Below, one piece after another: positions 1-64,000 of a DNA stretch of 64,000 nt (within the stretch, counting starts at the first letter, position 1; the number at the start of each line of letters is the position of its first letter). A program made the position numbers and the translations under genes. The notes under the pieces were generated by a model, which ran no database searches, was not told where the DNA came from, and worked only from the letters and a program-made list of their open reading frames with translations. Location: NCBI RefSeq assembly GCF_014191505.1, contig NZ_JACHWS010000002.1, positions 62,001 through 126,000 on the forward strand, in the 5' to 3' direction. The DNA comes from Hoyosella altamirensis. Lineage in GTDB: Bacteria; Actinomycetota; Actinomycetes; Mycobacteriales; Mycobacteriaceae.

Positions 1-268
1 GGGGAATCGCGGCCGTCACAACATAAGCGACAGTGGGCGCAGCCGAAGCCACCAGGCCCGTGCGCACCCCTGCTGGCAGGCTGCGTGTTTCGAGCCGCAA
101 TTCCGCGGGCTTCACACCGATGAGGCTGCACACTCCCACTGCGGCGACGCCCACCGCGGCATTTGCTGCCGCCCGCTGATGTGGCGACCAACGCCGCGCC
201 GGAAGCACGACATTGTTCCACAGGAGCAGCACCCCGCCGAGCGCGCACGCAGGCAAGACGCGTCTCAT
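1..268 (-). CDS. Membrane protein, C-terminus beyond window edge (possibly CPBP-type)
   Basis: An open frame reads leftward off the window from an ATG at 268, whose ATGA overlaps the stop of the upstream hydrolase gene, so the two are probably translationally coupled. The 89 visible residues begin MRRVLPACALGGVLLL, a membrane anchor, followed by a basic stretch and a second hydrophobic segment. A G-V-K-P-A-E-L phrase followed by helix-rich sequence resembles the start of CPBP-family intramembrane proteases, but the diagnostic EExxxR motif would lie outside the window, so the family is a guess. That it is a real gene is supported by the unbroken frame and the overlap. Confidence 0.55.
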   Translation of the reverse strand, partial: MRRVLPACALGGVLLLWNNVVLPARRWSPHQRAAANAAVGVAAVGVCSLIGVKPAELRLETRSLPAGVRTGLVASAAPTVAYVVTAAIP

Positions 269-2016
269 CGCCCTGCCTCGCCCGTGACGATGGGGCTCTG
301 CCGTGGCGTCCTGTATTGCCAGATTGACCCAAGAATGTCGTGTGCCTGTTCAGTGTCAGCGTCGGTCCATCCTTCCGGCGTCCCGATAGCGAGCCAGCCG
401 TCGAGAATCGATGAGCTGTACAGGTGGCCGTGACCGTGCGGAATCCGGGCGGCGTTCGCCAGATCGGCCGACACCTGCCAGAACGTCACGATTGGCCGCC
501 ACTGCATGGACGGAGAAACGTCATATCCCGGTGGTTCCCGGAGCCAGTCTGGACGCTGGAACAGCAGCTCAGGAGTCCACCACACGACAGGATCCGTGGG
601 GTGCTGCAGATACAGCACGCGAGGCTCGAGCCACGGCGCACCCTTGTCGATGTCATCGAGGTCTTCCACCCGATTCGCGAACCGCACGACCAGGCCGCCC
701 GCGTAGGTGGGCCGGATTGCTGGGGAGCCGGGGTCCCGCCGCTCGGTCAGCGACCGCCACAGCGAGTTTGAATTCACCGGCCCGACCCATAGCGCGCCAG
801 ATACCTTTTCGCGCAGGTCGGCCAGTCCGTCGAAGGCGGCTTCCGACCCGAATGATCCGAGGCTTTCACCGAAAACATAGAGGCGTGGCCGCGTGGCGGG
901 ATCATGCCGCAGCCATTCTTCGTGCACGGCGTCGAAGAGTTCCTTGCCAGTGTCAGCGGCGACGTCCCGGTCGACGAGAAATGAGAGCGCGCTCGGCAGG
1001 AAAGAGTACTGAACGCCCACGATCGCCGTGTCACCACGGTAGATCAGTTCGAGGGACTGCATGGCGTTCGGATTGATCCAGCCAGTGCCTGTGGTTGACG
1101 CGACGACGAGGACTTCACGTTCGAATGCTCCGGTCCGGAGCAGTTCACGCACGGCCAGATCGGCCTGTTCTGCGCGGGACTCTGCCGAGTCGAGGCCCAC
1201 GTAGGCGCGGATCGGCTCGACCGCGGGACGTCCCGTCGCTGTTTCGAGTTCCTCAGCGCGCAGTCCGCCGGAGACCATTCTCCGGCCTTGCCCGCCAAGT
1301 GTGTCCCACGGCACCAGCGAATCCGGACTTCCTGATCGTTCAGGCTCGCTCGGCTGGATGACACGCGGATCCATGGTTTCGTTCTGGACGGAGAAAACCG
1401 AGTTCGCGAAGGTGACCATCCCACGGACAAGAACACCGTCTACAAGCGTGATTACCACAGCTGCAACCACGACGATTCCCACTGCGTTGACCAGCGGCTC
1501 CGGCAAACGGAGCAGTCGGCGTATGCCGCGGCCGACAACTCGGACGCACACGCGCAGGGCTCGTGCGGTCAAAATTATCGCCGCGGCAATTGCCAGAGAG
1601 AGCGCGCCCGTGCGCAGATAGCCGGTTGTTGTGGTGCCTTCCATATGGAGCAGGCCGGTGATCTCGTTCTGCCAGCCAGCGGCTGCGATCAGCGCGCTCA
1701 CCATCAGGATCAGGGTTGCGCCGCCGACCACTCCGCGCAGCCACCACACGACTTTGCGTGAGGGCGCTGGCCACTCGAGCAACGGAAAGATCACTGACCG
1801 TGAAAACCAGCTCAGCAGGACCCCCGCCGCGTACCCCGCGGCGAGACTGATACCGGAGACGAGCCCCTGGTACTGCCACTCGCGGGGCAGCAGTGACGGA
1901 GTCAGCGACCACGCGAAGAACAATCCGGCCATCGCGAGACCGGTGAGGTCGAGGCGCAGTGAGTACCAGAATTCGCGCGCTGCACGCCGGAGGCTGGACG
2001 AGGGAGGCGACGCCAC
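265..2016 (-). CDS. Membrane-anchored alpha/beta-hydrolase (Abhydrolase_9 type)
   Basis: A 583-residue protein with about five hydrophobic segments in the first 210 residues, then a soluble hydrolase domain. The nucleophile elbow GESLGS lies near residue 390, and an HGHGH stretch near the C-terminus may supply the catalytic histidine. This two-part layout matches the actinobacterial Abhydrolase_9_N/Abhydrolase_9 family, whose substrate is unknown to me. It starts at GTG 2016, preceded by a strong GGAGGTGAG ribosome site, 49 bp downstream of purL on the same strand, and overlaps the next gene by 4 bp. It probably acts at the cell membrane on a lipid or ester. Confidence 0.8.
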   Translation of the reverse strand: MASPPSSSLRRAAREFWYSLRLDLTGLAMAGLFFAWSLTPSLLPREWQYQGLVSGISLAAGYAAGVLLSWFSRSVIFPLLEWPAPSRKVVWWLRGVVGGATLILMVSALIAAAGWQNEITGLLHMEGTTTTGYLRTGALSLAIAAAIILTARALRVCVRVVGRGIRRLLRLPEPLVNAVGIVVVAAVVITLVDGVLVRGMVTFANSVFSVQNETMDPRVIQPSEPERSGSPDSLVPWDTLGGQGRRMVSGGLRAEELETATGRPAVEPIRAYVGLDSAESRAEQADLAVRELLRTGAFEREVLVVASTTGTGWINPNAMQSLELIYRGDTAIVGVQYSFLPSALSFLVDRDVAADTGKELFDAVHEEWLRHDPATRPRLYVFGESLGSFGSEAAFDGLADLREKVSGALWVGPVNSNSLWRSLTERRDPGSPAIRPTYAGGLVVRFANRVEDLDDIDKGAPWLEPRVLYLQHPTDPVVWWTPELLFQRPDWLREPPGYDVSPSMQWRPIVTFWQVSADLANAARIPHGHGHLYSSSILDGWLAIGTPEGWTDADTEQAHDILGSIWQYRTPRQSPIVTGEAGR

Positions 2017-2065
2017 GATTCACTCACCTCCCCCGTGCTCACACCCCTGGCTGCTTCGCGGACTT

Positions 2066-4393
2066 TCAGGCTGTAGTGTGCCCGAAAAGCTCCGGCAGCG
2101 CGCCTTCAAAACGCTCGCGCAGTGTATCCAGCGTGAAGGTGAACTGTCCCTGCACTTCGACGGTGTCTGACCCATCGACAACAACGCCGACCCGCGCCCA
2201 GGGCATTCCGCGCATCGTGCACATTGACGTGAAACGGGGTTCCTCGGTTCGCGGGACAGCAACCAGTACACGCCCGGCTGACTCTGAGAAGAGCTGGACG
2301 AACGGGTCTGTGCCCTCGGGCAAGACGATGCGGCAGCCTGTCTCTGATGCGAGCGCCATCTCCACCACCGCTTGTGCGAGGCCGCCTTCCGAGAGGTCAT
2401 GCGCGCCGTTGACAAGGCCGTCACGACTTGCGGCGACCATAATTTCACCAAGCAGACGCTCGTGCTCGAGGTCAACGCGTGGGGGCACTCCCCCGACATG
2501 GCCGTGCTCAACCTGAGCCCACACCGACCCGTCGAACTCGTCCCGGGTTTCGCCGAGCAGAATCAGGCTTTCCCCTTCATCAAGCCCAAACGTTTGCGGT
2601 GTGCGGTGCTGCACGTCGTCGAGCACGCCAAGGACGCCCACAACCGGGGTCGGCAAGATCGGCTGCGTACCGGTCTGGTTGTAGAAACTGACATTTCCAC
2701 CGGTCACCGGGATGCCCAGGATCGCGCATGCGTCGGCCAGTCCGCGCACGGCCTGCTGGAACTGCCACATCACAGCGGGGTCTTCGGGTGAACCGAAATT
2801 CAGGCAGTTCGTCACCGCTTTGGGTACCGCGCCCGTCGTCGTGACGTTGCGGTACGCCTCGGCGAGGGCGAGCTGTGCACCTGCGTACGGATCGAGCAGT
2901 GTGTAGTGCCCGTTGCAGTCAGTCGCGAGCGCGATGCCCCGTCCCGATTCCTCATCGATCCGGATCACTCCGGCGTCCGCGTCTTCAGCTAGAACGGTGT
3001 TGCCGCGTACGTAGCGGTCGTACTGCTCAGTGATCCACGCCCGGCTGCACAGCTGCGGCGACGAAATCATCTTCAGCAGGGTCTCACCCATCTCCTCGGG
3101 TGTGGACGGCCGGCTCAGCCCGGCGGACGTGTTCGCGATGAGCTCGTCCTGTGTGTCCGAACGCTGCACAGGGCGTTCATACACGGGCCCGTCATGAGCG
3201 AGACTGCGCGGCGGGACATCCACAACGGTCTCGCCCTGCCAGGTGATTTCCAGCCGGTCGCCGTCGGTCACCTCACCGATGACGGTGGCGATGACGTCCC
3301 ACTTGCGACACACCTCCATGAATGCATCAACGTTTTCGGGTGTCACCACCGCACACATGCGTTCCTGTGATTCTGACGAAAGAATTTCCGCCGGATTCAT
3401 ATTCTCGGCGCGTAGCGGCACCCGAGCGAGGTCGATGTGCATTCCACCGTCACCCGCAGCCGCGAGTTCGGATGTAGCACAGGACAGCCCTGCGCCGCCG
3501 AGGTCCTGGATACCGACGACAAGACCCCGATGGTAGAGCTCAAGCGAACACTCAATCAGGACTTTCTCCGTGAACGGGTCCCCCACCTGAACTGACGGCA
3601 GCTTCTTGCGCCCCGACCCGGTTTCGTCCCCGTCAAACGTCTCCGAGGCGAGGACGGATACGCCTCCGATGCCATCGAGCCCCGTGCGCGCGCCATAAAG
3701 AATGATCTTGTTGCCGGTGCCGGACGCATGCGCTAGATGCAGATCTTCAACCCGCATAACCCCTGCGCAAAGCGCATTGACAAGCGGATTTCCCTGATAG
3801 GACGCGTCGAATACCGTTTCGCCACCAATGTTCGGCAAACCGAGTGAGTTGCCGTAACCGCCGACGCCACGGACCACTCCATCGATGACACGGCGAGTGT
3901 CAGGGTGCTCAGCGGCACCGAAGCGCAGCTGATCCATCACCGCGATCGGGCGCGCGCCCATAGCCAGGATGTCACGGACAATGCCGCCAACTCCCGTAGC
4001 GGCCCCCTGATATGGCTCGACATACGACGGGTGGTTGTGGCTTTCGACTTTGAACGTCACCGCCCAGCCGTCGCCGATATCCACGACGCCAGCGTTCTCA
4101 CCGATTCCGGCGAGCATCGACGCGCGCATCTCTTCGGTAGTCGTCTCACCGAAGTAGCGCAGGTGAACCTTCGACGATTTATAGGAGCAGTGCTCGCTCC
4201 ACATCACCGAATACATGGCGAGTTCCGCGTCCGTGGGACGGCGGCCAAGTATTTCTCTGATTTGGGCGTACTCGTCGTCCTTGAGGCCGAGTTCGCGGTA
4301 CGGCTGGGGAACATCGGGCGTGGAGACGGCGTGAGAAACCGAATCAACCCGGACAGTAGTGGGGCCAGTTGCGGACTGAGCTGGTGACGACAC
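2066..4393 (-). CDS. purL: Phosphoribosylformylglycinamidine synthase subunit PurL
   Basis: Synthetase subunit of the fourth step of purine synthesis: with PurQ and PurS it converts FGAR, ATP and glutamine to FGAM in the cytoplasm. About 775 residues, the length of the small-type PurL that needs separate PurQ and PurS, both encoded 7-8 kb away. The signature [12 protein letters not shown] lies near the N-terminus, with [14 protein letters not shown] in the ATP-binding domain and [12 protein letters not shown] in the second AIR-synthetase-like half. I chose GTG 4393 (SSPAQS...) with AAAGGA upstream; an open frame extends to 4447 but has no better site. Its start faces the DUF4129 operon across a 174-bp divergent spacer. 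Confidence 0.95.
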
Positions 4394-4567
4394 GGAAACC
4401 TTGGTCCTTTCGACGTGGCAGATCGCCGAGCAGCAGTCTACCGCCACTCACCGACACTCCAATTCGCCAGAACTCCTGCCGGACCAGTTCCGGACGTTCA
4501 CCAGCGATCTTTCGGGCGGGATTCCGATTCATCCCGGCGTTCCGGGCATTCGTGCAACGATGACGAA

Positions 4568-5527
4568 ATGCCGGGACAGCGCGGCCAGCGCGCTCAGACT
4601 CGAACAGCCCAGCACCGCCCGAACCTGCCAGGTCCGGTGCTGCTGGCTGCTGTCCTGCTGTGGGGCCTCACCGTGTCTCTTGCCAGCGAACCGCCTGCTG
4701 GTGACCCAATGCTCCCCGATCAATGGGCGCATATCGCTGTTATCGCAGTTGTGATACTCGCAATCCTCCTCACCGCGACCGCCGTGTACGTGGTGTGGCG
4801 GTATCCCCGCTCCCGGGTCCTCCGGCCGCTGACACCGCTGCCGCGGCGAAGCAGAGGCGGCCGGGCGCGTGATCGCGACTGGCGCGCAATCGTCCTGTTC
4901 CTGCTGTACTTTGCGGCTATCACCGCGCTCTTCGTGTTCATCAACCGATTTTTCGGGCCACGTGAGATGCCCATCGAAAACGGCTACGAGGAAATCGAGG
5001 AAGGCGAGCCGCTGGAGACCCTGCCGCCGCCCCCCGACGGACCGGACATCAGCCCGTTCCTCCTGACGAGCCTCCTCATCCTCGTAGTGCTCCTCGCAGT
5101 CGGCGCGATCTTGTCGATGCGGGGCAGGCGATCCAGGCAATCAACGACATTCACGCTCGAGAAACCGGCCCAGCACCGCCATGCGGGTGACCTTGCCGAT
5201 GCAGCGGAACGGGCTCTCGATGCGATCGATAAACCCGCGCAGGATCCACGCACAGCGATTATCGCGTGCTACGCGGAGATGGAAGAGGCGCTGACAGAAG
5301 CGGACGAACCCGCACCACTCGAATCCGACACTCCCTCGGAAGTTCTGGCACGCGCCGTCGCGTTGGGATATGTCACCAGAGGTCCAGCCGAGGAACTGGT
5401 GGGGTTGTTCGCGGAAGCTCGGTACAGCTCGCACACAATGACGGCCGAACAGCAGCACACAGCAGCCGAACTGTTGCGAAGCCTGCTGGACGACGTGAGG
5501 AGGGCGCCATCCGCACCGTTGCTGTAG
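4568..5527 (+). CDS. DUF4129 membrane protein, first gene of MoxR operon
   Basis: A 319-residue protein with hydrophobic segments near residues 23-40, 58-78, 114-132 and 170-190, then a soluble C-terminal DUF4129-type region (AAERALDAIDKPAQDPRTAI..CYAEMEEAL). The start is the ATG at 4568 (MPGQRGQRAQT). It heads a five-gene cluster (DUF4129, small membrane protein, MoxR ATPase, DUF58, membrane protein) joined by overlaps, a set typical of actinobacteria and proposed to act in cell-envelope assembly or chaperone-like metal/cofactor insertion. The exact role is unknown. The 3' end overlaps the next frame by about 19 bp. Confidence 0.8.
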   Translation: MPGQRGQRAQTRTAQHRPNLPGPVLLAAVLLWGLTVSLASEPPAGDPMLPDQWAHIAVIAVVILAILLTATAVYVVWRYPRSRVLRPLTPLPRRSRGGRARDRDWRAIVLFLLYFAAITALFVFINRFFGPREMPIENGYEEIEEGEPLETLPPPPDGPDISPFLLTSLLILVVLLAVGAILSMRGRRSRQSTTFTLEKPAQHRHAGDLADAAERALDAIDKPAQDPRTAIIACYAEMEEALTEADEPAPLESDTPSEVLARAVALGYVTRGPAEELVGLFAEARYSSHTMTAEQQHTAAELLRSLLDDVRRAPSAPLL

Positions 5528-6012
5528 CTGGAATATGCTCCGTCATCGCTCTGGAAGTGCTGCTCCTCGCCCTCGGTGAGTACGCGCTCCTCGCTACCGC
5601 AACCGGCGTCGCGGTGGCGGTAATCCTGGCACTTTTGATGTATCGCACTCGCCGCTCCAGCGATGCGTCAATCGAAACCGAAGACCCGCGCGGAGTCCGT
5701 GCTGAACAATCGCAGCAGGAACTGCTCGATCGCTGGCGGTCCCGCGCCGAGTTCACGATCAGCTGGGCTGATGGCAGCCGGGGTGACTGGGACCTGCACC
5801 TCCGGCCCGTCCTGGCACGCGAGTTCGAGCAGGTCACCAAAGTCCGTGCACACGGTAACCGCGCCCAATACCAGGCGGCGGGTGAACTGTTGTTCGGCCC
5901 CGTCCTGTGGAAATGGGTCGATGCCTCACAAACCTCCCGGGCACACCGAGATGAGCCCGGGCCCGGCCGTACCGTCCTTGCTGACATTCTCGCCCGATTG
6001 GAGCACGCGTAA
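5509..6012 (+). CDS. Small membrane protein of MoxR operon; apparent ATC start
   Basis: The frame encodes about 167 residues: two hydrophobic segments (VIALEVLLLALGEYALLA and VAVAVILALLMY) followed by a soluble tail with FTISWADGSRGDWDLHLRPVL and KVRAHGNRAQYQAAGELLFG, resembling the small protein between DUF4129 and MoxR in related operons. No ATG, GTG or TTG lies in frame before the first membrane helix. The best candidate start is ATC at 5509, six bases after an AGGAGG ribosome site inside the preceding gene. The next usable start is GTG 5557, which would cut into the helix. The stop overlaps the moxR start (TAATG). Existence is well supported; the start is not. Confidence 0.65.
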   Translation: MRTVAVAGICSVIALEVLLLALGEYALLATATGVAVAVILALLMYRTRRSSDASIETEDPRGVRAEQSQQELLDRWRSRAEFTISWADGSRGDWDLHLRPVLAREFEQVTKVRAHGNRAQYQAAGELLFGPVLWKWVDASQTSRAHRDEPGPGRTVLADILARLEHA

Positions 6013-7013
6013 TGGGTTCTGAGCCGCCACGCAATCCCAGCGCTACCGAAACAACGCGGCGCGCCAACGCCGTTCTGGCGGAGATTGAGCACGCCGTGGT
6101 CGGTAAGCGCGAAGCGTTGACGAACATCCTGCTCGCTGTGCTCGCGGGTGGCCATGTGTTGATCGAGGACTTGCCTGGCCTCGGCAAAACGCTTATCGCG
6201 CGGTCCTTCGCGGCGGCGTTCGGCCTCAAGTTCAGCCGTATTCAGTTCACGCCGGATTTGCTGCCATCTGATTTGCTCGGTGCAACCGTCTACGACATGC
6301 GGTCGGGTGCTTTCGAGTTCCGGGAGGGCCCCGCGTTCACCAACCTTCTTCTCGCCGACGAGATCAATCGCACTCCCCCCAAAACACAGTCCGCGCTGCT
6401 CGAGGCGATGGCCGAAGGCCAGATCACCATCGACGGTCTCACACACGCGCTGCCCAGCCCATTCATCGTCTTGGCGACCGACAACCCGATCGAATATGAG
6501 GGGACATACCCTCTGCCCGAGGCCCAGCTCGACCGTTTCTCGATGCGGCTCAGCCTGGGTTATCTCGATCCCGAAAATGAGCAAGCGATGCTGCAGCGGC
6601 GCCTCGACCGGGGCTCAAAACCCGCCGTGGTGAGCCAGGTCCTGAGCGCCGGCGACCTGCTGGACATGCGTGAATCGCTTGAACAGGTCGTGGTGCATGC
6701 AGACGTCCTGAAGTATGTCATCTCGATCGCGAATGCCACCCGCCACCATTCTCAGATCGAAGTCGGAGCGAGTCCCCGCGCCGAACTCGATCTCGTCCAG
6801 CTCGCCCGCGGCCATGCACTCCTTCATGGGCGCGATTTCGTCACCCCTGAGGACGTGAAGGAACTCGCGGTAGCGACGATCGCGCACCGCATCACCCTGC
6901 GCCCAGAAATGTGGGTGCGGCGCGTAAGCGGGGCGCAGATCGTAAGCGAACTGCTCAATCGGTTGCCAGCGCCCCGGATCGACGCCGGAACCAATTCAGG
7001 AAGCACGGCGTGA
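6012..7013 (+). CDS. moxR: MoxR-family AAA+ ATPase
   Basis: A 333-residue AAA+ ATPase of the MoxR group, cytoplasmic, thought to act as a chaperone working with the neighbouring DUF58/VWA-like protein. Walker A reads LPGLGKTLIARS (about residues 56-67), Walker B LLADEINRTPPKTQ with the typical MoxR follow-on SALLEAMAEGQ, and sensor 1 is in FIVLATDNPIEYEGTYPLPEAQLDRF. The length is typical. The start ATG shares a base with the upstream stop (TAATG) and its end overlaps the DUF58 start by GTGA, so it is part of a coupled operon. Confidence 0.93.
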   Translation: MGSEPPRNPSATETTRRANAVLAEIEHAVVGKREALTNILLAVLAGGHVLIEDLPGLGKTLIARSFAAAFGLKFSRIQFTPDLLPSDLLGATVYDMRSGAFEFREGPAFTNLLLADEINRTPPKTQSALLEAMAEGQITIDGLTHALPSPFIVLATDNPIEYEGTYPLPEAQLDRFSMRLSLGYLDPENEQAMLQRRLDRGSKPAVVSQVLSAGDLLDMRESLEQVVVHADVLKYVISIANATRHHSQIEVGASPRAELDLVQLARGHALLHGRDFVTPEDVKELAVATIAHRITLRPEMWVRRVSGAQIVSELLNRLPAPRIDAGTNSGSTA

Positions 7014-8269
7014 GCACCGAGCTGCAATGGCGGCCGTCGCGCCTGGCCATTCTCCTGGCACTGTGCGCGGGCAGCGCCCTCATCGCCGCTCTCACCGCAC
7101 ACAATCCACAGCTTGTTCTCTTCGCCTCACCTTTCCTAGGGGCGCTCAGCGCTGGCGCGTGGGCAGCTCAACGCACCCGCTGGCAACCCCCGGTTGCAGC
7201 CACCATTTCAGCCGAGCCAGCACTCAGCCGCATGTTTGAGAACGAATCGACCACCTTGTCCTGCCATGAGACCCTGACTGACGGTGCTGCAATCTACAGG
7301 CTCAAACCAGTTGCCTCGCCGGGACTCGAGCTCGGGCAGCTGCGCGAAGACGGCACTTTCGATGCTTCTGCCACACGCTGGGGGAACTACCCCGTGCAGG
7401 TCCAGGTTGATGCGACGGCGTTTGGCGGCCTCCTCGCCGCGACAGCGACAGTGACGGCAGCCCGGATCCACGCGTACCCTCTCGCACCGCCGTATCAGAC
7501 CCCAATCCCGCGCACCCGCCTTCCAGATCGGATCGGCACCCACCTCACGCGCCGGCATGGTTCAGGCGTGGAATACGCCGACACGCGCACCTATCTCGCG
7601 GGTGATCCGCTTCACACCATCAATTGGAAGGTCAGCGCCAGAACCGGGCGACTCCATATAACCGAGCGTTTCACCGACCGCGCGGCAGATGTTGTCGCGA
7701 TCATTGACACTTATCCGCATGCCCCGGGACCGGCCAGCGACAGCCTTGATCGCGCCGTTCGTGGTGCTGCGCAAGTCACCCAGGCCGCGTTGCAGCGCGG
7801 TGACCGGGCCGGCGTCATCGCACTGGGCTCGCGAGCTCGCTGGCTCGGCGCCGAACTGGGGCGCAGGCAGTTCTACCGAATACTCGATGCCGTCCTCGCG
7901 GCGGGCGATGACCACCACCTGATTCGCGGCACATTGGCCCCCGTCGACGCAGTACCGCGAGGAGCAATCGTCATCGGCTTCTCACCACTGCTGGAAACGC
8001 AATTCTCACTCGCGATGATCGACTTGCGCAGGCATGGGCACACCGTTGTACTCGTCGATGTCCTCGGTGAGGTTCCGCCCTTCTCGGACACGCTCGACGA
8101 CATCAGTGAGCGCATGTGGCGGGTCGAGCGGCGCAACCAGGCACGCGACTTGGGGACAATTGGGATCGACGTTCTCGAGTGGCGGCACGCAGAACAGGCG
8201 GATATGGGGCTCGAACACGCTTTCCGGCTGCTCGCGAGGCGTCCGATGCGGCCACGGCGGCGAGTATGA
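7010..8269 (+). CDS. DUF58 domain protein
   Basis: A 419-residue protein starting at GTG 7010, overlapping moxR by GTGA. Two hydrophobic segments at the N-terminus (LAILLALCAGSALIAAL, LVLFASPFLGALSAGAWA) anchor it. The DUF58 core is clear: SGVEYADTRTYLAGDPLHTINWKVSA, followed by a VWA-like region with ADVVAIIDTYP. DUF58 proteins are regular partners of MoxR ATPases. The molecular target is unknown. The 3' end overlaps the next start (ATGA). Confidence 0.88.
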   Translation: MSTELQWRPSRLAILLALCAGSALIAALTAHNPQLVLFASPFLGALSAGAWAAQRTRWQPPVAATISAEPALSRMFENESTTLSCHETLTDGAAIYRLKPVASPGLELGQLREDGTFDASATRWGNYPVQVQVDATAFGGLLAATATVTAARIHAYPLAPPYQTPIPRTRLPDRIGTHLTRRHGSGVEYADTRTYLAGDPLHTINWKVSARTGRLHITERFTDRAADVVAIIDTYPHAPGPASDSLDRAVRGAAQVTQAALQRGDRAGVIALGSRARWLGAELGRRQFYRILDAVLAAGDDHHLIRGTLAPVDAVPRGAIVIGFSPLLETQFSLAMIDLRRHGHTVVLVDVLGEVPPFSDTLDDISERMWRVERRNQARDLGTIGIDVLEWRHAEQADMGLEHAFRLLARRPMRPRRRV

Positions 8270-8811
8270 GCGGATTGCTGCTGCGCGCCGCGCTGGTGCT
8301 GCTTTCAGGCTGGGCCGCGGTGCTTGCACTGTTGCTCGGCATCACCGCGAATGGAAACGAAGCACTCCTCGCCGCACCGTCCGTGACCGCGGTCGCTGCC
8401 GCGCTGGCCTTTGTCATTACTCCGCTCGGGCTGCACCGACGATCTGGTGGCGTCGCATCCCTGATCACCATTCACTGCCTGATCGTGATGATTCTCAGCG
8501 TGGAGTTGCCGACTGTGTCCGTCCTGGTTGCTGCAGGCGCCGCCCTTCTTCACGTCACCTCGGTGTGGGTGGTTCGTGAACCGGAGCTCGGCCCGTCGGT
8601 CCTTGGCGGCATCATTCCGTGGGCACTCGTGATAACCCTGGTCACTGGAACAGCACTTGGCGCGCCGTGGGACCTGCCTTGGTTCACCCTCGCGGCGCCT
8701 ATTCTCGCGATTCTCGTGTTTGCGCTCGCGATCACCGGCGTAGTGCGGCCTCGTATCAGCGAGCGGCCATCGCAGCGGGTGTCGCCGGCCGCGCGCGCTC
8801 GCCGGGGATGA
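8266..8811 (+). CDS. Integral membrane protein, last gene of MoxR operon
   Basis: A 181-residue, very hydrophobic protein with about six predicted membrane spans and a basic tail (VRPRISERPSQRVSPAARARRG). The ATG at 8266 overlaps the DUF58 stop. I recognise no enzyme motif. It is probably the membrane subunit of the MoxR/DUF58 cluster. Its last 56 bp overlap the convergent acyltransferase gene, so transcription from the two sides collides here. Confidence 0.75.
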   Translation: MSGLLLRAALVLLSGWAAVLALLLGITANGNEALLAAPSVTAVAAALAFVITPLGLHRRSGGVASLITIHCLIVMILSVELPTVSVLVAAGAALLHVTSVWVVREPELGPSVLGGIIPWALVITLVTGTALGAPWDLPWFTLAAPILAILVFALAITGVVRPRISERPSQRVSPAARARRG

Positions 8812-9832
8812 ATTGCAGCGGTGCGGGCAGGCTGAACAGCCATCTTAGTCCTGTACCGACAAGGAGACGGTGTACCAGCAGCGCGCCCACGATTCCGGTG
8901 GCGGCGATGACCACCGGACCGAACCCGCGAACAACCTCAGGTGCGGGGAGAATTCCATGCGAAAGGAGCCCGTACGCGAACGTACCCATCACGATTTCGT
9001 GCATCAGGTACACAGGCAGCGTTAAAGCGCCGAGCCGGGAGAAGGCGCGGACACCGGGGCGCCACCTCAGCCGTGCAGCAGCGAGCACGCCTACCGCCAA
9101 ACCAAGCAGGGTGATCACGATCGCGGTGATCGCATATTCACCAAGACCTGTCTCGCGTGCGATATGCACGGCACCGGCATAGGCGCTGCCAGCGATGAGA
9201 ACCGCCGGCAGCGATGTCCGTGCGGCCAGCGCAAACAAGAGTTCCTTAGCATGCAGCCCGAGCATGAAGAACATGAAATAGCCGGCCATGTTCTCCCACG
9301 TCCACGAGAATTCCACAACGTCAGCTAGTGAGCGCGCGATAATCGCGAGGAAAACTGCTGCAGCCACCTGGTAACGGGGGTCAAAGCGCTGCAGGAGTTT
9401 CGCGCCAGCGAAATAGAGTCCCAGGGCGTACACGAACCACAGGCCGTTGTGCGGCACCACTAGGCCTACCAAGATATTCAGCGGGGACGATTCCTCCCCC
9501 GTCAGACTCGCACCAGGCACAAGGGTGAAATAACCGAACCGCAGCAGGATCCAGAGGAGATACAAGTAGAACATCAGCGCGACACGACTGCGGAGGACGA
9601 AATTCCAGCTTCTTTGAAGAGCCTTGCTAGCGAATAGCCCCGCCACAAGGAAAAAGAGCGGCATGCGAACTGGCTCTAAGAATTGATTGAATTCAACCCA
9701 CGCTTGCGAGCCGTAACCCCTGGTTATCCAGAAGTTTGTCGCGTGAAAAAGGACAACTAGGGCAATACAGGCACCTTTTGCTACGTCAACCCACTCAACA
9801 CGAGAACTTCGTGCTGCTACTGGCGCCGTCAC
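8756..9832 (-). CDS. Acyltransferase 3 family membrane protein
   Basis: A 358-residue protein with about ten membrane spans. The start VEWVDVAKGACIALVVLFHATNF contains the acyltransferase-3 (OafA/fucose O-acetylase-like) signature with the conserved D-x-x-K-G and the His in the first helix, and a P-x-F-F-L-V-A-G segment follows. Such enzymes move acyl groups from the cytoplasm onto sugars or envelope polymers. The donor and acceptor cannot be told. The 3' end overlaps the convergent membrane gene; the start faces the GT87 gene across about 180 bp of AT-richer divergent spacer. Confidence 0.85.
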   Translation of the reverse strand: MTAPVAARSSRVEWVDVAKGACIALVVLFHATNFWITRGYGSQAWVEFNQFLEPVRMPLFFLVAGLFASKALQRSWNFVLRSRVALMFYLYLLWILLRFGYFTLVPGASLTGEESSPLNILVGLVVPHNGLWFVYALGLYFAGAKLLQRFDPRYQVAAAVFLAIIARSLADVVEFSWTWENMAGYFMFFMLGLHAKELLFALAARTSLPAVLIAGSAYAGAVHIARETGLGEYAITAIVITLLGLAVGVLAAARLRWRPGVRAFSRLGALTLPVYLMHEIVMGTFAYGLLSHGILPAPEVVRGFGPVVIAATGIVGALLVHRLLVGTGLRWLFSLPAPLQFIPGERARPATPAAMAAR

Positions 9833-10009
9833 TGCCCACTCCTCCCGCTGTTAAACCTCGACCAACGGTACGCATACGATTGCGATCTGTGGAGGCCCGT
9901 GTGATTACGGACACATGACAATATTTTGGCCTCTTGGTATCGTGAGCAGTTAAGTCAATGCGGTATTTCCGTCAGCAAAGCCTATTCAGCAGTGAGGTCG
10001 ATTCCTTTA

Positions 10010-11233
10010 ATGCAGCTCCGTGACACCGCAGCCACGCCTGGATTAAGCGCACGCACTGTCCGATTTGTGTCCATTGTGGGCTTTGTTATCACAGTGGGCG
10101 CAATCGCCTACCTGTTTAAGCGAACTTTGGCGGTAAGCCCCATTGACCTCGCGGTCTTCCAGGCAGCGGGCCAGGCCTTCGTCGACGGAACGCCGCTCTA
10201 CAATAACGAGTTCGAACGACCGCACGGTTTGCGATTTATTTACGCTCCCTTTGCCGCCATGTTGTTCGCACCAATGGCCGCGCTCCCCCTCAGCGCTCTG
10301 GAATTACTGTGGACGGCGGCGAATATCGGACTCGTGTGGTGGATTCTCACGGCACTGCTGCGTAGAGCAGGAGTTACGCGCAGCGTGCCGTTCATCGCAA
10401 CAGCAATACTGGGCGTGGCGTTGTTGCTAGAGCCGATTCGGACGTCCTTCTTCTTCGGGCAAATCAACGTCACGTTGATGGCCCTTGTGGTCGCCGACTG
10501 TACGGGTGTCATCCCGCGCCGCTATCGCGGCATCGCAACTGGCATCGCCGCCGCTATCAAAGTCACCCCCGCGGCGTTCGGGCTCGTTTTCCTTCTCCGC
10601 CGCGACTACCGATCGCTCTTCCAAGCTATCGCCACGGGGATCGGCACCATCGTCGTCGGGTTCCTCGTCGCCCCGCAGGCATCAGTCTTCTATTGGACTG
10701 AAGAGTTCTTCCGTACCGACCGCGCGGGCGGACACGACTACCGCCCGAACCAGGCCTTAACTGGGGTGCTCGCGCGTCTCGGGCTTGATGACGGCCTCAA
10801 AGATATTCTCTGGGTTCTCGGTGCGCTGGCGATCATCGCCGCTGCGACCTGGGCGGCCTACCGTTTCACGCGTGCCGGTGATCACTACGTCGCATTCGGC
10901 CTGGTGGCGCTCGCATCTCTCGCAGCGGCACCCTTCGCTGTCTCGCACCACTGGGTGTACGTCCTCATGCTGGTACCCATGCTCATCGCGCCCCGCTACG
11001 CGAAGTGGCGGCTGTTAACTGGGGCGGCCACTCTCATCTACCTCGTGGGACCGTACAAACTTGTGGCAGCCGACACCGGACCGAACCTGGCGACGTTCAC
11101 AGTGCAGAACGGTCACTTCTGGGCGGCTATGGCGCTCCTTGTCGGGGCAGTTATCGCCGCGCGGCGCCTGCCCAGACAGGCTCCCACCACGGAGACTGGC
11201 CAGAAGCGCACAGAACCCGCGCTGGTTCACTGA
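10010..11233 (+). CDS. GT87-family (DUF2029) polyprenol-phosphate mannosyltransferase-like protein
   Basis: A 407-residue integral membrane protein, about ten spans, with the early acidic motif SPIDLAVFQAAGQAFVDGTPLYN and later FFFGQINVTLMALVVAD and IKVTPAAFGLVFLLRRDY. These are typical of GT87/DUF2029 transferases such as PimE, which use polyprenyl-phospho-mannose to build lipoglycans on the outer face of the membrane in mycobacteria. The acceptor is unknown. I chose ATG 10010; the frame stays open upstream to TTG 9926, and no clear ribosome site separates the options. Confidence 0.82.
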   Translation: MQLRDTAATPGLSARTVRFVSIVGFVITVGAIAYLFKRTLAVSPIDLAVFQAAGQAFVDGTPLYNNEFERPHGLRFIYAPFAAMLFAPMAALPLSALELLWTAANIGLVWWILTALLRRAGVTRSVPFIATAILGVALLLEPIRTSFFFGQINVTLMALVVADCTGVIPRRYRGIATGIAAAIKVTPAAFGLVFLLRRDYRSLFQAIATGIGTIVVGFLVAPQASVFYWTEEFFRTDRAGGHDYRPNQALTGVLARLGLDDGLKDILWVLGALAIIAAATWAAYRFTRAGDHYVAFGLVALASLAAAPFAVSHHWVYVLMLVPMLIAPRYAKWRLLTGAATLIYLVGPYKLVAADTGPNLATFTVQNGHFWAAMALLVGAVIAARRLPRQAPTTETGQKRTEPALVH

Positions 11234-11241
11234 CCGCCGTG

Positions 11242-11919
11242 TCAGGCAGTCAGCACGCCGTCTAGCACCGAAAGAAACAACCCGAGACCGTCATCGCTAG
11301 GCCCCGTCAGCGGTTCCGTTGCGTGCTCCGGGTGCGGCATGAGGCCTACGACCCGACCGTTCGGCGAAGAAATGCCGGCGATGCCGCGCTGCGATCCGTT
11401 CGGGTTTCCTCCGGCGTACCGGAAGACCACGCGTCCTTCGCCCTCGAGTTCGTCGAGCAACTCATCGGAAGCCTGAAACCGGCCTTCGCCGGACTTGAGC
11501 GGAATCAGGATCTCAGCGCCCTGCTCGTACCTGGTCGTCCAGGCTGTCGCATTGTTCTCCACACGAAGCCATTCGTCACGGCAGATGAAATGCAGGCCCT
11601 CGTTGCGCGTCAAAGCACCGGGCAGGAGACCCGACTCGCACAAGATCTGGAATCCATTGCAAATGCCCAGCACCGGCATGCCCTGCTCAGCAGCCCGAAT
11701 CACCTCACCCATCACCGGGGCAAACCGCGCGATGGCCCCCGCACGCAGGTAGTCACCATAAGAGAAGCCACCGGGAACAACGATCGCGTCGACATTCTTC
11801 AGGTCAGCATCGGCATGCCAGAGGGCAACGTCCTCAGCACCCGCGATGCGGACCGCGCGCGCCGCGTCAATATCGTCAAGGGTTCCCGGGAAAGTGATGA
11901 CGCCGATCCGCGCGCTCAC
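11242..11919 (-). CDS. purQ: Phosphoribosylformylglycinamidine synthase glutaminase PurQ
   Basis: Class I glutaminase subunit, 225 residues, that releases ammonia from glutamine for PurL. The nucleophile Cys is in [11 protein letters not shown], and the His-Glu pair in [10 protein letters not shown] near the end completes the triad. Start GTG 11919 ([12 protein letters not shown]) overlaps the purS stop by GTGA, giving the usual purSQ pair. It ends only 8 bp from the convergent GT87 stop. Confidence 0.95.
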
Positions 11920-12161
11920 TCGCCACCATCCACACGCGTCACGGTCCACTCCTCGATGACCGTGTTAGCCAGGAAGGACTCCGCGATCTTGGCGAGGGTC
12001 GCGTCGTCGATCGCATCGTCGACCTCTAGCTCGAAACGCTTACCCTGACGTACTTCGGTTACCCCATCGAATCCAAGGCGGGGAAGCGCCCGCACGATCG
12101 CCTGGCCCTGGGGGTCCAGAATTTCCGCCTTAGGCATCACACTGACAACAACCCGGGCCAC
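11916..12161 (-). CDS. purS: PurS subunit of FGAM synthase
   Basis: An 81-residue small subunit that bridges PurL and PurQ. Recognisable features are [34 protein letters not shown] and the tail [12 protein letters not shown], and the length is typical. It starts with GTG 12161 and is coupled to purQ. The short divergent spacer to the hydrolase gene at 12242 must hold both promoters. Confidence 0.95.
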
Positions 12162-12241
12162 CCGGCACTCCTAAAAGTAATGGTGCAGAAACTCGCGTGG
12201 ACAGCTTACAAGGCAACCAGCATCGGACGCATACTGTCCCT

Positions 12242-12886
12242 ATGCGCCTCACCCACTTCGGACACTCTTGCCTACTTGCCGAGATGGACGGAACCCGCAT
12301 TCTGTTCGACCCCGGCAACTTTTCCCACGGCTTCGAAGGCGTCACCGGCCTCGACGCGATCCTCGTGACACACCAGCACCCTGATCATGCCGACATTGCA
12401 CGCCTGCCGTCACTAGTCGAAGCGAACCCGAAGGCGGCACTGTACGCCGACCCCCAAACCGCTAGTCAGCTCGGCGGCGCGTGGCAAGCGGTCCGTCCGG
12501 GAGAACACTTCACTGTGGGGTCTGTTGACGCCACAGTGGGCGGCGGAAGACACGCAGTGATTCACCCTGACATTCCGGTGATCGATAACGTCGCGTATCT
12601 CCTCGGCACTGCTGGGGCACCTGGCCAGCTGTTGCATCCTGGCGATTCTTTGTTTGTCCCGTGGCAACCGGTGGACGTACTCGCCATTCCCGCTGCGGCG
12701 CCGTGGATGAAAATTTCCGAGGCTGTCGACTTTCTCCGCTCCGTACAACCGCGTGTCGCGGTACCCATTCACCAGGGCCTTCTGTCGGATAATGGGCTCG
12801 GCATCTACTACGGGCGGCTGAAAGAGATGTCACACGAAGGCACCGAGTTCCGGACTCTGCCCGCGGAAGACTCTGTGGAGATCTAG
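12242..12886 (+). CDS. Metallo-beta-lactamase-fold metal-dependent hydrolase
   Basis: A 214-residue protein beginning MRLTHFGHSCLL, the entry typical of UPF0173/UlaG-like hydrolases, with the metal-binding motif THQHPDHAD (H-x-H-x-D-H) near residue 44 and further histidines in LLHPGDSLF and VPIHQG. It should bind two metal ions in the cytoplasm. The substrate is unknown. It stands alone on the plus strand, divergent from purSQ, and is followed by a strong hairpin. Confidence 0.87.
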   Translation: MRLTHFGHSCLLAEMDGTRILFDPGNFSHGFEGVTGLDAILVTHQHPDHADIARLPSLVEANPKAALYADPQTASQLGGAWQAVRPGEHFTVGSVDATVGGGRHAVIHPDIPVIDNVAYLLGTAGAPGQLLHPGDSLFVPWQPVDVLAIPAAAPWMKISEAVDFLRSVQPRVAVPIHQGLLSDNGLGIYYGRLKEMSHEGTEFRTLPAEDSVEI

Positions 12887-12894
12887 GCCTTGGG

Positions 12895-12941
12895 GATCGT
12901 GAAGGAAATTCCCTCCTGAGAAGGGTAAATCCTTCACGATC
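12895..12941. terminator. Bidirectional hairpin terminator
   Basis: A perfect 12-bp inverted repeat (GATCGTGAAGGA / TCCTTCACGATC) sits between the convergent hydrolase and ABC permease genes, with a short nested CCCT/AGGG pairing in the loop. It serves both strands; there is no long T run on either side. Confidence 0.6.
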
Positions 12942-12954
12942 TGGCCCACTTCAT

Positions 12955-15504
12955 TCACATGTCCGCGATCGCCTCCAGCGGCTTTGTCCGGGCTGCCCGC
13001 CCGGCCGGCCACAGCGCCGCCAGCACGCCGACGATCGCCGACCCGACCAGCATCGCCACCACCTGCACCCATGGCACCGCAACAATAGTGAGGCCTTCGT
13101 CCCGGAGGGTCCTCACGAATCCCCAGCCGAACAGTAAGCCCATCGAGAGACCAAGCACTGCACCGAACACCGCGATGAGCGCCGACTCGATGTAGATGGT
13201 GCGCCGGACCTGCTGCCGGAACATGCCGACCGCACGGAGCATGCCGATCTCCCGCTTGCGTTCCACCACCGACAGGGCCAGCGTGTTGACGATGCCGAGA
13301 ATCGCGATGACCACCGCTAGAGCGAGCAGCGCGTAGAGCAACGCCAGAATCATGTCGACCTGCGCGGACTGTGCGCTCTTGTACTCTTCCAGATCCTGGA
13401 CCTGCACGACCACGAATTGCTCGGTCGCGTCCTCGAGCGCGGTCCGGACCGTCCCGGGATCAGCCGCCGAGTCAGCGCGAACCATAACCGCAGCCGTCAC
13501 CTGGACGAATCGTGGTATCAGCGAGTTCAGCGCGGCATCGGACAGCACCATCGAGCCGACGAGTTGATTGACCGTGTAGATACCCTCCACCGTCACATTG
13601 ACCGTCCCGTCGCGCGACGGCCTCGTCAACTCGACTTCGTCGCCTGCGCTCCAGCCGAATTTTTCAGCTGTCGCCTCATCGACAAGCATCGATGAGTCGC
13701 TGAGCGTGGCCGACCCCTCCACCATGTCGAAGGAGAGAATTCCGCCAACACCACCCAGAACTCCCGCGCCAACAATTCGTTCTTCGTCCTCGCCGACCAG
13801 AGCGGTTGCGAAGTTCACTGCGGCGGCGCGCTCGACACCTTCGGCCCGCTCCGCAGACTGGGTTACACCGGCGGGCACACCCGTCTGCATGGGCCCGCTC
13901 AGGATGAAGTCCGCCTCGATGCCCTGGTCAATGAGCGCATCAATGCTGACCTTCGCTGAGGTGCCGAGAACGCTGATCATCGTCACCAGCATCAGCCCCA
14001 GCGTGAGAGCGAAGGCGGTCGCTGCGGTTCTGCGCGGGTTCCGCACCGCGTTTGTCCGGGCGAGCTTGCCGATCGAGCCAAACGGCTTGGCGGTGAAACC
14101 CAACAGCCGGATCGCCGGTTGCGCCAGACCCGGGGTCGCGAACAACACGGCGAGAATCAGTAATCCGACACCAATTCCCACGATTATGGCGCCCTGCTGT
14201 CCGGTGTACTGCATACCCCAGAACAACGCGACAAGACCGGGCACACCTAGCAATGCGCCGATTATCGTGCGCGTGCGAACCGATTCGGCCGATCCGCTGA
14301 ACTCCTCGCGCATCGCCGCGACTGGAGGGACTCGGGACGCGCGCCGGGCAGGGGCATAAGCACTGAGGACCGTGACAAGAATGCCCACGGTGAACGCCGC
14401 GATCACGGTGCGGGGCTCCAGCGCCAGCGTGCCACTGGGCAACCCCAAGTCGAATGCGTCCATCACCACGCGCAGCGTGTATGCCAGCGCAACACCACAT
14501 CCGAGCCCGATCGCGCTGCCAATCAAACCGACGATCAACGCCTCGAAAATCACCGAACGGCTAATCTGCCTTCGACTTGCGCCGATAGCTCTCAGCAGCG
14601 CCATCTCCCGCAGCCGCTGCGCGACAATCATCGCGAACGTGTTGTAGATGATGAACGTGCCCACCACCAGGGCGATGGCACCGAATGCGAGCAGGAAGTA
14701 GTTGATGAAGGACAGGTTTTCCTCGAGCTCGCTCTGCTGCTGGGCGCGGGCCTCCTCGCCGGTCTCAACCGTGTAGCCGTCGGGGACTGCAGCGGCAACC
14801 TCGTCACGCAGCTGTTCCTGGCTCACGCCTTCGACAGCTGCCAGGTCCACCCTCGACACATGCTCGCCGTCGGTGAACAGTTCACGCGCCTGATCAGCCG
14901 TGAACTGCACGCCGACGAAGCCGCCGACGTCCACTGGCAGCGAATAGGTGCCCGTGACGGTGACGTCAAACGAGCCCACATTGGGGACGAGGACCTCTAG
15001 CGCATCACCGACGGCGATGTCGCCGCGCTCCGCGCCTGATTGGTTGACGATGACATCCCCGGCCTGTTCAGGCGCACTGCCGTCAACAATTTCAATGGGC
15101 TGGCCGATCCCGCTGTTCGCTGGCAGGTAGGTTTGCCCGATGCTCGGCGCGCCACCGGTCTGGACCGCGGAGCCGTCCTTGATGAGGATGACCTGGCCAC
15201 TCGCAGCCTGCACCGACGCACGGACATTGGGCAGATCCGCGAGCCGGTCCGCTTCATCGATCGGTATGCCCAGCGACCCCTCCTGTGCTGGCGTCACCCG
15301 CACATCGACACCGATGGTGTCACCAGAGAAGATCTCATCGAACGTCTTCTTGAGCGTATCCGTGAACACGAACGAGCCCGTCACAAACGCTGTCCCGAGA
15401 ACCACGGCGAGAACGGTCAGAAACAAGCGGAGCTTGTGCGCCATGAGATTGCGTGTGGACACCTTGCGCATCGGCGCGCCTGACGGCTTCAGCGACACCG
15501 CCAT
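12955..15504 (-). CDS. ABC transporter permease, FtsX/MacB family, duplicated core
   Basis: An 849-residue permease with an N-terminal helix (LRLFLTVLAVVLGTAFVTGSFVF), a large extracytoplasmic domain, a first FtsX core (helices about 270-400, containing MALLRAIGASRRQI), a second extracytoplasmic domain and a second FtsX core ending LWPAGRAARTKPLEAI. REMALLRAIG and REIGMLRAVG are the coupling motifs of each half. This layout is that of actinobacterial LolCE/MacB-like exporters that move lipids, lipoproteins or peptides. It overlaps the ATPase gene by one base (TGATG). The substrate is unknown. Confidence 0.9.
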   Translation of the reverse strand: MAVSLKPSGAPMRKVSTRNLMAHKLRLFLTVLAVVLGTAFVTGSFVFTDTLKKTFDEIFSGDTIGVDVRVTPAQEGSLGIPIDEADRLADLPNVRASVQAASGQVILIKDGSAVQTGGAPSIGQTYLPANSGIGQPIEIVDGSAPEQAGDVIVNQSGAERGDIAVGDALEVLVPNVGSFDVTVTGTYSLPVDVGGFVGVQFTADQARELFTDGEHVSRVDLAAVEGVSQEQLRDEVAAAVPDGYTVETGEEARAQQQSELEENLSFINYFLLAFGAIALVVGTFIIYNTFAMIVAQRLREMALLRAIGASRRQISRSVIFEALIVGLIGSAIGLGCGVALAYTLRVVMDAFDLGLPSGTLALEPRTVIAAFTVGILVTVLSAYAPARRASRVPPVAAMREEFSGSAESVRTRTIIGALLGVPGLVALFWGMQYTGQQGAIIVGIGVGLLILAVLFATPGLAQPAIRLLGFTAKPFGSIGKLARTNAVRNPRRTAATAFALTLGLMLVTMISVLGTSAKVSIDALIDQGIEADFILSGPMQTGVPAGVTQSAERAEGVERAAAVNFATALVGEDEERIVGAGVLGGVGGILSFDMVEGSATLSDSSMLVDEATAEKFGWSAGDEVELTRPSRDGTVNVTVEGIYTVNQLVGSMVLSDAALNSLIPRFVQVTAAVMVRADSAADPGTVRTALEDATEQFVVVQVQDLEEYKSAQSAQVDMILALLYALLALAVVIAILGIVNTLALSVVERKREIGMLRAVGMFRQQVRRTIYIESALIAVFGAVLGLSMGLLFGWGFVRTLRDEGLTIVAVPWVQVVAMLVGSAIVGVLAALWPAGRAARTKPLEAIADM

Positions 15505-16259
15505 CAGATCTTCTCCAGTGTCTTCATCTTGTCCATGATGGAATCAGCGTCGGGGTTGCGAAGTTCGTCAACGATCTTGCCGTCGGAGAGGAAGACCACG
15601 CGATCCGCGAAACTGGCGGCTTTGGGATCGTGCGTGACGATGACGACCGTCTGCCCGAACTCGTCGACGGCGGCGCGCAGGATATTGAGAACCTCGTTCC
15701 CTGACCGGGAGTCAAGGTTGCCGGTGGGCTCGTCACCGAAAACGATCTCGGGCTGCCCGACGAGGGCCCGCGCACACGCGACCCTCTGCTGCTGCCCGCC
15801 CGACAGTTCGCTCGGCCGGTGGTCGAGCCTGTCCTCTAGACCCAGGCGGTCCACAACCGTGTTGAGCCAGTCCTCGTTTGGCGCACGTCCGGCAATGTCG
15901 AGCGGCAGAGTGATGTTCTCGAGCGCTGTGAGAGTGGGAACGAGGTTGAAGGCCTGGAAAACGAAGCCGATGCGGTCGCGACGCAACTGCGTCATCTGCT
16001 TGTCGCTCAACGCTGTCAGCTCCGTGCCACCGATATCGACCGACCCTGACGACGCCGAATCCAGGCCAGCAAGGCAGTGCATCAGCGTTGACTTCCCAGA
16101 GCCTGAGGGGCCCATGATGGCAGTGAACTCGGCGCGACGGAACTCAACGTCCACCTCGTCGAGCGCCCTCACCTGGGTGTTCCCGGTGCCGTAAATCTTC
16201 GAGAGGTTCGCTGCGCGCGCGGCGATCCCATCATTTGCAGGGGTTGTCGATTCGACCAT
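15504..16259 (-). CDS. ABC transporter ATP-binding protein (LolD/MacB type)
   Basis: A 251-residue ATPase powering the adjacent FtsX permease. Walker A is MGPSGSGKSTLMHC, the LolD/MacB-typical Q-loop region is RRDRIGFVFQAFNLVPTLTA, the signature is LSGGQQQRVACARALV, Walker B is IVFGDEPTGNLD and the H-loop is VIVTHD. Start ATG 16259 (VESTTPAND) is preferred; an in-frame ATG at 16271 is also possible. It ends in TGATG with the permease. Confidence 0.93.
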   Translation of the reverse strand: MVESTTPANDGIAARAANLSKIYGTGNTQVRALDEVDVEFRRAEFTAIMGPSGSGKSTLMHCLAGLDSASSGSVDIGGTELTALSDKQMTQLRRDRIGFVFQAFNLVPTLTALENITLPLDIAGRAPNEDWLNTVVDRLGLEDRLDHRPSELSGGQQQRVACARALVGQPEIVFGDEPTGNLDSRSGNEVLNILRAAVDEFGQTVVIVTHDPKAASFADRVVFLSDGKIVDELRNPDADSIMDKMKTLEKI

Positions 16260-16347
16260 AGGGCCCATCATTCCAATGCGACGGTGCCCGCGCTATCGGG
16301 GCACACCCTGATCTTGATTTTCGGGGTGTCACTCTCAGGTGACGGGA

Positions 16348-18006
16348 TCAAATCACCGCCGCCGCTGCGGTACGGCCCGCCGCCCTCCCCGAGAAGATGC
16401 AACCGCCGAGGAAGCTGCCCTCGAGTGCTCGATACCCGTGCACTCCTCCGCCGCCGAATCCAGCGACCTCACCTGCGGCAAACAGTCCGGGGAACGGATC
16501 TCCACCAGGTGTCATTACCTGTGAATCCAGGTTGGTTTCGAGACCACCCAAGGTCTTCCGTGTCAGCAGGTGTAAACGGACGGCAATCAACGGTCCAGCG
16601 TCCGGGTCGAGCAGCGCGTGCGGAGCAACGACCCGGGACAGCTTGTCCGGTTTGTAACCACGCGCGGAACGAATCGCCATGATCTGCATGTCTTTTCCGA
16701 AAGGATTCCGCACGTCACGATCGCGCGCCTCGATCACCCGGCGTACCTCCGCTGGATCGAGCAGCCCGTCGCCGGTCAGCTCGTTCATCGCGTCGACCAG
16801 ATCCTCGACGTTGTGCCGGACGATGAAATCGACGCCTTGCTGCTTGAACGCCTCGACCGGGCTTGGCGCTCCGGGACGTACCCGCTCCAGCACCTTTCGC
16901 ACACTGCGCCCGGTAAGGTCTGGATTCTGTTCCGACCCGGACAGCCCGAATTCCTTTTCGATGATGCGCTGGTTGAGAACAAACCAGGTATAGCTATGCC
17001 CAGTCTTCGTGATGTGCGCAAGCGTGCCGAGCGTGTCAAATCCAGGGAAAAGTGGTGCCGGGAGGCGCTGGCCCGTCGCATCGAGCCACAGGGACGACGG
17101 CCCCGGCAGGATCCGGATTCCATGGTGCGGCCAGATGGGGTCGTAGTTCGTGATGCCTTCGGTGTAATGCCACATTCGGTCGCGGTTGACCAGGCTAGCG
17201 CCAGCCGATTCCGCGATCTGCAGCATGCGGCCGTCGACATGCGCAGGCACGCCAGAGAGCATCTGCGCTGGGGGCTCGCCGAGCCGCTGAGGCCAGTTCT
17301 TCCGGATCAGTTCGGCGTTTCCGCCGATACCGCCGCTCGTGACAATGACGGCCTGTGCTGAGAATTCAAACTCCCCCACCGCCGTCCGGGATGACTGGAC
17401 GCCACGAGGCTCATCCGACGGTTCCAGAACTGTCCCGCGCACCCCGGTGACCGAACCTGCTGTCGTCACGAGTTGGTCCACTCGATGCCGATGGGCGAAC
17501 GACACAAAACCACGAGTGGCCGCGGCCCGCACCCGCGAGGCGAACATGTCCACTAGCGCTGGGCCGGTCCCCCAGGTGATGTGGAAGCGAGGCACCGAGT
17601 TCCCGGGGCCGTTGGCGTAGTAGCCGCCGCGTTCAGCCCAGCCGACAACGGGAAAGATCTTGAGGCCGCGGTCCGCCAGCCAGTGGTATTTCTCGCCTGC
17701 GGCGAAACCGACATACGCCTCGGCCCATTTGCGTGGCCAATAGTCTTCGCGTTCACGATCGAAGCCGGCCGTCGCCATCCAGTCGCTGAGAGCGAGGTCA
17801 TACGAATCGTGAATGCCAACGCGACGCTGATGCGGTGAATCGACGAGGAAAAGCCCGCCGAACGACCAGAACGCTTGCCCGCCAAGATTCTGCGGCCCTT
17901 CCTGATCAAGGAGCAGGACCTTCCGGCCCCGCTCCACCAGTTCAGCCGTCGCAACGAGACCAGCGAGTCCAGCACCAACAACGATGACATCCGCGCGCTC
18001 ACCCAT
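16348..18006 (-). CDS. FAD-binding dehydrogenase (KstD/Rv0785-like)
   Basis: A 552-residue flavoprotein beginning GERADVIVVGAGLAGLVAT, a classical GxGxxG dinucleotide fold, with the second FAD contact near the C-terminus (PGLFAAGEVAGFGGGGVHGYRA). It belongs to the FAD_binding_2 family with 3-ketosteroid dehydrogenases and fumarate reductases, and from memory matches Rv0785 in length and context. The substrate is not known. I chose ATG 18006; a TTG at 18030 is in frame but less convincing. It lies 24 bp after the DUF2334 gene on the same strand. Confidence 0.88.
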   Translation of the reverse strand: MGERADVIVVGAGLAGLVATAELVERGRKVLLLDQEGPQNLGGQAFWSFGGLFLVDSPHQRRVGIHDSYDLALSDWMATAGFDREREDYWPRKWAEAYVGFAAGEKYHWLADRGLKIFPVVGWAERGGYYANGPGNSVPRFHITWGTGPALVDMFASRVRAAATRGFVSFAHRHRVDQLVTTAGSVTGVRGTVLEPSDEPRGVQSSRTAVGEFEFSAQAVIVTSGGIGGNAELIRKNWPQRLGEPPAQMLSGVPAHVDGRMLQIAESAGASLVNRDRMWHYTEGITNYDPIWPHHGIRILPGPSSLWLDATGQRLPAPLFPGFDTLGTLAHITKTGHSYTWFVLNQRIIEKEFGLSGSEQNPDLTGRSVRKVLERVRPGAPSPVEAFKQQGVDFIVRHNVEDLVDAMNELTGDGLLDPAEVRRVIEARDRDVRNPFGKDMQIMAIRSARGYKPDKLSRVVAPHALLDPDAGPLIAVRLHLLTRKTLGGLETNLDSQVMTPGGDPFPGLFAAGEVAGFGGGGVHGYRALEGSFLGGCIFSGRAAGRTAAAAVI

Positions 18007-18030
18007 AGCCTCTGACGCTAGTTCATGCAA

Positions 18031-18735
18031 TTACGCAGCGGTGGATTGTTGCCGATCGTAGGGCCACCGGTATGTCGCAGGGCGTGCGCCGTGGTGCTGG
18101 CTGAGATCGATCGCATCGAGAAAGGCCTGCCGTGGCCCTGTCCGTTCAAGGTGGTTCGCCTTGATGGCAAGCCGGACGGTTCCATTGCGCCGCGCGACGC
18201 GCTCAGCACTCATGACCAGCGCCCGGCACCACCAGGGTTCAGCCAGGAAACCTTCGCCCACACCGAGTACGCGGGCGCGAACGGACGTCCCTCGTTCCAG
18301 GTCCCGGATGGACGTCAGGTCCGCGCAGAGCCGGAAACCCACGCGGGGCAGCATCAGCAGTGCACCTTCGGAGGCGATCCAGCGTGGCGGCGCGAACAAC
18401 CGTGTTCGCAGTCCGGCCTCTTCCATCACCCGGTCGGCGGCGATCAAGCGGAGCATCGCCTCGTGCGCTGGCAGCGCAGCGAACTCGGCGCGCCGCTTCT
18501 TCGTAGCCGCCTGGTCATAGCCGTGCAGCAGGATAGCGTCACCGCGCGCATGCCGGGCACGAAGCCACTCTTGCGTGGCCTCGTCCCGCACAAGCCGATA
18601 TTTGCCCTTCAGGCGCGGTGCCACAAGAAGAGATACGGGGATCCCCCGCTTGTCGAGTTCCGCAGCGAATCCGTCTGCCAGTTCGACGGTCGTATCACGG
18701 ATCCCGGATATCGAAACCAGCAGTTCAGCGTTCAT
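18031..18735 (-). CDS. DUF2334-type polysaccharide deacetylase-like protein
   Basis: A 234-residue protein starting NAELLVSISGIRD, with GIPVSLLVAPRLKGKYRL, GDAILLHGYDQ and RLFAPPRWIASEGALLMLP, the ordered motifs of the DUF2334 branch of NodB-like carbohydrate esterases. The HG in LLHGYD and the PPRW loop are where metal or substrate is held in the family. Predicted role: deacetylation of an envelope sugar, unproven. It is upstream of the FAD dehydrogenase in the same orientation. Confidence 0.8.
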   Translation of the reverse strand: MNAELLVSISGIRDTTVELADGFAAELDKRGIPVSLLVAPRLKGKYRLVRDEATQEWLRARHARGDAILLHGYDQAATKKRRAEFAALPAHEAMLRLIAADRVMEEAGLRTRLFAPPRWIASEGALLMLPRVGFRLCADLTSIRDLERGTSVRARVLGVGEGFLAEPWWCRALVMSAERVARRNGTVRLAIKANHLERTGPRQAFLDAIDLSQHHGARPATYRWPYDRQQSTAA

Positions 18736-18808
18736 ACTCCACACCGTCACATACGCGGGTGTACAAGTCCTTTACTGAGGGTTTCGCGGACGAGAACGTT
18801 TTAAACGC

Positions 18809-19306
18809 TCAGTTCGGCAAAATCCCCTCGATCGCCTCGACTACTTCCGGAGCGTCAGGTGCGGTGCGTGGACGGAACCGACGCACTGTCGTGCCGTCGG
18901 GAGCCACGAGGAACTTCTCGAAGTTCCACTGAATGTCTCCAGCTTCTCCAGCATCATCAGCCGTTTGAGTGAGCTCGGCGTACAAGGGGTGCCTCCCCTC
19001 GCCGTTGACCTCAACCTTTTCCATCAAGGGGAACGTAACGCCATAGGTCGTCGAACAGAACGTGGCGATCTCGTCTGCCGTGCCAGGCTCCTGACCGCCG
19101 AACTGGTTGCAGGGGATGCCAATCACAGTCAGGCCACGGTCCGCGTACTCGGTCGCAAGCTTTTCGAGTTCCCGGTACTGCGGGGTCAGCCCGCAGCGTG
19201 AGGCAACGTTGACGATGAGGAGGGCCCGGCCACCGTAATCAGCGAGACTGGCCGGGGCACCATTAAGCGTCTTGAGGGGAATGTTCTGCAGCGTCGTAGT
19301 CGGCAT
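18809..19306 (-). CDS. Glutathione peroxidase-family thiol peroxidase
   Basis: A 165-residue GPx-like peroxidase. The peroxidatic Cys is in VNVASRCGLTPQY, the catalytic Gln in CNQFGGQEPG and the Trp in IQWNFEKFLV; the Cys in GIPCNQF is the usual second conserved Cys. Actinobacteria lack glutathione, so the reductant is probably thioredoxin or mycothiol linked. Start ATG 19306 (PTTTLQN). It follows the S9 peptidase by 25 bp on the same strand. Confidence 0.93.
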   Translation of the reverse strand: MPTTTLQNIPLKTLNGAPASLADYGGRALLIVNVASRCGLTPQYRELEKLATEYADRGLTVIGIPCNQFGGQEPGTADEIATFCSTTYGVTFPLMEKVEVNGEGRHPLYAELTQTADDAGEAGDIQWNFEKFLVAPDGTTVRRFRPRTAPDAPEVVEAIEGILPN

Positions 19307-19331
19307 GCCCACCAACTTAGCGCGGATCAGA

Positions 19332-21452
19332 TCAGCCCTGCCCGATCAGCCCTGCCCGGTCGAGTACCCAGGCGTACTCGAACGCGACTTCCTTCCACTT
19401 TTCGTAGCGTCCACTGACTCCGCCGTGACCAGCGCTCATTTCCGTTTTCAGCAGCACGTCGCGGGCGCCTGCGTCCCGCAGCCTTGCCACCCACTTCGCC
19501 GGCTCGACATACAGGACACGCGTGTCGTTGATACTGGTGATCGCAAGGATCGGCGGGTAGCTCCGGGACTCGACGTTCTCGTACGGGGAGTACGACTTCA
19601 TGTACTCGTAGACCGACTTGTCTTCCAGTGGATTGCCCCACTCGTCCCACTCGATCACAGTCAGCGGCAAGGACGGATCAAGAATCGACGTGAGCGGATC
19701 CACGAACGGCACATTCGCGAGGATCGCGTCGAACTGCTCTGGCGCCATGTTGGCCACCGCACCCATCAGCAAGCCGCCCGCGCTACCGCCATCAGCGATG
19801 ACGATCGACGCTAAGCCCGACTCGCGAAGATGACGCGCACATGCAATGAAGTCGGTGAACGTGTTCTTCTTGGCGAGCGTCTTACCGTCCTCGTACCATC
19901 GGCGCCCCATCTCGCCGCCACCACGAATGTGCGCGACGACGAACACCATGCCGCGATCGAGCAGCGAAAGTCGCGATACCGAAAACGTCGGGTCAACACT
20001 GGATTCGTACGAACCGTAGCCGTAAAGCAAACTCGGCGCCGGGGTGCTTACATCCTTGCGCCGAATCACCGAAATCGGGATACGCGTCCCGTCCTCGGCC
20101 ACTGCCCAGTCACGGTGCTGCACGTACTCCTCAGCCGAATAGCCGCCTAGGACAGGCTGCTCCTTACGCAGGTGCAAGGCACCGCTCGAGAAGTCATAAT
20201 CGAAAACCCGGCCCGGCGTGATGAAGGAGGTGAAAACCAGCCGCAAGTACGGTGACGACCACTCCGGGTTGGCTGCCGTGCCCGCCGTATACAGTTCCTC
20301 ACCAAAATCGATCTCGCTGAGTTCACCGTATCCGTCGGCCCCGATCGGCCAGATCGCAAGACGTGAGATCGCGTCGCGCCGGTATGCGACGACGAGATGG
20401 TCGCGAAAGACCTCAACACCTTCGAGGCGAACCTGGTCACGGTGTTCGATGAGAACGCGCTGGCGTTCAGGGCTGGCGACGGGCGCTTCGCAGAGTTCGA
20501 AGTTCTCGGCGCCGTCGTTATGCAGGATCAGGAAACGATCCTCACCGCCGACCACGACATGATCGATCCCATATTCGACGCCTTCGCGTCGTGGCAGGAC
20601 GACCGAGAATTCACCTGTCGGGTCGGAAGCGTCGAGCACGCGGGCTTCACTCGTGATCTTCGAGCCCACCTCGATTACGAGGTACTTCCGGCTGCGCGTC
20701 AGCCCCATGCCCACCCAGTAGCGCTCGTCCTCCTCACGGAAGATCACCACATCATCGCTCGCAGAGGTGCCGAGCGTATGGCGCCACACGGTGTCTGGAC
20801 GCCACGCGTCGTCAACCGTCTGATAGTAGAGAAACTCTCCGCTTGGGTCCCACAAGGCGCCCGGGAAGGTGTTGGGGATCTCGTCACCGAGCATCTCGCC
20901 GGTGCGCAAGTCCTTGATACGCAGCAGGTACCGCTCGTCCCCTGTGGTGTCCACGGCGTAGGCGAGCAGGTTGCCGTCCTCCGTGACGGCGAAGCTGCCC
21001 AGCGAGAAGAAGTCGTGGCCCTCAGCTTCGACGTTCGCGTCGAGGAGGATCTGCTCTCCAGGGACGTCGGTGCCGGGCTCGAGAACAGGCGGTTCCCAGT
21101 CGTCCAGCGACTGCACCGCACACCGGCAGTTCAGGCCGTACTGCTGGCCCTCGATGGTGCGGGCGTAGTACCACCACTCCCCGCGCCGCACCGGAACAGA
21201 CAGGTCCGTCTCCAGTGTGCGGCTCTTGATCTCTGAGAAGATCGTCTGCCGCATCTCCGCGAGGTGGGCGGTGCGCGCCTCTGTGTAGGCGTTTTCAGCC
21301 TCCAGGTGCGCAATGACCTCAGGGTCTGTTTTGTCGCGCAGCCACTCGTAATCGTCGACGACGAGATCACCATGGTGGACGCGATCGTGCGGAACCTTCT
21401 TCGCTACTGGCGGAGCTGTCTCAGCCGTAGCGGTGAGTCGGTCATTGCTCAT
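19332..21452 (-). CDS. ptrB: S9 family oligopeptidase (protease II, PtrB-like)
   Basis: A 706-residue serine oligopeptidase: an N-terminal beta-propeller (about residues 15-430) and a C-terminal alpha/beta-hydrolase with the nucleophile in [13 protein letters not shown], Asp in SINDTRVLY and His in [11 protein letters not shown]. It cleaves short peptides after basic residues in the cytoplasm. The order purC-ptrB matches that recalled for M. tuberculosis Rv0780-Rv0782. Its ATG overlaps the purC stop (ATGA), so it is translated with purC. Confidence 0.92.
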
Positions 21453-22354
21453 GCGTTATGCCACGCGGACTCGCCCAGCCACTCATCGAACTGCAGGCCA
21501 GAGATTCGCTCGTATGCCTCGATGTACCGCTTGCGGGTGGCGTCGACGACGTCATCCGGCAACGGCGGCGGTGGGCTGTCGGAGGCGCGGTCCCAGCCCG
21601 ATTCGCTACTTGTCAGCCAATCCCGGACGAACTGCTTATCGAAGCTCGGCTGCGGTTTGCCCGGTTCGTAGTCTCCCACCGTCCAGAAACGGGAGGAATC
21701 CGGCGTAAGCACCTCGTCAGCGAGGATCAGGTTGCCCGCAGCGTCTAAGCCAAACTCGAATTTCGTATCGGCAAGGAGCAGACCTCGCGCTTCTGTCAAC
21801 GATGAAGCGCGCAGATAGATGTCGAGTGTCTCCTCACGCACCTTATGGGCTAGTTCCTCGCCCAGCCTGTCAACGACGGCGCTGAAAGGCACATTAACGT
21901 CGTGGTCGCCGACATCAGCTTTGGTCGCCGGCGTAAAGACGGAATCCTCCAGCTTGCTGGCTTCCGTCAATCCGTCAGGCAGCGTTATTCCGCACACCGA
22001 CCCAGTCTCTCGGTACTCCTTGAGCGCCGAGCCTGTCAGGTAGCCGCGGGCAACACATTCGAAGGGGATCATGTCGAGTTTGCGGACGATAAGCGCACGG
22101 CCCAGGACTTCCTCGGGAATGCGGTCGTCATCGGGTGAAGCAGCAAGGTGATGTGGGATACCGAGTTCACTAAAGAAATACACGCTCATCGCTGTGAGCA
22201 CGCGTCCCTTATCTGGAATCGGGGTTTCCAGAACATGGTCGTACGCTGAGATCCGGTCGCTAGCGACCATGAGCAGGTTGTGCTCATCAATGTCGTAGAG
22301 GTCTCGGACCTTGCCGGACATGAGGTGTTTGTAATCAGCCAAAGTAGGACGCAC
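21449..22354 (-). CDS. purC: SAICAR synthetase PurC
   Basis: A 301-residue enzyme joining CAIR and aspartate (ATP) to SAICAR. Visible family motifs are [30 protein letters not shown] at the N-terminus, [18 protein letters not shown] in the middle and LADTKFEFG plus [12 protein letters not shown] in the active-site half. Start GTG 22354 ([10 protein letters not shown]). It overlaps the peptidase gene by ATGA. Confidence 0.96.
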
Positions 22355-22533
22355 GGCGTACACCCTAGTTGGTGAAACGGCCGAATAGGGTGCCGATGGC
22401 ACTGCAGGGCGCATTTTGGGACATCGATTGGTACGGAAGAGTGTGTCCGGGAATTACGAGGTCAACGGTGTACCCGAGCGTTGCGGAGTTTTCGGCAGCG
22501 GCATGCGCAACCCCGCTATCGGCGTGAAAAACC

Positions 22534-22953
22534 TCACGTCATTAGCGCGGCTCGTATCTGTACAGCCTGCGCATCCAGCGCCATGCGGTGCGGCCAGCTG
22601 AACGAGCCCCGCAAACCGAAGCCATCCCCAACCAGCCTCGGGAGCACGTGCAGGTGCACATGGAAAACTTCCTGGCCTGCGGCGGCCCCGTCCGCGAGAA
22701 ACAGATTCACCCCCTCAGGCCGCAGAGGTGAGCGCCGCACCGCGGCGGCGAGCCGCTGGGCAGTCGCGAAAATCGGCCCAGCGAGCTTGGGATCCAGTTC
22801 AGCGAGGTTCGTGGCGTGTGTTTTCGGGATGACGAGCAGGTGGCCGCGCGTCATCGGCCGAATATCCATGAAAGCGAGCACCTTGTCGTCCTCGTAGACG
22901 CGACTCGCCTCCGCGCGGCCTGCCACGATGTCACAAAAGATGCACGCCCTCAT
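22534..22953 (-). CDS. HIT family hydrolase
   Basis: A 139-residue histidine-triad protein: CIFCDIVAGRAEASRVYEDD at the start and the catalytic triad HVHLHVLPR near residue 97. Such proteins hydrolyse nucleoside phosphoramidates or AMP-linked compounds. It begins 6 bp after the purB stop and is followed by about 180 bp of spacer before purC, in which I see no further gene. Confidence 0.92.
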   Translation of the reverse strand: MRACIFCDIVAGRAEASRVYEDDKVLAFMDIRPMTRGHLLVIPKTHATNLAELDPKLAGPIFATAQRLAAAVRRSPLRPEGVNLFLADGAAAGQEVFHVHLHVLPRLVGDGFGLRGSFSWPHRMALDAQAVQIRAALMT

Positions 22954-22959
22954 GACGTC

Positions 22960-24408
22960 TTAGAGTATGGGAGCCGGGGCGTACGCTGCCGCTGCCGGGT
23001 GCCGTTTCGCGAGGGCCGCGACGGCGTCAACAACTCGGGCGACCTGGGCCTGCGCACTTCCGGCGAACGCCGCTTTGTCCGCAAGCGCGTCGTCGAGCGC
23101 AGCCCGATCCAGAGGCAGACGCTCATCCGCTGCGAGCCGGTCAAGGAGGTCCTGCCCAGCACCTTGCTCCCGCATCGCCAGTGCTACGGCCACCGCGTGC
23201 TCCTTGATCACTTCGTGGGCCGTCTCGCGGCCTATACCCGCACGGACCGCAGCCATCAGCACCTTGGTCGTGGCCAGGAAGGGCAGGTAGCGCTCGAGTT
23301 CCCGCTCGATGACCGCGGGGTATGCGCCGAATTCGCCGAGCACCGTCAGGAACGTCTCAAACAGGCCGTCGATAGCAAAGAAGGCGTCGGGCAGCGCGAC
23401 CCGCCGCACCACGGAGCAGAAAACGTCACCTTCGTTCCATTGTGCGCCAGCGAGCTCCGCGGCCATCGACGCGTAACCTCGCAGCACCACCTGCAGGCCG
23501 TTGACGCGCTCACATGACCGGGTATTCATCTTGTGTGGCATCGCTGACGACCCCACCTGCCCCGGCTGGAAACCCTCCGTGACGAGTTCATGACCAGCCA
23601 TGAGGCGGATCGTGTGCGCGAAGGACGACGGCCCAGCAGCAAGCTGTACGAGCGCGGACAGCACATCGTGATCCAGCGAGCGCGGATACACCTGTCCAAC
23701 GCTGGTGAACACGTTGGCAAAGCCGAGGTGGCCGGCGATTTGCACCTCGAGCTGAGCGAGCTTCTCCTCGTCGCCACCGAGGAGATCCAGCATGTCCTGC
23801 GCGGTCCCCATCGGGCCTTTGATACCGCGCAGCGGATACCGATCAATCAGCTCCCGGATTCTGGTGAGCGCGACAAGCACTTCTTCGGCTGCTGATGCGA
23901 ACCGCTTCCCGAGCGTGGTTGCCTGCGCTGCGACGTTGTGGCTGCGACCGGCCATGACCAGGCCCGAATACTGGGCCGCGCGTTCCGTGAGCCGCACCGC
24001 CACGGCAACTCCACGTTCGTGGACGAGTTCGAGCGCTCGGCGGATCTGGAGTTGTTCCACATTCTCGGTCAGGTCACGGCTGGTCATGCCTTTGTGAACG
24101 TGCTCATGACCGGCAAGGGCACTGAATTCCTCGATGCGGGCTTTCACATCGTGGCGGGTGACACGCTCACGCTCGGCGATCGAGTTCAGATCGACTGTAC
24201 TGACAACTCGCTCGTAGTCCTCGATGACGCCTTCTGGAACCTCGATGCCGAGGGCGCGCTGGGCACGCAGGACCGCCAGCCACAACTCCCGCTCAAGCAC
24301 GATCTTGTTTTGCGGGGACCAGAGGTGCGCCATTTCGCGGCTGGAGTATCGGGTTGCGAGAACATTCGGCACGCGCGGGGCAGCTTGAGCGGTGTTGTCA
24401 GCGGTCAC
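22960..24408 (-). CDS. purB: Adenylosuccinate lyase PurB
   Basis: A 482-residue enzyme of the fumarase superfamily acting twice in purine synthesis (SAICAR to AICAR and adenylosuccinate to AMP). It carries the superfamily loop SSAMPHKMNTRSCERV, the GMTSRDLTENVEQ region and the early NVLATRYSS entry. Start GTG 24408 is chosen by family length; the frame stays open much further upstream, but that region belongs to the opposite-strand alarmone synthetase. Only 27 bp separate the two starts. Confidence 0.95.
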   Translation of the reverse strand: MTADNTAQAAPRVPNVLATRYSSREMAHLWSPQNKIVLERELWLAVLRAQRALGIEVPEGVIEDYERVVSTVDLNSIAERERVTRHDVKARIEEFSALAGHEHVHKGMTSRDLTENVEQLQIRRALELVHERGVAVAVRLTERAAQYSGLVMAGRSHNVAAQATTLGKRFASAAEEVLVALTRIRELIDRYPLRGIKGPMGTAQDMLDLLGGDEEKLAQLEVQIAGHLGFANVFTSVGQVYPRSLDHDVLSALVQLAAGPSSFAHTIRLMAGHELVTEGFQPGQVGSSAMPHKMNTRSCERVNGLQVVLRGYASMAAELAGAQWNEGDVFCSVVRRVALPDAFFAIDGLFETFLTVLGEFGAYPAVIERELERYLPFLATTKVLMAAVRAGIGRETAHEVIKEHAVAVALAMREQGAGQDLLDRLAADERLPLDRAALDDALADKAAFAGSAQAQVARVVDAVAALAKRHPAAAAYAPAPIL

Positions 24409-24435
24409 GCTTGTGCAGTCTAGTTCGGGCGCAAG

Positions 24436-25200
24436 ATGGCAGACTCGGGAGGCATGAGCGACGGGGCAACCGAGGACGACCAGAAAAGCGAGGCGCTTGC
24501 CGAACTCGCGGAGATCCGGTCCCAATTCACCCGATTCATGATGACGTATCAGTTCGGCCTCGCAGAAATCGTGACCAAGATCAACATCCTGAAGGATGAG
24601 TTCACGCACATCCATCGGTACAGCCCGATCGAACACGTGTCGTCCAGGCTCAAAACGCCTGCCAGCATCCTGCAGAAAGCGTCGCGCCGCGGCATCCCGC
24701 TGACGATCGACGCGATCCGCGAGAACATCCTTGACATCGCTGGCGTCCGCATCAGCTGCAGCTTCATCTCGGATACCTACCGCATCGCCGAAATGCTGAG
24801 CGGACAGGCCGACGTCACCGTCCTGGAAACCAAGGATTACATCGCCAATCCCAAACCCAACGGCTACAAGAGTCTGCACTTGCTGGTAGAGATTCCCGTG
24901 TTCCTCAGCGACCGCGTTCAGCCTGTCTGTGTCGAACTACAGATCCGCACGATCGCCATGGACTTCTGGGCGGCCCTCGAACACAAGATCTACTACAAGT
25001 ACGAACGTGAAATCCCAGAAGCATTGCTTCGGGAGCTGACCGAGGCCGCCGAAGCCGCCAGCCGGCTCGATATCAAGATGGAGCGGCTGCACGACGAGAT
25101 AGACCGGATAAAGTCGGCGCCCACCACCGCGGACGAAGTTCCCGGCTTCCCGCTCCCCCGCGACCTTCTAGAAATGCTCCGCCATTTGCGAACCAGCTAG
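24436..25200 (+). CDS. Small alarmone synthetase (RelA/SpoT synthetase domain only)
   Basis: A 254-residue (p)ppGpp synthetase without hydrolase or regulatory domains. The synthetase motifs are ILDIAGVRISCSFISDTY, TKDYIANPKPNGYKSLHL (the G-loop-like nucleotide site) and VELQIRTIAMDFWAALEHKIYYKY with the catalytic acidic residue. The C-terminal helices resemble the oligomer tail of RelQ-type enzymes. It makes ppGpp/pppGpp from ATP and GDP/GTP. The ATG at 24436 has no clear ribosome site; ATG 24454 is a possible alternative. It is divergent from purB across 27 bp. Confidence 0.9.
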   Translation: MADSGGMSDGATEDDQKSEALAELAEIRSQFTRFMMTYQFGLAEIVTKINILKDEFTHIHRYSPIEHVSSRLKTPASILQKASRRGIPLTIDAIRENILDIAGVRISCSFISDTYRIAEMLSGQADVTVLETKDYIANPKPNGYKSLHLLVEIPVFLSDRVQPVCVELQIRTIAMDFWAALEHKIYYKYEREIPEALLRELTEAAEAASRLDIKMERLHDEIDRIKSAPTTADEVPGFPLPRDLLEMLRHLRTS

Positions 25201-25229
25201 GCACCCGGGAGATACCCCAGCCCGCAATG

Positions 25230-25817
25230 TCAGCCCGGCGGCGCCAACTGATCGATCACGTCGAACAGCAACGACCGTACCGTGCCAGCAAGGTCGGGCG
25301 GCTCGTCGAGAACCGCGCCCAGCACGGCTCCGGCCACCATAGCCTCCAGAGCTCGCGCGCGAGCTTCGCTCACAGGCCGTCCGCTTCTGGCGAGAACCTC
25401 ACTGATCGCGGCAATCGTGTGGGCGCGCATCCGGACCTGAATCTCGCGAAGCTCGGGATGCCGCGCGATCGCGAGGTTCTGCTCGTACCGCGATGCCAGC
25501 GCGTCTGCGCCAACTCTGCGGCCAACCAACACGTCAACGAGCAAATCCGTCAATGTATGTATCGATCGTGCCCGCCTCGGCACACCGGCGAGTAGTACAT
25601 CGACGCGATTCATCGCGTCCGCCGCCTCGAACTCTGCCGCGCTCACGACCAGGTCGTCGAGGGAGGCGAAATAATAAGTCGTCGATGCCAGCGGCAGACC
25701 GGCACGCTGCGCAACACCTCGGTGCCGCACCGCCTCTAACCCACCCTCGCGCATGAGTTCCGCTGCCGCTTCGATAAGCGCTTGCCGGCGGCGCTCCCCT
25801 TTACGCGTGGATGTCAC
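25230..25817 (-). CDS. TetR-family transcriptional regulator
   Basis: A 195-residue repressor with an N-terminal helix-turn-helix (RRQALIEAAAELMREGGLEAVRHRGVAQRAGLPLASTTYYFASLDDLVVSA) and a helical ligand domain. It starts with GTG 25817 and resembles in context the regulator recalled next to purB in mycobacteria. The target is unknown; it lies between the alarmone synthetase (convergent) and the aminotransferase (same strand, 54 bp upstream). Confidence 0.9.
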   Translation of the reverse strand: MTSTRKGERRRQALIEAAAELMREGGLEAVRHRGVAQRAGLPLASTTYYFASLDDLVVSAAEFEAADAMNRVDVLLAGVPRRARSIHTLTDLLVDVLVGRRVGADALASRYEQNLAIARHPELREIQVRMRAHTIAAISEVLARSGRPVSEARARALEAMVAGAVLGAVLDEPPDLAGTVRSLLFDVIDQLAPPG

Positions 25818-25871
25818 TGCGTAATCTTGTCAGCCCCACCGATGATTATCTGGTACTTCAGTCTCAATTCG

Positions 25872-27029
25872 CTAAAAGTCCCGCAGCATGGGCGCCAACC
25901 TTTCGAGCGCCTCATGCATTGTTGCCGTCGCCCCCGCAAAACAAAGTCGAATTGTCCGACTTCCGTGCAGTGTGTCGAAATCAATACCTGGTGCCATTGC
26001 AACGCCGGTTTCCGCGAGTACACGCGCGCACCAAGCGGTCGAGTCCGACGTCAAATGCGAAACGTCAGCATAGAGATAGAAAGCTCCATCAGCGGGCGCG
26101 AATTTCGAAATAGCACGTTCTTCCAGCCCCTCGAGCAGAATGTCGCGGTTGCGCCGATACCGTTGGACATGCCCATCCAGTTCGGCGAGCGACTCGTCAC
26201 AAAAGGCGGCCATCGCTGCGTACTGCGAGACCGCAGGCGGACACACCGTCAGGTTGGATGCGAGCCGATTCACGGCATCGCGATAGCGAGAGGGCACGAG
26301 CATCCATCCCAGTCGCCAGCCCGTCATCGAGAAGTATTTGGATACAGAGCCGACAACAGCGGCTTCACGCGACGCTTTCCAGGCGCACAATTGGGGGAGA
26401 TCACCAAAACTGATCCCGTGGTAAATCTCGTCTGAAATCAGCAGTACTCCGTGCTCTGCGCACCACTGGGCGATCGCTGTGAATTCCGCTGGATCGATAA
26501 TCGTCCCAGTCGGATTCGCTGGGCTGGCAATAATCAGTCCGGCGGGAGGCTCGGAAAGCGCCTCGAGCATCGCGAGGGTTGGCTGGAAGCGCTCGTCGGG
26601 ACCGCAATCAAGCTCGTGAACTCGGCAACCGAGAGCTTGGAGAACATTCCGGTACGCCGGATAACCCGGCCGCGCCATGACGACCGTGTCCCCTACGTCG
26701 AATGCGGCAAGGAACAGGATCGTGAAGGCCCCCGACGACCCGGTGGTGATGACAACCTCGGACGGGTCGACCTCAACGCCTTCACGCCGACCGTAATAGT
26801 CAGCGATCGTTTCTTTCAGCGGAAGGATTCCCGTTGACTCGGTGTAGCCGAGTACCTGCTCGACTATCGCCTTCTGCGCGGCTGCAACAACCGGCTGTGG
26901 CGCCGGAGTCGACGGCTGACCCGCGGCAAGAGCCAGCACATCACCATGGATGCGCTGACGATCAGCGGCGGCCTTCCACACGTCCATGACGTAGAAAGGC
27001 GCGATCGCGGAGCGGTCTGAGATACGCAC
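25872..27029 (-). CDS. Class I/II pyridoxal-phosphate aminotransferase
   Basis: A 385-residue fold-type I aminotransferase. The PLP lysine is in SVSKYFSMTGWRLGW; other conserved parts are LALAAGQPSTPAP, TTGSSGAFTILF, ASPANPTGT and ISDEIYHG. It probably handles aspartate or aromatic amino acids, but the substrate cannot be told. Start GTG 27029 (RISDRSAIAPFYVMDV) is chosen from family alignment. It begins 28 bp after the purD stop in the same orientation. Confidence 0.9.
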   Translation of the reverse strand: MRISDRSAIAPFYVMDVWKAAADRQRIHGDVLALAAGQPSTPAPQPVVAAAQKAIVEQVLGYTESTGILPLKETIADYYGRREGVEVDPSEVVITTGSSGAFTILFLAAFDVGDTVVMARPGYPAYRNVLQALGCRVHELDCGPDERFQPTLAMLEALSEPPAGLIIASPANPTGTIIDPAEFTAIAQWCAEHGVLLISDEIYHGISFGDLPQLCAWKASREAAVVGSVSKYFSMTGWRLGWMLVPSRYRDAVNRLASNLTVCPPAVSQYAAMAAFCDESLAELDGHVQRYRRNRDILLEGLEERAISKFAPADGAFYLYADVSHLTSDSTAWCARVLAETGVAMAPGIDFDTLHGSRTIRLCFAGATATMHEALERLAPMLRDF

Positions 27030-27057
27030 TCTTCGACCGTAACGCGTTTTTGGGGCT

Positions 27058-28317
27058 TCAGGACGGTATCGAGATACGACCCTCGGCCGCACCCAGGCCG
27101 ATGTCGGTGCGGTGGTGGCTCCCCGGCAGGTGAATCTGATTCACTTTCGAGTACGCGTCTGCGCGGGCAGTCACAAGATCAGCTCCGTACCCGACGACGC
27201 TGAGCACTCTCCCCCCAGTCGACACAAGCTCCCCATCTTCGCGCCGGGCTGTTCCGGCGTGGAGAACACCCGGAATGTCAGACCCGGTGATGACATCGCC
27301 CGTCCGGGGCGGTCCGGGGTAGTTCTCGGCAGCGATCACAACCGTGACGGCACTGCCGTCCTTCCACGTCAGCGGACCAGCATCGGCGAGCGTCCCCGTG
27401 GCCGTGGCGAACAGATGGCCTGCAAGCGGCGTGTCGAGCATTTCGAGAACGACCTGCGTTTCCGGATCCCCGAAACGGCAGTTGAACTCGACCACCGCGG
27501 GCCCTTCCTTGCCGATCGCGAGACCGGCATAGAGCAACCCGCTGAACGGGCAGCCGCGCTCGACCATTTCCCGCGCTACCGGCTTGACGACCTCGTCGAC
27601 GATCTCGCCGACCATCCCGTCGGGCAACCACGGCAGAGGCGTGTACGCGCCCATCCCGCCCGTGTTGGGCCCGGTGTCGTCATCACCGACCCGTTTGTGA
27701 TCCTGCGCGGGCAGCAAAGGGACGACATCCTCGCCGTCTACCAAGCAGAAGAGCGACACCTCAGGGCCGTCGAGGAAGGACTCCAGCAGTACTGGATGAC
27801 CTTTCTCCAGCAGTTCAGCTGCGTGATCACGTGCCACCAGCCGGTCCGCGCTGACGACGACACCCTTGCCGCCAGCGAGGCGGTCGTCCTTGACTACCCA
27901 CGTCGGGCCGAACCGGTCGAGCGCCGCATCAAGATTCGCCGGAGTGTCCACAATCTCGGCGTGCGCAGTGCGCACACCCGCGGCGGCCATGACGTCTTTC
28001 GCGAATGCTTTGGAACCCTCGATTTGCGCGGCAGCGGCGGACGGCCCAAAACACGGCACACCGACTTTCCGGACAGCATCGGCGACCCCGAGCACCAATG
28101 GCACCTCGGGGCCGATCACGACCAAGTCGGGTTCGAGTTCCCGCACGAGCGCGACAACCTCGTCAGTCGAGGCGGCATCGACGTCATGCTGCTCGGCTAG
28201 GGCAGCGGTACCCGCGTTACCGGGCGCACACATCAGCGCGCTCACCGACGGGTCTCGGCTCAAAGCAAGCAGCAGGGCATGTTCACGGGCACCAGATCCG
28301 ATAACGAGAACTCGCAC
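27058..28317 (-). CDS. purD: Phosphoribosylamine-glycine ligase PurD
   Basis: A 419-residue ATP-grasp enzyme making GAR from phosphoribosylamine and glycine. N-terminal [21 protein letters not shown]-grasp motifs [15 protein letters not shown] and [15 protein letters not shown], and [18 protein letters not shown] in the middle are all present. Start GTG 28317 is chosen because the family begins at RVLVIG. The divergent 125-bp spacer to the HIT gene shows no obvious riboswitch. Confidence 0.96.
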
Positions 28318-28442
28318 GGTACGACAGCCTACGGCGTCCTTCTGACAGAAGAGACTCCCGGGTTCCGCGTTGCGTGAATCCAGCGGCGAGATTGGCGTGT
28401 GAACGCTGGCGAATCGCTCCATTTTCGAGGATGCTCGTTGCC

Positions 28443-28865
28443 ATGGCTTCCATCTTCAGCAAGATCATCGCCGGGGAGATCCCCGGTCGTTTCGTCTGGG
28501 AGGACGAGGACATCGTCGCTTTCCTCACGATCGCTCCGGTTGCTCCCGGGCACACACTCGTAGTGCCCCGCAAAGAGGTTGACCAGTGGCAGGACGTCGA
28601 CCCGGCCCTATTCAACAAGTGCACCGACGTGGCGCAGAAGATCGGCCAGGCGGTTCGTCAAGCCTGGGATGCGCCCCGCGCTGGTCTGCTGATCGCGGGC
28701 ATCGAAGTACCTCATCTGCACCTGCATGTCTTTCCAGCATGGTCGATCGAAGGTTTTGATCTTTCGATGGCCAAACCAGGGGATGCTGACGAACTCGATG
28801 CCGCCGCGGATAAACTCCGGGCCACTCTCCGCGACCTCGGCTACGGCGAACGAGTCCCAGACTAG
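28443..28865 (+). CDS. HIT family hydrolase
   Basis: A 140-residue histidine-triad protein, [23 protein letters not shown] at the start and [12 protein letters not shown] as the catalytic motif near residue 90. It is a different subfamily from the HIT protein at 22534 (HINT/Rv0759-like). It stands divergent from purD. Likely substrate: nucleoside phosphoramidates. Confidence 0.93.
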
Positions 28866-29113
28866 GCACGCGGCTGTTGACGCCCCGCACAGTAGCTTGC
28901 CTGGGCCCGAATCGGCGCAAGCGTTTGTACCGCGTCTGGGGTATGCCCAGACGTCGCTGGACACAAGCCCCATCACTTGATTCCGACATGATGGGCCGAC
29001 TCTTGGGCATATCTCGGACCTGTCGGCGTATCACTTCCATGCGCGCCCATGACCTTGCCCACACCGAGACCTCTACTACAGAAGTTGTCGTACCGGGCAA
29101 ATAGGCTTTCCCT

Positions 29114-29887
29114 ATGAATCTGCTCGCTGTTGTCGCTGTCCCCGCGCGCGCTGGCGTCGCCGCGACCGGGGCTGCTCTTGACCTGGCTGCGGATACTGCT
29201 TCCGGGGTGATCAACGAAGCGGGCAACGTCGTGAGATTGTTCGATCCGCGAGGACCCCTCGATCTCTTGCAGCGGGTCTCAGACAGCGCGGGAGCGGACC
29301 GGGCGCTTGGCCGCGCTCTTGATCCCGAAGGCCCCATTGACCGACTGATGGCACGGGATGGCGTGCTCGACCGGCTCACTGAGCCGGGCGGCCTTCTCGA
29401 GCGCCTCCTGGAACGAGACGGGCTTGTTGATCGCCTCCTTGAGAAGGACGGGCCCATTGAGCGGTTGTTGGAGAAAGAGGGGCTCGTCGAGCGACTCATC
29501 GAGAAGGACGGGTTACTCGACCGCCTGCTAGAAAAGGACGGCGCACTCGATCGCCTAACCGCCTCCGACGGTCCCCTCGATAATCTTCTGAGGAAAAATG
29601 GCCTGCTCGAAAGCCTATTGTCAGATAACAGCTCGGTGGAGCGAATGATCAAGCGGGGCGGCACGCTCGATCAGTTGATCTCACTTTCTGACAGTCTGGA
29701 CCGTTTGGCACCCAGCCTCGATTTGCTCGCGACCAGCGTCGGCGCTTTGCAGGACGCGCTCGGCGCCGTGAACGGCGCAGTGGGACCTGTCGGCGATCTC
29801 GTCTCGATGATCCCTCGCAGGCGCCGCAAACCACGCGCAATCACAGTCGAACCACATCATGCTGCGGCTGCCGCCGAACTCACCTAA
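29114..29887 (+). CDS. Decapeptide-repeat protein of unknown function
   Basis: A 257-residue protein with a hydrophobic N-terminus, twelve consecutive ten-residue repeats at residues 73-192 with consensus G-x-[LIV]-[DE]-R-L-[LIM]-E-[KR]-[DE] (for example GLVDRLLEKD, GLLDRLLEKD), a hydrophobic segment (about 195-232) and a basic end RRRRKP. The repeats should form short charged amphipathic helices broken by Gly. There is no cysteine and no enzyme motif. I do not recognise the family. It stands alone after 248 bp of spacer and precedes a secreted protein. The hydrophobic ends suggest membrane association. Confidence 0.8.
   Translation: MNLLAVVAVPARAGVAATGAALDLAADTASGVINEAGNVVRLFDPRGPLDLLQRVSDSAGADRALGRALDPEGPIDRLMARDGVLDRLTEPGGLLERLLERDGLVDRLLEKDGPIERLLEKEGLVERLIEKDGLLDRLLEKDGALDRLTASDGPLDNLLRKNGLLESLLSDNSSVERMIKRGGTLDQLISLSDSLDRLAPSLDLLATSVGALQDALGAVNGAVGPVGDLVSMIPRRRRKPRAITVEPHHAAAAAELT
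29330..29689 (+). repeat. Twelve 30-bp coding repeats
   Basis: DNA encoding the twelve decapeptide units of the preceding gene. Units share CTCGA-CGCCT-like cores but differ at many third positions, so the array is old and held by selection on the protein rather than a recent DNA expansion. Confidence 0.8.
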
Positions 29888-29969
29888 GTCTCTGTCCGAA
29901 CGGTGTGCGGAGTTCTAAGATCAAGAAGTACCCGCTCCAGGTCGGAAGACTGTTCTAGGGAGACCCACG

Positions 29970-30392
29970 ATGAAGACGACCATGCCCAGGGCCGCAGCCC
30001 GGGCAGCAATCGCGGCGGCGGCGATCGCACCGATGGTGCTCGCAGCCCCCACCCTCGCGTCAGCCGCGCCATCTGCGGACGCCCGCAGCGCCGGTGAGAC
30101 AACAGCAGAAGTAACTTTCCACAATGACCGTGGCACCACAGCCACATGCGGGTCGATTTTGCACTTCTTCGGCTCACCGCTCTCCTGGTTCGGGCTGCCA
30201 CCCGCCGTTGCGGTGCCACCAGGCGGTTCCGCATCGCAACAGATCCCCTTCATCACACCAGGTATCCACACGCTGTCGTGGTGGTGTGACGTCCCGGGCG
30301 ACCAGGTCTACACCGGCAACGAAGGGCCCGTCCCGGTAGGTGGAATCTCCGTGGCAATCGTCGAGGGCATCAATCAGCTGACCGGGAACTAA
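29970..30392 (+). CDS. Small secreted protein
   Basis: A 140-residue protein with a clear signal peptide (MKTTMPRAAARAAIAAAAIAPMVLAAP, cleavage probably after ASA near residue 33) and a mature part with two cysteines (TATCGSILHF and SWWCDVPGD), which could form a disulphide. The mature part is rich in beta-like and Gly/Pro sequence. No family recognised. GGGAGA precedes the ATG by about 6 bp. Confidence 0.8.
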   Translation: MKTTMPRAAARAAIAAAAIAPMVLAAPTLASAAPSADARSAGETTAEVTFHNDRGTTATCGSILHFFGSPLSWFGLPPAVAVPPGGSASQQIPFITPGIHTLSWWCDVPGDQVYTGNEGPVPVGGISVAIVEGINQLTGN

Positions 30393-30401
30393 CGCACACC
30401 G

Positions 30402-31112
30402 TCACACCTTCAGGTGCTCACCGAAGAAGGCGAACACGCGGCGCCACGCATCTTCGGTCGCAGCGTCGTTGTACGCGAACCCCGTCACTCTGAGCAGCGG
30501 CGTCGCGGGACCAAGATCGATCTTGTTGGCAAAGCTATGCCCCACCTTCGGGTAGGTCTTGACGTCATGCTCGACACCGTTCCTTTCCAGCGCGCGCACA
30601 AGCTTCTTTTCACCACCGATGAGGAGCGGATCACGGTTGCCGAAGCTAGCAACCATGGGACACGAGCCTTCTAGCGCTTCGGTGAGGTGCCGCGGCAGCA
30701 CGCCGTAGAAAGGTGCGCTTGCATCAAAGCCCTTGGGCGCCATAAGGATCGCGAACCCGCCACCCATGCAGAAACCGATGATGCCCACTGCGCCCGTACA
30801 GTCATCTCGCTCCATCAGATGCTCCCGCGCGGCGAGCAAATCGTCGACAGTGCGGCCCCTCTGCAAAAGCAAGTCCTTCATGACGAGAGGCACACACCGG
30901 GCCTTCCCGCCCCGTGAATACAGGTCAGGCGCGAGGACTACATACCCTTCGTCCGCCATGCGCTGGCAACTCTCTAGCGTGTCATCCGTCATTCCAATTG
31001 CGTCGTGCACAACAACGACACCGGGATACGGGGTGGCCCCGTCCGCCCGCGAAGGAACGAAAAGGTGACCCTGCATCGGGCCTGCAGGCGCATCGATCTG
31101 AATGTTGGTCAT
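30402..31112 (-). CDS. Dienelactone hydrolase family protein
   Basis: A 236-residue alpha/beta-hydrolase. The nucleophile motif GFCMGGGFAI carries Cys, as in dienelactone hydrolases, with a catalytic His in KVGHSFANK. Other family parts are GVVVVHDAIGM and VVLAPDLYSRGG. It may open lactones in aromatic degradation or act as a general esterase. GAAGGAG stands five bases before ATG 31112, fixing the start. It is convergent with the secreted-protein gene. Confidence 0.9.
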   Translation of the reverse strand: MTNIQIDAPAGPMQGHLFVPSRADGATPYPGVVVVHDAIGMTDDTLESCQRMADEGYVVLAPDLYSRGGKARCVPLVMKDLLLQRGRTVDDLLAAREHLMERDDCTGAVGIIGFCMGGGFAILMAPKGFDASAPFYGVLPRHLTEALEGSCPMVASFGNRDPLLIGGEKKLVRALERNGVEHDVKTYPKVGHSFANKIDLGPATPLLRVTGFAYNDAATEDAWRRVFAFFGEHLKV

Positions 31113-31195
31113 GTGCACTCCTTCGCGTCGACCCCATCCTGCCCGAAGAGGAAACCAGCGGACAGCAGGGGGCCGGCGCGTCAGAGTGTGCTGAA

Positions 31196-31525
31196 CTAGT
31201 CCGTTCGGGCCGCGTCGCGCAGGAATGCACGGTGCGCTGCGGTCTGGCTAGCGTCGCGCGCATTGGCTTGCGCGCCATAGCAGGGAAACAGCCAGCGTCG
31301 CGCGATTTCCGCCCGGGATAGACGCCGCACTGGACGGTCAGGATCAGCCCAAAGGTCAGCGGCTTCAGCGACAGACGACGACCCTCCCCTTATTTTGAAG
31401 GGACGCTGAGCCAGCCTGGCTGCTCGTGGCGCTGTGGCCTCGTCAGTCAGGCGGATTGCAATAGACGTTCCGCGCACAACAGCGGTTGCGGGAGTACTAA
31501 GGACGGCAGCTAAAGATGAACGCAT
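31196..31525 (-). CDS. Hypothetical basic protein
   Basis: A 109-residue frame starting RSSLAAVLSTPATAVVRG with a purine-rich GAAAGCGAG before ATG 31525. The middle contains RLAQRPFKIRGGSS and the end RLSRAEIARRWLFPCYGAQANAR. No family recognised. It is supported by size, position in an otherwise empty gap between divergent neighbours, and a plausible ribosome site, but might not be expressed. Confidence 0.45.
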   Translation of the reverse strand: MRSSLAAVLSTPATAVVRGTSIAIRLTDEATAPRAARLAQRPFKIRGGSSSVAEAADLWADPDRPVRRLSRAEIARRWLFPCYGAQANARDASQTAAHRAFLRDAARTD

Positions 31526-31750
31526 GTTTGACTCGCTTTCGTGGCGGTGAGCACTGCTTCGATGCGAGTCCAGCCTCATCATTGAGCACCAGACGAGAAG
31601 CCACCAGCATAGCCCCGCAACGTCTGTGTGTCGACGCCAAATCTCAGCACCCGAACCTGCCGTACCAGGATCCGAACAAATTCTCTATTCTTTGTCTCTG
31701 TCCTGTTCGCATCAACCTGCGAGTTGCGATGTTCGCGAAGGAGACGCGAT

Positions 31751-33142
31751 ATGAGCGTCGAGCCGTCCGGCCCGGCTGGAAACACCGAGAACTCCGCACC
31801 TCACCAGCCCGACCCACAAGTCACTCCAGAAGCGGTTTCGAAAGACCCTGTGACGCAACGCCGTGAAGCACGCGAACACGGCGACCGGGACGCGATTGTC
31901 GTCGCGTCACGAACACTGTGGCAACAGCTGATGCGCAGCGGTGACAGGCGCGCCATCAGCGCTCTGATCGCTGACCTGCGCACCGAACGCGACGTAGGCA
32001 GAACCGACGGTGACGTCAGCTATCAGGCACTGTGCGATTCCACTCTCGGCCTCGTCTACACGAGAAGCGGTGATTTCGACGCGGGCGAAGACGCCTACCG
32101 AAGTGCGGTGCGCGGCTACCGCTCGCTGGAAAACGACGCCGAGGTCGCCGGAGTGCGCTACCACCTCGGTTGCCTGTACGCCCAGTCCGGACGGACTGAC
32201 GAGGCGCGCCAGCAATTCCAGGCGGCTCTGTCCACCTTCCGCGATAAGAAAATGGGCGCCTGGTTCGCCCAGGCGAACCTTCGCCTCGCAGACACACTGA
32301 CCTCAGGCGATGCACAGCGCATCCGCCACCTCAAGGAGGCTCTTGGCGTTTTCGTCGGCGCCAAGCGTGATCGCGAAGCGGCGGACTGCGCAACGAAGCT
32401 TGCGGACTCATACGCCCAGGCGGGCAACAAAAAGATCGCTGAACAGCTCTACCACGAAGCAAGCAATCTCTACGAGAAAGTCTCCGCCCCTCCAGCACAC
32501 GCGGATGTCCTCGTCCGAACCGCGTTCTTCCTGTCGCACCACCAGCGTGACAGAGAGGCAGAGTTCTACTTTTCACTCGCTCTCGACGCCAGCCTCAGCG
32601 CCGGTGCGATACCTCTCGTGGCGCTGTGCGACGCTGGTACAGCACTCGCTTGGGACCGAGTCTCGCTGATGAGCTACTCGCGCGAGAACATCCTCAGTCA
32701 CGGCGTCGCGCTGATGCTCCCGTCCCTGCTCTACTTCGACGCGGTGTCCCCTGCATCCGATACCGCCGGTGAGAATTCCGCGGCAAGCTGGCACAGCATT
32801 CTGTCCGACTTGTTGTCGTGGTGCGTGGCGGCCTTACCTCGAAATGAACACACGGAATCGCTGCACCATGAGATCGCCAAGTTCGCAGCGGAGCGCGGGT
32901 ACCTGACAAGCCCTGCCGAGCCGAAGCCGCGGCGCAAGCTGCGAAAATATCGCATAGCGACTCCTGATGTCACACCACGCCTGGCCGAACTGCACCGTCT
33001 TTTACGCACGTCAACAATTGCCGCCGCCGATAATTGGCCGCAGGACTCCGGGAGTGAAGGACTGACGCGGTATGTCCGTGTCGCGCGGCGCCGCTACTCT
33101 CCCGCTGTCTCTGACGGCAACCGTGGCGGCGACTCGCTGTAG
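31751..33142 (+). CDS. TPR-repeat protein
   Basis: A 463-residue protein starting at ATG 31751 behind GAAGGAG. Residues about 90-300 form tetratricopeptide-like helix pairs (LGLVYTRSGDFDAGEDAY, YHLGCLYAQSGRTDEARQQF, ATKLADSYAQAGNKKIAEQLY), which usually bind other proteins. Resembles ESX- or regulator-associated TPR proteins only in a general way. No secretion signal. The last 49 bp overlap the convergent membrane gene. Confidence 0.8.
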   Translation: MSVEPSGPAGNTENSAPHQPDPQVTPEAVSKDPVTQRREAREHGDRDAIVVASRTLWQQLMRSGDRRAISALIADLRTERDVGRTDGDVSYQALCDSTLGLVYTRSGDFDAGEDAYRSAVRGYRSLENDAEVAGVRYHLGCLYAQSGRTDEARQQFQAALSTFRDKKMGAWFAQANLRLADTLTSGDAQRIRHLKEALGVFVGAKRDREAADCATKLADSYAQAGNKKIAEQLYHEASNLYEKVSAPPAHADVLVRTAFFLSHHQRDREAEFYFSLALDASLSAGAIPLVALCDAGTALAWDRVSLMSYSRENILSHGVALMLPSLLYFDAVSPASDTAGENSAASWHSILSDLLSWCVAALPRNEHTESLHHEIAKFAAERGYLTSPAEPKPRRKLRKYRIATPDVTPRLAELHRLLRTSTIAAADNWPQDSGSEGLTRYVRVARRRYSPAVSDGNRGGDSL

Positions 33143-33831
33143 TGCGCACCGAATTTCTTCCACGGCCACGTCATAAGCGCCCAGGTGGTGAAAACGAGTG
33201 CCGTCGCGGGGAGTAAATACCAGGGCCACGGACCCATGTAGTCGAGCAGCGATGCTGTTTGCGGTTTGGAGTTCAGGAACCCGTAATTCGTGTTCGCGAT
33301 CAGGTTGAACGTAAAGGTGAATGCTGCCCACGCGAGCGTCACTGCCACCGTGATCCCGTAGCTCTTCCAGGTAGGTCGCGTCCGGAGGCCCCACGTTAGG
33401 TAAATCGCCGCCCAGACAACCAAAAGGTGCATTGCCCAGAAAGCGATGAACTCATGGTGCGGGAAATCAGGCGACTGTAATGCCGGTGACACCAGAGCCT
33501 GCGTGCTCAGCACAAGGCACCAGTAGTAGGTCAGGGCGAAAGCCCACGGCTTGCGTGACCACAACGCGTACGCCGCGGTGACAGCCGCGAGGTCAGATAA
33601 TTGCAATGGCACCGACCGGCCCAAGCTGGGCGGAATCATCGAGTAGGTGAAAATCCCCGCATACATAACGATTGCAATGATTCCCAATATCCTGCTGAAC
33701 CGAACTGCTGCGGCAGTGTCTTTATGGGAACGGCCGATTTTGACGAAAGCAAACGCACCAACTGCGAATACAGCGACGACAGCCCAGTGCGATACGCCGT
33801 ACGCGGAGAATTCATCTTGCGCAATCAGCAT
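33094..33831 (-). CDS. TIGR02206/YwaF-like integral membrane protein
   Basis: A 245-residue protein with six to seven membrane helices. The entry FSAYGVSHWAVV and later PLQLSDLAAVTAAYALW, PHHEFIAFWAMHLLVVWAAIY and NTNYGFLNSKP are the motifs of the TIGR02206 (YwaF) family, of unknown function. I chose ATG 33831; GTG 33876 is in frame. It is the last chromosomal gene before the inserted element; its start lies about 90 bp from attL. Confidence 0.85.
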   Translation of the reverse strand: MLIAQDEFSAYGVSHWAVVAVFAVGAFAFVKIGRSHKDTAAAVRFSRILGIIAIVMYAGIFTYSMIPPSLGRSVPLQLSDLAAVTAAYALWSRKPWAFALTYYWCLVLSTQALVSPALQSPDFPHHEFIAFWAMHLLVVWAAIYLTWGLRTRPTWKSYGITVAVTLAWAAFTFTFNLIANTNYGFLNSKPQTASLLDYMGPWPWYLLPATALVFTTWALMTWPWKKFGAHYSESPPRLPSETAGE

Positions 33832-33920
33832 GTCCACATCATCCAATGTACTGAAGCCATCGAATGGATGTCCCACAAGAAACTGTGCGGCTCCGTCGGC
33901 AACAGCGCAGCCTCACAGCG

Positions 33921-33961
33921 AACAAGAGCTGGCGAGGGGACTTGAACCCCTAACCGCCCGA
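33921..33961. repeat. attL: 41-bp att core, tRNA-Thr 3' remnant
   Basis: First of three identical 41-bp copies. It holds six bases outside the tRNA plus the tRNA-Thr 3' half (discriminator to 3' strand of the anticodon stem). Beyond base 33961 the sequence leaves the tRNA, so this is a non-functional remnant marking the left junction. Confidence 0.92.
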
Positions 33962-33993
33962 ATGACTCACAGCGCATTTCTGACTCTCAGCAG

Positions 33994-34094
33994 CCCACGT
34001 AGTTCCCTTTATTGCAGCTCAAAGCGTTGCCGAATCTCACTGTTGTGAATCACACCCACGTAATTCCCGCTATTTCACGTGGGTAAAACGTGGG
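33994..34094. repeat. Four CCCACGT/ACGTGGG motifs, possible origin or packaging site (copy 1)
   Basis: CCCACGT at 33994-34000 and 34055-34061 (direct), ACGTGGG at 34077-34083 and 34088-34094 (inverted). The two direct copies are each followed by a TTCCC phrase. The region from the att core to 34154 has no gene. Iteron-like spacing suggests a replication, packaging or integrase-arm site; this is inference. Confidence 0.4.
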
Positions 34095-34154
34095 CGATCT
34101 TGTTGCGTCAGTCGGTATTTAGGAATTCCTGATTACCGTCGAGGCGTACGGAAT

Positions 34155-34406
34155 ATGTCGACTGGTGCGCGGGCCATGTCCACGGCTCTGGTGCTCGCTG
34201 CTGACGGTCGCCGCAAAGATGGAAGGTGGCGACGAGGATCGGTAGATATTGGCGAATCCGCCAATACAGCATCTGACTGGCAGGCTCGCCTTAAGGAGTG
34301 CGGCGTGGTTATCGACCATGCCCCTGCTCTCGCCCAGGAGGTCGTTGACGGTGCAGATCGCCGCAGCGAGTACCGCACTGATCCTCGGAGAGGACCGCCG
34401 AGCTAA
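34155..34406 (+). CDS. Small protein A, paralogue of downstream protein B (copy 1)
   Basis: An 83-residue frame, ATG 34155 or 34176, containing ALVLAADGRRKDGRWRRGS and RLKECGVVIDHAPAL. Its core matches protein B: AL-[VI]-L, RR-x-x-G-[RQ]-W, C-G-[VI]-V and V-x-D-G-A appear in the same order. No family recognised. It overlaps the start of B in another frame and its tail beyond the shared core is low-complexity, so it may be a truncated duplicate. It and B are the only genes at this end transcribed rightward, away from attL and toward HNH. Confidence 0.45.
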   Translation: MSTGARAMSTALVLAADGRRKDGRWRRGSVDIGESANTASDWQARLKECGVVIDHAPALAQEVVDGADRRSEYRTDPRRGPPS

Positions 34407-34731
34407 CGGGCAGTGGGACAACAAGGGCGGCAGAGGCAACAAACGTGAGACAACTGTCTCAGGTTTAGAGGATGCAGGCGGTCGTAAAGCATTGGCCCGC
34501 TGCGGGATTGTCCTTGATGTTCTTGGTCGTGATGCTCTCCGCGCTGTGCGTGACGGAGCTACCAGCCCGAACGCTGCCTACCGGAAAGCGTGCGTGAGGA
34601 TCGCCCTCACCGCGCAACGAGAGCAACGCTCAGCCGCCAGATTCAAGCGGGGGTACCGATACCCCTCGGAGCAGACCTATCAGCACCGCCTTTGCACCAC
34701 AATTTCAGCGACCGCACAAAAAATTTCCTGA
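34351..34731 (+). CDS. Small protein B (copy 1)
   Basis: A 126-residue frame from GTG 34351, placed 9 bases after a CAGGAGG ribosome site, with ALILGEDRRANGQWDNKGG, ALARCGIVLDVLGRDALR and RKACVRIALTAQREQRSAARF. The RRANGQW phrase and basic helices suggest a DNA-binding phage accessory protein; not proven. It is convergent with the HNH gene, 56 bp apart. The frame remains open upstream to 34249 but that part overlaps gene A. Confidence 0.5.
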   Translation: MQIAAASTALILGEDRRANGQWDNKGGRGNKRETTVSGLEDAGGRKALARCGIVLDVLGRDALRAVRDGATSPNAAYRKACVRIALTAQREQRSAARFKRGYRYPSEQTYQHRLCTTISATAQKIS

Positions 34732-34787
34732 CCAGCGGCGGAGGGGTCAGTTACCCGACCCGTCAGATATTTCAGGGGAGGGGGGTG

Positions 34788-35120
34788 TCACCAGTCGAGT
34801 CGGGTCCAGAGGTGGCGGTTTCGGCTGTGGTCGTTGGTGATGTCTTCTGTGCTGGTGTTGCGTGTGCCGTCGCCTCGGCGTTCATTACAAGTTGCGTGGA
34901 GTAGCCGGTCGGCGAGGTGTCCGCCGTGGGCTCGGGCTCGTGTGTGGTCGGCGTGGAGGGCGCGCTGGTCGGGGTTGCGTGTGGGGTCGCGGTGCATGGG
35001 TTGTCCGCATTCGGTGCATGGTTCGCCGTCTTTGTGTTTCGCGAGTAGCCGTTTGCGTTGTTGCTGGTGTCGCCAGCCGAGTTTGCGTTGTGTGGTTGTG
35101 CCGCGTGGGTCGCGCGCCAT
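34788..35120 (-). CDS. HNH endonuclease (copy 1)
   Basis: A 110-residue nuclease: CTECGQPM near residue 34, ALHADHTRARAHGG and LLHATCNERRG supply the zinc-binding Cys pairs and HNH-type catalytic histidines. Small HNH proteins next to capsid or terminase genes assist DNA packaging in many siphophages, and in capsid-forming satellites. Start ATG 35120 has GAAAGGTGACAACC in front. It lies downstream of the capsid gene beyond a hairpin, so may be expressed at a lower level. Confidence 0.85.
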   Translation of the reverse strand: MARDPRGTTTQRKLGWRHQQQRKRLLAKHKDGEPCTECGQPMHRDPTRNPDQRALHADHTRARAHGGHLADRLLHATCNERRGDGTRNTSTEDITNDHSRNRHLWTRLDW

Positions 35121-35158
35121 GGTTGTCACCTTTCGGTGAGTCGGTTCCGGGGAGAGTG

Positions 35159-35201
35159 AAGCGCCCCCGCTCGGGCAATCCCATGCCGATTGGGGGCGCT
35201 T
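35159..35201. terminator. Hairpin between capsid and HNH genes (copy 1)
   Basis: A perfect 10-bp inverted repeat AAGCGCCCCC / GGGGGCGCTT with a 23-base loop lies in the spacer after the capsid stop. No T run follows on the gene strand, so it may be a partial terminator or RNA-stability element. Confidence 0.5.
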
Positions 35202-35278
35202 CTGTTTCGGTCTTGGGAGGCGGCCCGTGCTGCCCGGACAGGAACGAGCGGTTGCACGGGGAACCAAGACCAGTCTTC

Positions 35279-36157
35279 CTAGCTGTGTAGGCCAGTGAGC
35301 CTGTAGACCGTCTGTGGCTGAGTCACCGCGAACGCAGGCATCACGAAGCCTTGGACCCACTTAGATCGAATGTTCCGGTCGTCCCACATTTCTACTGTGA
35401 GTTCTTTCTCGAAGCCGACGTATCCTGCTCCGCCGCGCTGGGTGAGGTACGCGGTGCCTGCTGGTATCCAGCGTGACACTTCAAGTTTGATGCCTGACTC
35501 GGCGAGCTGCTGACCGAGTGAGATGCCGTAAGCGATCCTCAGCGCCCCTGCCTCCTGGGGGTTAACCACGAGAGTGTCAAACAACGTCCCGCTGCCTTCG
35601 TGTATCTGCGCGCGCACCACGTCGGCGAACGGCAGCCCAGCGTTAGGGGTAAGCGTCGACGGCTCCCCGACCGTTTTCGCTTGATTCCACGGTTCCGCGG
35701 CTGGGATGGTGGGCGCGTCTTCGGCGTTGAGCGCGTCGTTCAAAGCGGCAACGCCGGTCTCATTGAGTCGCCTGGCTAGGTTGTTGATGAGTTGGTTGAT
35801 CTGCAAGCTCATGGCGTCGATGCGGTTGCGGGTTACTTCTTCGTCAGCGACAGCGAATTTGCCACCGAAGTCGCGGATCGCGGCGAGGCGGGTCTGTGGG
35901 TCGGCGGCTTGGACGACGCGGTATTCGGTGGCGGGCGAGCGTTCGGCTTCACCTTCGGTGAGAAATTCGTCGCCTTTGCGCCAGATGGTGTGGTGGATCG
36001 CGCCGCCGGTGACTTGGCCGGGGTGTCGGCGATAGAACGCGTCGAGGATCGTCGTGTCGATGTTTTTGCGGATTCGGTCTTCGAGCCAGGTCGGGGACGC
36101 GAGGATGTCGCGGACCTGGATGTAGTCGTCTTCCTTGACGGGTGACAGTATGCCCAT
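35279..36157 (-). CDS. Phage major capsid protein (copy 1)
   Basis: A 292-residue protein. GILSPVKEDDYIQVRDILASPTWLEDRI at the N-terminus, TRLAAIRDFGGKFAVADEEVTRNRID in the middle, IHEGSGTLFDTLVVNPQEAGALRIAYG and GYVGFEKELTVEMWDDRNIRSKWVQGFVMPAF at the end are typical of HK97-fold major capsid proteins of actinobacterial siphophages. No scaffold or maturation protease is nearby. It follows the decoration-like gene by 12 bp. An encapsulin is less likely because of the decoration, HNH and integrase neighbours. Confidence 0.85.
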   Translation of the reverse strand: MGILSPVKEDDYIQVRDILASPTWLEDRIRKNIDTTILDAFYRRHPGQVTGGAIHHTIWRKGDEFLTEGEAERSPATEYRVVQAADPQTRLAAIRDFGGKFAVADEEVTRNRIDAMSLQINQLINNLARRLNETGVAALNDALNAEDAPTIPAAEPWNQAKTVGEPSTLTPNAGLPFADVVRAQIHEGSGTLFDTLVVNPQEAGALRIAYGISLGQQLAESGIKLEVSRWIPAGTAYLTQRGGAGYVGFEKELTVEMWDDRNIRSKWVQGFVMPAFAVTQPQTVYRLTGLHS

Positions 36158-36169
36158 GAGTTCGTCTTC

Positions 36170-36544
36170 CTATCGCAGGGAAATGTGTGCGGTGCCGTCG
36201 GCGGGAACAGTGTTGATTGCTTGCCCTGCGGGCTGGCCGGTGCCGTGGGGTGCGGCGTCCCCGGAGTTCGCCTCCACGATCTGCCCTGCGGTGATGGGCG
36301 CGGATGCTTTGACGGTGACGACGCGGCCCGCGCCGCGAGCTACGGCGACGAGCTCGCCCTCTTTTGCGTCGTGTTTGGCGACCCCGAAGACGAGCGCGCC
36401 TTCGTCAGCGACCTCGATGGTGGGTGCCCCGTCCGGGTCGGTGTCTCCGGCGATGGTGACGAATTGGCGGCGGTTAATTGCCGTGGTGGCTCGGGCGGAT
36501 AGGTCCCCGCCGGGGTTGAATACGTCAACTCCGATTAGTGGCAT
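36170..36544 (-). CDS. Head decoration-like protein (copy 1)
   Basis: A 124-residue protein from ATG 36544 (GAGGAGCACCAC in front) with VDVFNPGGDLSARATTAINRR, ALVFGVAKHDAKEGELVAVARGAGRVVTVKAS and GQIVEANSGDA. Repeating short beta strands with an A-x-x-G-V-A core match DUF2190/head-decoration proteins that sit on capsids. Its place directly before the capsid gene supports this. It overlaps the HTH gene by 20 bp. Confidence 0.75.
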   Translation of the reverse strand: MPLIGVDVFNPGGDLSARATTAINRRQFVTIAGDTDPDGAPTIEVADEGALVFGVAKHDAKEGELVAVARGAGRVVTVKASAPITAGQIVEANSGDAAPHGTGQPAGQAINTVPADGTAHISLR

Positions 36545-36947
36545 GTGGTGCTCCTCGTGCTGCTCGTTGCCTGACTTCGGTTTCATGGACGAGCCACCGT
36601 CCCCCGACCCGATATCCGGTGAGCGTGTGCCGTCTGCACAGGTCACGAACGTTGGAGGCGCCGCACCCGAGAATGTCTGCGGCTTTTGTGGTGTCGATGA
36701 GCCCGTCCGGTGTCGAGTCTTCCGGCGTGGCCAGTACATGGTCTGGTGTTCTCGCGTCCACGTGGTGTTGCGCGTAAGACGCTGCGCGCGTGAGGTACTC
36801 GCGTAGCTGTATGAACCGGCGGGGCAAGCGCGCCCCGTTTTGTGTTTCAACGAACGACTGCAAGTAAGACAAGGCCTGCACGACGCGGGCGGCGTCGTCC
36901 CACGTGATGAGGACACCGTTCACCGCGATCGGCTCATTCGAACACAC
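36525..36947 (-). CDS. HTH DNA-binding protein in structural operon (copy 1)
   Basis: A 140-residue protein, start GTG 36947. The C-terminus is a helix-turn-helix of the HTH_17/MerR-like type (LIDTTKAADILGCGASNVRDLCRRH then YRVGGRWLVHETEVRQ); the N-terminal half is helical and unknown. Placed just before decoration and capsid genes, it could regulate them or, like small terminase subunits, bind packaging DNA; both are inference. Residue 2 is Cys here and Phe in copy 2, the only difference found between the copies. Confidence 0.75.
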   Translation of the reverse strand: MCSNEPIAVNGVLITWDDAARVVQALSYLQSFVETQNGARLPRRFIQLREYLTRAASYAQHHVDARTPDHVLATPEDSTPDGLIDTTKAADILGCGASNVRDLCRRHTLTGYRVGGRWLVHETEVRQRAARGAPHATNRS

Positions 36948-37245
36948 CTGGGCCCCCTGCTCTTAGCGCCGCGATGAGCTTTTGCAGCGCTTGGACTGCG
37001 CGCGGATTGATGGCGTCTTCGGCGAGGTGTTCACCTCGTGTGCGGGCTTCCAGGAAGATGTTCTGTCGGGCGAGGCCAGCGGCCAGCTCGGCCACGCCGT
37101 ACAGCAGATCCGTGGGTGCTGTCTGATTGTCGGAAGACATAACGTCTTCGAGCATCGCGTCGACGCCCTCGGTGTCGCCGTTGACGAAGCAGGTGACGAA
37201 GGCGGCGGAGGTGGCACGTACTTCGTGAATGTTGTTCTCATTCAT
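36934..37245 (-). CDS. Hypothetical phage-type protein (copy 1)
   Basis: A 103-residue, acidic, helical protein starting at ATG 37245 (NENNIHEVRATSAAF). The start overlaps the stop of the 54-residue gene within ATGAATGA, and the end overlaps the HTH gene by 14 bp. The frame continues upstream but that part coincides with the small coupled gene. No family recognised. Confidence 0.65.
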   Translation of the reverse strand: MNENNIHEVRATSAAFVTCFVNGDTEGVDAMLEDVMSSDNQTAPTDLLYGVAELAAGLARQNIFLEARTRGEHLAEDAINPRAVQALQKLIAALRAGGPGVFE

Positions 37246-37402
37246 GGTGTTTCCTTTCGAGGTGTGCGTTGTATTCAAGCTGGATGATGAGGTGTGCTGC
37301 CTGGAGTACTGCTGCAGCGCGTAGGTCGCTGGTGGTGCAGTCGGCCAGGTTTTTGCCGACGTAGCGGCGGAGGATGTCGTCAAGGTTCGTTTCGTTGGTC
37401 AT
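37238..37402 (-). CDS. 54-residue hypothetical protein (copy 1)
   Basis: A short frame starting TNETNLDDILRRYVG and ending HLERKHHE. Its ATG overlaps the stop of the WhiB-like gene (ATGA) and its TGA lies inside the start of the next gene, so it is one link in a translationally coupled chain. Mostly helical; function unknown. Confidence 0.6.
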   Translation of the reverse strand: MTNETNLDDILRRYVGKNLADCTTSDLRAAAVLQAAHLIIQLEYNAHLERKHHE

Positions 37403-37707
37403 GCCGCACCTTCTTTCGGTGGTCGTCCTACTGTGGGCGACCGATCGGCGCTCGCCCAGATGCCGGTGCGTTCGGCGGCGGTGAGTTCACTTGCTGCTTG
37501 GTCGCACGCGGCGAGGACCGGGCAGGCGCGGCAGAGGTGTGCGCACCACTCGAAGCGCTCGATACGCGCGGCTGGGGTCTCGCCCTCAATGAAGCTGTCG
37601 AACAAAGGCGCGCGGCCAGCGCAGCGAGCACCGACCAGACGTTCATCGACGAGCGCGGCCAGCGCGGCGGACAACTTTGGTATCGACGGGGGTTTGGCGA
37701 TCTTCAT
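37399..37707 (-). CDS. WhiB-like iron-sulfur protein (copy 1)
   Basis: A 102-residue protein with four cysteines in WhiB order: one in VGARCAG, then CRACPVLAAC (C-x2-C-x5-C) after a stretch containing FEWCAHL, and a later GIWA turn in place of the usual G-[VI]-W-G. WhiB proteins hold a 4Fe-4S cluster and modulate sigma-factor activity; phage-borne forms are known in actinophages (TM4 WhiB). Here it may switch host or helper transcription. ATGA overlaps on both sides. Confidence 0.82.
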   Translation of the reverse strand: MKIAKPPSIPKLSAALAALVDERLVGARCAGRAPLFDSFIEGETPAARIERFEWCAHLCRACPVLAACDQAASELTAAERTGIWASADRSPTVGRPPKEGAA

Positions 37708-37838
37708 TTCCGCTTATCCTTGCCCTTGCGGAAGCATGTGATGCAGAGCTGGCCGCGCTGCGAGTGGGTGATGACGCCGTACCCTTTCCCGCACTCATCA
37801 CACGGTGGCGGCAGAGGTCGACTACGTGGCTTACTCAT
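37704..37838 (-). CDS. 44-residue zinc-ribbon protein (copy 1)
   Basis: A tiny basic protein, SKPRSRPLPPPCDECGKGYG at the start and LCITCFRKGKDKRK at the end. Two C-x2-C pairs about 19 residues apart would bind one zinc. Start ATG 37838 overlaps the DUF3631 stop by 8 bp, and its stop overlaps the WhiB start (ATGA). Possibly a nucleic-acid-binding adaptor. Confidence 0.6.
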   Translation of the reverse strand: MSKPRSRPLPPPCDECGKGYGVITHSQRGQLCITCFRKGKDKRK

Positions 37839-39132
37839 GACTTTGGGCTCCTTCGCGTGAGGTACCGGCATTACGTTTCCCGGCGGGTAGGTGTCCGAAG
37901 GCGTCCGAAGGGGTCAAAACACCGTTTAAGCTGCGTTTATCGTCGGACGGCTTTATTTTCTCGGACACCTTTAAGGTGTCCGACTGATTTAAGGCGTCCG
38001 ATCGTTCTGCCTGGTCAACGCCATTTAGTCGGCTTCGGACGGCTTCGGACGGGCTACCGCTGGAATTGGGCTCTTCACGCTTTGGCAAGTACCGCTCGAA
38101 CGTGTCGCTGAAGTCCGTCAACCGATACCCGCGTTCCTTCTTGTATCCGTCCCTGAATGCAGTCTTGATCCCGTACTCCTTGAGGCGATGCCCTAACTTC
38201 GACGGGTTGAGTTCAAATTGCCTCCATGGCGAGTCCTCAATTTCGTGAAGCTTCACGCACAACGCATCGGACTTCAGGAACGACACATGAAGGGACTCGA
38301 ACACGTCCTTAATGTCGCGGAGCAGCGTGACGTTCACCGAATCGCTTTCGTCTTCCTCGGCGGCTGCGACCATCGCGACGGCGGCCGCTCGGGCTCGCTT
38401 CGGCCAGTCACCGCCGGCCATATCGGCAACTGCAATCAGCGGCTCCCATACGTCGGCGGCACGGTCCTCGACACCGAGGTTTTCCGGCTCGTACCCTTCA
38501 AGCTGGTGACGCACCGTGTCAGCCCACGCAGCGATATCCTTACGCAGTCTTTCGAGGGCTGGCCGGTCCCGTCTGGTGCGGTACGGCTGGACGTGTTCGG
38601 TTGGTTTGCGGCGGCGCATCACCACCACGATTGCCCTGTCTTCAATGGTGTCTGGCATCTTGCCGATACCGGCGAGCGCGGCCATGGCGAAGGTCTCAAA
38701 CTCCACCGGTGTGTGTTGCGGTCCTACCGTGCGGCCCACTGGCAGCCCTCGTTGAAACCCCGCGTTGAGCAGGCCTCGCAGGTCTTCGTTGTTTTCGGCG
38801 ACCTTCTTCGTACCGAAGATTGTGTCAGCTTCGTCGAATAGCAGAGTTGGTGGCGGGTCCGCATCGAGTGACCGGAAGATGTACGCCACGGTCGCGTTCA
38901 CTGCCCGCAACGGCTGATACACAAGCGCGTCGAGCACCTCAAGTAGGCGTGACTTGCCGGATCTCTTCTCAGGGGATCGCGCGACCATCCTGGGCGCGTA
39001 CTCGAATGCTGCCGTTAAGTGTGTAAGCACTGCCCACAGGACTACGGCCACGAAAGCGTGATTTGACGGCAAGACGCAGTAGCGGCGTATTGATGTCTCG
39101 GTGCGGTTGAGTATTTCGGCTCCGTCGCTCAT
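37831..39132 (-). CDS. DUF3631 ATPase, putative replication protein (copy 1)
   Basis: A 433-residue protein. Walker A-like ARSPEKRSGKSRLLE near residue 57 (the DUF3631 form, lacking the first Gly) and Walker B PPTLLFDEADTIF near residue 102, followed by an AAA-like region (IEDRAIVVVMRRR) and a DUF3631 C-terminus with FELNPSKLGHRLKEYGIK, a winged-helix-like DNA contact. DUF3631 proteins are replication helicase/primase partners in actinophages and plasmids. Start ATG 39132 (SDGAEIL) shares ATGA with the upstream DnaB-N-like gene. The low-complexity tail is rich in S, D and L. Confidence 0.82.
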   Translation of the reverse strand: MSDGAEILNRTETSIRRYCVLPSNHAFVAVVLWAVLTHLTAAFEYAPRMVARSPEKRSGKSRLLEVLDALVYQPLRAVNATVAYIFRSLDADPPPTLLFDEADTIFGTKKVAENNEDLRGLLNAGFQRGLPVGRTVGPQHTPVEFETFAMAALAGIGKMPDTIEDRAIVVVMRRRKPTEHVQPYRTRRDRPALERLRKDIAAWADTVRHQLEGYEPENLGVEDRAADVWEPLIAVADMAGGDWPKRARAAAVAMVAAAEEDESDSVNVTLLRDIKDVFESLHVSFLKSDALCVKLHEIEDSPWRQFELNPSKLGHRLKEYGIKTAFRDGYKKERGYRLTDFSDTFERYLPKREEPNSSGSPSEAVRSRLNGVDQAERSDALNQSDTLKVSEKIKPSDDKRSLNGVLTPSDAFGHLPAGKRNAGTSREGAQSHE

Positions 39133-39680
39133 GCGGCCACCTCGACGAGGTTTTTGGAAGACGGGGCTATGAGTCGTTCGAACCGTGAGGCGATGCCCGC
39201 AACCTTTGTGCCGTGGTCTCGCCACACGGTGAGCCAGTCGCTCGGCGGGTGCCCAGCGATCGCGGCAGACATATCAACTGACGCGGCCCGGCGGTGCGCT
39301 TCGGCGACTACTGCAGCCGCGAGGGTACGTACGCGCTGAGGATGCGCGGTGCCGTCGCGGATTGCGTCGTCTGCGGTGACGAGATCGAGCATCAGCGCGG
39401 CGAGTTCACGGCCCCCCGGTTCGGTGAACGCTCCGCTGGTCAGGAACTGTGCGTGCAAGGTGACGAGGTCGTGGGGGTCACCACGGTCGTGGTGTTCCAG
39501 GATCGCAGCGTAGGCGCGTCCTTCGGCGGGCCGGTGAAAATCAGAGGACAAAAGCAGCTCTGCCAGATCTTCGAGGTCTCGCCCATTGGGGTAGCTGTAG
39601 CGGCCTGATGATACTGCGCACAGGCACGCGAGGAGTACCGTCCCAGCCTCCGGAATGTCGGTGCCGTCGTCTACACTCAT
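39129..39680 (-). CDS. DnaB N-terminal-like domain protein (copy 1)
   Basis: A 183-residue protein with only the N-terminal interaction domain of DnaB helicases: VLLACLCAVSSG, LAELLLSSDFHRPAEGRAYAAILEHHDRGDPHDLVTLHAQFL and GGRELAALMLDLV. There is no RecA-type helicase core. It is coupled by ATGA to the DUF3631 ATPase, so together they may form a split helicase or helicase loader. Start ATG 39680, preceded by GGAAACCACCT. Confidence 0.72.
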   Translation of the reverse strand: MSVDDGTDIPEAGTVLLACLCAVSSGRYSYPNGRDLEDLAELLLSSDFHRPAEGRAYAAILEHHDRGDPHDLVTLHAQFLTSGAFTEPGGRELAALMLDLVTADDAIRDGTAHPQRVRTLAAAVVAEAHRRAASVDMSAAIAGHPPSDWLTVWRDHGTKVAGIASRFERLIAPSSKNLVEVAA

Positions 39681-39696
39681 AGGTGGTTTCCTTTCT

Positions 39697-39727
39697 GCCC
39701 CGTCCGGCGTCGTCAACCGGGCGGGGC
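39697..39727. terminator. GC-rich hairpin upstream of DnaB-N-like gene (copy 1)
   Basis: GCCCCGTCCGG / CCGGGCGGGGC inverted repeat (one mismatch) just before the ribosome site. It could attenuate transcription or regulate translation of the replication genes. On the plus strand it is followed by a short T run. Confidence 0.4.
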
Positions 39728-39735
39728 TTTGCTTT

Positions 39736-40605
39736 TCAGTCGGGTAGCTGGAGGGTGAGTTTGTCGAGACCAGCGCGGCGCGCCGCCGTCGAAACATGGG
39801 TGTAGCGTTCGGTGGTTTGCAACGATTTGTGTCGCATGAGTTCTTGCACGACCCGCACATCAACACCTGAAGCGAGCAGTTTCGTGGCGAACCAGTGCCG
39901 GAGCGCGTGGGCGGTGGCGTCGTTAATACCAGCTCGTCGCATCGCGTCTTTCAACGCTTCACCGACGGATCGACCGTCGATGAACGCGCGCCCGTCGTTG
40001 TACGACGGGAACCAGTAGCCCGTTGTCGGCATCGAGTCACGTACCTCGTGCAGTCGAGCGTGGATCGGCATGAATGCCTGGTGGCCGCCCTTGCCGCGTA
40101 CGCGAAGCGTTCCCGCGCTCCAGTCGAAGTCCTCGCCACGCACCTTCGCGATCTCGTGGACACGCAGCCCTTGCAGCGCGGCGAGGAGGAACATCGCGAA
40201 CGTTCGGCGCCGGTTAATGACAGCTTCGATCGCGGCGACCTGTTCATCTGTGAGCCGTTTCGGTTCGCTTCGGGGGCGGCGGGGCGCATCGAGCTTCAGT
40301 AGCGGGTTGTCTTCCCGGACACCGATTTTGACGAGCCATGTTTGCCAGGTAGACAGCAGCGAAAAGTAGGTTTGTCTGCTGGTGGCGGTGATCTTCGGGT
40401 TACTGAGGGCGGCAATAATGTCGTCCTCGGTGAGCAGGTGCGCTGGCGTGCCACGGTCGTGTGCGACCCGCTCCAAGTACGTGATCCGCTCGCGTATCGT
40501 GCGCCCGGACAACGACCGGGCCTGCATATGTGCACGGAACCTGTTCAGCAAACGAACCTGCTCAAGCCATAACGAATGAACAGCGTCAGGTTGATCAGTT
40601 ATCAT
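39736..40605 (-). CDS. Second tyrosine recombinase, XerC-like (copy 1)
   Basis: A 289-residue site-specific recombinase with an N-terminal SAM-like core-binding domain (RLLNRFRAHMQARSLSGRTIRERITY) and a catalytic domain holding all residues: Arg in LQGLRVHEI, Lys in RVRGKGGHQ, H-x-x-R in AHALRHWFA, His in LMRHKSL and Tyr in TERYTHV. It is unlike the attachment-site integrase at 41955. GGAGG before ATG 40605 fixes the start. In the early operon it could resolve dimers or invert DNA; target unknown. Confidence 0.88.
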   Translation of the reverse strand: MITDQPDAVHSLWLEQVRLLNRFRAHMQARSLSGRTIRERITYLERVAHDRGTPAHLLTEDDIIAALSNPKITATSRQTYFSLLSTWQTWLVKIGVREDNPLLKLDAPRRPRSEPKRLTDEQVAAIEAVINRRRTFAMFLLAALQGLRVHEIAKVRGEDFDWSAGTLRVRGKGGHQAFMPIHARLHEVRDSMPTTGYWFPSYNDGRAFIDGRSVGEALKDAMRRAGINDATAHALRHWFATKLLASGVDVRVVQELMRHKSLQTTERYTHVSTAARRAGLDKLTLQLPD

Positions 40606-40621
40606 TGAGTCCTCCAGCCGA

Positions 40622-40690
40622 TTAACTCTCAACGGGGTTGATCTTCGATGCCTCGCCCACCACCAGGGCGGGGCATTGTTTTTCGCTCAT
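40622..40690 (-). CDS. 22-residue leader-like frame (copy 1)
   Basis: ATG 40690 overlaps the stop of the preceding gene (ATGA) and encodes SEKQCPALVVGEASKINPVES. It spans a GC hairpin (40650-40674) and ends 17 bp before the recombinase start. It may couple translation across the gap. Weak evidence. Confidence 0.25.
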   Translation of the reverse strand: MSEKQCPALVVGEASKINPVES

Positions 40691-41028
40691 GTGGTGCCTC
40701 CTAGCGTTTTCTCAGCGTTGTCGCGCGCCTCGCGGAGCTTCCCCCGGAAGTCGCGATCGGGGGCGATCGCATCAACGAACGCCAATGTGGGGTCCAGGAC
40801 GTTCCGGACCATTAGCGATAACGCAGCGGCGCACAAATAGCCGAAGTAGTCCGGGTCTGTCGTCGCGGTCCATGCTCTTGCGACGCGATCCAGTTCGGCA
40901 TCATCACCGGCAGCAGCCGCGTACTGGAAGGTCAGGATGGTGGCGTCGGATTGCAGCCGCTCCACATCAACAATGCTCGACGGTGCACCATCCTCACCGA
41001 CGATCATCATCCGGTCAGGAATATTCAC
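40687..41028 (-). CDS. Hypothetical protein (copy 1)
   Basis: A 113-residue acidic, helical protein (IVGEDGAPSSIVDVERL, ELDRVARAWTATTDPDYFGYLC, KLREARDNAEKTLGG). GTG start shares GTGA with the excisionase-like gene. No family recognised; similar small proteins follow excisionases in actinophages. Confidence 0.65.
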   Translation of the reverse strand: MNIPDRMMIVGEDGAPSSIVDVERLQSDATILTFQYAAAAGDDAELDRVARAWTATTDPDYFGYLCAAALSLMVRNVLDPTLAFVDAIAPDRDFRGKLREARDNAEKTLGGTT

Positions 41029-41225
41029 GCCGCACCACCGAGTCCGAGTACGGTGCGCAGCTCGGCGACGGGCACGGTGTAGCGGCTACCGATACGAATG
41101 ACGCGGACGGGAAAGTTACCGGCGCGGGCGTGAGCGTAGGCGGTTGATGCTGGGATACCGAGCGCCCGAGCCGCGGTACGCAGGTCGGTTGCCACTCCCA
41201 ACCTGTCGAGTTCTTCAGGGGTCAT
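41025..41225 (-). CDS. Excisionase-like HTH_17 protein (copy 1)
   Basis: A 66-residue winged-helix DNA-binding protein: DLRTAARALGIPASTAYAHAR and VRVIRIGSRYTVPVAELRTVL are the HTH_17 recognition helix and wing. First gene of the leftward operon, facing the repressor. Likely directionality factor for the integrase and perhaps a regulator. Start ATG 41225 behind GAGGAGACTTTCAC. Confidence 0.8.
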   Translation of the reverse strand: MTPEELDRLGVATDLRTAARALGIPASTAYAHARAGNFPVRVIRIGSRYTVPVAELRTVLGLGGAA

Positions 41226-41289
41226 GTGAAAGTCTCCTCGTTGTGTTCTCACAGCAGAGAATCAAGATGATTCCGTGCTGCTGACTGCA

Positions 41290-41333
41290 ATAATGGCCGC
41301 TATGTTCCCACCTGTCAAGAACATCTGTAAACT
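41290..41333. promoter_or_regulatory. Divergent promoters with palindromic operator (copy 1)
   Basis: Leftward promoter: -35 TTGACA (complement of 41313-41318), 17-base spacer, -10 CATTAT (complement of 41290-41295). Rightward: -10-like TAAACT at 41328-41333, placing transcription start at or just before the repressor ATG 41342 (leaderless). The palindrome TGTTC-N11-GAACA at 41303-41323 covers the leftward -35 and sits just upstream of the rightward -10. A TGTTC half-site recurs at 41244. Confidence 0.6.
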
Positions 41334-41341
41334 CTGCTGCC

Positions 41342-41962
41342 ATGACAGAGAACTGGTCGGCGGACATAGCCACTCGGGTGGCTTCCGAGGTAGCACGACT
41401 ACGACGAAACAAGAATCTTTCGATCGCAAAGCTCGCTAAGCGAACGGAAGAGCTCGGCAATCCAATCGGGTCTTCGGTGTTAACGAACTTCGAGTACGGA
41501 AGACGGGGCGCTCGACTAGACGTCGCCGAACTTGTGGTACTGGCGGCAGCCCTCGAAGTCCCACCTGTGCAGTTGCTCTATCCCGAGCAGCCATACGGTT
41601 ACGTCGAGTTCATTCCCGGCGAGCCGATGCCCTCGATAGAAGCAGCAGATGCGTTCAGCGGGATCGACTCACCACCCAGGGGCAAAGCGGGAAACATAGA
41701 CGCTCAGGTCATGCAGCTGGCCAGGAAGGTACGCGACCTAGACCTAACCGCACAGGCGGCTGACGAAGAGGACCTCGCAAAGGTCGTGCAAGCGTTCCAG
41801 GACACGCCAGGCGCGCCCGACATCAATATCGCCGACCTGATCGCGTCTCGTGCGCACAATGCCCGAGCTGAACGGCGCCGCCTCATTCAGCAAATCGAAG
41901 AACTGCTCGGGCGTGAAGTCGTGAGGGAAGCACCTACCCAAGGGCGTCCCCGCGATGCCTAG
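41342..41962 (+). CDS. XRE-family repressor (copy 1)
   Basis: A 206-residue regulator with an N-terminal helix-turn-helix (EVARLRRNKNLSIAKLAKRTEELG then SSVLTNFEYGRRGARLDVAELVVLAAALEV) and a longer helical C-terminus. It should keep the element quiet by binding the palindrome in its own promoter. The mRNA is probably leaderless. The end overlaps the integrase start by 8 bp, so repressor and integrase share one transcript. Confidence 0.85.
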   Translation: MTENWSADIATRVASEVARLRRNKNLSIAKLAKRTEELGNPIGSSVLTNFEYGRRGARLDVAELVVLAAALEVPPVQLLYPEQPYGYVEFIPGEPMPSIEAADAFSGIDSPPRGKAGNIDAQVMQLARKVRDLDLTAQAADEEDLAKVVQAFQDTPGAPDINIADLIASRAHNARAERRRLIQQIEELLGREVVREAPTQGRPRDA

Positions 41963-43169
41963 GTCACCGCTGCCCCTCGGCACTTACGGGAAGATCAAGC
42001 GCGCCCAGCTCGGCCCGGGCCGGTGGCGTGCACGCGCCCAGTTCCGTGATTGGGACGGAAAGACTCGGCAGGTGGAGCGGTTTGGCACCACAGGCAACAA
42101 GGCCGAGGATGCCTTGAAGGAAGCATTGCGGGACCGCCAGCGCGACACAGGCACCGTTGAAATCACCGGCGACACGCGCATCCGGGATCTCGCTACCGTG
42201 TGGTTCACGGCCATCGCGAAAGAGGATTCACGGCGGCCGCAAACGATCGCGAACTATCGGCGCACCTACGACAAGCACATAGAGCCAGCGCTAGGTGAGG
42301 TGAGGCTTTGTGAGGCGTCCGTGGGTGTGATCGAACGAGCCCTTAGCGCCATCGACAAGCATGCGACGGCGAAGCAAGCACGCGTCGTGCTGACAGCAAT
42401 GTTCGGGCTTGCGGCGAGACATGACGCGGTACCACACAACCCGGTACGGGATACGACCGCCCGCCGCAGCAAACGCGGCCAAGTTCGGGTATTCACGCCT
42501 GAAGAACTCCGTGGGTACCGGGCGCTGATCGCGGGCTGGTCACAGGGCAACCAGTACGGCCCGCCCCGCGCCGCCGATCTTCCCGACCTTGTTGACGTAA
42601 TGCTCGGAACTGGCCTACGGATCGGTGAGGTCCTCGGCCTGGTGTGGCCCGCAGTCGAACTCGATGCCGAACCACCGCGGCTGACAGTCGCAGGACAAGT
42701 GATCGCATACGGCGGCAGGGCGACCCGAGAGGCCTACCTGAAGTCGGAAGCAGGTCACCGCACCCTCACACTCCCCTACTTCGCCGCAGAAGCGCTACAG
42801 CGCCAGCACGAACGCAACCTCCCCAGCGAAGGCGGGCTCGTGTTCCCGTCCCACCGTGGCACTCCCCGCTCACCGCACAATGTGCGCCGCCAGCTCCGCG
42901 CAGCACGCGGTGACCAATTCGAATGGGTGACACCGCACACGTTCCGCAAGACAACAGCAACCCTCATCGAACGGGACTTCGGAGTAGGCGCAGCCACCGC
43001 ACAGCTCGGCCACTCAGGCGAGCGAGTCACTCGCGAGCACTACATACAGCGGGCGGCAGTCGCGCCAGACGTGCGGCGAGCGTTCGAACCGTTGTTGATT
43101 GAAAAACGTGGGTTAAACAGTGTTGATCTTGAACCAACGAAAACGAGGCCAGACCTAAAAGCGGTCTGA
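41955..43169 (+). CDS. int: Tyrosine integrase (copy 1)
   Basis: A 404-residue phage-type integrase with an arm-binding N-terminus (GRWRARAQFRDWDGKTRQVERFG), core-binding domain (RRPQTIANYRRTYDKHIEPAL) and catalytic residues: Arg in GTGLRIGEVLGL, Lys in EAYLKSEAGHRTL, H-x-x-R in TPHTFRKTTATL, His in QLGHSGERV and Tyr in REHYIQ. It ends 8 bp before the att core, the usual position for tRNA-targeting integrases. Confidence 0.95.
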   Translation: MPRSPLPLGTYGKIKRAQLGPGRWRARAQFRDWDGKTRQVERFGTTGNKAEDALKEALRDRQRDTGTVEITGDTRIRDLATVWFTAIAKEDSRRPQTIANYRRTYDKHIEPALGEVRLCEASVGVIERALSAIDKHATAKQARVVLTAMFGLAARHDAVPHNPVRDTTARRSKRGQVRVFTPEELRGYRALIAGWSQGNQYGPPRAADLPDLVDVMLGTGLRIGEVLGLVWPAVELDAEPPRLTVAGQVIAYGGRATREAYLKSEAGHRTLTLPYFAAEALQRQHERNLPSEGGLVFPSHRGTPRSPHNVRRQLRAARGDQFEWVTPHTFRKTTATLIERDFGVGAATAQLGHSGERVTREHYIQRAAVAPDVRRAFEPLLIEKRGLNSVDLEPTKTRPDLKAV

Positions 43170-43174
43170 CCTCG
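43144..43174. terminator. Hairpin at integrase end (internal junction)
   Basis: Inverted repeat CGAGGCCAGACC / GGTCTGACCTCG (one mismatch) overlaps the last integrase codons. Read on the minus strand it is followed by TTTTCG, giving a T-rich tail. Confidence 0.6.
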
Positions 43175-43177
43175 AAA

Positions 43178-43218
43178 AACAAGAGCTGGCGAGGGGACTT
43201 GAACCCCTAACCGCCCGA
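43178..43218. repeat. Internal 41-bp att core between the two copies
   Basis: Second identical core, exactly 9,257 bp from the first. Left flank is the integrase end, right flank is the element left end, as expected for an attP-like junction made by tandem insertion. Confidence 0.92.
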
Positions 43219-43250
43219 ATGACTCACAGCGCATTTCTGACTCTCAGCAG

Positions 43251-43351
43251 CCCACGTAGTTCCCTTTATTGCAGCTCAAAGCGTTGCCGAATCTCACTGT
43301 TGTGAATCACACCCACGTAATTCCCGCTATTTCACGTGGGTAAAACGTGGG
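43251..43351. repeat. Four CCCACGT/ACGTGGG motifs (copy 2)
   Basis: Same iteron-like arrangement as in copy 1, beginning 33 bp inside the internal att core. Confidence 0.4.
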
Positions 43352-43411
43352 CGATCTTGTTGCGTCAGTCGGTATTTAGGAATTCCTGATTACCGTCGAG
43401 GCGTACGGAAT

Positions 43412-43663
43412 ATGTCGACTGGTGCGCGGGCCATGTCCACGGCTCTGGTGCTCGCTGCTGACGGTCGCCGCAAAGATGGAAGGTGGCGACGAGGATCGGT
43501 AGATATTGGCGAATCCGCCAATACAGCATCTGACTGGCAGGCTCGCCTTAAGGAGTGCGGCGTGGTTATCGACCATGCCCCTGCTCTCGCCCAGGAGGTC
43601 GTTGACGGTGCAGATCGCCGCAGCGAGTACCGCACTGATCCTCGGAGAGGACCGCCGAGCTAA
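43412..43663 (+). CDS. Small protein A (copy 2)
   Basis: Identical to the 83-residue frame of copy 1; possible truncated paralogue of protein B, which it overlaps. Confidence 0.45.
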   Translation: MSTGARAMSTALVLAADGRRKDGRWRRGSVDIGESANTASDWQARLKECGVVIDHAPALAQEVVDGADRRSEYRTDPRRGPPS

Positions 43664-43988
43664 CGGGCAGTGGGACAACAAGGGCGGCAGAGGCAACAAA
43701 CGTGAGACAACTGTCTCAGGTTTAGAGGATGCAGGCGGTCGTAAAGCATTGGCCCGCTGCGGGATTGTCCTTGATGTTCTTGGTCGTGATGCTCTCCGCG
43801 CTGTGCGTGACGGAGCTACCAGCCCGAACGCTGCCTACCGGAAAGCGTGCGTGAGGATCGCCCTCACCGCGCAACGAGAGCAACGCTCAGCCGCCAGATT
43901 CAAGCGGGGGTACCGATACCCCTCGGAGCAGACCTATCAGCACCGCCTTTGCACCACAATTTCAGCGACCGCACAAAAAATTTCCTGA
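43608..43988 (+). CDS. Small protein B (copy 2)
   Basis: Identical to copy 1: 126 residues, GTG start behind CAGGAGG, RRANGQW core and basic C-terminal helices; function unknown. Confidence 0.5.
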   Translation: MQIAAASTALILGEDRRANGQWDNKGGRGNKRETTVSGLEDAGGRKALARCGIVLDVLGRDALRAVRDGATSPNAAYRKACVRIALTAQREQRSAARFKRGYRYPSEQTYQHRLCTTISATAQKIS

Positions 43989-44044
43989 CCAGCGGCGGAG
44001 GGGTCAGTTACCCGACCCGTCAGATATTTCAGGGGAGGGGGGTG

Positions 44045-44377
44045 TCACCAGTCGAGTCGGGTCCAGAGGTGGCGGTTTCGGCTGTGGTCGTTGGTGATGT
44101 CTTCTGTGCTGGTGTTGCGTGTGCCGTCGCCTCGGCGTTCATTACAAGTTGCGTGGAGTAGCCGGTCGGCGAGGTGTCCGCCGTGGGCTCGGGCTCGTGT
44201 GTGGTCGGCGTGGAGGGCGCGCTGGTCGGGGTTGCGTGTGGGGTCGCGGTGCATGGGTTGTCCGCATTCGGTGCATGGTTCGCCGTCTTTGTGTTTCGCG
44301 AGTAGCCGTTTGCGTTGTTGCTGGTGTCGCCAGCCGAGTTTGCGTTGTGTGGTTGTGCCGCGTGGGTCGCGCGCCAT
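44045..44377 (-). CDS. HNH endonuclease (copy 2)
   Basis: Identical to copy 1, with CTECGQPM, HADH and CNERRG motifs; probable packaging nuclease downstream of the capsid gene. Confidence 0.85.
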   Translation of the reverse strand: MARDPRGTTTQRKLGWRHQQQRKRLLAKHKDGEPCTECGQPMHRDPTRNPDQRALHADHTRARAHGGHLADRLLHATCNERRGDGTRNTSTEDITNDHSRNRHLWTRLDW

Positions 44378-44415
44378 GGTTGTCACCTTTCGGTGAGTCG
44401 GTTCCGGGGAGAGTG

Positions 44416-44458
44416 AAGCGCCCCCGCTCGGGCAATCCCATGCCGATTGGGGGCGCTT
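44416..44458. terminator. Hairpin between capsid and HNH genes (copy 2)
   Basis: Same 10-bp inverted repeat as in copy 1. Confidence 0.5.
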
Positions 44459-44535
44459 CTGTTTCGGTCTTGGGAGGCGGCCCGTGCTGCCCGGACAGGA
44501 ACGAGCGGTTGCACGGGGAACCAAGACCAGTCTTC

Positions 44536-45414
44536 CTAGCTGTGTAGGCCAGTGAGCCTGTAGACCGTCTGTGGCTGAGTCACCGCGAACGCAGGCATCA
44601 CGAAGCCTTGGACCCACTTAGATCGAATGTTCCGGTCGTCCCACATTTCTACTGTGAGTTCTTTCTCGAAGCCGACGTATCCTGCTCCGCCGCGCTGGGT
44701 GAGGTACGCGGTGCCTGCTGGTATCCAGCGTGACACTTCAAGTTTGATGCCTGACTCGGCGAGCTGCTGACCGAGTGAGATGCCGTAAGCGATCCTCAGC
44801 GCCCCTGCCTCCTGGGGGTTAACCACGAGAGTGTCAAACAACGTCCCGCTGCCTTCGTGTATCTGCGCGCGCACCACGTCGGCGAACGGCAGCCCAGCGT
44901 TAGGGGTAAGCGTCGACGGCTCCCCGACCGTTTTCGCTTGATTCCACGGTTCCGCGGCTGGGATGGTGGGCGCGTCTTCGGCGTTGAGCGCGTCGTTCAA
45001 AGCGGCAACGCCGGTCTCATTGAGTCGCCTGGCTAGGTTGTTGATGAGTTGGTTGATCTGCAAGCTCATGGCGTCGATGCGGTTGCGGGTTACTTCTTCG
45101 TCAGCGACAGCGAATTTGCCACCGAAGTCGCGGATCGCGGCGAGGCGGGTCTGTGGGTCGGCGGCTTGGACGACGCGGTATTCGGTGGCGGGCGAGCGTT
45201 CGGCTTCACCTTCGGTGAGAAATTCGTCGCCTTTGCGCCAGATGGTGTGGTGGATCGCGCCGCCGGTGACTTGGCCGGGGTGTCGGCGATAGAACGCGTC
45301 GAGGATCGTCGTGTCGATGTTTTTGCGGATTCGGTCTTCGAGCCAGGTCGGGGACGCGAGGATGTCGCGGACCTGGATGTAGTCGTCTTCCTTGACGGGT
45401 GACAGTATGCCCAT
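44536..45414 (-). CDS. Phage major capsid protein (copy 2)
   Basis: Identical 292-residue HK97-fold-type capsid protein. Two copies would double the gene dose unless one is silent. Confidence 0.85.
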   Translation of the reverse strand: MGILSPVKEDDYIQVRDILASPTWLEDRIRKNIDTTILDAFYRRHPGQVTGGAIHHTIWRKGDEFLTEGEAERSPATEYRVVQAADPQTRLAAIRDFGGKFAVADEEVTRNRIDAMSLQINQLINNLARRLNETGVAALNDALNAEDAPTIPAAEPWNQAKTVGEPSTLTPNAGLPFADVVRAQIHEGSGTLFDTLVVNPQEAGALRIAYGISLGQQLAESGIKLEVSRWIPAGTAYLTQRGGAGYVGFEKELTVEMWDDRNIRSKWVQGFVMPAFAVTQPQTVYRLTGLHS

Positions 45415-45426
45415 GAGTTCGTCTTC

Positions 45427-45801
45427 CTATCGCAGGGAAATGTGTGCGGTGCCGTCGGCGGGAACAGTGTTGATTGCTTGCCCTGCGGGCTGGCCGGTGC
45501 CGTGGGGTGCGGCGTCCCCGGAGTTCGCCTCCACGATCTGCCCTGCGGTGATGGGCGCGGATGCTTTGACGGTGACGACGCGGCCCGCGCCGCGAGCTAC
45601 GGCGACGAGCTCGCCCTCTTTTGCGTCGTGTTTGGCGACCCCGAAGACGAGCGCGCCTTCGTCAGCGACCTCGATGGTGGGTGCCCCGTCCGGGTCGGTG
45701 TCTCCGGCGATGGTGACGAATTGGCGGCGGTTAATTGCCGTGGTGGCTCGGGCGGATAGGTCCCCGCCGGGGTTGAATACGTCAACTCCGATTAGTGGCA
45801 T
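45427..45801 (-). CDS. Head decoration-like protein (copy 2)
   Basis: Identical 124-residue decoration-like protein, 12 bp before the capsid gene. Confidence 0.75.
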   Translation of the reverse strand: MPLIGVDVFNPGGDLSARATTAINRRQFVTIAGDTDPDGAPTIEVADEGALVFGVAKHDAKEGELVAVARGAGRVVTVKASAPITAGQIVEANSGDAAPHGTGQPAGQAINTVPADGTAHISLR

Positions 45802-46204
45802 GTGGTGCTCCTCGTGCTGCTCGTTGCCTGACTTCGGTTTCATGGACGAGCCACCGTCCCCCGACCCGATATCCGGTGAGCGTGTGCCGTCTGCACAGGT
45901 CACGAACGTTGGAGGCGCCGCACCCGAGAATGTCTGCGGCTTTTGTGGTGTCGATGAGCCCGTCCGGTGTCGAGTCTTCCGGCGTGGCCAGTACATGGTC
46001 TGGTGTTCTCGCGTCCACGTGGTGTTGCGCGTAAGACGCTGCGCGCGTGAGGTACTCGCGTAGCTGTATGAACCGGCGGGGCAAGCGCGCCCCGTTTTGT
46101 GTTTCAACGAACGACTGCAAGTAAGACAAGGCCTGCACGACGCGGGCGGCGTCGTCCCACGTGATGAGGACACCGTTCACCGCGATCGGCTCATTCGAAA
46201 ACAC
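45782..46204 (-). CDS. HTH DNA-binding protein (copy 2, Phe2)
   Basis: Same 140-residue protein as copy 1 except residue 2, Phe instead of Cys, from the single base change at 46200. The change lies directly after the GTG start and outside the HTH domain, so little functional effect is expected beyond translation initiation. Confidence 0.75.
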   Translation of the reverse strand: MFSNEPIAVNGVLITWDDAARVVQALSYLQSFVETQNGARLPRRFIQLREYLTRAASYAQHHVDARTPDHVLATPEDSTPDGLIDTTKAADILGCGASNVRDLCRRHTLTGYRVGGRWLVHETEVRQRAARGAPHATNRS

Positions 46205-46502
46205 CTGGGCCCCCTGCTCTTAGCGCCGCGATGAGCTTTTGCAGCGCTTGGACTGCGCGCGGATTGATGGCGTCTTCGGCGAGGTGTTCACCTCGTGTGC
46301 GGGCTTCCAGGAAGATGTTCTGTCGGGCGAGGCCAGCGGCCAGCTCGGCCACGCCGTACAGCAGATCCGTGGGTGCTGTCTGATTGTCGGAAGACATAAC
46401 GTCTTCGAGCATCGCGTCGACGCCCTCGGTGTCGCCGTTGACGAAGCAGGTGACGAAGGCGGCGGAGGTGGCACGTACTTCGTGAATGTTGTTCTCATTC
46501 AT
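46191..46502 (-). CDS. Hypothetical phage-type protein (copy 2)
   Basis: Identical 103-residue acidic helical protein, coupled to the 54-residue gene upstream. Confidence 0.65.
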   Translation of the reverse strand: MNENNIHEVRATSAAFVTCFVNGDTEGVDAMLEDVMSSDNQTAPTDLLYGVAELAAGLARQNIFLEARTRGEHLAEDAINPRAVQALQKLIAALRAGGPGVFE

Positions 46503-46659
46503 GGTGTTTCCTTTCGAGGTGTGCGTTGTATTCAAGCTGGATGATGAGGTGTGCTGCCTGGAGTACTGCTGCAGCGCGTAGGTCGCTGGTGGTGCAGTCG
46601 GCCAGGTTTTTGCCGACGTAGCGGCGGAGGATGTCGTCAAGGTTCGTTTCGTTGGTCAT
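46495..46659 (-). CDS. 54-residue hypothetical protein (copy 2)
   Basis: Identical small coupled frame between the WhiB-like gene and the 103-residue gene. Confidence 0.6.
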   Translation of the reverse strand: MTNETNLDDILRRYVGKNLADCTTSDLRAAAVLQAAHLIIQLEYNAHLERKHHE

Positions 46660-46964
46660 GCCGCACCTTCTTTCGGTGGTCGTCCTACTGTGGGCGACCG
46701 ATCGGCGCTCGCCCAGATGCCGGTGCGTTCGGCGGCGGTGAGTTCACTTGCTGCTTGGTCGCACGCGGCGAGGACCGGGCAGGCGCGGCAGAGGTGTGCG
46801 CACCACTCGAAGCGCTCGATACGCGCGGCTGGGGTCTCGCCCTCAATGAAGCTGTCGAACAAAGGCGCGCGGCCAGCGCAGCGAGCACCGACCAGACGTT
46901 CATCGACGAGCGCGGCCAGCGCGGCGGACAACTTTGGTATCGACGGGGGTTTGGCGATCTTCAT
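46656..46964 (-). CDS. WhiB-like iron-sulfur protein (copy 2)
   Basis: Identical four-cysteine WhiB-like protein (CRACPVLAAC). Confidence 0.82.
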   Translation of the reverse strand: MKIAKPPSIPKLSAALAALVDERLVGARCAGRAPLFDSFIEGETPAARIERFEWCAHLCRACPVLAACDQAASELTAAERTGIWASADRSPTVGRPPKEGAA

Positions 46965-47095
46965 TTCCGCTTATCCTTGCCCTTGCGGAAGCATGTGATG
47001 CAGAGCTGGCCGCGCTGCGAGTGGGTGATGACGCCGTACCCTTTCCCGCACTCATCACACGGTGGCGGCAGAGGTCGACTACGTGGCTTACTCAT
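46961..47095 (-). CDS. 44-residue zinc-ribbon protein (copy 2)
   Basis: Identical small protein with CDEC and CITC pairs. Confidence 0.6.
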   Translation of the reverse strand: MSKPRSRPLPPPCDECGKGYGVITHSQRGQLCITCFRKGKDKRK

Positions 47096-48389
47096 GACTT
47101 TGGGCTCCTTCGCGTGAGGTACCGGCATTACGTTTCCCGGCGGGTAGGTGTCCGAAGGCGTCCGAAGGGGTCAAAACACCGTTTAAGCTGCGTTTATCGT
47201 CGGACGGCTTTATTTTCTCGGACACCTTTAAGGTGTCCGACTGATTTAAGGCGTCCGATCGTTCTGCCTGGTCAACGCCATTTAGTCGGCTTCGGACGGC
47301 TTCGGACGGGCTACCGCTGGAATTGGGCTCTTCACGCTTTGGCAAGTACCGCTCGAACGTGTCGCTGAAGTCCGTCAACCGATACCCGCGTTCCTTCTTG
47401 TATCCGTCCCTGAATGCAGTCTTGATCCCGTACTCCTTGAGGCGATGCCCTAACTTCGACGGGTTGAGTTCAAATTGCCTCCATGGCGAGTCCTCAATTT
47501 CGTGAAGCTTCACGCACAACGCATCGGACTTCAGGAACGACACATGAAGGGACTCGAACACGTCCTTAATGTCGCGGAGCAGCGTGACGTTCACCGAATC
47601 GCTTTCGTCTTCCTCGGCGGCTGCGACCATCGCGACGGCGGCCGCTCGGGCTCGCTTCGGCCAGTCACCGCCGGCCATATCGGCAACTGCAATCAGCGGC
47701 TCCCATACGTCGGCGGCACGGTCCTCGACACCGAGGTTTTCCGGCTCGTACCCTTCAAGCTGGTGACGCACCGTGTCAGCCCACGCAGCGATATCCTTAC
47801 GCAGTCTTTCGAGGGCTGGCCGGTCCCGTCTGGTGCGGTACGGCTGGACGTGTTCGGTTGGTTTGCGGCGGCGCATCACCACCACGATTGCCCTGTCTTC
47901 AATGGTGTCTGGCATCTTGCCGATACCGGCGAGCGCGGCCATGGCGAAGGTCTCAAACTCCACCGGTGTGTGTTGCGGTCCTACCGTGCGGCCCACTGGC
48001 AGCCCTCGTTGAAACCCCGCGTTGAGCAGGCCTCGCAGGTCTTCGTTGTTTTCGGCGACCTTCTTCGTACCGAAGATTGTGTCAGCTTCGTCGAATAGCA
48101 GAGTTGGTGGCGGGTCCGCATCGAGTGACCGGAAGATGTACGCCACGGTCGCGTTCACTGCCCGCAACGGCTGATACACAAGCGCGTCGAGCACCTCAAG
48201 TAGGCGTGACTTGCCGGATCTCTTCTCAGGGGATCGCGCGACCATCCTGGGCGCGTACTCGAATGCTGCCGTTAAGTGTGTAAGCACTGCCCACAGGACT
48301 ACGGCCACGAAAGCGTGATTTGACGGCAAGACGCAGTAGCGGCGTATTGATGTCTCGGTGCGGTTGAGTATTTCGGCTCCGTCGCTCAT
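47088..48389 (-). CDS. DUF3631 ATPase (copy 2)
   Basis: Identical 433-residue putative replication ATPase, coupled to the DnaB-N-like gene by ATGA. Confidence 0.82.
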   Translation of the reverse strand: MSDGAEILNRTETSIRRYCVLPSNHAFVAVVLWAVLTHLTAAFEYAPRMVARSPEKRSGKSRLLEVLDALVYQPLRAVNATVAYIFRSLDADPPPTLLFDEADTIFGTKKVAENNEDLRGLLNAGFQRGLPVGRTVGPQHTPVEFETFAMAALAGIGKMPDTIEDRAIVVVMRRRKPTEHVQPYRTRRDRPALERLRKDIAAWADTVRHQLEGYEPENLGVEDRAADVWEPLIAVADMAGGDWPKRARAAAVAMVAAAEEDESDSVNVTLLRDIKDVFESLHVSFLKSDALCVKLHEIEDSPWRQFELNPSKLGHRLKEYGIKTAFRDGYKKERGYRLTDFSDTFERYLPKREEPNSSGSPSEAVRSRLNGVDQAERSDALNQSDTLKVSEKIKPSDDKRSLNGVLTPSDAFGHLPAGKRNAGTSREGAQSHE

Positions 48390-48937
48390 GCGGCCACCTC
48401 GACGAGGTTTTTGGAAGACGGGGCTATGAGTCGTTCGAACCGTGAGGCGATGCCCGCAACCTTTGTGCCGTGGTCTCGCCACACGGTGAGCCAGTCGCTC
48501 GGCGGGTGCCCAGCGATCGCGGCAGACATATCAACTGACGCGGCCCGGCGGTGCGCTTCGGCGACTACTGCAGCCGCGAGGGTACGTACGCGCTGAGGAT
48601 GCGCGGTGCCGTCGCGGATTGCGTCGTCTGCGGTGACGAGATCGAGCATCAGCGCGGCGAGTTCACGGCCCCCCGGTTCGGTGAACGCTCCGCTGGTCAG
48701 GAACTGTGCGTGCAAGGTGACGAGGTCGTGGGGGTCACCACGGTCGTGGTGTTCCAGGATCGCAGCGTAGGCGCGTCCTTCGGCGGGCCGGTGAAAATCA
48801 GAGGACAAAAGCAGCTCTGCCAGATCTTCGAGGTCTCGCCCATTGGGGTAGCTGTAGCGGCCTGATGATACTGCGCACAGGCACGCGAGGAGTACCGTCC
48901 CAGCCTCCGGAATGTCGGTGCCGTCGTCTACACTCAT
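48386..48937 (-). CDS. DnaB N-terminal-like domain protein (copy 2)
   Basis: Identical 183-residue helicase-interaction-domain protein without helicase core. Confidence 0.72.
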   Translation of the reverse strand: MSVDDGTDIPEAGTVLLACLCAVSSGRYSYPNGRDLEDLAELLLSSDFHRPAEGRAYAAILEHHDRGDPHDLVTLHAQFLTSGAFTEPGGRELAALMLDLVTADDAIRDGTAHPQRVRTLAAAVVAEAHRRAASVDMSAAIAGHPPSDWLTVWRDHGTKVAGIASRFERLIAPSSKNLVEVAA

Positions 48938-48953
48938 AGGTGGTTTCCTTTCT

Positions 48954-48984
48954 GCCCCGTCCGGCGTCGTCAACCGGGCGGGGC
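48954..48984. terminator. GC-rich hairpin upstream of DnaB-N-like gene (copy 2)
   Basis: Same inverted repeat as at 39697-39727. Confidence 0.4.
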
Positions 48985-48992
48985 TTTGCTTT

Positions 48993-49862
48993 TCAGTCGG
49001 GTAGCTGGAGGGTGAGTTTGTCGAGACCAGCGCGGCGCGCCGCCGTCGAAACATGGGTGTAGCGTTCGGTGGTTTGCAACGATTTGTGTCGCATGAGTTC
49101 TTGCACGACCCGCACATCAACACCTGAAGCGAGCAGTTTCGTGGCGAACCAGTGCCGGAGCGCGTGGGCGGTGGCGTCGTTAATACCAGCTCGTCGCATC
49201 GCGTCTTTCAACGCTTCACCGACGGATCGACCGTCGATGAACGCGCGCCCGTCGTTGTACGACGGGAACCAGTAGCCCGTTGTCGGCATCGAGTCACGTA
49301 CCTCGTGCAGTCGAGCGTGGATCGGCATGAATGCCTGGTGGCCGCCCTTGCCGCGTACGCGAAGCGTTCCCGCGCTCCAGTCGAAGTCCTCGCCACGCAC
49401 CTTCGCGATCTCGTGGACACGCAGCCCTTGCAGCGCGGCGAGGAGGAACATCGCGAACGTTCGGCGCCGGTTAATGACAGCTTCGATCGCGGCGACCTGT
49501 TCATCTGTGAGCCGTTTCGGTTCGCTTCGGGGGCGGCGGGGCGCATCGAGCTTCAGTAGCGGGTTGTCTTCCCGGACACCGATTTTGACGAGCCATGTTT
49601 GCCAGGTAGACAGCAGCGAAAAGTAGGTTTGTCTGCTGGTGGCGGTGATCTTCGGGTTACTGAGGGCGGCAATAATGTCGTCCTCGGTGAGCAGGTGCGC
49701 TGGCGTGCCACGGTCGTGTGCGACCCGCTCCAAGTACGTGATCCGCTCGCGTATCGTGCGCCCGGACAACGACCGGGCCTGCATATGTGCACGGAACCTG
49801 TTCAGCAAACGAACCTGCTCAAGCCATAACGAATGAACAGCGTCAGGTTGATCAGTTATCAT
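48993..49862 (-). CDS. Second tyrosine recombinase, XerC-like (copy 2)
   Basis: Identical 289-residue recombinase with the full R-K-HxxR-H-Y set. Confidence 0.88.
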   Translation of the reverse strand: MITDQPDAVHSLWLEQVRLLNRFRAHMQARSLSGRTIRERITYLERVAHDRGTPAHLLTEDDIIAALSNPKITATSRQTYFSLLSTWQTWLVKIGVREDNPLLKLDAPRRPRSEPKRLTDEQVAAIEAVINRRRTFAMFLLAALQGLRVHEIAKVRGEDFDWSAGTLRVRGKGGHQAFMPIHARLHEVRDSMPTTGYWFPSYNDGRAFIDGRSVGEALKDAMRRAGINDATAHALRHWFATKLLASGVDVRVVQELMRHKSLQTTERYTHVSTAARRAGLDKLTLQLPD

Positions 49863-49878
49863 TGAGTCCTCCAGCCGA

Positions 49879-49947
49879 TTAACTCTCAACGGGGTTGATC
49901 TTCGATGCCTCGCCCACCACCAGGGCGGGGCATTGTTTTTCGCTCAT
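49879..49947 (-). CDS. 22-residue leader-like frame (copy 2)
   Basis: Same weakly supported coupled short frame as in copy 1. Confidence 0.25.
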   Translation of the reverse strand: MSEKQCPALVVGEASKINPVES

Positions 49948-50285
49948 GTGGTGCCTCCTAGCGTTTTCTCAGCGTTGTCGCGCGCCTCGCGGAGCTTCCC
50001 CCGGAAGTCGCGATCGGGGGCGATCGCATCAACGAACGCCAATGTGGGGTCCAGGACGTTCCGGACCATTAGCGATAACGCAGCGGCGCACAAATAGCCG
50101 AAGTAGTCCGGGTCTGTCGTCGCGGTCCATGCTCTTGCGACGCGATCCAGTTCGGCATCATCACCGGCAGCAGCCGCGTACTGGAAGGTCAGGATGGTGG
50201 CGTCGGATTGCAGCCGCTCCACATCAACAATGCTCGACGGTGCACCATCCTCACCGACGATCATCATCCGGTCAGGAATATTCAC
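49944..50285 (-). CDS. Hypothetical protein (copy 2)
   Basis: Identical 113-residue helical protein after the excisionase-like gene (GTGA overlap). Confidence 0.65.
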   Translation of the reverse strand: MNIPDRMMIVGEDGAPSSIVDVERLQSDATILTFQYAAAAGDDAELDRVARAWTATTDPDYFGYLCAAALSLMVRNVLDPTLAFVDAIAPDRDFRGKLREARDNAEKTLGGTT

Positions 50286-50482
50286 GCCGCACCACCGAGT
50301 CCGAGTACGGTGCGCAGCTCGGCGACGGGCACGGTGTAGCGGCTACCGATACGAATGACGCGGACGGGAAAGTTACCGGCGCGGGCGTGAGCGTAGGCGG
50401 TTGATGCTGGGATACCGAGCGCCCGAGCCGCGGTACGCAGGTCGGTTGCCACTCCCAACCTGTCGAGTTCTTCAGGGGTCAT
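50282..50482 (-). CDS. Excisionase-like HTH_17 protein (copy 2)
   Basis: Identical 66-residue winged-helix protein at the head of the leftward operon. Confidence 0.8.
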   Translation of the reverse strand: MTPEELDRLGVATDLRTAARALGIPASTAYAHARAGNFPVRVIRIGSRYTVPVAELRTVLGLGGAA

Positions 50483-50546
50483 GTGAAAGTCTCCTCGTTG
50501 TGTTCTCACAGCAGAGAATCAAGATGATTCCGTGCTGCTGACTGCA

Positions 50547-50590
50547 ATAATGGCCGCTATGTTCCCACCTGTCAAGAACATCTGTAAACT
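50547..50590. promoter_or_regulatory. Divergent promoters with palindromic operator (copy 2)
   Basis: Same arrangement as copy 1: leftward -10 at 50547-50552 and -35 at 50570-50575, palindrome at 50560-50580, rightward -10-like at 50585-50590 just before a leaderless repressor start. Confidence 0.6.
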
Positions 50591-50598
50591 CTGCTGCC

Positions 50599-51219
50599 AT
50601 GACAGAGAACTGGTCGGCGGACATAGCCACTCGGGTGGCTTCCGAGGTAGCACGACTACGACGAAACAAGAATCTTTCGATCGCAAAGCTCGCTAAGCGA
50701 ACGGAAGAGCTCGGCAATCCAATCGGGTCTTCGGTGTTAACGAACTTCGAGTACGGAAGACGGGGCGCTCGACTAGACGTCGCCGAACTTGTGGTACTGG
50801 CGGCAGCCCTCGAAGTCCCACCTGTGCAGTTGCTCTATCCCGAGCAGCCATACGGTTACGTCGAGTTCATTCCCGGCGAGCCGATGCCCTCGATAGAAGC
50901 AGCAGATGCGTTCAGCGGGATCGACTCACCACCCAGGGGCAAAGCGGGAAACATAGACGCTCAGGTCATGCAGCTGGCCAGGAAGGTACGCGACCTAGAC
51001 CTAACCGCACAGGCGGCTGACGAAGAGGACCTCGCAAAGGTCGTGCAAGCGTTCCAGGACACGCCAGGCGCGCCCGACATCAATATCGCCGACCTGATCG
51101 CGTCTCGTGCGCACAATGCCCGAGCTGAACGGCGCCGCCTCATTCAGCAAATCGAAGAACTGCTCGGGCGTGAAGTCGTGAGGGAAGCACCTACCCAAGG
51201 GCGTCCCCGCGATGCCTAG
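50599..51219 (+). CDS. XRE-family repressor (copy 2)
   Basis: Identical 206-residue repressor. Both copies would add to the same repressor pool and bind both operators. Confidence 0.85.
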   Translation: MTENWSADIATRVASEVARLRRNKNLSIAKLAKRTEELGNPIGSSVLTNFEYGRRGARLDVAELVVLAAALEVPPVQLLYPEQPYGYVEFIPGEPMPSIEAADAFSGIDSPPRGKAGNIDAQVMQLARKVRDLDLTAQAADEEDLAKVVQAFQDTPGAPDINIADLIASRAHNARAERRRLIQQIEELLGREVVREAPTQGRPRDA

Positions 51220-52426
51220 GTCACCGCTGCCCCTCGGCACTTACGGGAAGATCAAGCGCGCCCAGCTCGGCCCGGGCCGGTGGCGTGCACGCGCCCAGTT
51301 CCGTGATTGGGACGGAAAGACTCGGCAGGTGGAGCGGTTTGGCACCACAGGCAACAAGGCCGAGGATGCCTTGAAGGAAGCATTGCGGGACCGCCAGCGC
51401 GACACAGGCACCGTTGAAATCACCGGCGACACGCGCATCCGGGATCTCGCTACCGTGTGGTTCACGGCCATCGCGAAAGAGGATTCACGGCGGCCGCAAA
51501 CGATCGCGAACTATCGGCGCACCTACGACAAGCACATAGAGCCAGCGCTAGGTGAGGTGAGGCTTTGTGAGGCGTCCGTGGGTGTGATCGAACGAGCCCT
51601 TAGCGCCATCGACAAGCATGCGACGGCGAAGCAAGCACGCGTCGTGCTGACAGCAATGTTCGGGCTTGCGGCGAGACATGACGCGGTACCACACAACCCG
51701 GTACGGGATACGACCGCCCGCCGCAGCAAACGCGGCCAAGTTCGGGTATTCACGCCTGAAGAACTCCGTGGGTACCGGGCGCTGATCGCGGGCTGGTCAC
51801 AGGGCAACCAGTACGGCCCGCCCCGCGCCGCCGATCTTCCCGACCTTGTTGACGTAATGCTCGGAACTGGCCTACGGATCGGTGAGGTCCTCGGCCTGGT
51901 GTGGCCCGCAGTCGAACTCGATGCCGAACCACCGCGGCTGACAGTCGCAGGACAAGTGATCGCATACGGCGGCAGGGCGACCCGAGAGGCCTACCTGAAG
52001 TCGGAAGCAGGTCACCGCACCCTCACACTCCCCTACTTCGCCGCAGAAGCGCTACAGCGCCAGCACGAACGCAACCTCCCCAGCGAAGGCGGGCTCGTGT
52101 TCCCGTCCCACCGTGGCACTCCCCGCTCACCGCACAATGTGCGCCGCCAGCTCCGCGCAGCACGCGGTGACCAATTCGAATGGGTGACACCGCACACGTT
52201 CCGCAAGACAACAGCAACCCTCATCGAACGGGACTTCGGAGTAGGCGCAGCCACCGCACAGCTCGGCCACTCAGGCGAGCGAGTCACTCGCGAGCACTAC
52301 ATACAGCGGGCGGCAGTCGCGCCAGACGTGCGGCGAGCGTTCGAACCGTTGTTGATTGAAAAACGTGGGTTAAACAGTGTTGATCTTGAACCAACGAAAA
52401 CGAGGCCAGACCTAAAAGCGGTCTGA
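51212..52426 (+). CDS. int: Tyrosine integrase (copy 2)
   Basis: Identical 404-residue integrase, ending 8 bp before the att core that joins the intact tRNA-Thr. Confidence 0.95.
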   Translation: MPRSPLPLGTYGKIKRAQLGPGRWRARAQFRDWDGKTRQVERFGTTGNKAEDALKEALRDRQRDTGTVEITGDTRIRDLATVWFTAIAKEDSRRPQTIANYRRTYDKHIEPALGEVRLCEASVGVIERALSAIDKHATAKQARVVLTAMFGLAARHDAVPHNPVRDTTARRSKRGQVRVFTPEELRGYRALIAGWSQGNQYGPPRAADLPDLVDVMLGTGLRIGEVLGLVWPAVELDAEPPRLTVAGQVIAYGGRATREAYLKSEAGHRTLTLPYFAAEALQRQHERNLPSEGGLVFPSHRGTPRSPHNVRRQLRAARGDQFEWVTPHTFRKTTATLIERDFGVGAATAQLGHSGERVTREHYIQRAAVAPDVRRAFEPLLIEKRGLNSVDLEPTKTRPDLKAV

Positions 52427-52431
52427 CCTCG
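52401..52431 (-). terminator. Hairpin serving integrase end and probably tRNA-Thr
   Basis: Same inverted repeat as at 43144-43174. The tRNA-Thr gene is transcribed leftward into it, and on that strand the hairpin is followed by TTTTCG, so the element appears to supply the tRNA with its terminator. Confidence 0.6.
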
Positions 52432-52434
52432 AAA

Positions 52435-52475
52435 AACAAGAGCTGGCGAGGGGACTTGAACCCCTAACCGCCCGA
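52435..52475. repeat. attR: 41-bp att core within tRNA-Thr
   Basis: Third identical core, 9,257 bp from the internal one. It covers the 3' half of the intact tRNA and six bases beyond it. Confidence 0.92.
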
Positions 52476-52513
52476 TTACAAGTCGGGTGCGCTACCAATT
52501 GCGCCACGCCAGC
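52441..52513 (-). tRNA. tRNA-Thr (anticodon UGU)
   Basis: A complete 73-base cloverleaf on the minus strand: acceptor GCTGGCG/CGCCAGC, D arm GCGC/GCGC, anticodon stem CCCGA/TCGGG with loop CTTGTAA (anticodon TGT), T arm AGGGG-TTCAAGT-CCCCT, discriminator T, CCA not encoded. It is the integration site; the element restores its 3' end. Confidence 0.96.
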
Positions 52514-52537
52514 ATCGGCCCTACTGAAGCCTGAACC

Positions 52538-52567
52538 ATCTTAACGGCATTCGCTGATTCCGCCCAA
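52538..52567 (-). promoter_or_regulatory. Candidate tRNA-Thr promoter
   Basis: On the minus strand TTGGGC (-35-like) and TAAGAT (-10-like) with an 18-base spacer stand about 25 bp before the tRNA 5' end. Confidence 0.4.
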
Positions 52568-52649
52568 TCGCCGTCTCTCAGCACACGATTGCCCTAGCAG
52601 GATGGGGCTTCGCCGAACAATGGCTCACCAAACCCGCTAGCGTGTAGCT

Positions 52650-53030
52650 ATGAGCACGTCTGAGATCGCCACGGTACTAGCTTGGCATGAGGCGCTGAAC
52701 ACCCGGGAAATTGCCACTCTTGTCCAGCTTTCGAGTGAGGACATCGAAATCGCTGCGCCCGACCACGCGAGTCAGGGCATCGCCGCGCTGCGCGATTGGG
52801 CTGAGTCCGTAAATACCGGTTTCGTCCCAGGGCGAATGTACTACCGCGGCGGCGTAGTCGTAGTCGAGGAGGAGTTGCACCGCTCCGCGTCCGAACGCGA
52901 TCTCGATGTACAAGCGTCAGCCTTCCGTGTGGTCGACGATCAGGTTGTTTCCATGTTTCGCCATGCGTCGCTGGACGAGGCTTTTGAGGCCACCGGACTC
53001 CGCGCCGCGGATCGCGTCGACGACAAGTAG
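52650..53030 (+). CDS. NTF2-like (SnoaL-type) protein
   Basis: A 126-residue protein, VLAWHEALNTREIATLVQLSSEDIEIAAPDH then QGIAALRDWAESV and a C-terminal beta-sheet region ending in VVDDQVVSMFRHASLDEAFEATGL. This is the cone-shaped NTF2/SnoaL fold, used as isomerase, hydrolase or ligand carrier. No specific activity can be inferred. Followed by a strong terminator. Confidence 0.85.
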   Translation: MSTSEIATVLAWHEALNTREIATLVQLSSEDIEIAAPDHASQGIAALRDWAESVNTGFVPGRMYYRGGVVVVEEELHRSASERDLDVQASAFRVVDDQVVSMFRHASLDEAFEATGLRAADRVDDK

Positions 53031-53037
53031 CACGAAG

Positions 53038-53078
53038 CACAAATTGGGCCCTAGCCGTGAGCTAGGGCCCAATTTGTG
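53038..53078. terminator. Strong perfect hairpin terminator
   Basis: An 18-bp perfect stem (CACAAATTGGGCCCTAGC / GCTAGGGCCCAATTTGTG) with loop CGTGA between the convergent NTF2-like and mbtH genes. AATTT on either side lets it work in both directions. Confidence 0.8.
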
Positions 53079-53100
53079 AGTTCAGTTGGGTGCTGCTGGG

Positions 53101-53334
53101 TTACTCGTCGTCGTCATCAGCGTCCGCAGCCATCGCGTCACGCAGGCTCTTGGGACGCAGGTCGGTCCAGTTCTTCTCGACGTACTCGAGGCACGCGGCA
53201 CGGCTCTCTTCGCCGAAGACGACGCGCCACCCTGCTGGTACCTCGGCGAAAGCAGGCCACAGTGAGTGCTGCTCTTCGTCATTGATCAGCACGTAGAAGC
53301 GGCCGTTCTCGTCATCGAAGGGGTTGGTGCTCAT
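53101..53334 (-). CDS. MbtH-like protein (orphan)
   Basis: A 77-residue MbtH-family cofactor of nonribosomal peptide synthetases. The family pattern is complete: [43 protein letters not shown]. It binds and stabilises adenylation domains of NRPSs, often for siderophores. No NRPS is in the window, so its partner is elsewhere. The ABC exporter upstream on the same strand may belong to the same pathway. Confidence 0.93.
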
Positions 53335-53596
53335 CAATCCTCACTCTGCATTCTGCGTCACGACCGTTCGGTCTCCGGCTGATACACCCGTACAGCGCAA
53401 CCGCCATACCGTACAAGGCGCGCCGTCACTTCGTCCATTCGCCCGCCTCGCAGTGAATATCGATACACCACTCCGCTGACACGTGCCGCGTGACGCCGCC
53501 TTGCACTTTGTGGCAGCTTAACCGGTGATCGCGGCGAGCGGCGGCGCAACTTCGAAACGTAGCGCGATATTGATCACGGCTGTCGGTCCGCCGAGA

Positions 53597-55384
53597 CTAC
53601 GCCGGGTTTCGCCCTTCCCATGCATCCCACAGTTCGGCGTACCTTCCGCCTCTCTGCAGCAGTTCCCTGTGCGGGCCGTCCTCGACGACCCGGCCCTCTT
53701 CAAGCACCACCACGCGATCCGCCCGGGCAGCTTGCGTGAGACGGTGCGCGACGATCAGCGCTGTACGCCCCTTCATCACTTCGTACGCATAGTGTTCGAG
53801 CTCTCGCGCTCCGGCACTCCCCGCCTCTGCCGTCGCTTCGTCCAGAATCGCGACTGGCGCGTCCGCGAGCACAAGTCGGGCAAGCGCGATCTGCTGGGCT
53901 TGCGCAGCCGACAACTGGTAGCCGCCTTCACCGACCATGGTCGCAATGCCTTCGGGCAGGGCTTCTACCCAGCCGAGCGCTCCTACCTTGCGCAACGCGG
54001 CATACAGCGCGTCGTGGTCGGCGAAACGGTTCGCGAGCCGCAAGTCCTCGAACAGGGGCCCGGAGAATACGTGCACTTCCTGGCTGATGATGACGACGTG
54101 CTTGCGCAGGTCGTATACCCCGAGGTCCCCGAGGTTGACACCACCGATCCGGGCCGCTCCCGAGTCTGGCGTGATCGAGCCCGCGGCAATCGCCGCCACG
54201 GTCGTCTTCCCCGCCCCCGTTGAGCCGACGAGGGCGACCCGTTCCCCGGGCTCGAGAGTGATCGTCACGCCGTGGAGGACCGGCTTGACACCGTCGTAGC
54301 TGAACTCGAGGTTCCGGAGTTCGAGACGTGAATTCTCGGGGCGCGCGGATGTTCCGGATTCGCGCACCATCTCGCTGTTGATCAGGCCGACGAGCCGCCG
54401 CAGGCTCTCCCCCGCCGCCTGAATGTCGTTGAAGGAGAACAGTAATCCTTGCATTGGCAGGAACAACCGGTGGAAGAGCAGTGCAGCGATCGTTGCTTCG
54501 CCAACGGAGATCTGCTGTCCATCGCGGACGAGTATGAAGCTAATCCCTAGCACCGCGGCGAGCCCAATGTATTGAACGAGCTTCCCGCGAGCGACGAACC
54601 TCGTCAATTCGCGGAAGCTCGTCGTCATCTGGTCACGCGCCTCGCTCGACGCACTGCTGATGTAGCGGATCTGGTCCGTCTCCAGACCGTAGGCGTGCAC
54701 CGTGGGCAGACCCTGCATCCCGGAGACCAGCGCTTCCGAACGCGCCGACAGCGCGACGCGCTCGGCTGTGAACATCGGCCCCGACCGCGGTAGGTACCAG
54801 AAAAGCACCGCCAAGCCCAACGGCACCGATACCAGCGCGCCAAGCCCAAGCCGGTAGTCAATCGAGAAGATGGCGACGAAGCTGAGTCCGGCCAGCGTGA
54901 GCGACGAAAAGCTCGCTGGGACCGCGTTACCCACCACACGAGCGATTGCAGCAACATCATCGTTCACGCGCGACAGCAGGTCACCTTTACCGGCGCGCTC
55001 GACAGTGCGCACTGGCAGCAGCAGCGCGTGCTCGAGGGCGCGTTCCCGCAAATTTGCAAGGACTGTTTCACCCACGTGGCACATCAGGTAGGTCGCGGCG
55101 CCGGACAGTAAGCCCGCCGCGATGGCGGCGATACCGATCTGCACTATCACCATCACGATGCGGGATGTCGGTGCCCCGGCGATTACGTCGTCAACAAGTC
55201 GGCCGAGCACGTAAACGGGCACGATGATCGCGGCCGCGGCGACGACCGCGAAAAGCGTCGCGAACGCCGCCCGCCAGGGGTCTCGGCGAAGCACAGCCCG
55301 CAGCCACACGCCGCATTGCCGCGACGTGGCCACTGGAAGTGCCGGGCGAGGGGCGCGCGGACGAGTATCGGTTGCCGCCGTCAC
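53597..55384 (-). CDS. ABC exporter half-transporter with catalytic ATPase
   Basis: A 595-residue protein: six-helix transmembrane domain (about 40-310) and ATPase domain. Walker A GSTGAGKTTVAA (387-398), Walker B VAILDEAT (511-518) and H-loop His547 are intact, but the signature LSGGQ is changed to LSAAQ (491-495). It pairs with the upstream half-transporter, whose defects are complementary. GTG start overlaps the upstream stop (GTGA). Export substrate unknown; perhaps a peptide or siderophore given the MbtH neighbour. Between its end and mbtH (53335-53596) I see no convincing gene. Confidence 0.9.
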   Translation of the reverse strand: MTAATDTRPRAPRPALPVATSRQCGVWLRAVLRRDPWRAAFATLFAVVAAAAIIVPVYVLGRLVDDVIAGAPTSRIVMVIVQIGIAAIAAGLLSGAATYLMCHVGETVLANLRERALEHALLLPVRTVERAGKGDLLSRVNDDVAAIARVVGNAVPASFSSLTLAGLSFVAIFSIDYRLGLGALVSVPLGLAVLFWYLPRSGPMFTAERVALSARSEALVSGMQGLPTVHAYGLETDQIRYISSASSEARDQMTTSFRELTRFVARGKLVQYIGLAAVLGISFILVRDGQQISVGEATIAALLFHRLFLPMQGLLFSFNDIQAAGESLRRLVGLINSEMVRESGTSARPENSRLELRNLEFSYDGVKPVLHGVTITLEPGERVALVGSTGAGKTTVAAIAAGSITPDSGAARIGGVNLGDLGVYDLRKHVVIISQEVHVFSGPLFEDLRLANRFADHDALYAALRKVGALGWVEALPEGIATMVGEGGYQLSAAQAQQIALARLVLADAPVAILDEATAEAGSAGARELEHYAYEVMKGRTALIVAHRLTQAARADRVVVLEEGRVVEDGPHRELLQRGGRYAELWDAWEGRNPA

Positions 55385-57117
55385 CGCAGCACCACCCGCC
55401 GGTAGTTCTCATCCGTCGCAGCGAGATGCTCGTGGGTAGACACCCTCGCTACTTGCCCGTCTTCGAGGACGACGACGTGGTCGCAGAATGAGAGCAGGGC
55501 CGGGCTGCTCGTCACAATGATCGTCGACTGGACGCGCGGGCCGCTACGGTGGCGCAGTTCGGCGATGCCCTGCGCGATTGTTTGCTCGGTCACTGCGTCG
55601 ACCGCAGTGGTGGGGTCGTGCAGAACGAGGACAGACGGCGCGGCGACCAGCGCCCGCGCGAGCGCGACGCGCTGACGCTGCCCACCGGACAGACTCTCGC
55701 CCCGATCGGTCACGGGATGCTCCAGACCCTCCTCATGCATCGTCACCACGTCGCGTGCTGCGGAGGCGTCGAGCGCGACTTCCACTTGCTCGTCGAGGGC
55801 CTCCGGACGCCCCGCTCTGACGTTGCTGCCGATCGTGCCGGTGAACAGGTCCGTCCGGTGCGGTTCAACGAGGAGGGCCCGCTGCGCGTGTTCCGGCGCC
55901 ACCTCGGCGATAGGCACGCCCCCTACGAGGACTCGGCCCCGGTACTCGTCGACGGGCAATCGTCCGGACAGTACCGCCACAAGCGCGTCTGCATCGTTCG
56001 GGTCATAGCTCAGCACCCCGATCAGCTCACCGGCCTCGACCTTGAGGGAGACACCCTTGAGGGTCTTGTACGACACGCTGGCGATCTCCAGATCGCGCCG
56101 TCCTTTCGGCAGGGAAAGCGGACCTGGTGTCAGAATGAACTCCGCTCCGAGGATCCGGTCGAGCCGCTGCGACGATGCCCTCCCGATCGCGATTCCACGC
56201 GGCATAGCGGCTAGGGCGCCGAGCGGTCCGGGAAGGAATTGTGAGAGGCCGACCACCGCAATCAGCTCCCCAGGGCTGATTTCGCCGGCGAGCGCAAGAT
56301 ACCCTCCGTAGCCAGCAACAACGACAGCGAGCACACCGTTGGCCGTATATGACGCGCTCGTGTAGAGGCCGTTGATCCGCGCCGACCGGACTGCCGCGCG
56401 CAACGCGATCCGGCTTTGTGTGCGGTAGCGATGGGCTGCCATGTCTTCGCCGCCGATCCCCCGCAGGGGGCGCAGGCCACTGACGAGGTCGGTCGCGAGC
56501 GCAGATGCCCATCCTGCGGCGGAATTCTGCGCACTTGCTCGCTGAGTGATGGTCGGAGAGACACGTTGCAGCCCGCCGAGGATCAGTGGCGTGGCCACAA
56601 TGACCACGAGTCCGAGGGTCAGATTGATGTAAAGCAACGCTCCGATCGCCACTATAGCGGCGGCGAGCGCGGCAACTCCCCGGGCGACGACGCTGAGAAC
56701 GCTGGCCGCGTTTTCGGCACCCTGGGTCGAAACGGTCAGCAACGCACCGACGCGACTGCGCAGCCGGACTCCCCGGGGATCAAGAATTCGGGTCGCAACC
56801 TCGACCCGCAATCGGTGAGCCTCATTCTCAACGACTCGCTTGACGATCCGCGAACCAAAACGCCATGTGACGACGATCACAATAAATAAGCCGATCAGGA
56901 ATGCTCCGTACTGAATGAGGGCATCCTCATCGGCCGGGCTGATGACGCGGTCGATGATCAGGCCGATGGCAATCGGGATCAGCGTTTCGGCCACCTGATA
57001 TACGCACAGCAGCAGCGTGCCCAGCGGGAATAGTCCGCGGTTGCGGCGAAAGACGCGCCGCAGCACGCCCTGCCCATCGCGCGACCGGCCCGCGCTGGGC
57101 GCTCGCGTTGATGACAT
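55381..57117 (-). CDS. ABC exporter half-transporter with degenerate ATPase
   Basis: A 578-residue half-transporter with a six-helix domain and an ATPase in which Walker A has lost its G-K-[ST] (LIGVLSYDPNDADALV), the Walker B glutamate is replaced (VLVLHDPTT) and the H-loop His is Ser (IIVTSSPALL), whereas the signature LSGGQRQRVALARAL is intact. It cannot hydrolyse ATP alone but can complete the site of its partner. Start ATG 57117 is behind GGGAGGCGAG. Confidence 0.9.
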   Translation of the reverse strand: MSSTRAPSAGRSRDGQGVLRRVFRRNRGLFPLGTLLLCVYQVAETLIPIAIGLIIDRVISPADEDALIQYGAFLIGLFIVIVVTWRFGSRIVKRVVENEAHRLRVEVATRILDPRGVRLRSRVGALLTVSTQGAENAASVLSVVARGVAALAAAIVAIGALLYINLTLGLVVIVATPLILGGLQRVSPTITQRASAQNSAAGWASALATDLVSGLRPLRGIGGEDMAAHRYRTQSRIALRAAVRSARINGLYTSASYTANGVLAVVVAGYGGYLALAGEISPGELIAVVGLSQFLPGPLGALAAMPRGIAIGRASSQRLDRILGAEFILTPGPLSLPKGRRDLEIASVSYKTLKGVSLKVEAGELIGVLSYDPNDADALVAVLSGRLPVDEYRGRVLVGGVPIAEVAPEHAQRALLVEPHRTDLFTGTIGSNVRAGRPEALDEQVEVALDASAARDVVTMHEEGLEHPVTDRGESLSGGQRQRVALARALVAAPSVLVLHDPTTAVDAVTEQTIAQGIAELRHRSGPRVQSTIIVTSSPALLSFCDHVVVLEDGQVARVSTHEHLAATDENYRRVVLR

Positions 57118-57240
57118 CTCGCCTCCCGATGACATTCGCTGAAGCCGACACTAACTCAGCATCGAGTGGCATAAAGGCACTTAGCTCTCTTAAAGTCGCA
57201 ATGGATCGGCAGGTCGCACATATTGCAGGAGGAAGAGCGG

Positions 57241-57426
57241 ATGGCCGCTACGGCCCGGGAGAACGACGTAATCACTGACGACGACATCGAGCCGCTGGCA
57301 GATGAGACGGCACGGCAGGCGCAGCGTGTCGTCGCTGCGTACGCACAGGACGCGGATGAGTGCCGCATGTTCCTGTCGATGCTTGGCATCGGCCCGGGCA
57401 CGGCGGGGCCGGCCAAGGCTGAATGA
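57241..57426 (+). CDS. 61-residue conserved protein upstream of otsA
   Basis: A small acidic helical protein (AATARENDVITDDDIEPLADETARQAQRVVAAYAQDADECRMFLSMLGI). AGGAGGAAGAGCGG precedes ATG 57241. A similar small gene (from memory Rv3489) lies before otsA in mycobacteria, so the linkage to trehalose synthesis is conserved. Function unknown. Confidence 0.75.
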   Translation: MAATARENDVITDDDIEPLADETARQAQRVVAAYAQDADECRMFLSMLGIGPGTAGPAKAE

Positions 57427-57525
57427 CACCGCACGTTGTAGCGACGCACAGTGGGCTGCCACCCAATCTGTGCGACGCTAGCTGTGCGACCTTCGCAGCA
57501 ACAACACACCGATGGGGTGACCGGA

Positions 57526-59025
57526 ATGGCAGGTAAGTCCGTATCCGCGGGAAGCGACGAGGCGCGCGCGTCACGGGAGTCGGCGCCTGAACTCGTTGTC
57601 GTAGCGAACCGACTTCCAGTCGATCTGGAAAAACTGCCAGACGGATCTACCCGCTGGAAGCGCAGCCCAGGCGGTCTGGTTACCGCTCTCGAGCCGGTTC
57701 TCCGGCAGAATCACGGTGCCTGGGTCGGCTGGCCTGGGGTGCCCGATGTGGACGTCGACCCCATCGTGGAAGACGGCCTGTCGCTGTATCCGGTCACATT
57801 GTCATCCCGTGACGTTACGGAGTACTACGAGGGGTTCTCGAACGGAACGCTCTGGCCCCTCTACCACGATGTTGTCGTCAAGCCGATTTTCGACCGCACC
57901 TGGTGGAACACCTACGTCGAAGTAAACCGGCGTTTCGCGGAGGAGACCGCAGCGATCGCCGCGGAGAACGCCACGGTGTGGGTTCAGGATTACCAGCTGC
58001 AACTCGTGCCAAAGATGCTGCGCATGCTGAGGCCGGACCTGACGATCGGTTTTTTCCAGCACATTCCGTTCCCCCCGATCGAGATCTTCATGCAGCTGCC
58101 GTGGCGGACGGAGATTATCGAGGGACTACTCGGCGCGGATCTGGTCGGCTTTCACTTACCCGGCGGCGCACAGAATTTCGTCTACCTGGCGAACCGGCTC
58201 GTCGGCCACCCCGTCAGTCGCGGACAAATCGGAGTGCGCTCCAAGTTCGGCGAGGTCCAGGTCGGGTTCCGGACCGTGCGCGCAGGGGCATTTCCTATCT
58301 CGATCGACTCTGGAGAACTGGACGAGCTTTCGAAATCACGTTCGATTCGCCAGCGTGCAAAGCAGATCCGGCAAGAGTTGGGCAATCCTCGCCGAATTAT
58401 GCTCGGCGTGGACCGGCTGGACTACACCAAGGGAATCAATATCCGGATGACGGCGATCCAGGAGCTCCTGGCCGAAGGCCGCCTGGACCCCAAGGAGAAC
58501 ATTTTCGTCCAGCTCGCGACTCCGTCCCGCGAACGTGTTGAGCACTACATGCACATGCGTGACGAGATTGAGCGTCAAGTCGGCCGAATTAACGGCGACT
58601 TCGGCGAGGTCGGCCACCCGGTTGTGCACTACCTTCACCGCCCGATTCCACGAAATGAGCTTATCGCTTTCTTTGTCGCTGCCGACGTCATGCTGGTAAC
58701 GCCGGTCCGCGACGGGATGAATCTCGTTGCGAAGGAATACGTTGCTTGCCGAAGTGATCTTGGCGGCGCGTTACTTCTGAGTGAATTTACTGGTGCCGCT
58801 ACGGAATTACGGCAAGCGTATCTGGTTAACCCGCACGACATCGACGGGGTCAAAGATTCCCTGCTTGCTGCGCTTGATCAGGCCCCTGAAGAGGGACGGA
58901 AGAGGATGCGGGCCCTTCGCCGGCAAGTACTCGCACACGATGTGAATCGCTGGGCCCGCGCATTTCTGAATGCACTTGCCGAAACGCCGCACGCGGGGGA
59001 AACTGGAGCCTCGCTGCGCCGCTGA
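57526..59025 (+). CDS. otsA: Trehalose-6-phosphate synthase OtsA
   Basis: A 499-residue GT20 enzyme joining a glucose from a nucleotide sugar to glucose-6-phosphate. Visible: [67 protein letters not shown] and [17 protein letters not shown], all standard. Start ATG 57526 was chosen by family length; the frame is open further upstream. Trehalose is an osmoprotectant and the carrier sugar of mycolates in this group. Confidence 0.96.
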
Positions 59026-59146
59026 AAACTGGCGTGGTGATCCAAACCCGGAAGTGATACATGTCGCATCATGCCCGCATTCATCGGCTGTATCCGAGGG
59101 AACTAGGCTTTTTGCATTATTAATTTCTGAGAAAGGGTTTCGGCGC

Positions 59147-61699
59147 GTGAGTGCTCAGGATCTGCCCGTCGAACTGCGGCGCGCTCTGTCACAGATTGCC
59201 CGCACACCACGCCTTCTTGTCGCGTGCGATTACGACGGCACGATGGCCCCCATCGTCTCGGACCCAGACCGGGCACACCCGAACATGGAGGCCGTGCGCG
59301 CGTTGCGCACGCTCGCCGCTCTGCCGTCCACTACCGCCGCAGTGATTTCCGGCCGCGCCCTCCGCGACCTCGCGACACTGTCGCGCCTGCCTGCAGAAGT
59401 CCACCTTGTGGGCAGCCACGGCTCGGAATTCGAAGTCGGCTTCGTGCATGCGATAAGCGCAGACGCGCGGCGCTTGCTGCAGCGGATTGAGAAGGAACTC
59501 GTACAGATCGCCGACGCGCACCCTGGAGTTTCGATTGAAACCAAGCCAGCGAGTGTCGCGTTCCACGTCCGCAACGCGGAAGATTCAGTGGCCGAGGCCG
59601 CGCTTGAACAAGTGTGCGGCGGGCCAGCGAAGTGGGATGGCGTCCAGGTCACGGAAGGCAAAGCCGTCATCGAGCTTGCCGTCATCAGCACCGACAAGGG
59701 GCAGGCGCTCGACATTCTGCGGCACCAGGAGGGCGCGACCGCGGCGGTCTTCTTCGGTGACGATGTGACTGACGAGAAGGCATTCCGCCGACTTCATGGG
59801 CCGGACGTGGGCGTAAAGATCGGCCCCGGAGAATCGCTTGCCGGGCACCGTATCGAGGAACCCGAAGACGTCGCAGTCGCACTGGCGCTGCTCCTCGAGG
59901 AGCGCAAGACCTGGCTGCACGGTGACAGCGTCACACCGATCGAGCGACTGACGATGCTGGCCAGTCCGAACAACGTCGCGCTCATCACTCCGGATGGTGC
60001 GCTGAGCTGGTTGTGCCACCCTGAGCCGGACTCCGGAGCGATCTTCGCGCACTTACTCGGAGGCGAATCAGCGGGCCACTTCACGGTCGGGCCGCTGCGC
60101 CAAGGGCTGCCGCTGAGCCAGCAATATGTGGATGGCACGATGACGGTCGAAACGCGGTGGGCGAGCCTGCTCGTCACGGACTACCTCCCGCACGACGTCA
60201 CGATCGGCCGTACAGACCTGACACGCGTCATCTCGGGCGAGGCATCAGCGGTCGTGAGCTTCGCACCCCGGCCAGAGTTCGGACAGGTCCCGGTCCGGAT
60301 CATCAAGGTCGATGACGGACTGCGCGTCGAAGGCACCAACGATCCGATGGTTCTCCGCTCCCCCGGCGTCGAGTGGGAAGTGACTTCGGACGGAATTCAG
60401 GAAACCGCCACAGCAACCGTTCACCCCGCGGACGGACAGGTAGTTCTGGAACTGCGCTGCGGCACGTCCGACATTCTCGAAATGAAGGTGCCGGAAGCGG
60501 AAAGACGCCAGCAAGCGGAAGACTACTGGCGGTTATGGGCGGAGAAACTCGTTTTGCCGCCGCTGAAACCTGCCTTGATGAAGCGATCTGCGCTGACACT
60601 GCGCGGCCTCGTGCACGCGGAGACTGGCGGAATTCTTGCTGCGGCTACCACGTCGCTGCCCGAGGAAATCGGCGGGGTCCGTAACTGGGACTACCGCTTC
60701 TGCTGGCTCCGCGACGCAGCCATGACAGCGTCGGCGCTGGTGGCGTGCGGTTCACTCAGTGAGGCTGAGGATTATCTTGAGTGGGTCCACCGTGTGCTCG
60801 ACACCGTGCCCGGACCGGATCGGCTGCACCCGCTGTACACGTTGCAGGGCACAGCCTTGCCGCCTGAAGCCGTCATCGATTCGCTGCCCGGATATGCCGG
60901 TTCACGCCCGGTGCGAGTGAGCAACGCGGCCAACAATCAGGTGCAACTTGACGTCTTCGGCCCGATCGTCGAACTCATCCATGATCTCTCCGAGGCCCGG
61001 ATCACCGCGGGTTACGACGAGCCGGTGTCCGCGCGCGACTGGGAACTGGTGCGGGCGATGGTGTCGGCGGTCGAACGACGATGGTCCGAGCCGGATCATG
61101 GGATCTGGGAGATCCGCGGCGCTCCGCGTCATCACGTGTACTCGAAGGTGATGTGCTGGGTGACGGTGGACCGTGCACTCAAACTCGCCAGCAAGTTCGG
61201 CTTCACTGTTCCGCTCGGGTGGAGAACACTGCGCGATGTCATCGCCAAGCAGGTTTGTGACAAGGGCTGGAATGAGGAAATACGGTCCTTCACGGCAGCA
61301 TACGACGGCCTCGACCTCGACGCTGCAACGCTCCACATCGGACTGTCGGGGCTTGTTGATCCTTCAGACGAGCGGTTCGCGGCCACTGTCGTCGCAACCG
61401 AAGCGGAACTTCGCAGCGGCTCAACGGTGTACCGCTATCACCACGATGACGGGTTGCCCGGCGGCGAGGGCGGGTTCCATTTATGTGCGGCATGGCTTGT
61501 TGAAGCGTATTTGCTCACCGGCCAGCAGGCCCAGGCCGATGCACTATTCGCTCAGCTCGTTACCGCCGCGGGACCTACCGGGCTGCTGAGCGAGGAGTAC
61601 GATCCCGTCGCCGAACGCGCGCTTGGCAATCATCCACAGGCGTACAGCCACATCGGTTTACTCCGCTGCGCGCAACTGTTGTCGGCGTCAGCCCGATGA
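59147..61699 (+). CDS. otsB: Trehalose-6-phosphate phosphatase fused to GH15 glycosidase
   Basis: An 850-residue two-domain protein. Residues about 10-255 form a HAD phosphatase: nucleophile motif DYDGTMAPI, AAVISGRALRDL, ETKPASVAFHVRN and FGDDVTDEKAFR. From about residue 265 a GH15 glucoamylase/trehalase-type domain follows: PNNVALITPDGALSWLCHPEPDS, GGVRNWDYRFCWLRDAAMTASALV, WGEIRG-like IWEIRGAPRHHVYSKVMCWV and GGEGGFHLCAAWLVEA. It would dephosphorylate trehalose-6-phosphate and, in the second half, cleave an alpha-glucoside, possibly trehalose itself. GTG 59147 stands behind AAAGGG. Confidence 0.9.
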   Translation: MSAQDLPVELRRALSQIARTPRLLVACDYDGTMAPIVSDPDRAHPNMEAVRALRTLAALPSTTAAVISGRALRDLATLSRLPAEVHLVGSHGSEFEVGFVHAISADARRLLQRIEKELVQIADAHPGVSIETKPASVAFHVRNAEDSVAEAALEQVCGGPAKWDGVQVTEGKAVIELAVISTDKGQALDILRHQEGATAAVFFGDDVTDEKAFRRLHGPDVGVKIGPGESLAGHRIEEPEDVAVALALLLEERKTWLHGDSVTPIERLTMLASPNNVALITPDGALSWLCHPEPDSGAIFAHLLGGESAGHFTVGPLRQGLPLSQQYVDGTMTVETRWASLLVTDYLPHDVTIGRTDLTRVISGEASAVVSFAPRPEFGQVPVRIIKVDDGLRVEGTNDPMVLRSPGVEWEVTSDGIQETATATVHPADGQVVLELRCGTSDILEMKVPEAERRQQAEDYWRLWAEKLVLPPLKPALMKRSALTLRGLVHAETGGILAAATTSLPEEIGGVRNWDYRFCWLRDAAMTASALVACGSLSEAEDYLEWVHRVLDTVPGPDRLHPLYTLQGTALPPEAVIDSLPGYAGSRPVRVSNAANNQVQLDVFGPIVELIHDLSEARITAGYDEPVSARDWELVRAMVSAVERRWSEPDHGIWEIRGAPRHHVYSKVMCWVTVDRALKLASKFGFTVPLGWRTLRDVIAKQVCDKGWNEEIRSFTAAYDGLDLDAATLHIGLSGLVDPSDERFAATVVATEAELRSGSTVYRYHHDDGLPGGEGGFHLCAAWLVEAYLLTGQQAQADALFAQLVTAAGPTGLLSEEYDPVAERALGNHPQAYSHIGLLRCAQLLSASAR

Positions 61700-62779
61700 G
61701 GAGGGCCCCATGGCGGGGCCCAGAGTAGCGCCGAGGAGCATTTCCGTAGGCACCATTTCCACGGCCAACCGGTCTGGGCTGTAGCCGAGGAGGAGTTCCC
61801 CCGCGCGTCTGCCTTTCAGGGCCGCAGGCTGGGCGACCGTTGTGAGCCCCGCGCGACGCGCTTCGCGGATGCCGTCGAATCCGGTCACCGACAGTGTGTC
61901 GGGCACGCGGATCCCTTCGTCCGCGGCGTACGCAAGCGCCCCGAGCGCGAGCACATCTGTGGTGCACATGAAAGCGGTGATCGACGGAACGGCCCGACGG
62001 AGCTCATGGGCCGCCCGCTGACCTGCGTCGCGGGAGTGCGTGGACCGCTCCGCGATTGTCACCTCTGCGCCAGCCATATCGGCAGCGTCGAGAATCGCCC
62101 GTATGCGCGCATTCTGAACAGGGAGTGGGGACGAGAGCGCACGGGCGCGGCCCACAAATTCGTCACGATCATCCGGCCCGAGCCGCATACAAATGACTCC
62201 GATCCGGCGGTGCCCCGCCGCGAACACGGCGTCGGCCAGCTCGCGCATCGCGCGGTAATCGTCGATTCCAACCCGCGACGTTCCTGGAACATCGATCGGC
62301 TGGTCGCACACCACCACTGGCAACTGGCGTTCCAGGGCCGCCGCGAGGTACGGATCGTTTGCGGCGACCGAGTAAACAACAAACCCGTCGACTCCCGCCC
62401 GCTGCACCGCGGCCGCAGCCTCTAAATCGTCGCGATCCGGCCCTGCGGGAACGATGAGCAGTGATTTGCCCGCAGAATCACACGCGTCAGCAAGGCCAGC
62501 GACGAACTCCACGGCAGCCGGATCGCGAAACGAATAGCTGAGTGGCTGGTCCAGAAGCAGTCCGACTGTGTTCGCCTTACGTGTGCGCAGCGAGCGCGCC
62601 ACGGGATCAGGGCCCGGGTATCCGATCTCCTTCGCCGCGGCGAGCACGCGCTCGCGAAGCTCGGGTGACAGCTGGTCAGGGCGGTTGTAGGCGTTAGACA
62701 CGGTCGTGCGCGAGACCTTGAGTTCCGCCGCCAGGGACGCCAAAGTGGCGCGCCGACGGGGCCTGCTTGACCGGGGCAT
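61688..62779 (-). CDS. LacI-family transcriptional regulator
   Basis: A 363-residue regulator with the LacI helix-turn-helix and hinge (RATLASLAAELKVSRTTVSNAYNRPDQLSPELRERVLAAAKEIGY) and a periplasmic-binding-protein-like effector domain. Start ATG 62779 (PRSSRPRRR). It overlaps the convergent otsB end by 12 bp, so may control trehalose or maltose-type sugar metabolism, or simply itself. It is divergent from the metal-binding lipoprotein gene. Confidence 0.9.
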   Translation of the reverse strand: MPRSSRPRRRATLASLAAELKVSRTTVSNAYNRPDQLSPELRERVLAAAKEIGYPGPDPVARSLRTRKANTVGLLLDQPLSYSFRDPAAVEFVAGLADACDSAGKSLLIVPAGPDRDDLEAAAAVQRAGVDGFVVYSVAANDPYLAAALERQLPVVVCDQPIDVPGTSRVGIDDYRAMRELADAVFAAGHRRIGVICMRLGPDDRDEFVGRARALSSPLPVQNARIRAILDAADMAGAEVTIAERSTHSRDAGQRAAHELRRAVPSITAFMCTTDVLALGALAYAADEGIRVPDTLSVTGFDGIREARRAGLTTVAQPAALKGRRAGELLLGYSPDRLAVEMVPTEMLLGATLGPAMGPSSSG

Positions 62780-62869
62780 AGGTGGACGGTAACCGCACCG
62801 GGGCCAGAGTTCCAGCACCATCACGTCAGATGTGGTTCAGAGTTCCCCTGCTGGAACGCTAGACTGCGA

Positions 62870-62884
62870 TGGAAACCGTTACCA
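62870..62884. promoter_or_regulatory. Palindromic operator in lacI/znuA spacer
   Basis: TGGAAACCGTTACCA is a near-perfect 15-bp palindrome 22 bp before the lipoprotein start. It could be a Zur-type site (AT-flanked GAAA...TTTC around it) or a LacI-family operator. Confidence 0.4.
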
Positions 62885-62906
62885 TTTCAATCTCTAGGGG
62901 TTACTT

Positions 62907-64000
62907 GTGCGTGCAGTAAAGACTGCTGGCGTCCTGGTCTCCGGACTCAGCCTCGCCGCATTCGGCCTGGCTGCGTGTGGCAGTGACGACGATGCCGCCA
63001 CCGGGACCGGTGCCGACACCGCCATCACCGTCGTCGCGAGCACGAACGTGTGGGCTGACATTGCGCGCCAGGTGGGCGGCGACGTGGTGTCTGTTGAGGC
63101 GCTCATCAGCGATCCCGCGGTCGACCCGCACCACTACGAGAGCACACCGCGCGATGTTGCCACAGTGCAAGACGCCGATCTGGTGGTCTATAACGGCGGC
63201 GGCTACGACCAGTTCGTTCAGGACATCATCGACTCCACCGACCCCGGCCCACGCTCGGTGAGCGCCTACGAGCTCCTCGTGCGCCACGATGACGCGCACA
63301 CTGATGACGACGAGCATCACGACGGGGAGCATCACGACGGGGAGCATCACGACGGGGACGAGCATGGTCATGGCGAAGATGAGCACGGTCATGATTCGGA
63401 GCACGAAGGTGGCGGCGAAGCTGACCATCACGATGATGAGGGTGACCACGGCCATGCTGCGGGTGCGAACGACCACGATCACGACCACGGACATGGCGCA
63501 GCAAACGAGCACGTCTGGTACGACTTCCACATCGTGAGCGACGTCGCGCGCGCCATCGCGAATGAACTGAGCGAACTCGATCCCGATAACGCTGACACCT
63601 TCTCCGCAAACGCCGAGGAGACGTCAGAGCGCATCGAAGAACTCGAAGACCGCGCAGACGACATCCGCGCCACCACCGAAGGCATCGAGGTTGCGCAAAC
63701 AGAACCACTGGCTGAATATCTGCTGGGAGCTCTGGGCGTGATCGACATCGCACCGACTGAATTCACCCGCGCTGTCGAGCATGGAAATGATCCCTCAGCG
63801 GCCGTAACGGCGCAGTTCAGCGACCTGCTGGCGGACGGCGAAGCACAGGCGCTCGTTTACAACAGCCAGACCGAGTCGCCCACCACGCAACGGATGCGGG
63901 AAATTGCCGTAGACAATGACGTTCCCGTCATTGAAGTCTCAGAATCACTTCCGGCCGGAATGGATTACTTTGAATGGATGCACTCCACTCTCGATGACTT
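62907..64000 (+). CDS. znuA: Zinc/manganese ABC transporter substrate-binding lipoprotein (runs off right edge)
   Basis: A frame from GTG 62907 (AGGGG in front) to the window end, about 364 residues. It begins with a lipoprotein signal peptide (VLVSGLSLAAFGLAAC, lipobox Cys), then a TroA/ZnuA domain: TVVASTNVWADIARQVGG, DPAVDPHHYESTPRDV. A long Asp/His-rich loop follows (about residues 128-195, many DEHH, DGEHH and DHDHDHGHG units) and then WYDFHIVSDVARAIA. The loop is a mobile zinc trap known in ZnuA proteins. It should deliver zinc to a ZnuBC-type permease beyond the window. Confidence 0.92.
   Translation, partial: MRAVKTAGVLVSGLSLAAFGLAACGSDDDAATGTGADTAITVVASTNVWADIARQVGGDVVSVEALISDPAVDPHHYESTPRDVATVQDADLVVYNGGGYDQFVQDIIDSTDPGPRSVSAYELLVRHDDAHTDDDEHHDGEHHDGEHHDGDEHGHGEDEHGHDSEHEGGGEADHHDDEGDHGHAAGANDHDHDHGHGAANEHVWYDFHIVSDVARAIANELSELDPDNADTFSANAEETSERIEELEDRADDIRATTEGIEVAQTEPLAEYLLGALGVIDIAPTEFTRAVEHGNDPSAAVTAQFSDLLADGEAQALVYNSQTESPTTQRMREIAVDNDVPVIEVSESLPAGMDYFEWMHSTLDD

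Follow-up and report, generated by a model that had tools for sequence, protein, structure and literature searches.

A tandem, capsid-encoding element at a tRNA-Thr gene of Hoyosella altamirensis is probably a PICI-like satellite

Results

A probable satellite integrated as two tandem copies

The window—the whole 64,000-nucleotide stretch of Hoyosella altamirensis DNA analysed here—contains, judging from the sequence as assembled, an element integrated at the 3′ end of a tRNA-Thr(tgt) gene as two tandem copies. It carries its own capsid gene and is probably a PICI-like element that makes a small shell of its own while borrowing portal, terminase and tail; these would probably be taken from a passing phage, since no such genes were recognised in the unit.

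Copy 1 (33,921–43,177) is a complete integrated element whose 9,257 bp include one att core: in a self-comparison of the window, the repeat starts exactly at 33,921 with a period of 9,257. Copy 2 (43,178–52,434; capsid gene at 44,536–45,414, minus strand) follows directly and differs in a single base, 36,943 in copy 1. The initial annotation had placed the boundaries of the unit exactly and did not mention the second copy. A 41-bp tRNA-Thr att core is present at all three junctions of the pair (left, 33,921–33,961; middle, 43,178–43,218; right, 52,435–52,475), the right one overlapping the 3′ end of the target tRNA gene (52,440–52,513, minus strand). A 40-bp att string occurs three times in the window against zero expected, and the left core matches an empty site (attB) found in a genome of the same genus. 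An assembly duplication is considered less likely, given the one-base difference and the position of the pair inside a 1.12-Mb contig; a plasmid origin was set aside on finding neither DNA nor capsid matches in 72,556 plasmid records.

The genes comprise a divergent repressor/integrase switch, replication-type genes, and a co-directional run of WhiB, HTH17, cement, capsid and HNH genes. On the plus strand lie a repressor-like HTH protein (41,342–41,962) and the tyrosine integrase (41,955–43,169; Pfam, PHROG); all other genes are on the minus strand. They are a 75-aa excisionase-like HTH protein called by eye (41,025–41,252), which like the repressor has homologues in relatives; a second, XerC/D-like tyrosine recombinase (39,736–40,632) and a DnaB N-domain-like replication protein (39,129–39,866), both from Pfam and NCBIfam; a DUF3631 protein (37,831–39,225; Pfam), probably a replication helicase; a WhiB-like regulator (37,399–37,707; Pfam, PHROG); a 103-aa protein of no family (36,934–37,245; scanned as a 149-aa ORF, best PHROG E 0.076); the HTH17 protein (36,525–36,947), a hallmark of these satellites; a 124-aa cement/decoration protein (36,170–36,544); the 292-aa major capsid protein (35,279–36,157); and an HNH endonuclease (34,788–35,123, start chosen by eye; scanned as the longer ORF 34,788–35,360). 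The HNH ORF matches phrog_1808 (E 8e-32), its Pfam score lies under the cut-off, and its short form has no NCBIfam match. A further match to phrog_4581, labelled terminase small subunit (E 1e-14), is confined to positions 295–388 of 395 and is therefore read as the HNH part of that family. The integrase, replication proteins and HNH nuclease of the initial annotation were thus borne out by Pfam and PHROG; its repressor was also found, but with a weak match (phrog_3, E 2e-4).

The HTH17 model combines an N-terminal helical hairpin with a BldC/Xis-like, excisionase-like winged HTH and has no PDB match at E 0.001. The possibility that HTH17 is a small terminase subunit (TerS) was rejected on this fold and because TerS-bearing siblings carry HTH17 too; for the same reasons it is treated as part of the backbone. 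HTH17 and WhiB were not found in any portal- or TerL-bearing locus of the fetched capsid-homologue set. An association of HTH17 with a different capsid family, PF05065, was also set aside: PF05065 capsids occur in 11 of 26 genomes, and within 20 kb of them only one partial HTH17 match was found (genome G365, about 15 kb away, compared by eye).

Capsid and cement-type proteins

The identification of the 292-aa product as an HK97-fold major capsid protein, proposed by the initial annotation, is upheld by agreement between sequence families and structure search. It matches the NCBIfam equivalog NF042926 at E 6e-71 (239 bits; cut-off 120), exceeds the PF25209 cut-off and matches phrog_1650; its AlphaFold2 model (mean pLDDT 84) gives Foldseek probabilities of 1.00 and TM values of about 0.5–0.6 to encapsulins, which are the top matches, and HK97. 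Searching PDB sequences with an alignment of the capsids returned nothing at E 0.1. Identity to phage capsids is 25–34% among the matches listed (best 40 of 49). In the capsid tree—a quick search with long-branch warnings, the window's row included, from which 34 of 123 rows were left out as viral-contig rows taken to be near-copies of phages—the satellite capsids form one lineage beside those of Schnabeltier and Mycobacterium abscessus prophages, with a long window branch (1.13). This branch and the missing protease could reflect decay.

The 124-aa protein exceeds the Phage_cement_2 (PF09956) cut-off, in keeping with the decoration role first assigned to it. In PHROG, however, its top family is phrog_673, which bears the label "head scaffolding protein". 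Annotations of the corresponding phage proteins read scaffolding (Schnabeltier, PrincessTrina) or minor capsid protein (prophi91-1), and by these labels it may be a scaffold instead.

Packaging, portal and protease genes

Profiles for portal, TerL, TerS, connector, scaffold and tail proteins gave no match to the window unit at E 0.05. The phage protease was sought with a profile of each of its halves, and neither matched at E 0.5; Pfam and PHROG scans of ten unit genes revealed no protease either. Portal and TerL profiles likewise matched nothing in 20 att-delimited relatives. In the 19 phage loci from which they had been drawn, these profiles recover 19 portal and 11 TerL ORFs. The connector and TerS negatives are weaker because both are diverse. 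In agreement with the earlier description of a unit with nothing else structural, these searches recognised no portal or TerL homologue hidden among its hypothetical genes.

A helper was not found in the host genome, where a search run without a positive control detected no TerL like those of the related phages. The phage fragment on contig C8 encodes no more than a distantly related capsid. That C8 is a second small satellite was rejected: its ends do not overlap, and portal, tape-measure and tail genes are present on it, together with lysins identified by eye. No shared packaging site was recognised in a comparison with 18 phage loci, in which the window unit gave three short DNA matches, a pair of them within the HNH gene and the third within that of the 103-aa protein.

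Relatives in the same family

A first capsid scan of named genomes yielded no relatives; they were found with a later alignment of closer relatives. Of 40 capsid-homologue loci fetched from the host's bacterial family, 29 represent comparable elements in which neither portal nor TerL was recognised. The set was gathered by capsid homology, so capsid presence is true of it by construction; contig ends truncate several loci, and genes were assigned as homology-based ORFs, not from annotation. Elements of similar gene order are spread across the host's GTDB family. The family code of the host is shared by loci that match records of Gordonia, Williamsia, Rhodococcus and Tsukamurella. Twenty relatives have mapped ends (17 of the 29 and three others): 19 measure 9,071–10,678 bp and one 12.6 kb. 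A protease is encoded in 18 of the 29 loci, usually in a form where two genes correspond to the single protease-scaffold protein of phages; this split pair is retained around the capsid gene in 16, and a cement-type protein accompanies the capsid in 24. The protease-less design noted initially therefore holds for the window's branch but is not the norm. Together with the window, four of 28 assessable relatives have a capsid and neither a recognised protease nor a protease-derived scaffold piece, one of them (L056) ending 0.3 kb past the capsid gene. Capsid dN/dS ratios of 0.12–0.31 among the pairs listed (10 of 45, none involving the window) point to purifying selection on the capsid in relatives.

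Capsid-less siblings, one of them in this genome, carry tape-measure genes, a small terminase or a ~270-aa protein of unknown function in the slot occupied here by the capsid.

Discussion

Comparison with known satellites

By the classical definition, PICIs and SaPIs have no capsid gene and redirect packaging by their own TerS or a similar protein, and capsid hijackers such as P4 and the SaPIs remodel the shell of the helper. The unit, unlike classical PICIs and SaPIs, has a capsid gene, and TerS was not found in it. Schnabeltier-type siphoviruses and M. abscessus prophages have the closest phage capsids and the same pair of 124-aa-type and capsid genes, but are complete phages; the two examined measure 46.9 and 49.8 kb. 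The M. tuberculosis elements phiRv1 and phiRv2 presumably carry capsid and protease genes, with a capsid that we take to belong to another family. They are similar in size to the unit (9.3 and 10.8 kb according to PMC3986857) and are described as PICI-like in PMC10654092. The latter defines candidate Mycobacterium PICIs by an integrase and a major capsid protein, so the unit is not the undescribed satellite class that had been suggested. Like the unit, those elements are integrated, some at tRNA genes with a tyrosine integrase, and have a capsid gene; some carry replication, terminase or scaffold genes. The passages of that paper compared here include no rule of portal and TerL absence, split protease-scaffold, WhiB–HTH17 hallmark, size limit, or relatives beyond its Mycobacteriaceae sample. 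Known capsid-making satellites carry a head and packaging set. For cf-PICIs, PMC10690885 lists protease, portal, connectors and both terminase subunits; the unit resembles these in its own major capsid protein and HNH, but none of the listed genes was found in it. The Streptomyces satellites MulchRoom and MiniFlayer are likewise actinobacterial with their own capsid gene, but differ in bringing terminase subunits, a portal, a scaffold and an adaptor.

Alternative explanations

We consider it unlikely that the capsid is instead an interference tool, co-assembling with the helper capsid to shrink or poison heads while the satellite travels in shells that are mixed or made by the helper. The window and its four similarly equipped relatives have a thin kit for an independent shell, and capsid-less siblings fill the slot with tape-measure genes or TerS, so that it looks like a site for helper-manipulating parts; yet cement-type proteins and proteases are common among the 29 relatives, and co-assembly should require more similarity than the roughly 33% identity to phage capsids.

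Chance survival of a few structural genes in a decaying prophage is improbable. The unit has no protease, and a decayed relative elsewhere in the genome (C1) retains a capsid fragment with a stop, but two near-identical copies with intact frames and clean att sites, the similar size of the 20 measured relatives, the single capsid lineage and the purifying selection in relatives are at odds with decay, as is the failure to find HTH17 and WhiB in portal- or TerL-bearing loci of the fetched set. Very improbable is a plasmid-like integrative element whose shell protein forms an encapsulin-like compartment and not a DNA-filled head: the top Foldseek matches, two tyrosine recombinases, replication-type genes and missing portal fit such an element, but the capsid belongs to a phage capsid equivalog and adjoins a phage cement-type gene, and relatives retain the phage maturation protease and scaffold-type domain.

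Proposed life cycle and implications

For a satellite that builds its own shell, repression would be lifted when a phage enters or is induced in the cell, and the element would excise, replicate and then produce its capsid and cement protein. The shell, sized for about 9–11 kb, would assemble round the helper portal, which a capsid only ~33% identical to those of phages would have to fit; helper terminase, perhaps with the satellite HNH, would fill it, and helper tails would complete the particle. In most relatives assembly would be served by the satellite protease and a detached scaffold-type domain; the window's branch might rely on scaffold from the helper, use the 124-aa protein in that role, or do without a scaffold. 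Given the narrow 9–11 kb range, the shell should be far smaller than in the related 47–50 kb phages; volume scaling suggests T=3 to T=4. An element that contributes only a shell and a cement/scaffold-type protein raises the questions of whether capsids of a foreign lineage can assemble on a helper portal and be filled by helper terminase, and of what determines their size. The relatives form a natural series (protease and scaffold-type domain; a short scaffold-type piece only; neither), which makes the proposal testable.

It is possible, though we put this forward tentatively, that the window belongs to a large superfamily of Mycobacteriales satellites. Its members would share a backbone of integrase, repressor, replication, WhiB and HTH17 genes and would have, after HTH17, an exchangeable slot for virion parts: own shell, tape measure, both, or the ~270-aa protein with or without TerS. 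If this is true, these satellites would parasitise phages by substituting nothing beyond the components that determine virion dimensions or packaging choice, everything else being borrowed.

A tandemly integrated element with its own capsid gene

The 9,257-bp unit at positions 33921-43177 is directly abutted by a second copy (43178-52434), and the two differ at a single position over 9,257 bp (base 36943, C/A). A 41-bp core taking in the 3′ end of tRNA-Thr(tgt) is found at 33921, 43178 and 52435. In another genome of the genus (G050), flanks 92% (left) and 93% (right) identical to those of the window meet in a single 39-bp core with an intact tRNA-Thr; this site is an empty attB. The paired copies, the three cores and the empty attB show a mobile element that has inserted as a tandem pair. 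The element delimited in the initial annotation is both real and complete.

Rightward genes of the unit encode a repressor-like HTH protein (weak PHROG match) and a tyrosine integrase. The leftward genes encode, in order, an excisionase-like protein (assigned by eye), a 113-aa protein matching no PHROG family, a XerC/D-like recombinase, a DnaB-N-like protein, a DUF3631 protein, a 55-aa ORF, WhiB, a 54-aa ORF, a 103-aa protein matching no Pfam or PHROG family, a helical-hairpin and excisionase-like winged HTH protein (HTH17; 36525..36947, minus strand), a 124-aa cement-type protein (36170..36544, minus strand), the capsid protein (35279..36157, minus strand) and HNH. The XerC/D-like recombinase (39736-40632), the second of the unit, lies within the replication operon and might serve to resolve multimers as the satellite replicates. 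Between HNH and attL, two frames of the plus strand contain ORFs whose pattern looks repetitive (34155-34731; no PHROG match), possibly a broken or frameshifted gene.

Against a curated capsid equivalog the 292-aa protein scores above the threshold, and Foldseek matched its AlphaFold2 model (pLDDT 84) to encapsulins and HK97 at probability 1.00; the proposed major capsid identity is upheld. It is matched by 49 phage records, every one below 60% identity, the best reaching 34% among the 40 matches listed. The 124-aa protein had been called decoration-like; Pfam agrees in assigning it to cement proteins, whereas its PHROG label reads 'head scaffolding'. Profiles for portal, large and small terminase (TerL, TerS), connector, scaffold and tail genes matched nothing in the unit at E 0.05, in line with the claimed absence of terminase and portal; the same profiles recovered 19 portal and 11 TerL ORFs in the 19 phage loci that had also supplied these profiles.

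A family of compact relatives

Capsid matches at E 1e-10 occur in 42 of the 401 genomes of the GTDB family, the window's own included. Part of these places was fetched as 40 regions, two of them in the window's own genome. Nine carry a portal and are complete phages or parts of one (L035, L060-62, L065, L066, L068, L071, L073), and two are capsid fragments (L034, L067); the other 29 are compact elements in which neither portal nor TerL was recognised, several being cut by contig ends. The similar elements sought in related genomes exist. Five relatives correspond to records of Gordonia aichiensis, G. otitidis, Williamsia muralis, Rhodococcus sp. KRD162 and Tsukamurella spumae, and further named matches are mostly Mycobacterium. 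In a set of 123 loci drawn from genomes, viral contigs and reference phages and including the window, HTH17 is present in the window, in 28 loci from genomes and on 10 viral contigs, none of which has portal or TerL. Conversely, neither HTH17 nor WhiB occurs in any locus with a portal or TerL flag. Of 34 HTH17 matches at E 1e-20 or better, 31 adjoin a capsid match (counted by eye); in L218 and L219 the contig stops within the protease gene, and L217 is capsid-less. The window unit is a member of a broad family of capsid-encoding PICI-like satellites. On contig C1 of the host, a decayed relative (L034:7576-10157) consists of integrase pieces and a capsid fragment with an internal stop, 56% identical to the window capsid. 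The viral contig L116 may be another tandem pair, having a scaffold-domain fragment (1-231) about one element length before its capsid gene (9815-10894).

A repeated tRNA 3′ end was detected in 23 of 56 scanned loci, phages and cut contigs included; three were dropped as the same records as others, leaving 17 of the 29 satellites plus L171, L172 and L178 from named genomes. For L046 and L053, with three repeats, the pair enclosing integrase and capsid was taken. These 20 relatives sit at various tRNA genes and span 9,071-10,678 bp (median 10,051 bp), except L172 with 12,613 bp; two related phages measure 46.9 and 49.8 kb, against 9,257 bp for the window unit.

Capsid lineage and split protease-scaffold

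A quick maximum-likelihood tree was built from 89 capsids, 34 of 123 rows having been left out beforehand. Its 39 satellite rows require one phage/satellite change without eight unclassified rows, and two in the table counting those eight; SH-aLRT is 80 for the node joining the satellite rows and 95 for a 37-row subset. The window falls in a group of seven rows (SH-aLRT 95), in none of whose members an N-terminal protease was found; this placement is provisional because the window row and two others in the group have long branches. Capsid dN/dS is 0.12-0.31 in the 10 listed of 45 pairs, none involving the window and one (L127/L133) not a satellite pair. The satellite capsids form one lineage, and one under selection.

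In Schnabeltier-type phages, a single protein, annotated as head maturation protease, is encoded ahead of the pair formed by the 124-aa-type protein and the capsid. In 16 of the 29 satellites, the N-terminal protease part and a C-terminal Mu-like_Pro-type domain are separate ORFs flanking the capsid gene, and two (L057, L059) have a ClpP-type version instead. Setting aside L051, cut by a contig end, from the remaining 11, six of ten (L036, L040, L048, L049, L050, L054) retain a short piece of the C-terminal domain, in a protein of about 60-120 aa by eye, right behind the capsid gene, and four (L047, L053, L056, L058) show neither part, L056 stopping 0.3 kb past the capsid. Profiles of both parts found neither half in the window unit. 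From its place in Mu-like proteases, the C-terminal domain may act as a scaffold.

Capsid-less siblings

A third element of the host genome, and the second type of satellite in it (C3:602258-611791; 9,533 bp), lies at tRNA-Met, L216:6759-16343 corresponding to C3:602258-611842. It encodes WhiB, HTH17-like, repressor-like and DUF3987 proteins and an integrase (by eye), and is capsid-less, a 268-aa protein without family occupying the capsid slot. Among 22 fetched HTH17 loci without a capsid match (L216, L217, L222-L241; chosen from a list, mostly weaker HTH17 matches), three share this protein (L216, L230, L232). Five contain a tape-measure gene for 960-1,903 aa (L222:10775-13657, L231:4267-9654, L234:11858-16429, L236:9615-15326, L238:2928-6620; tape-measure PHROGs, E 5e-86 or better), with no other tail gene matched by the tail profiles used, and WhiB was seen in three of these. 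Six of the 22 have TerS according to a profile for which five of the six supplied the sequences, those five being confirmed by PHROG; this profile matched none of 21 capsid-bearing elements, and a different TerS profile matches one, L172. In three satellites a tape-measure-like gene accompanies the capsid gene: L080 (6415-10077), L084 (4998-9143; transglycosylase domain) and L168 from Mycobacterium gordonae (11850-15512; phrog_1942, E 1e-261).

Known systems and proposed mechanism

Capsid-forming PICIs are described as encoding a full head and packaging set (PMC10690885); the window unit departs from them in three of five feature rows tested. Mycobacterium candidate PICIs of the 'integrase plus capsid' type, and likewise phiRv1/phiRv2, are already published as PICI-like (PMC10654092), and small prophage elements of actinobacteria at large have been suspected to be satellites (PMC10023795). 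Among the titles and abstract beginnings listed by searches of open-access literature there was nothing on portal-less, terminase-less shell satellites with a split protease-scaffold, or on satellites whose sole tail gene is a tape measure.

Host contig C8 (L035) holds a 17-kb phage fragment with portal, protease, capsid, tape-measure and tail genes; a terminase was not found in it, and an HNH-like ORF was seen by eye between portal and protease. Its capsid is distant from that of the window (32% over part), and a search of the host genome, run without a positive control, found no TerL of the related-phage type; from these two results, no resident helper is identified. The best reading, which is moderately probable, is that the satellite would supply its own shell and borrow portal, terminase and tail. 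The distribution of capsid, tape-measure, TerS and 268-aa-protein genes among the satellites suggests alternative ways to capture the virion of a helper.
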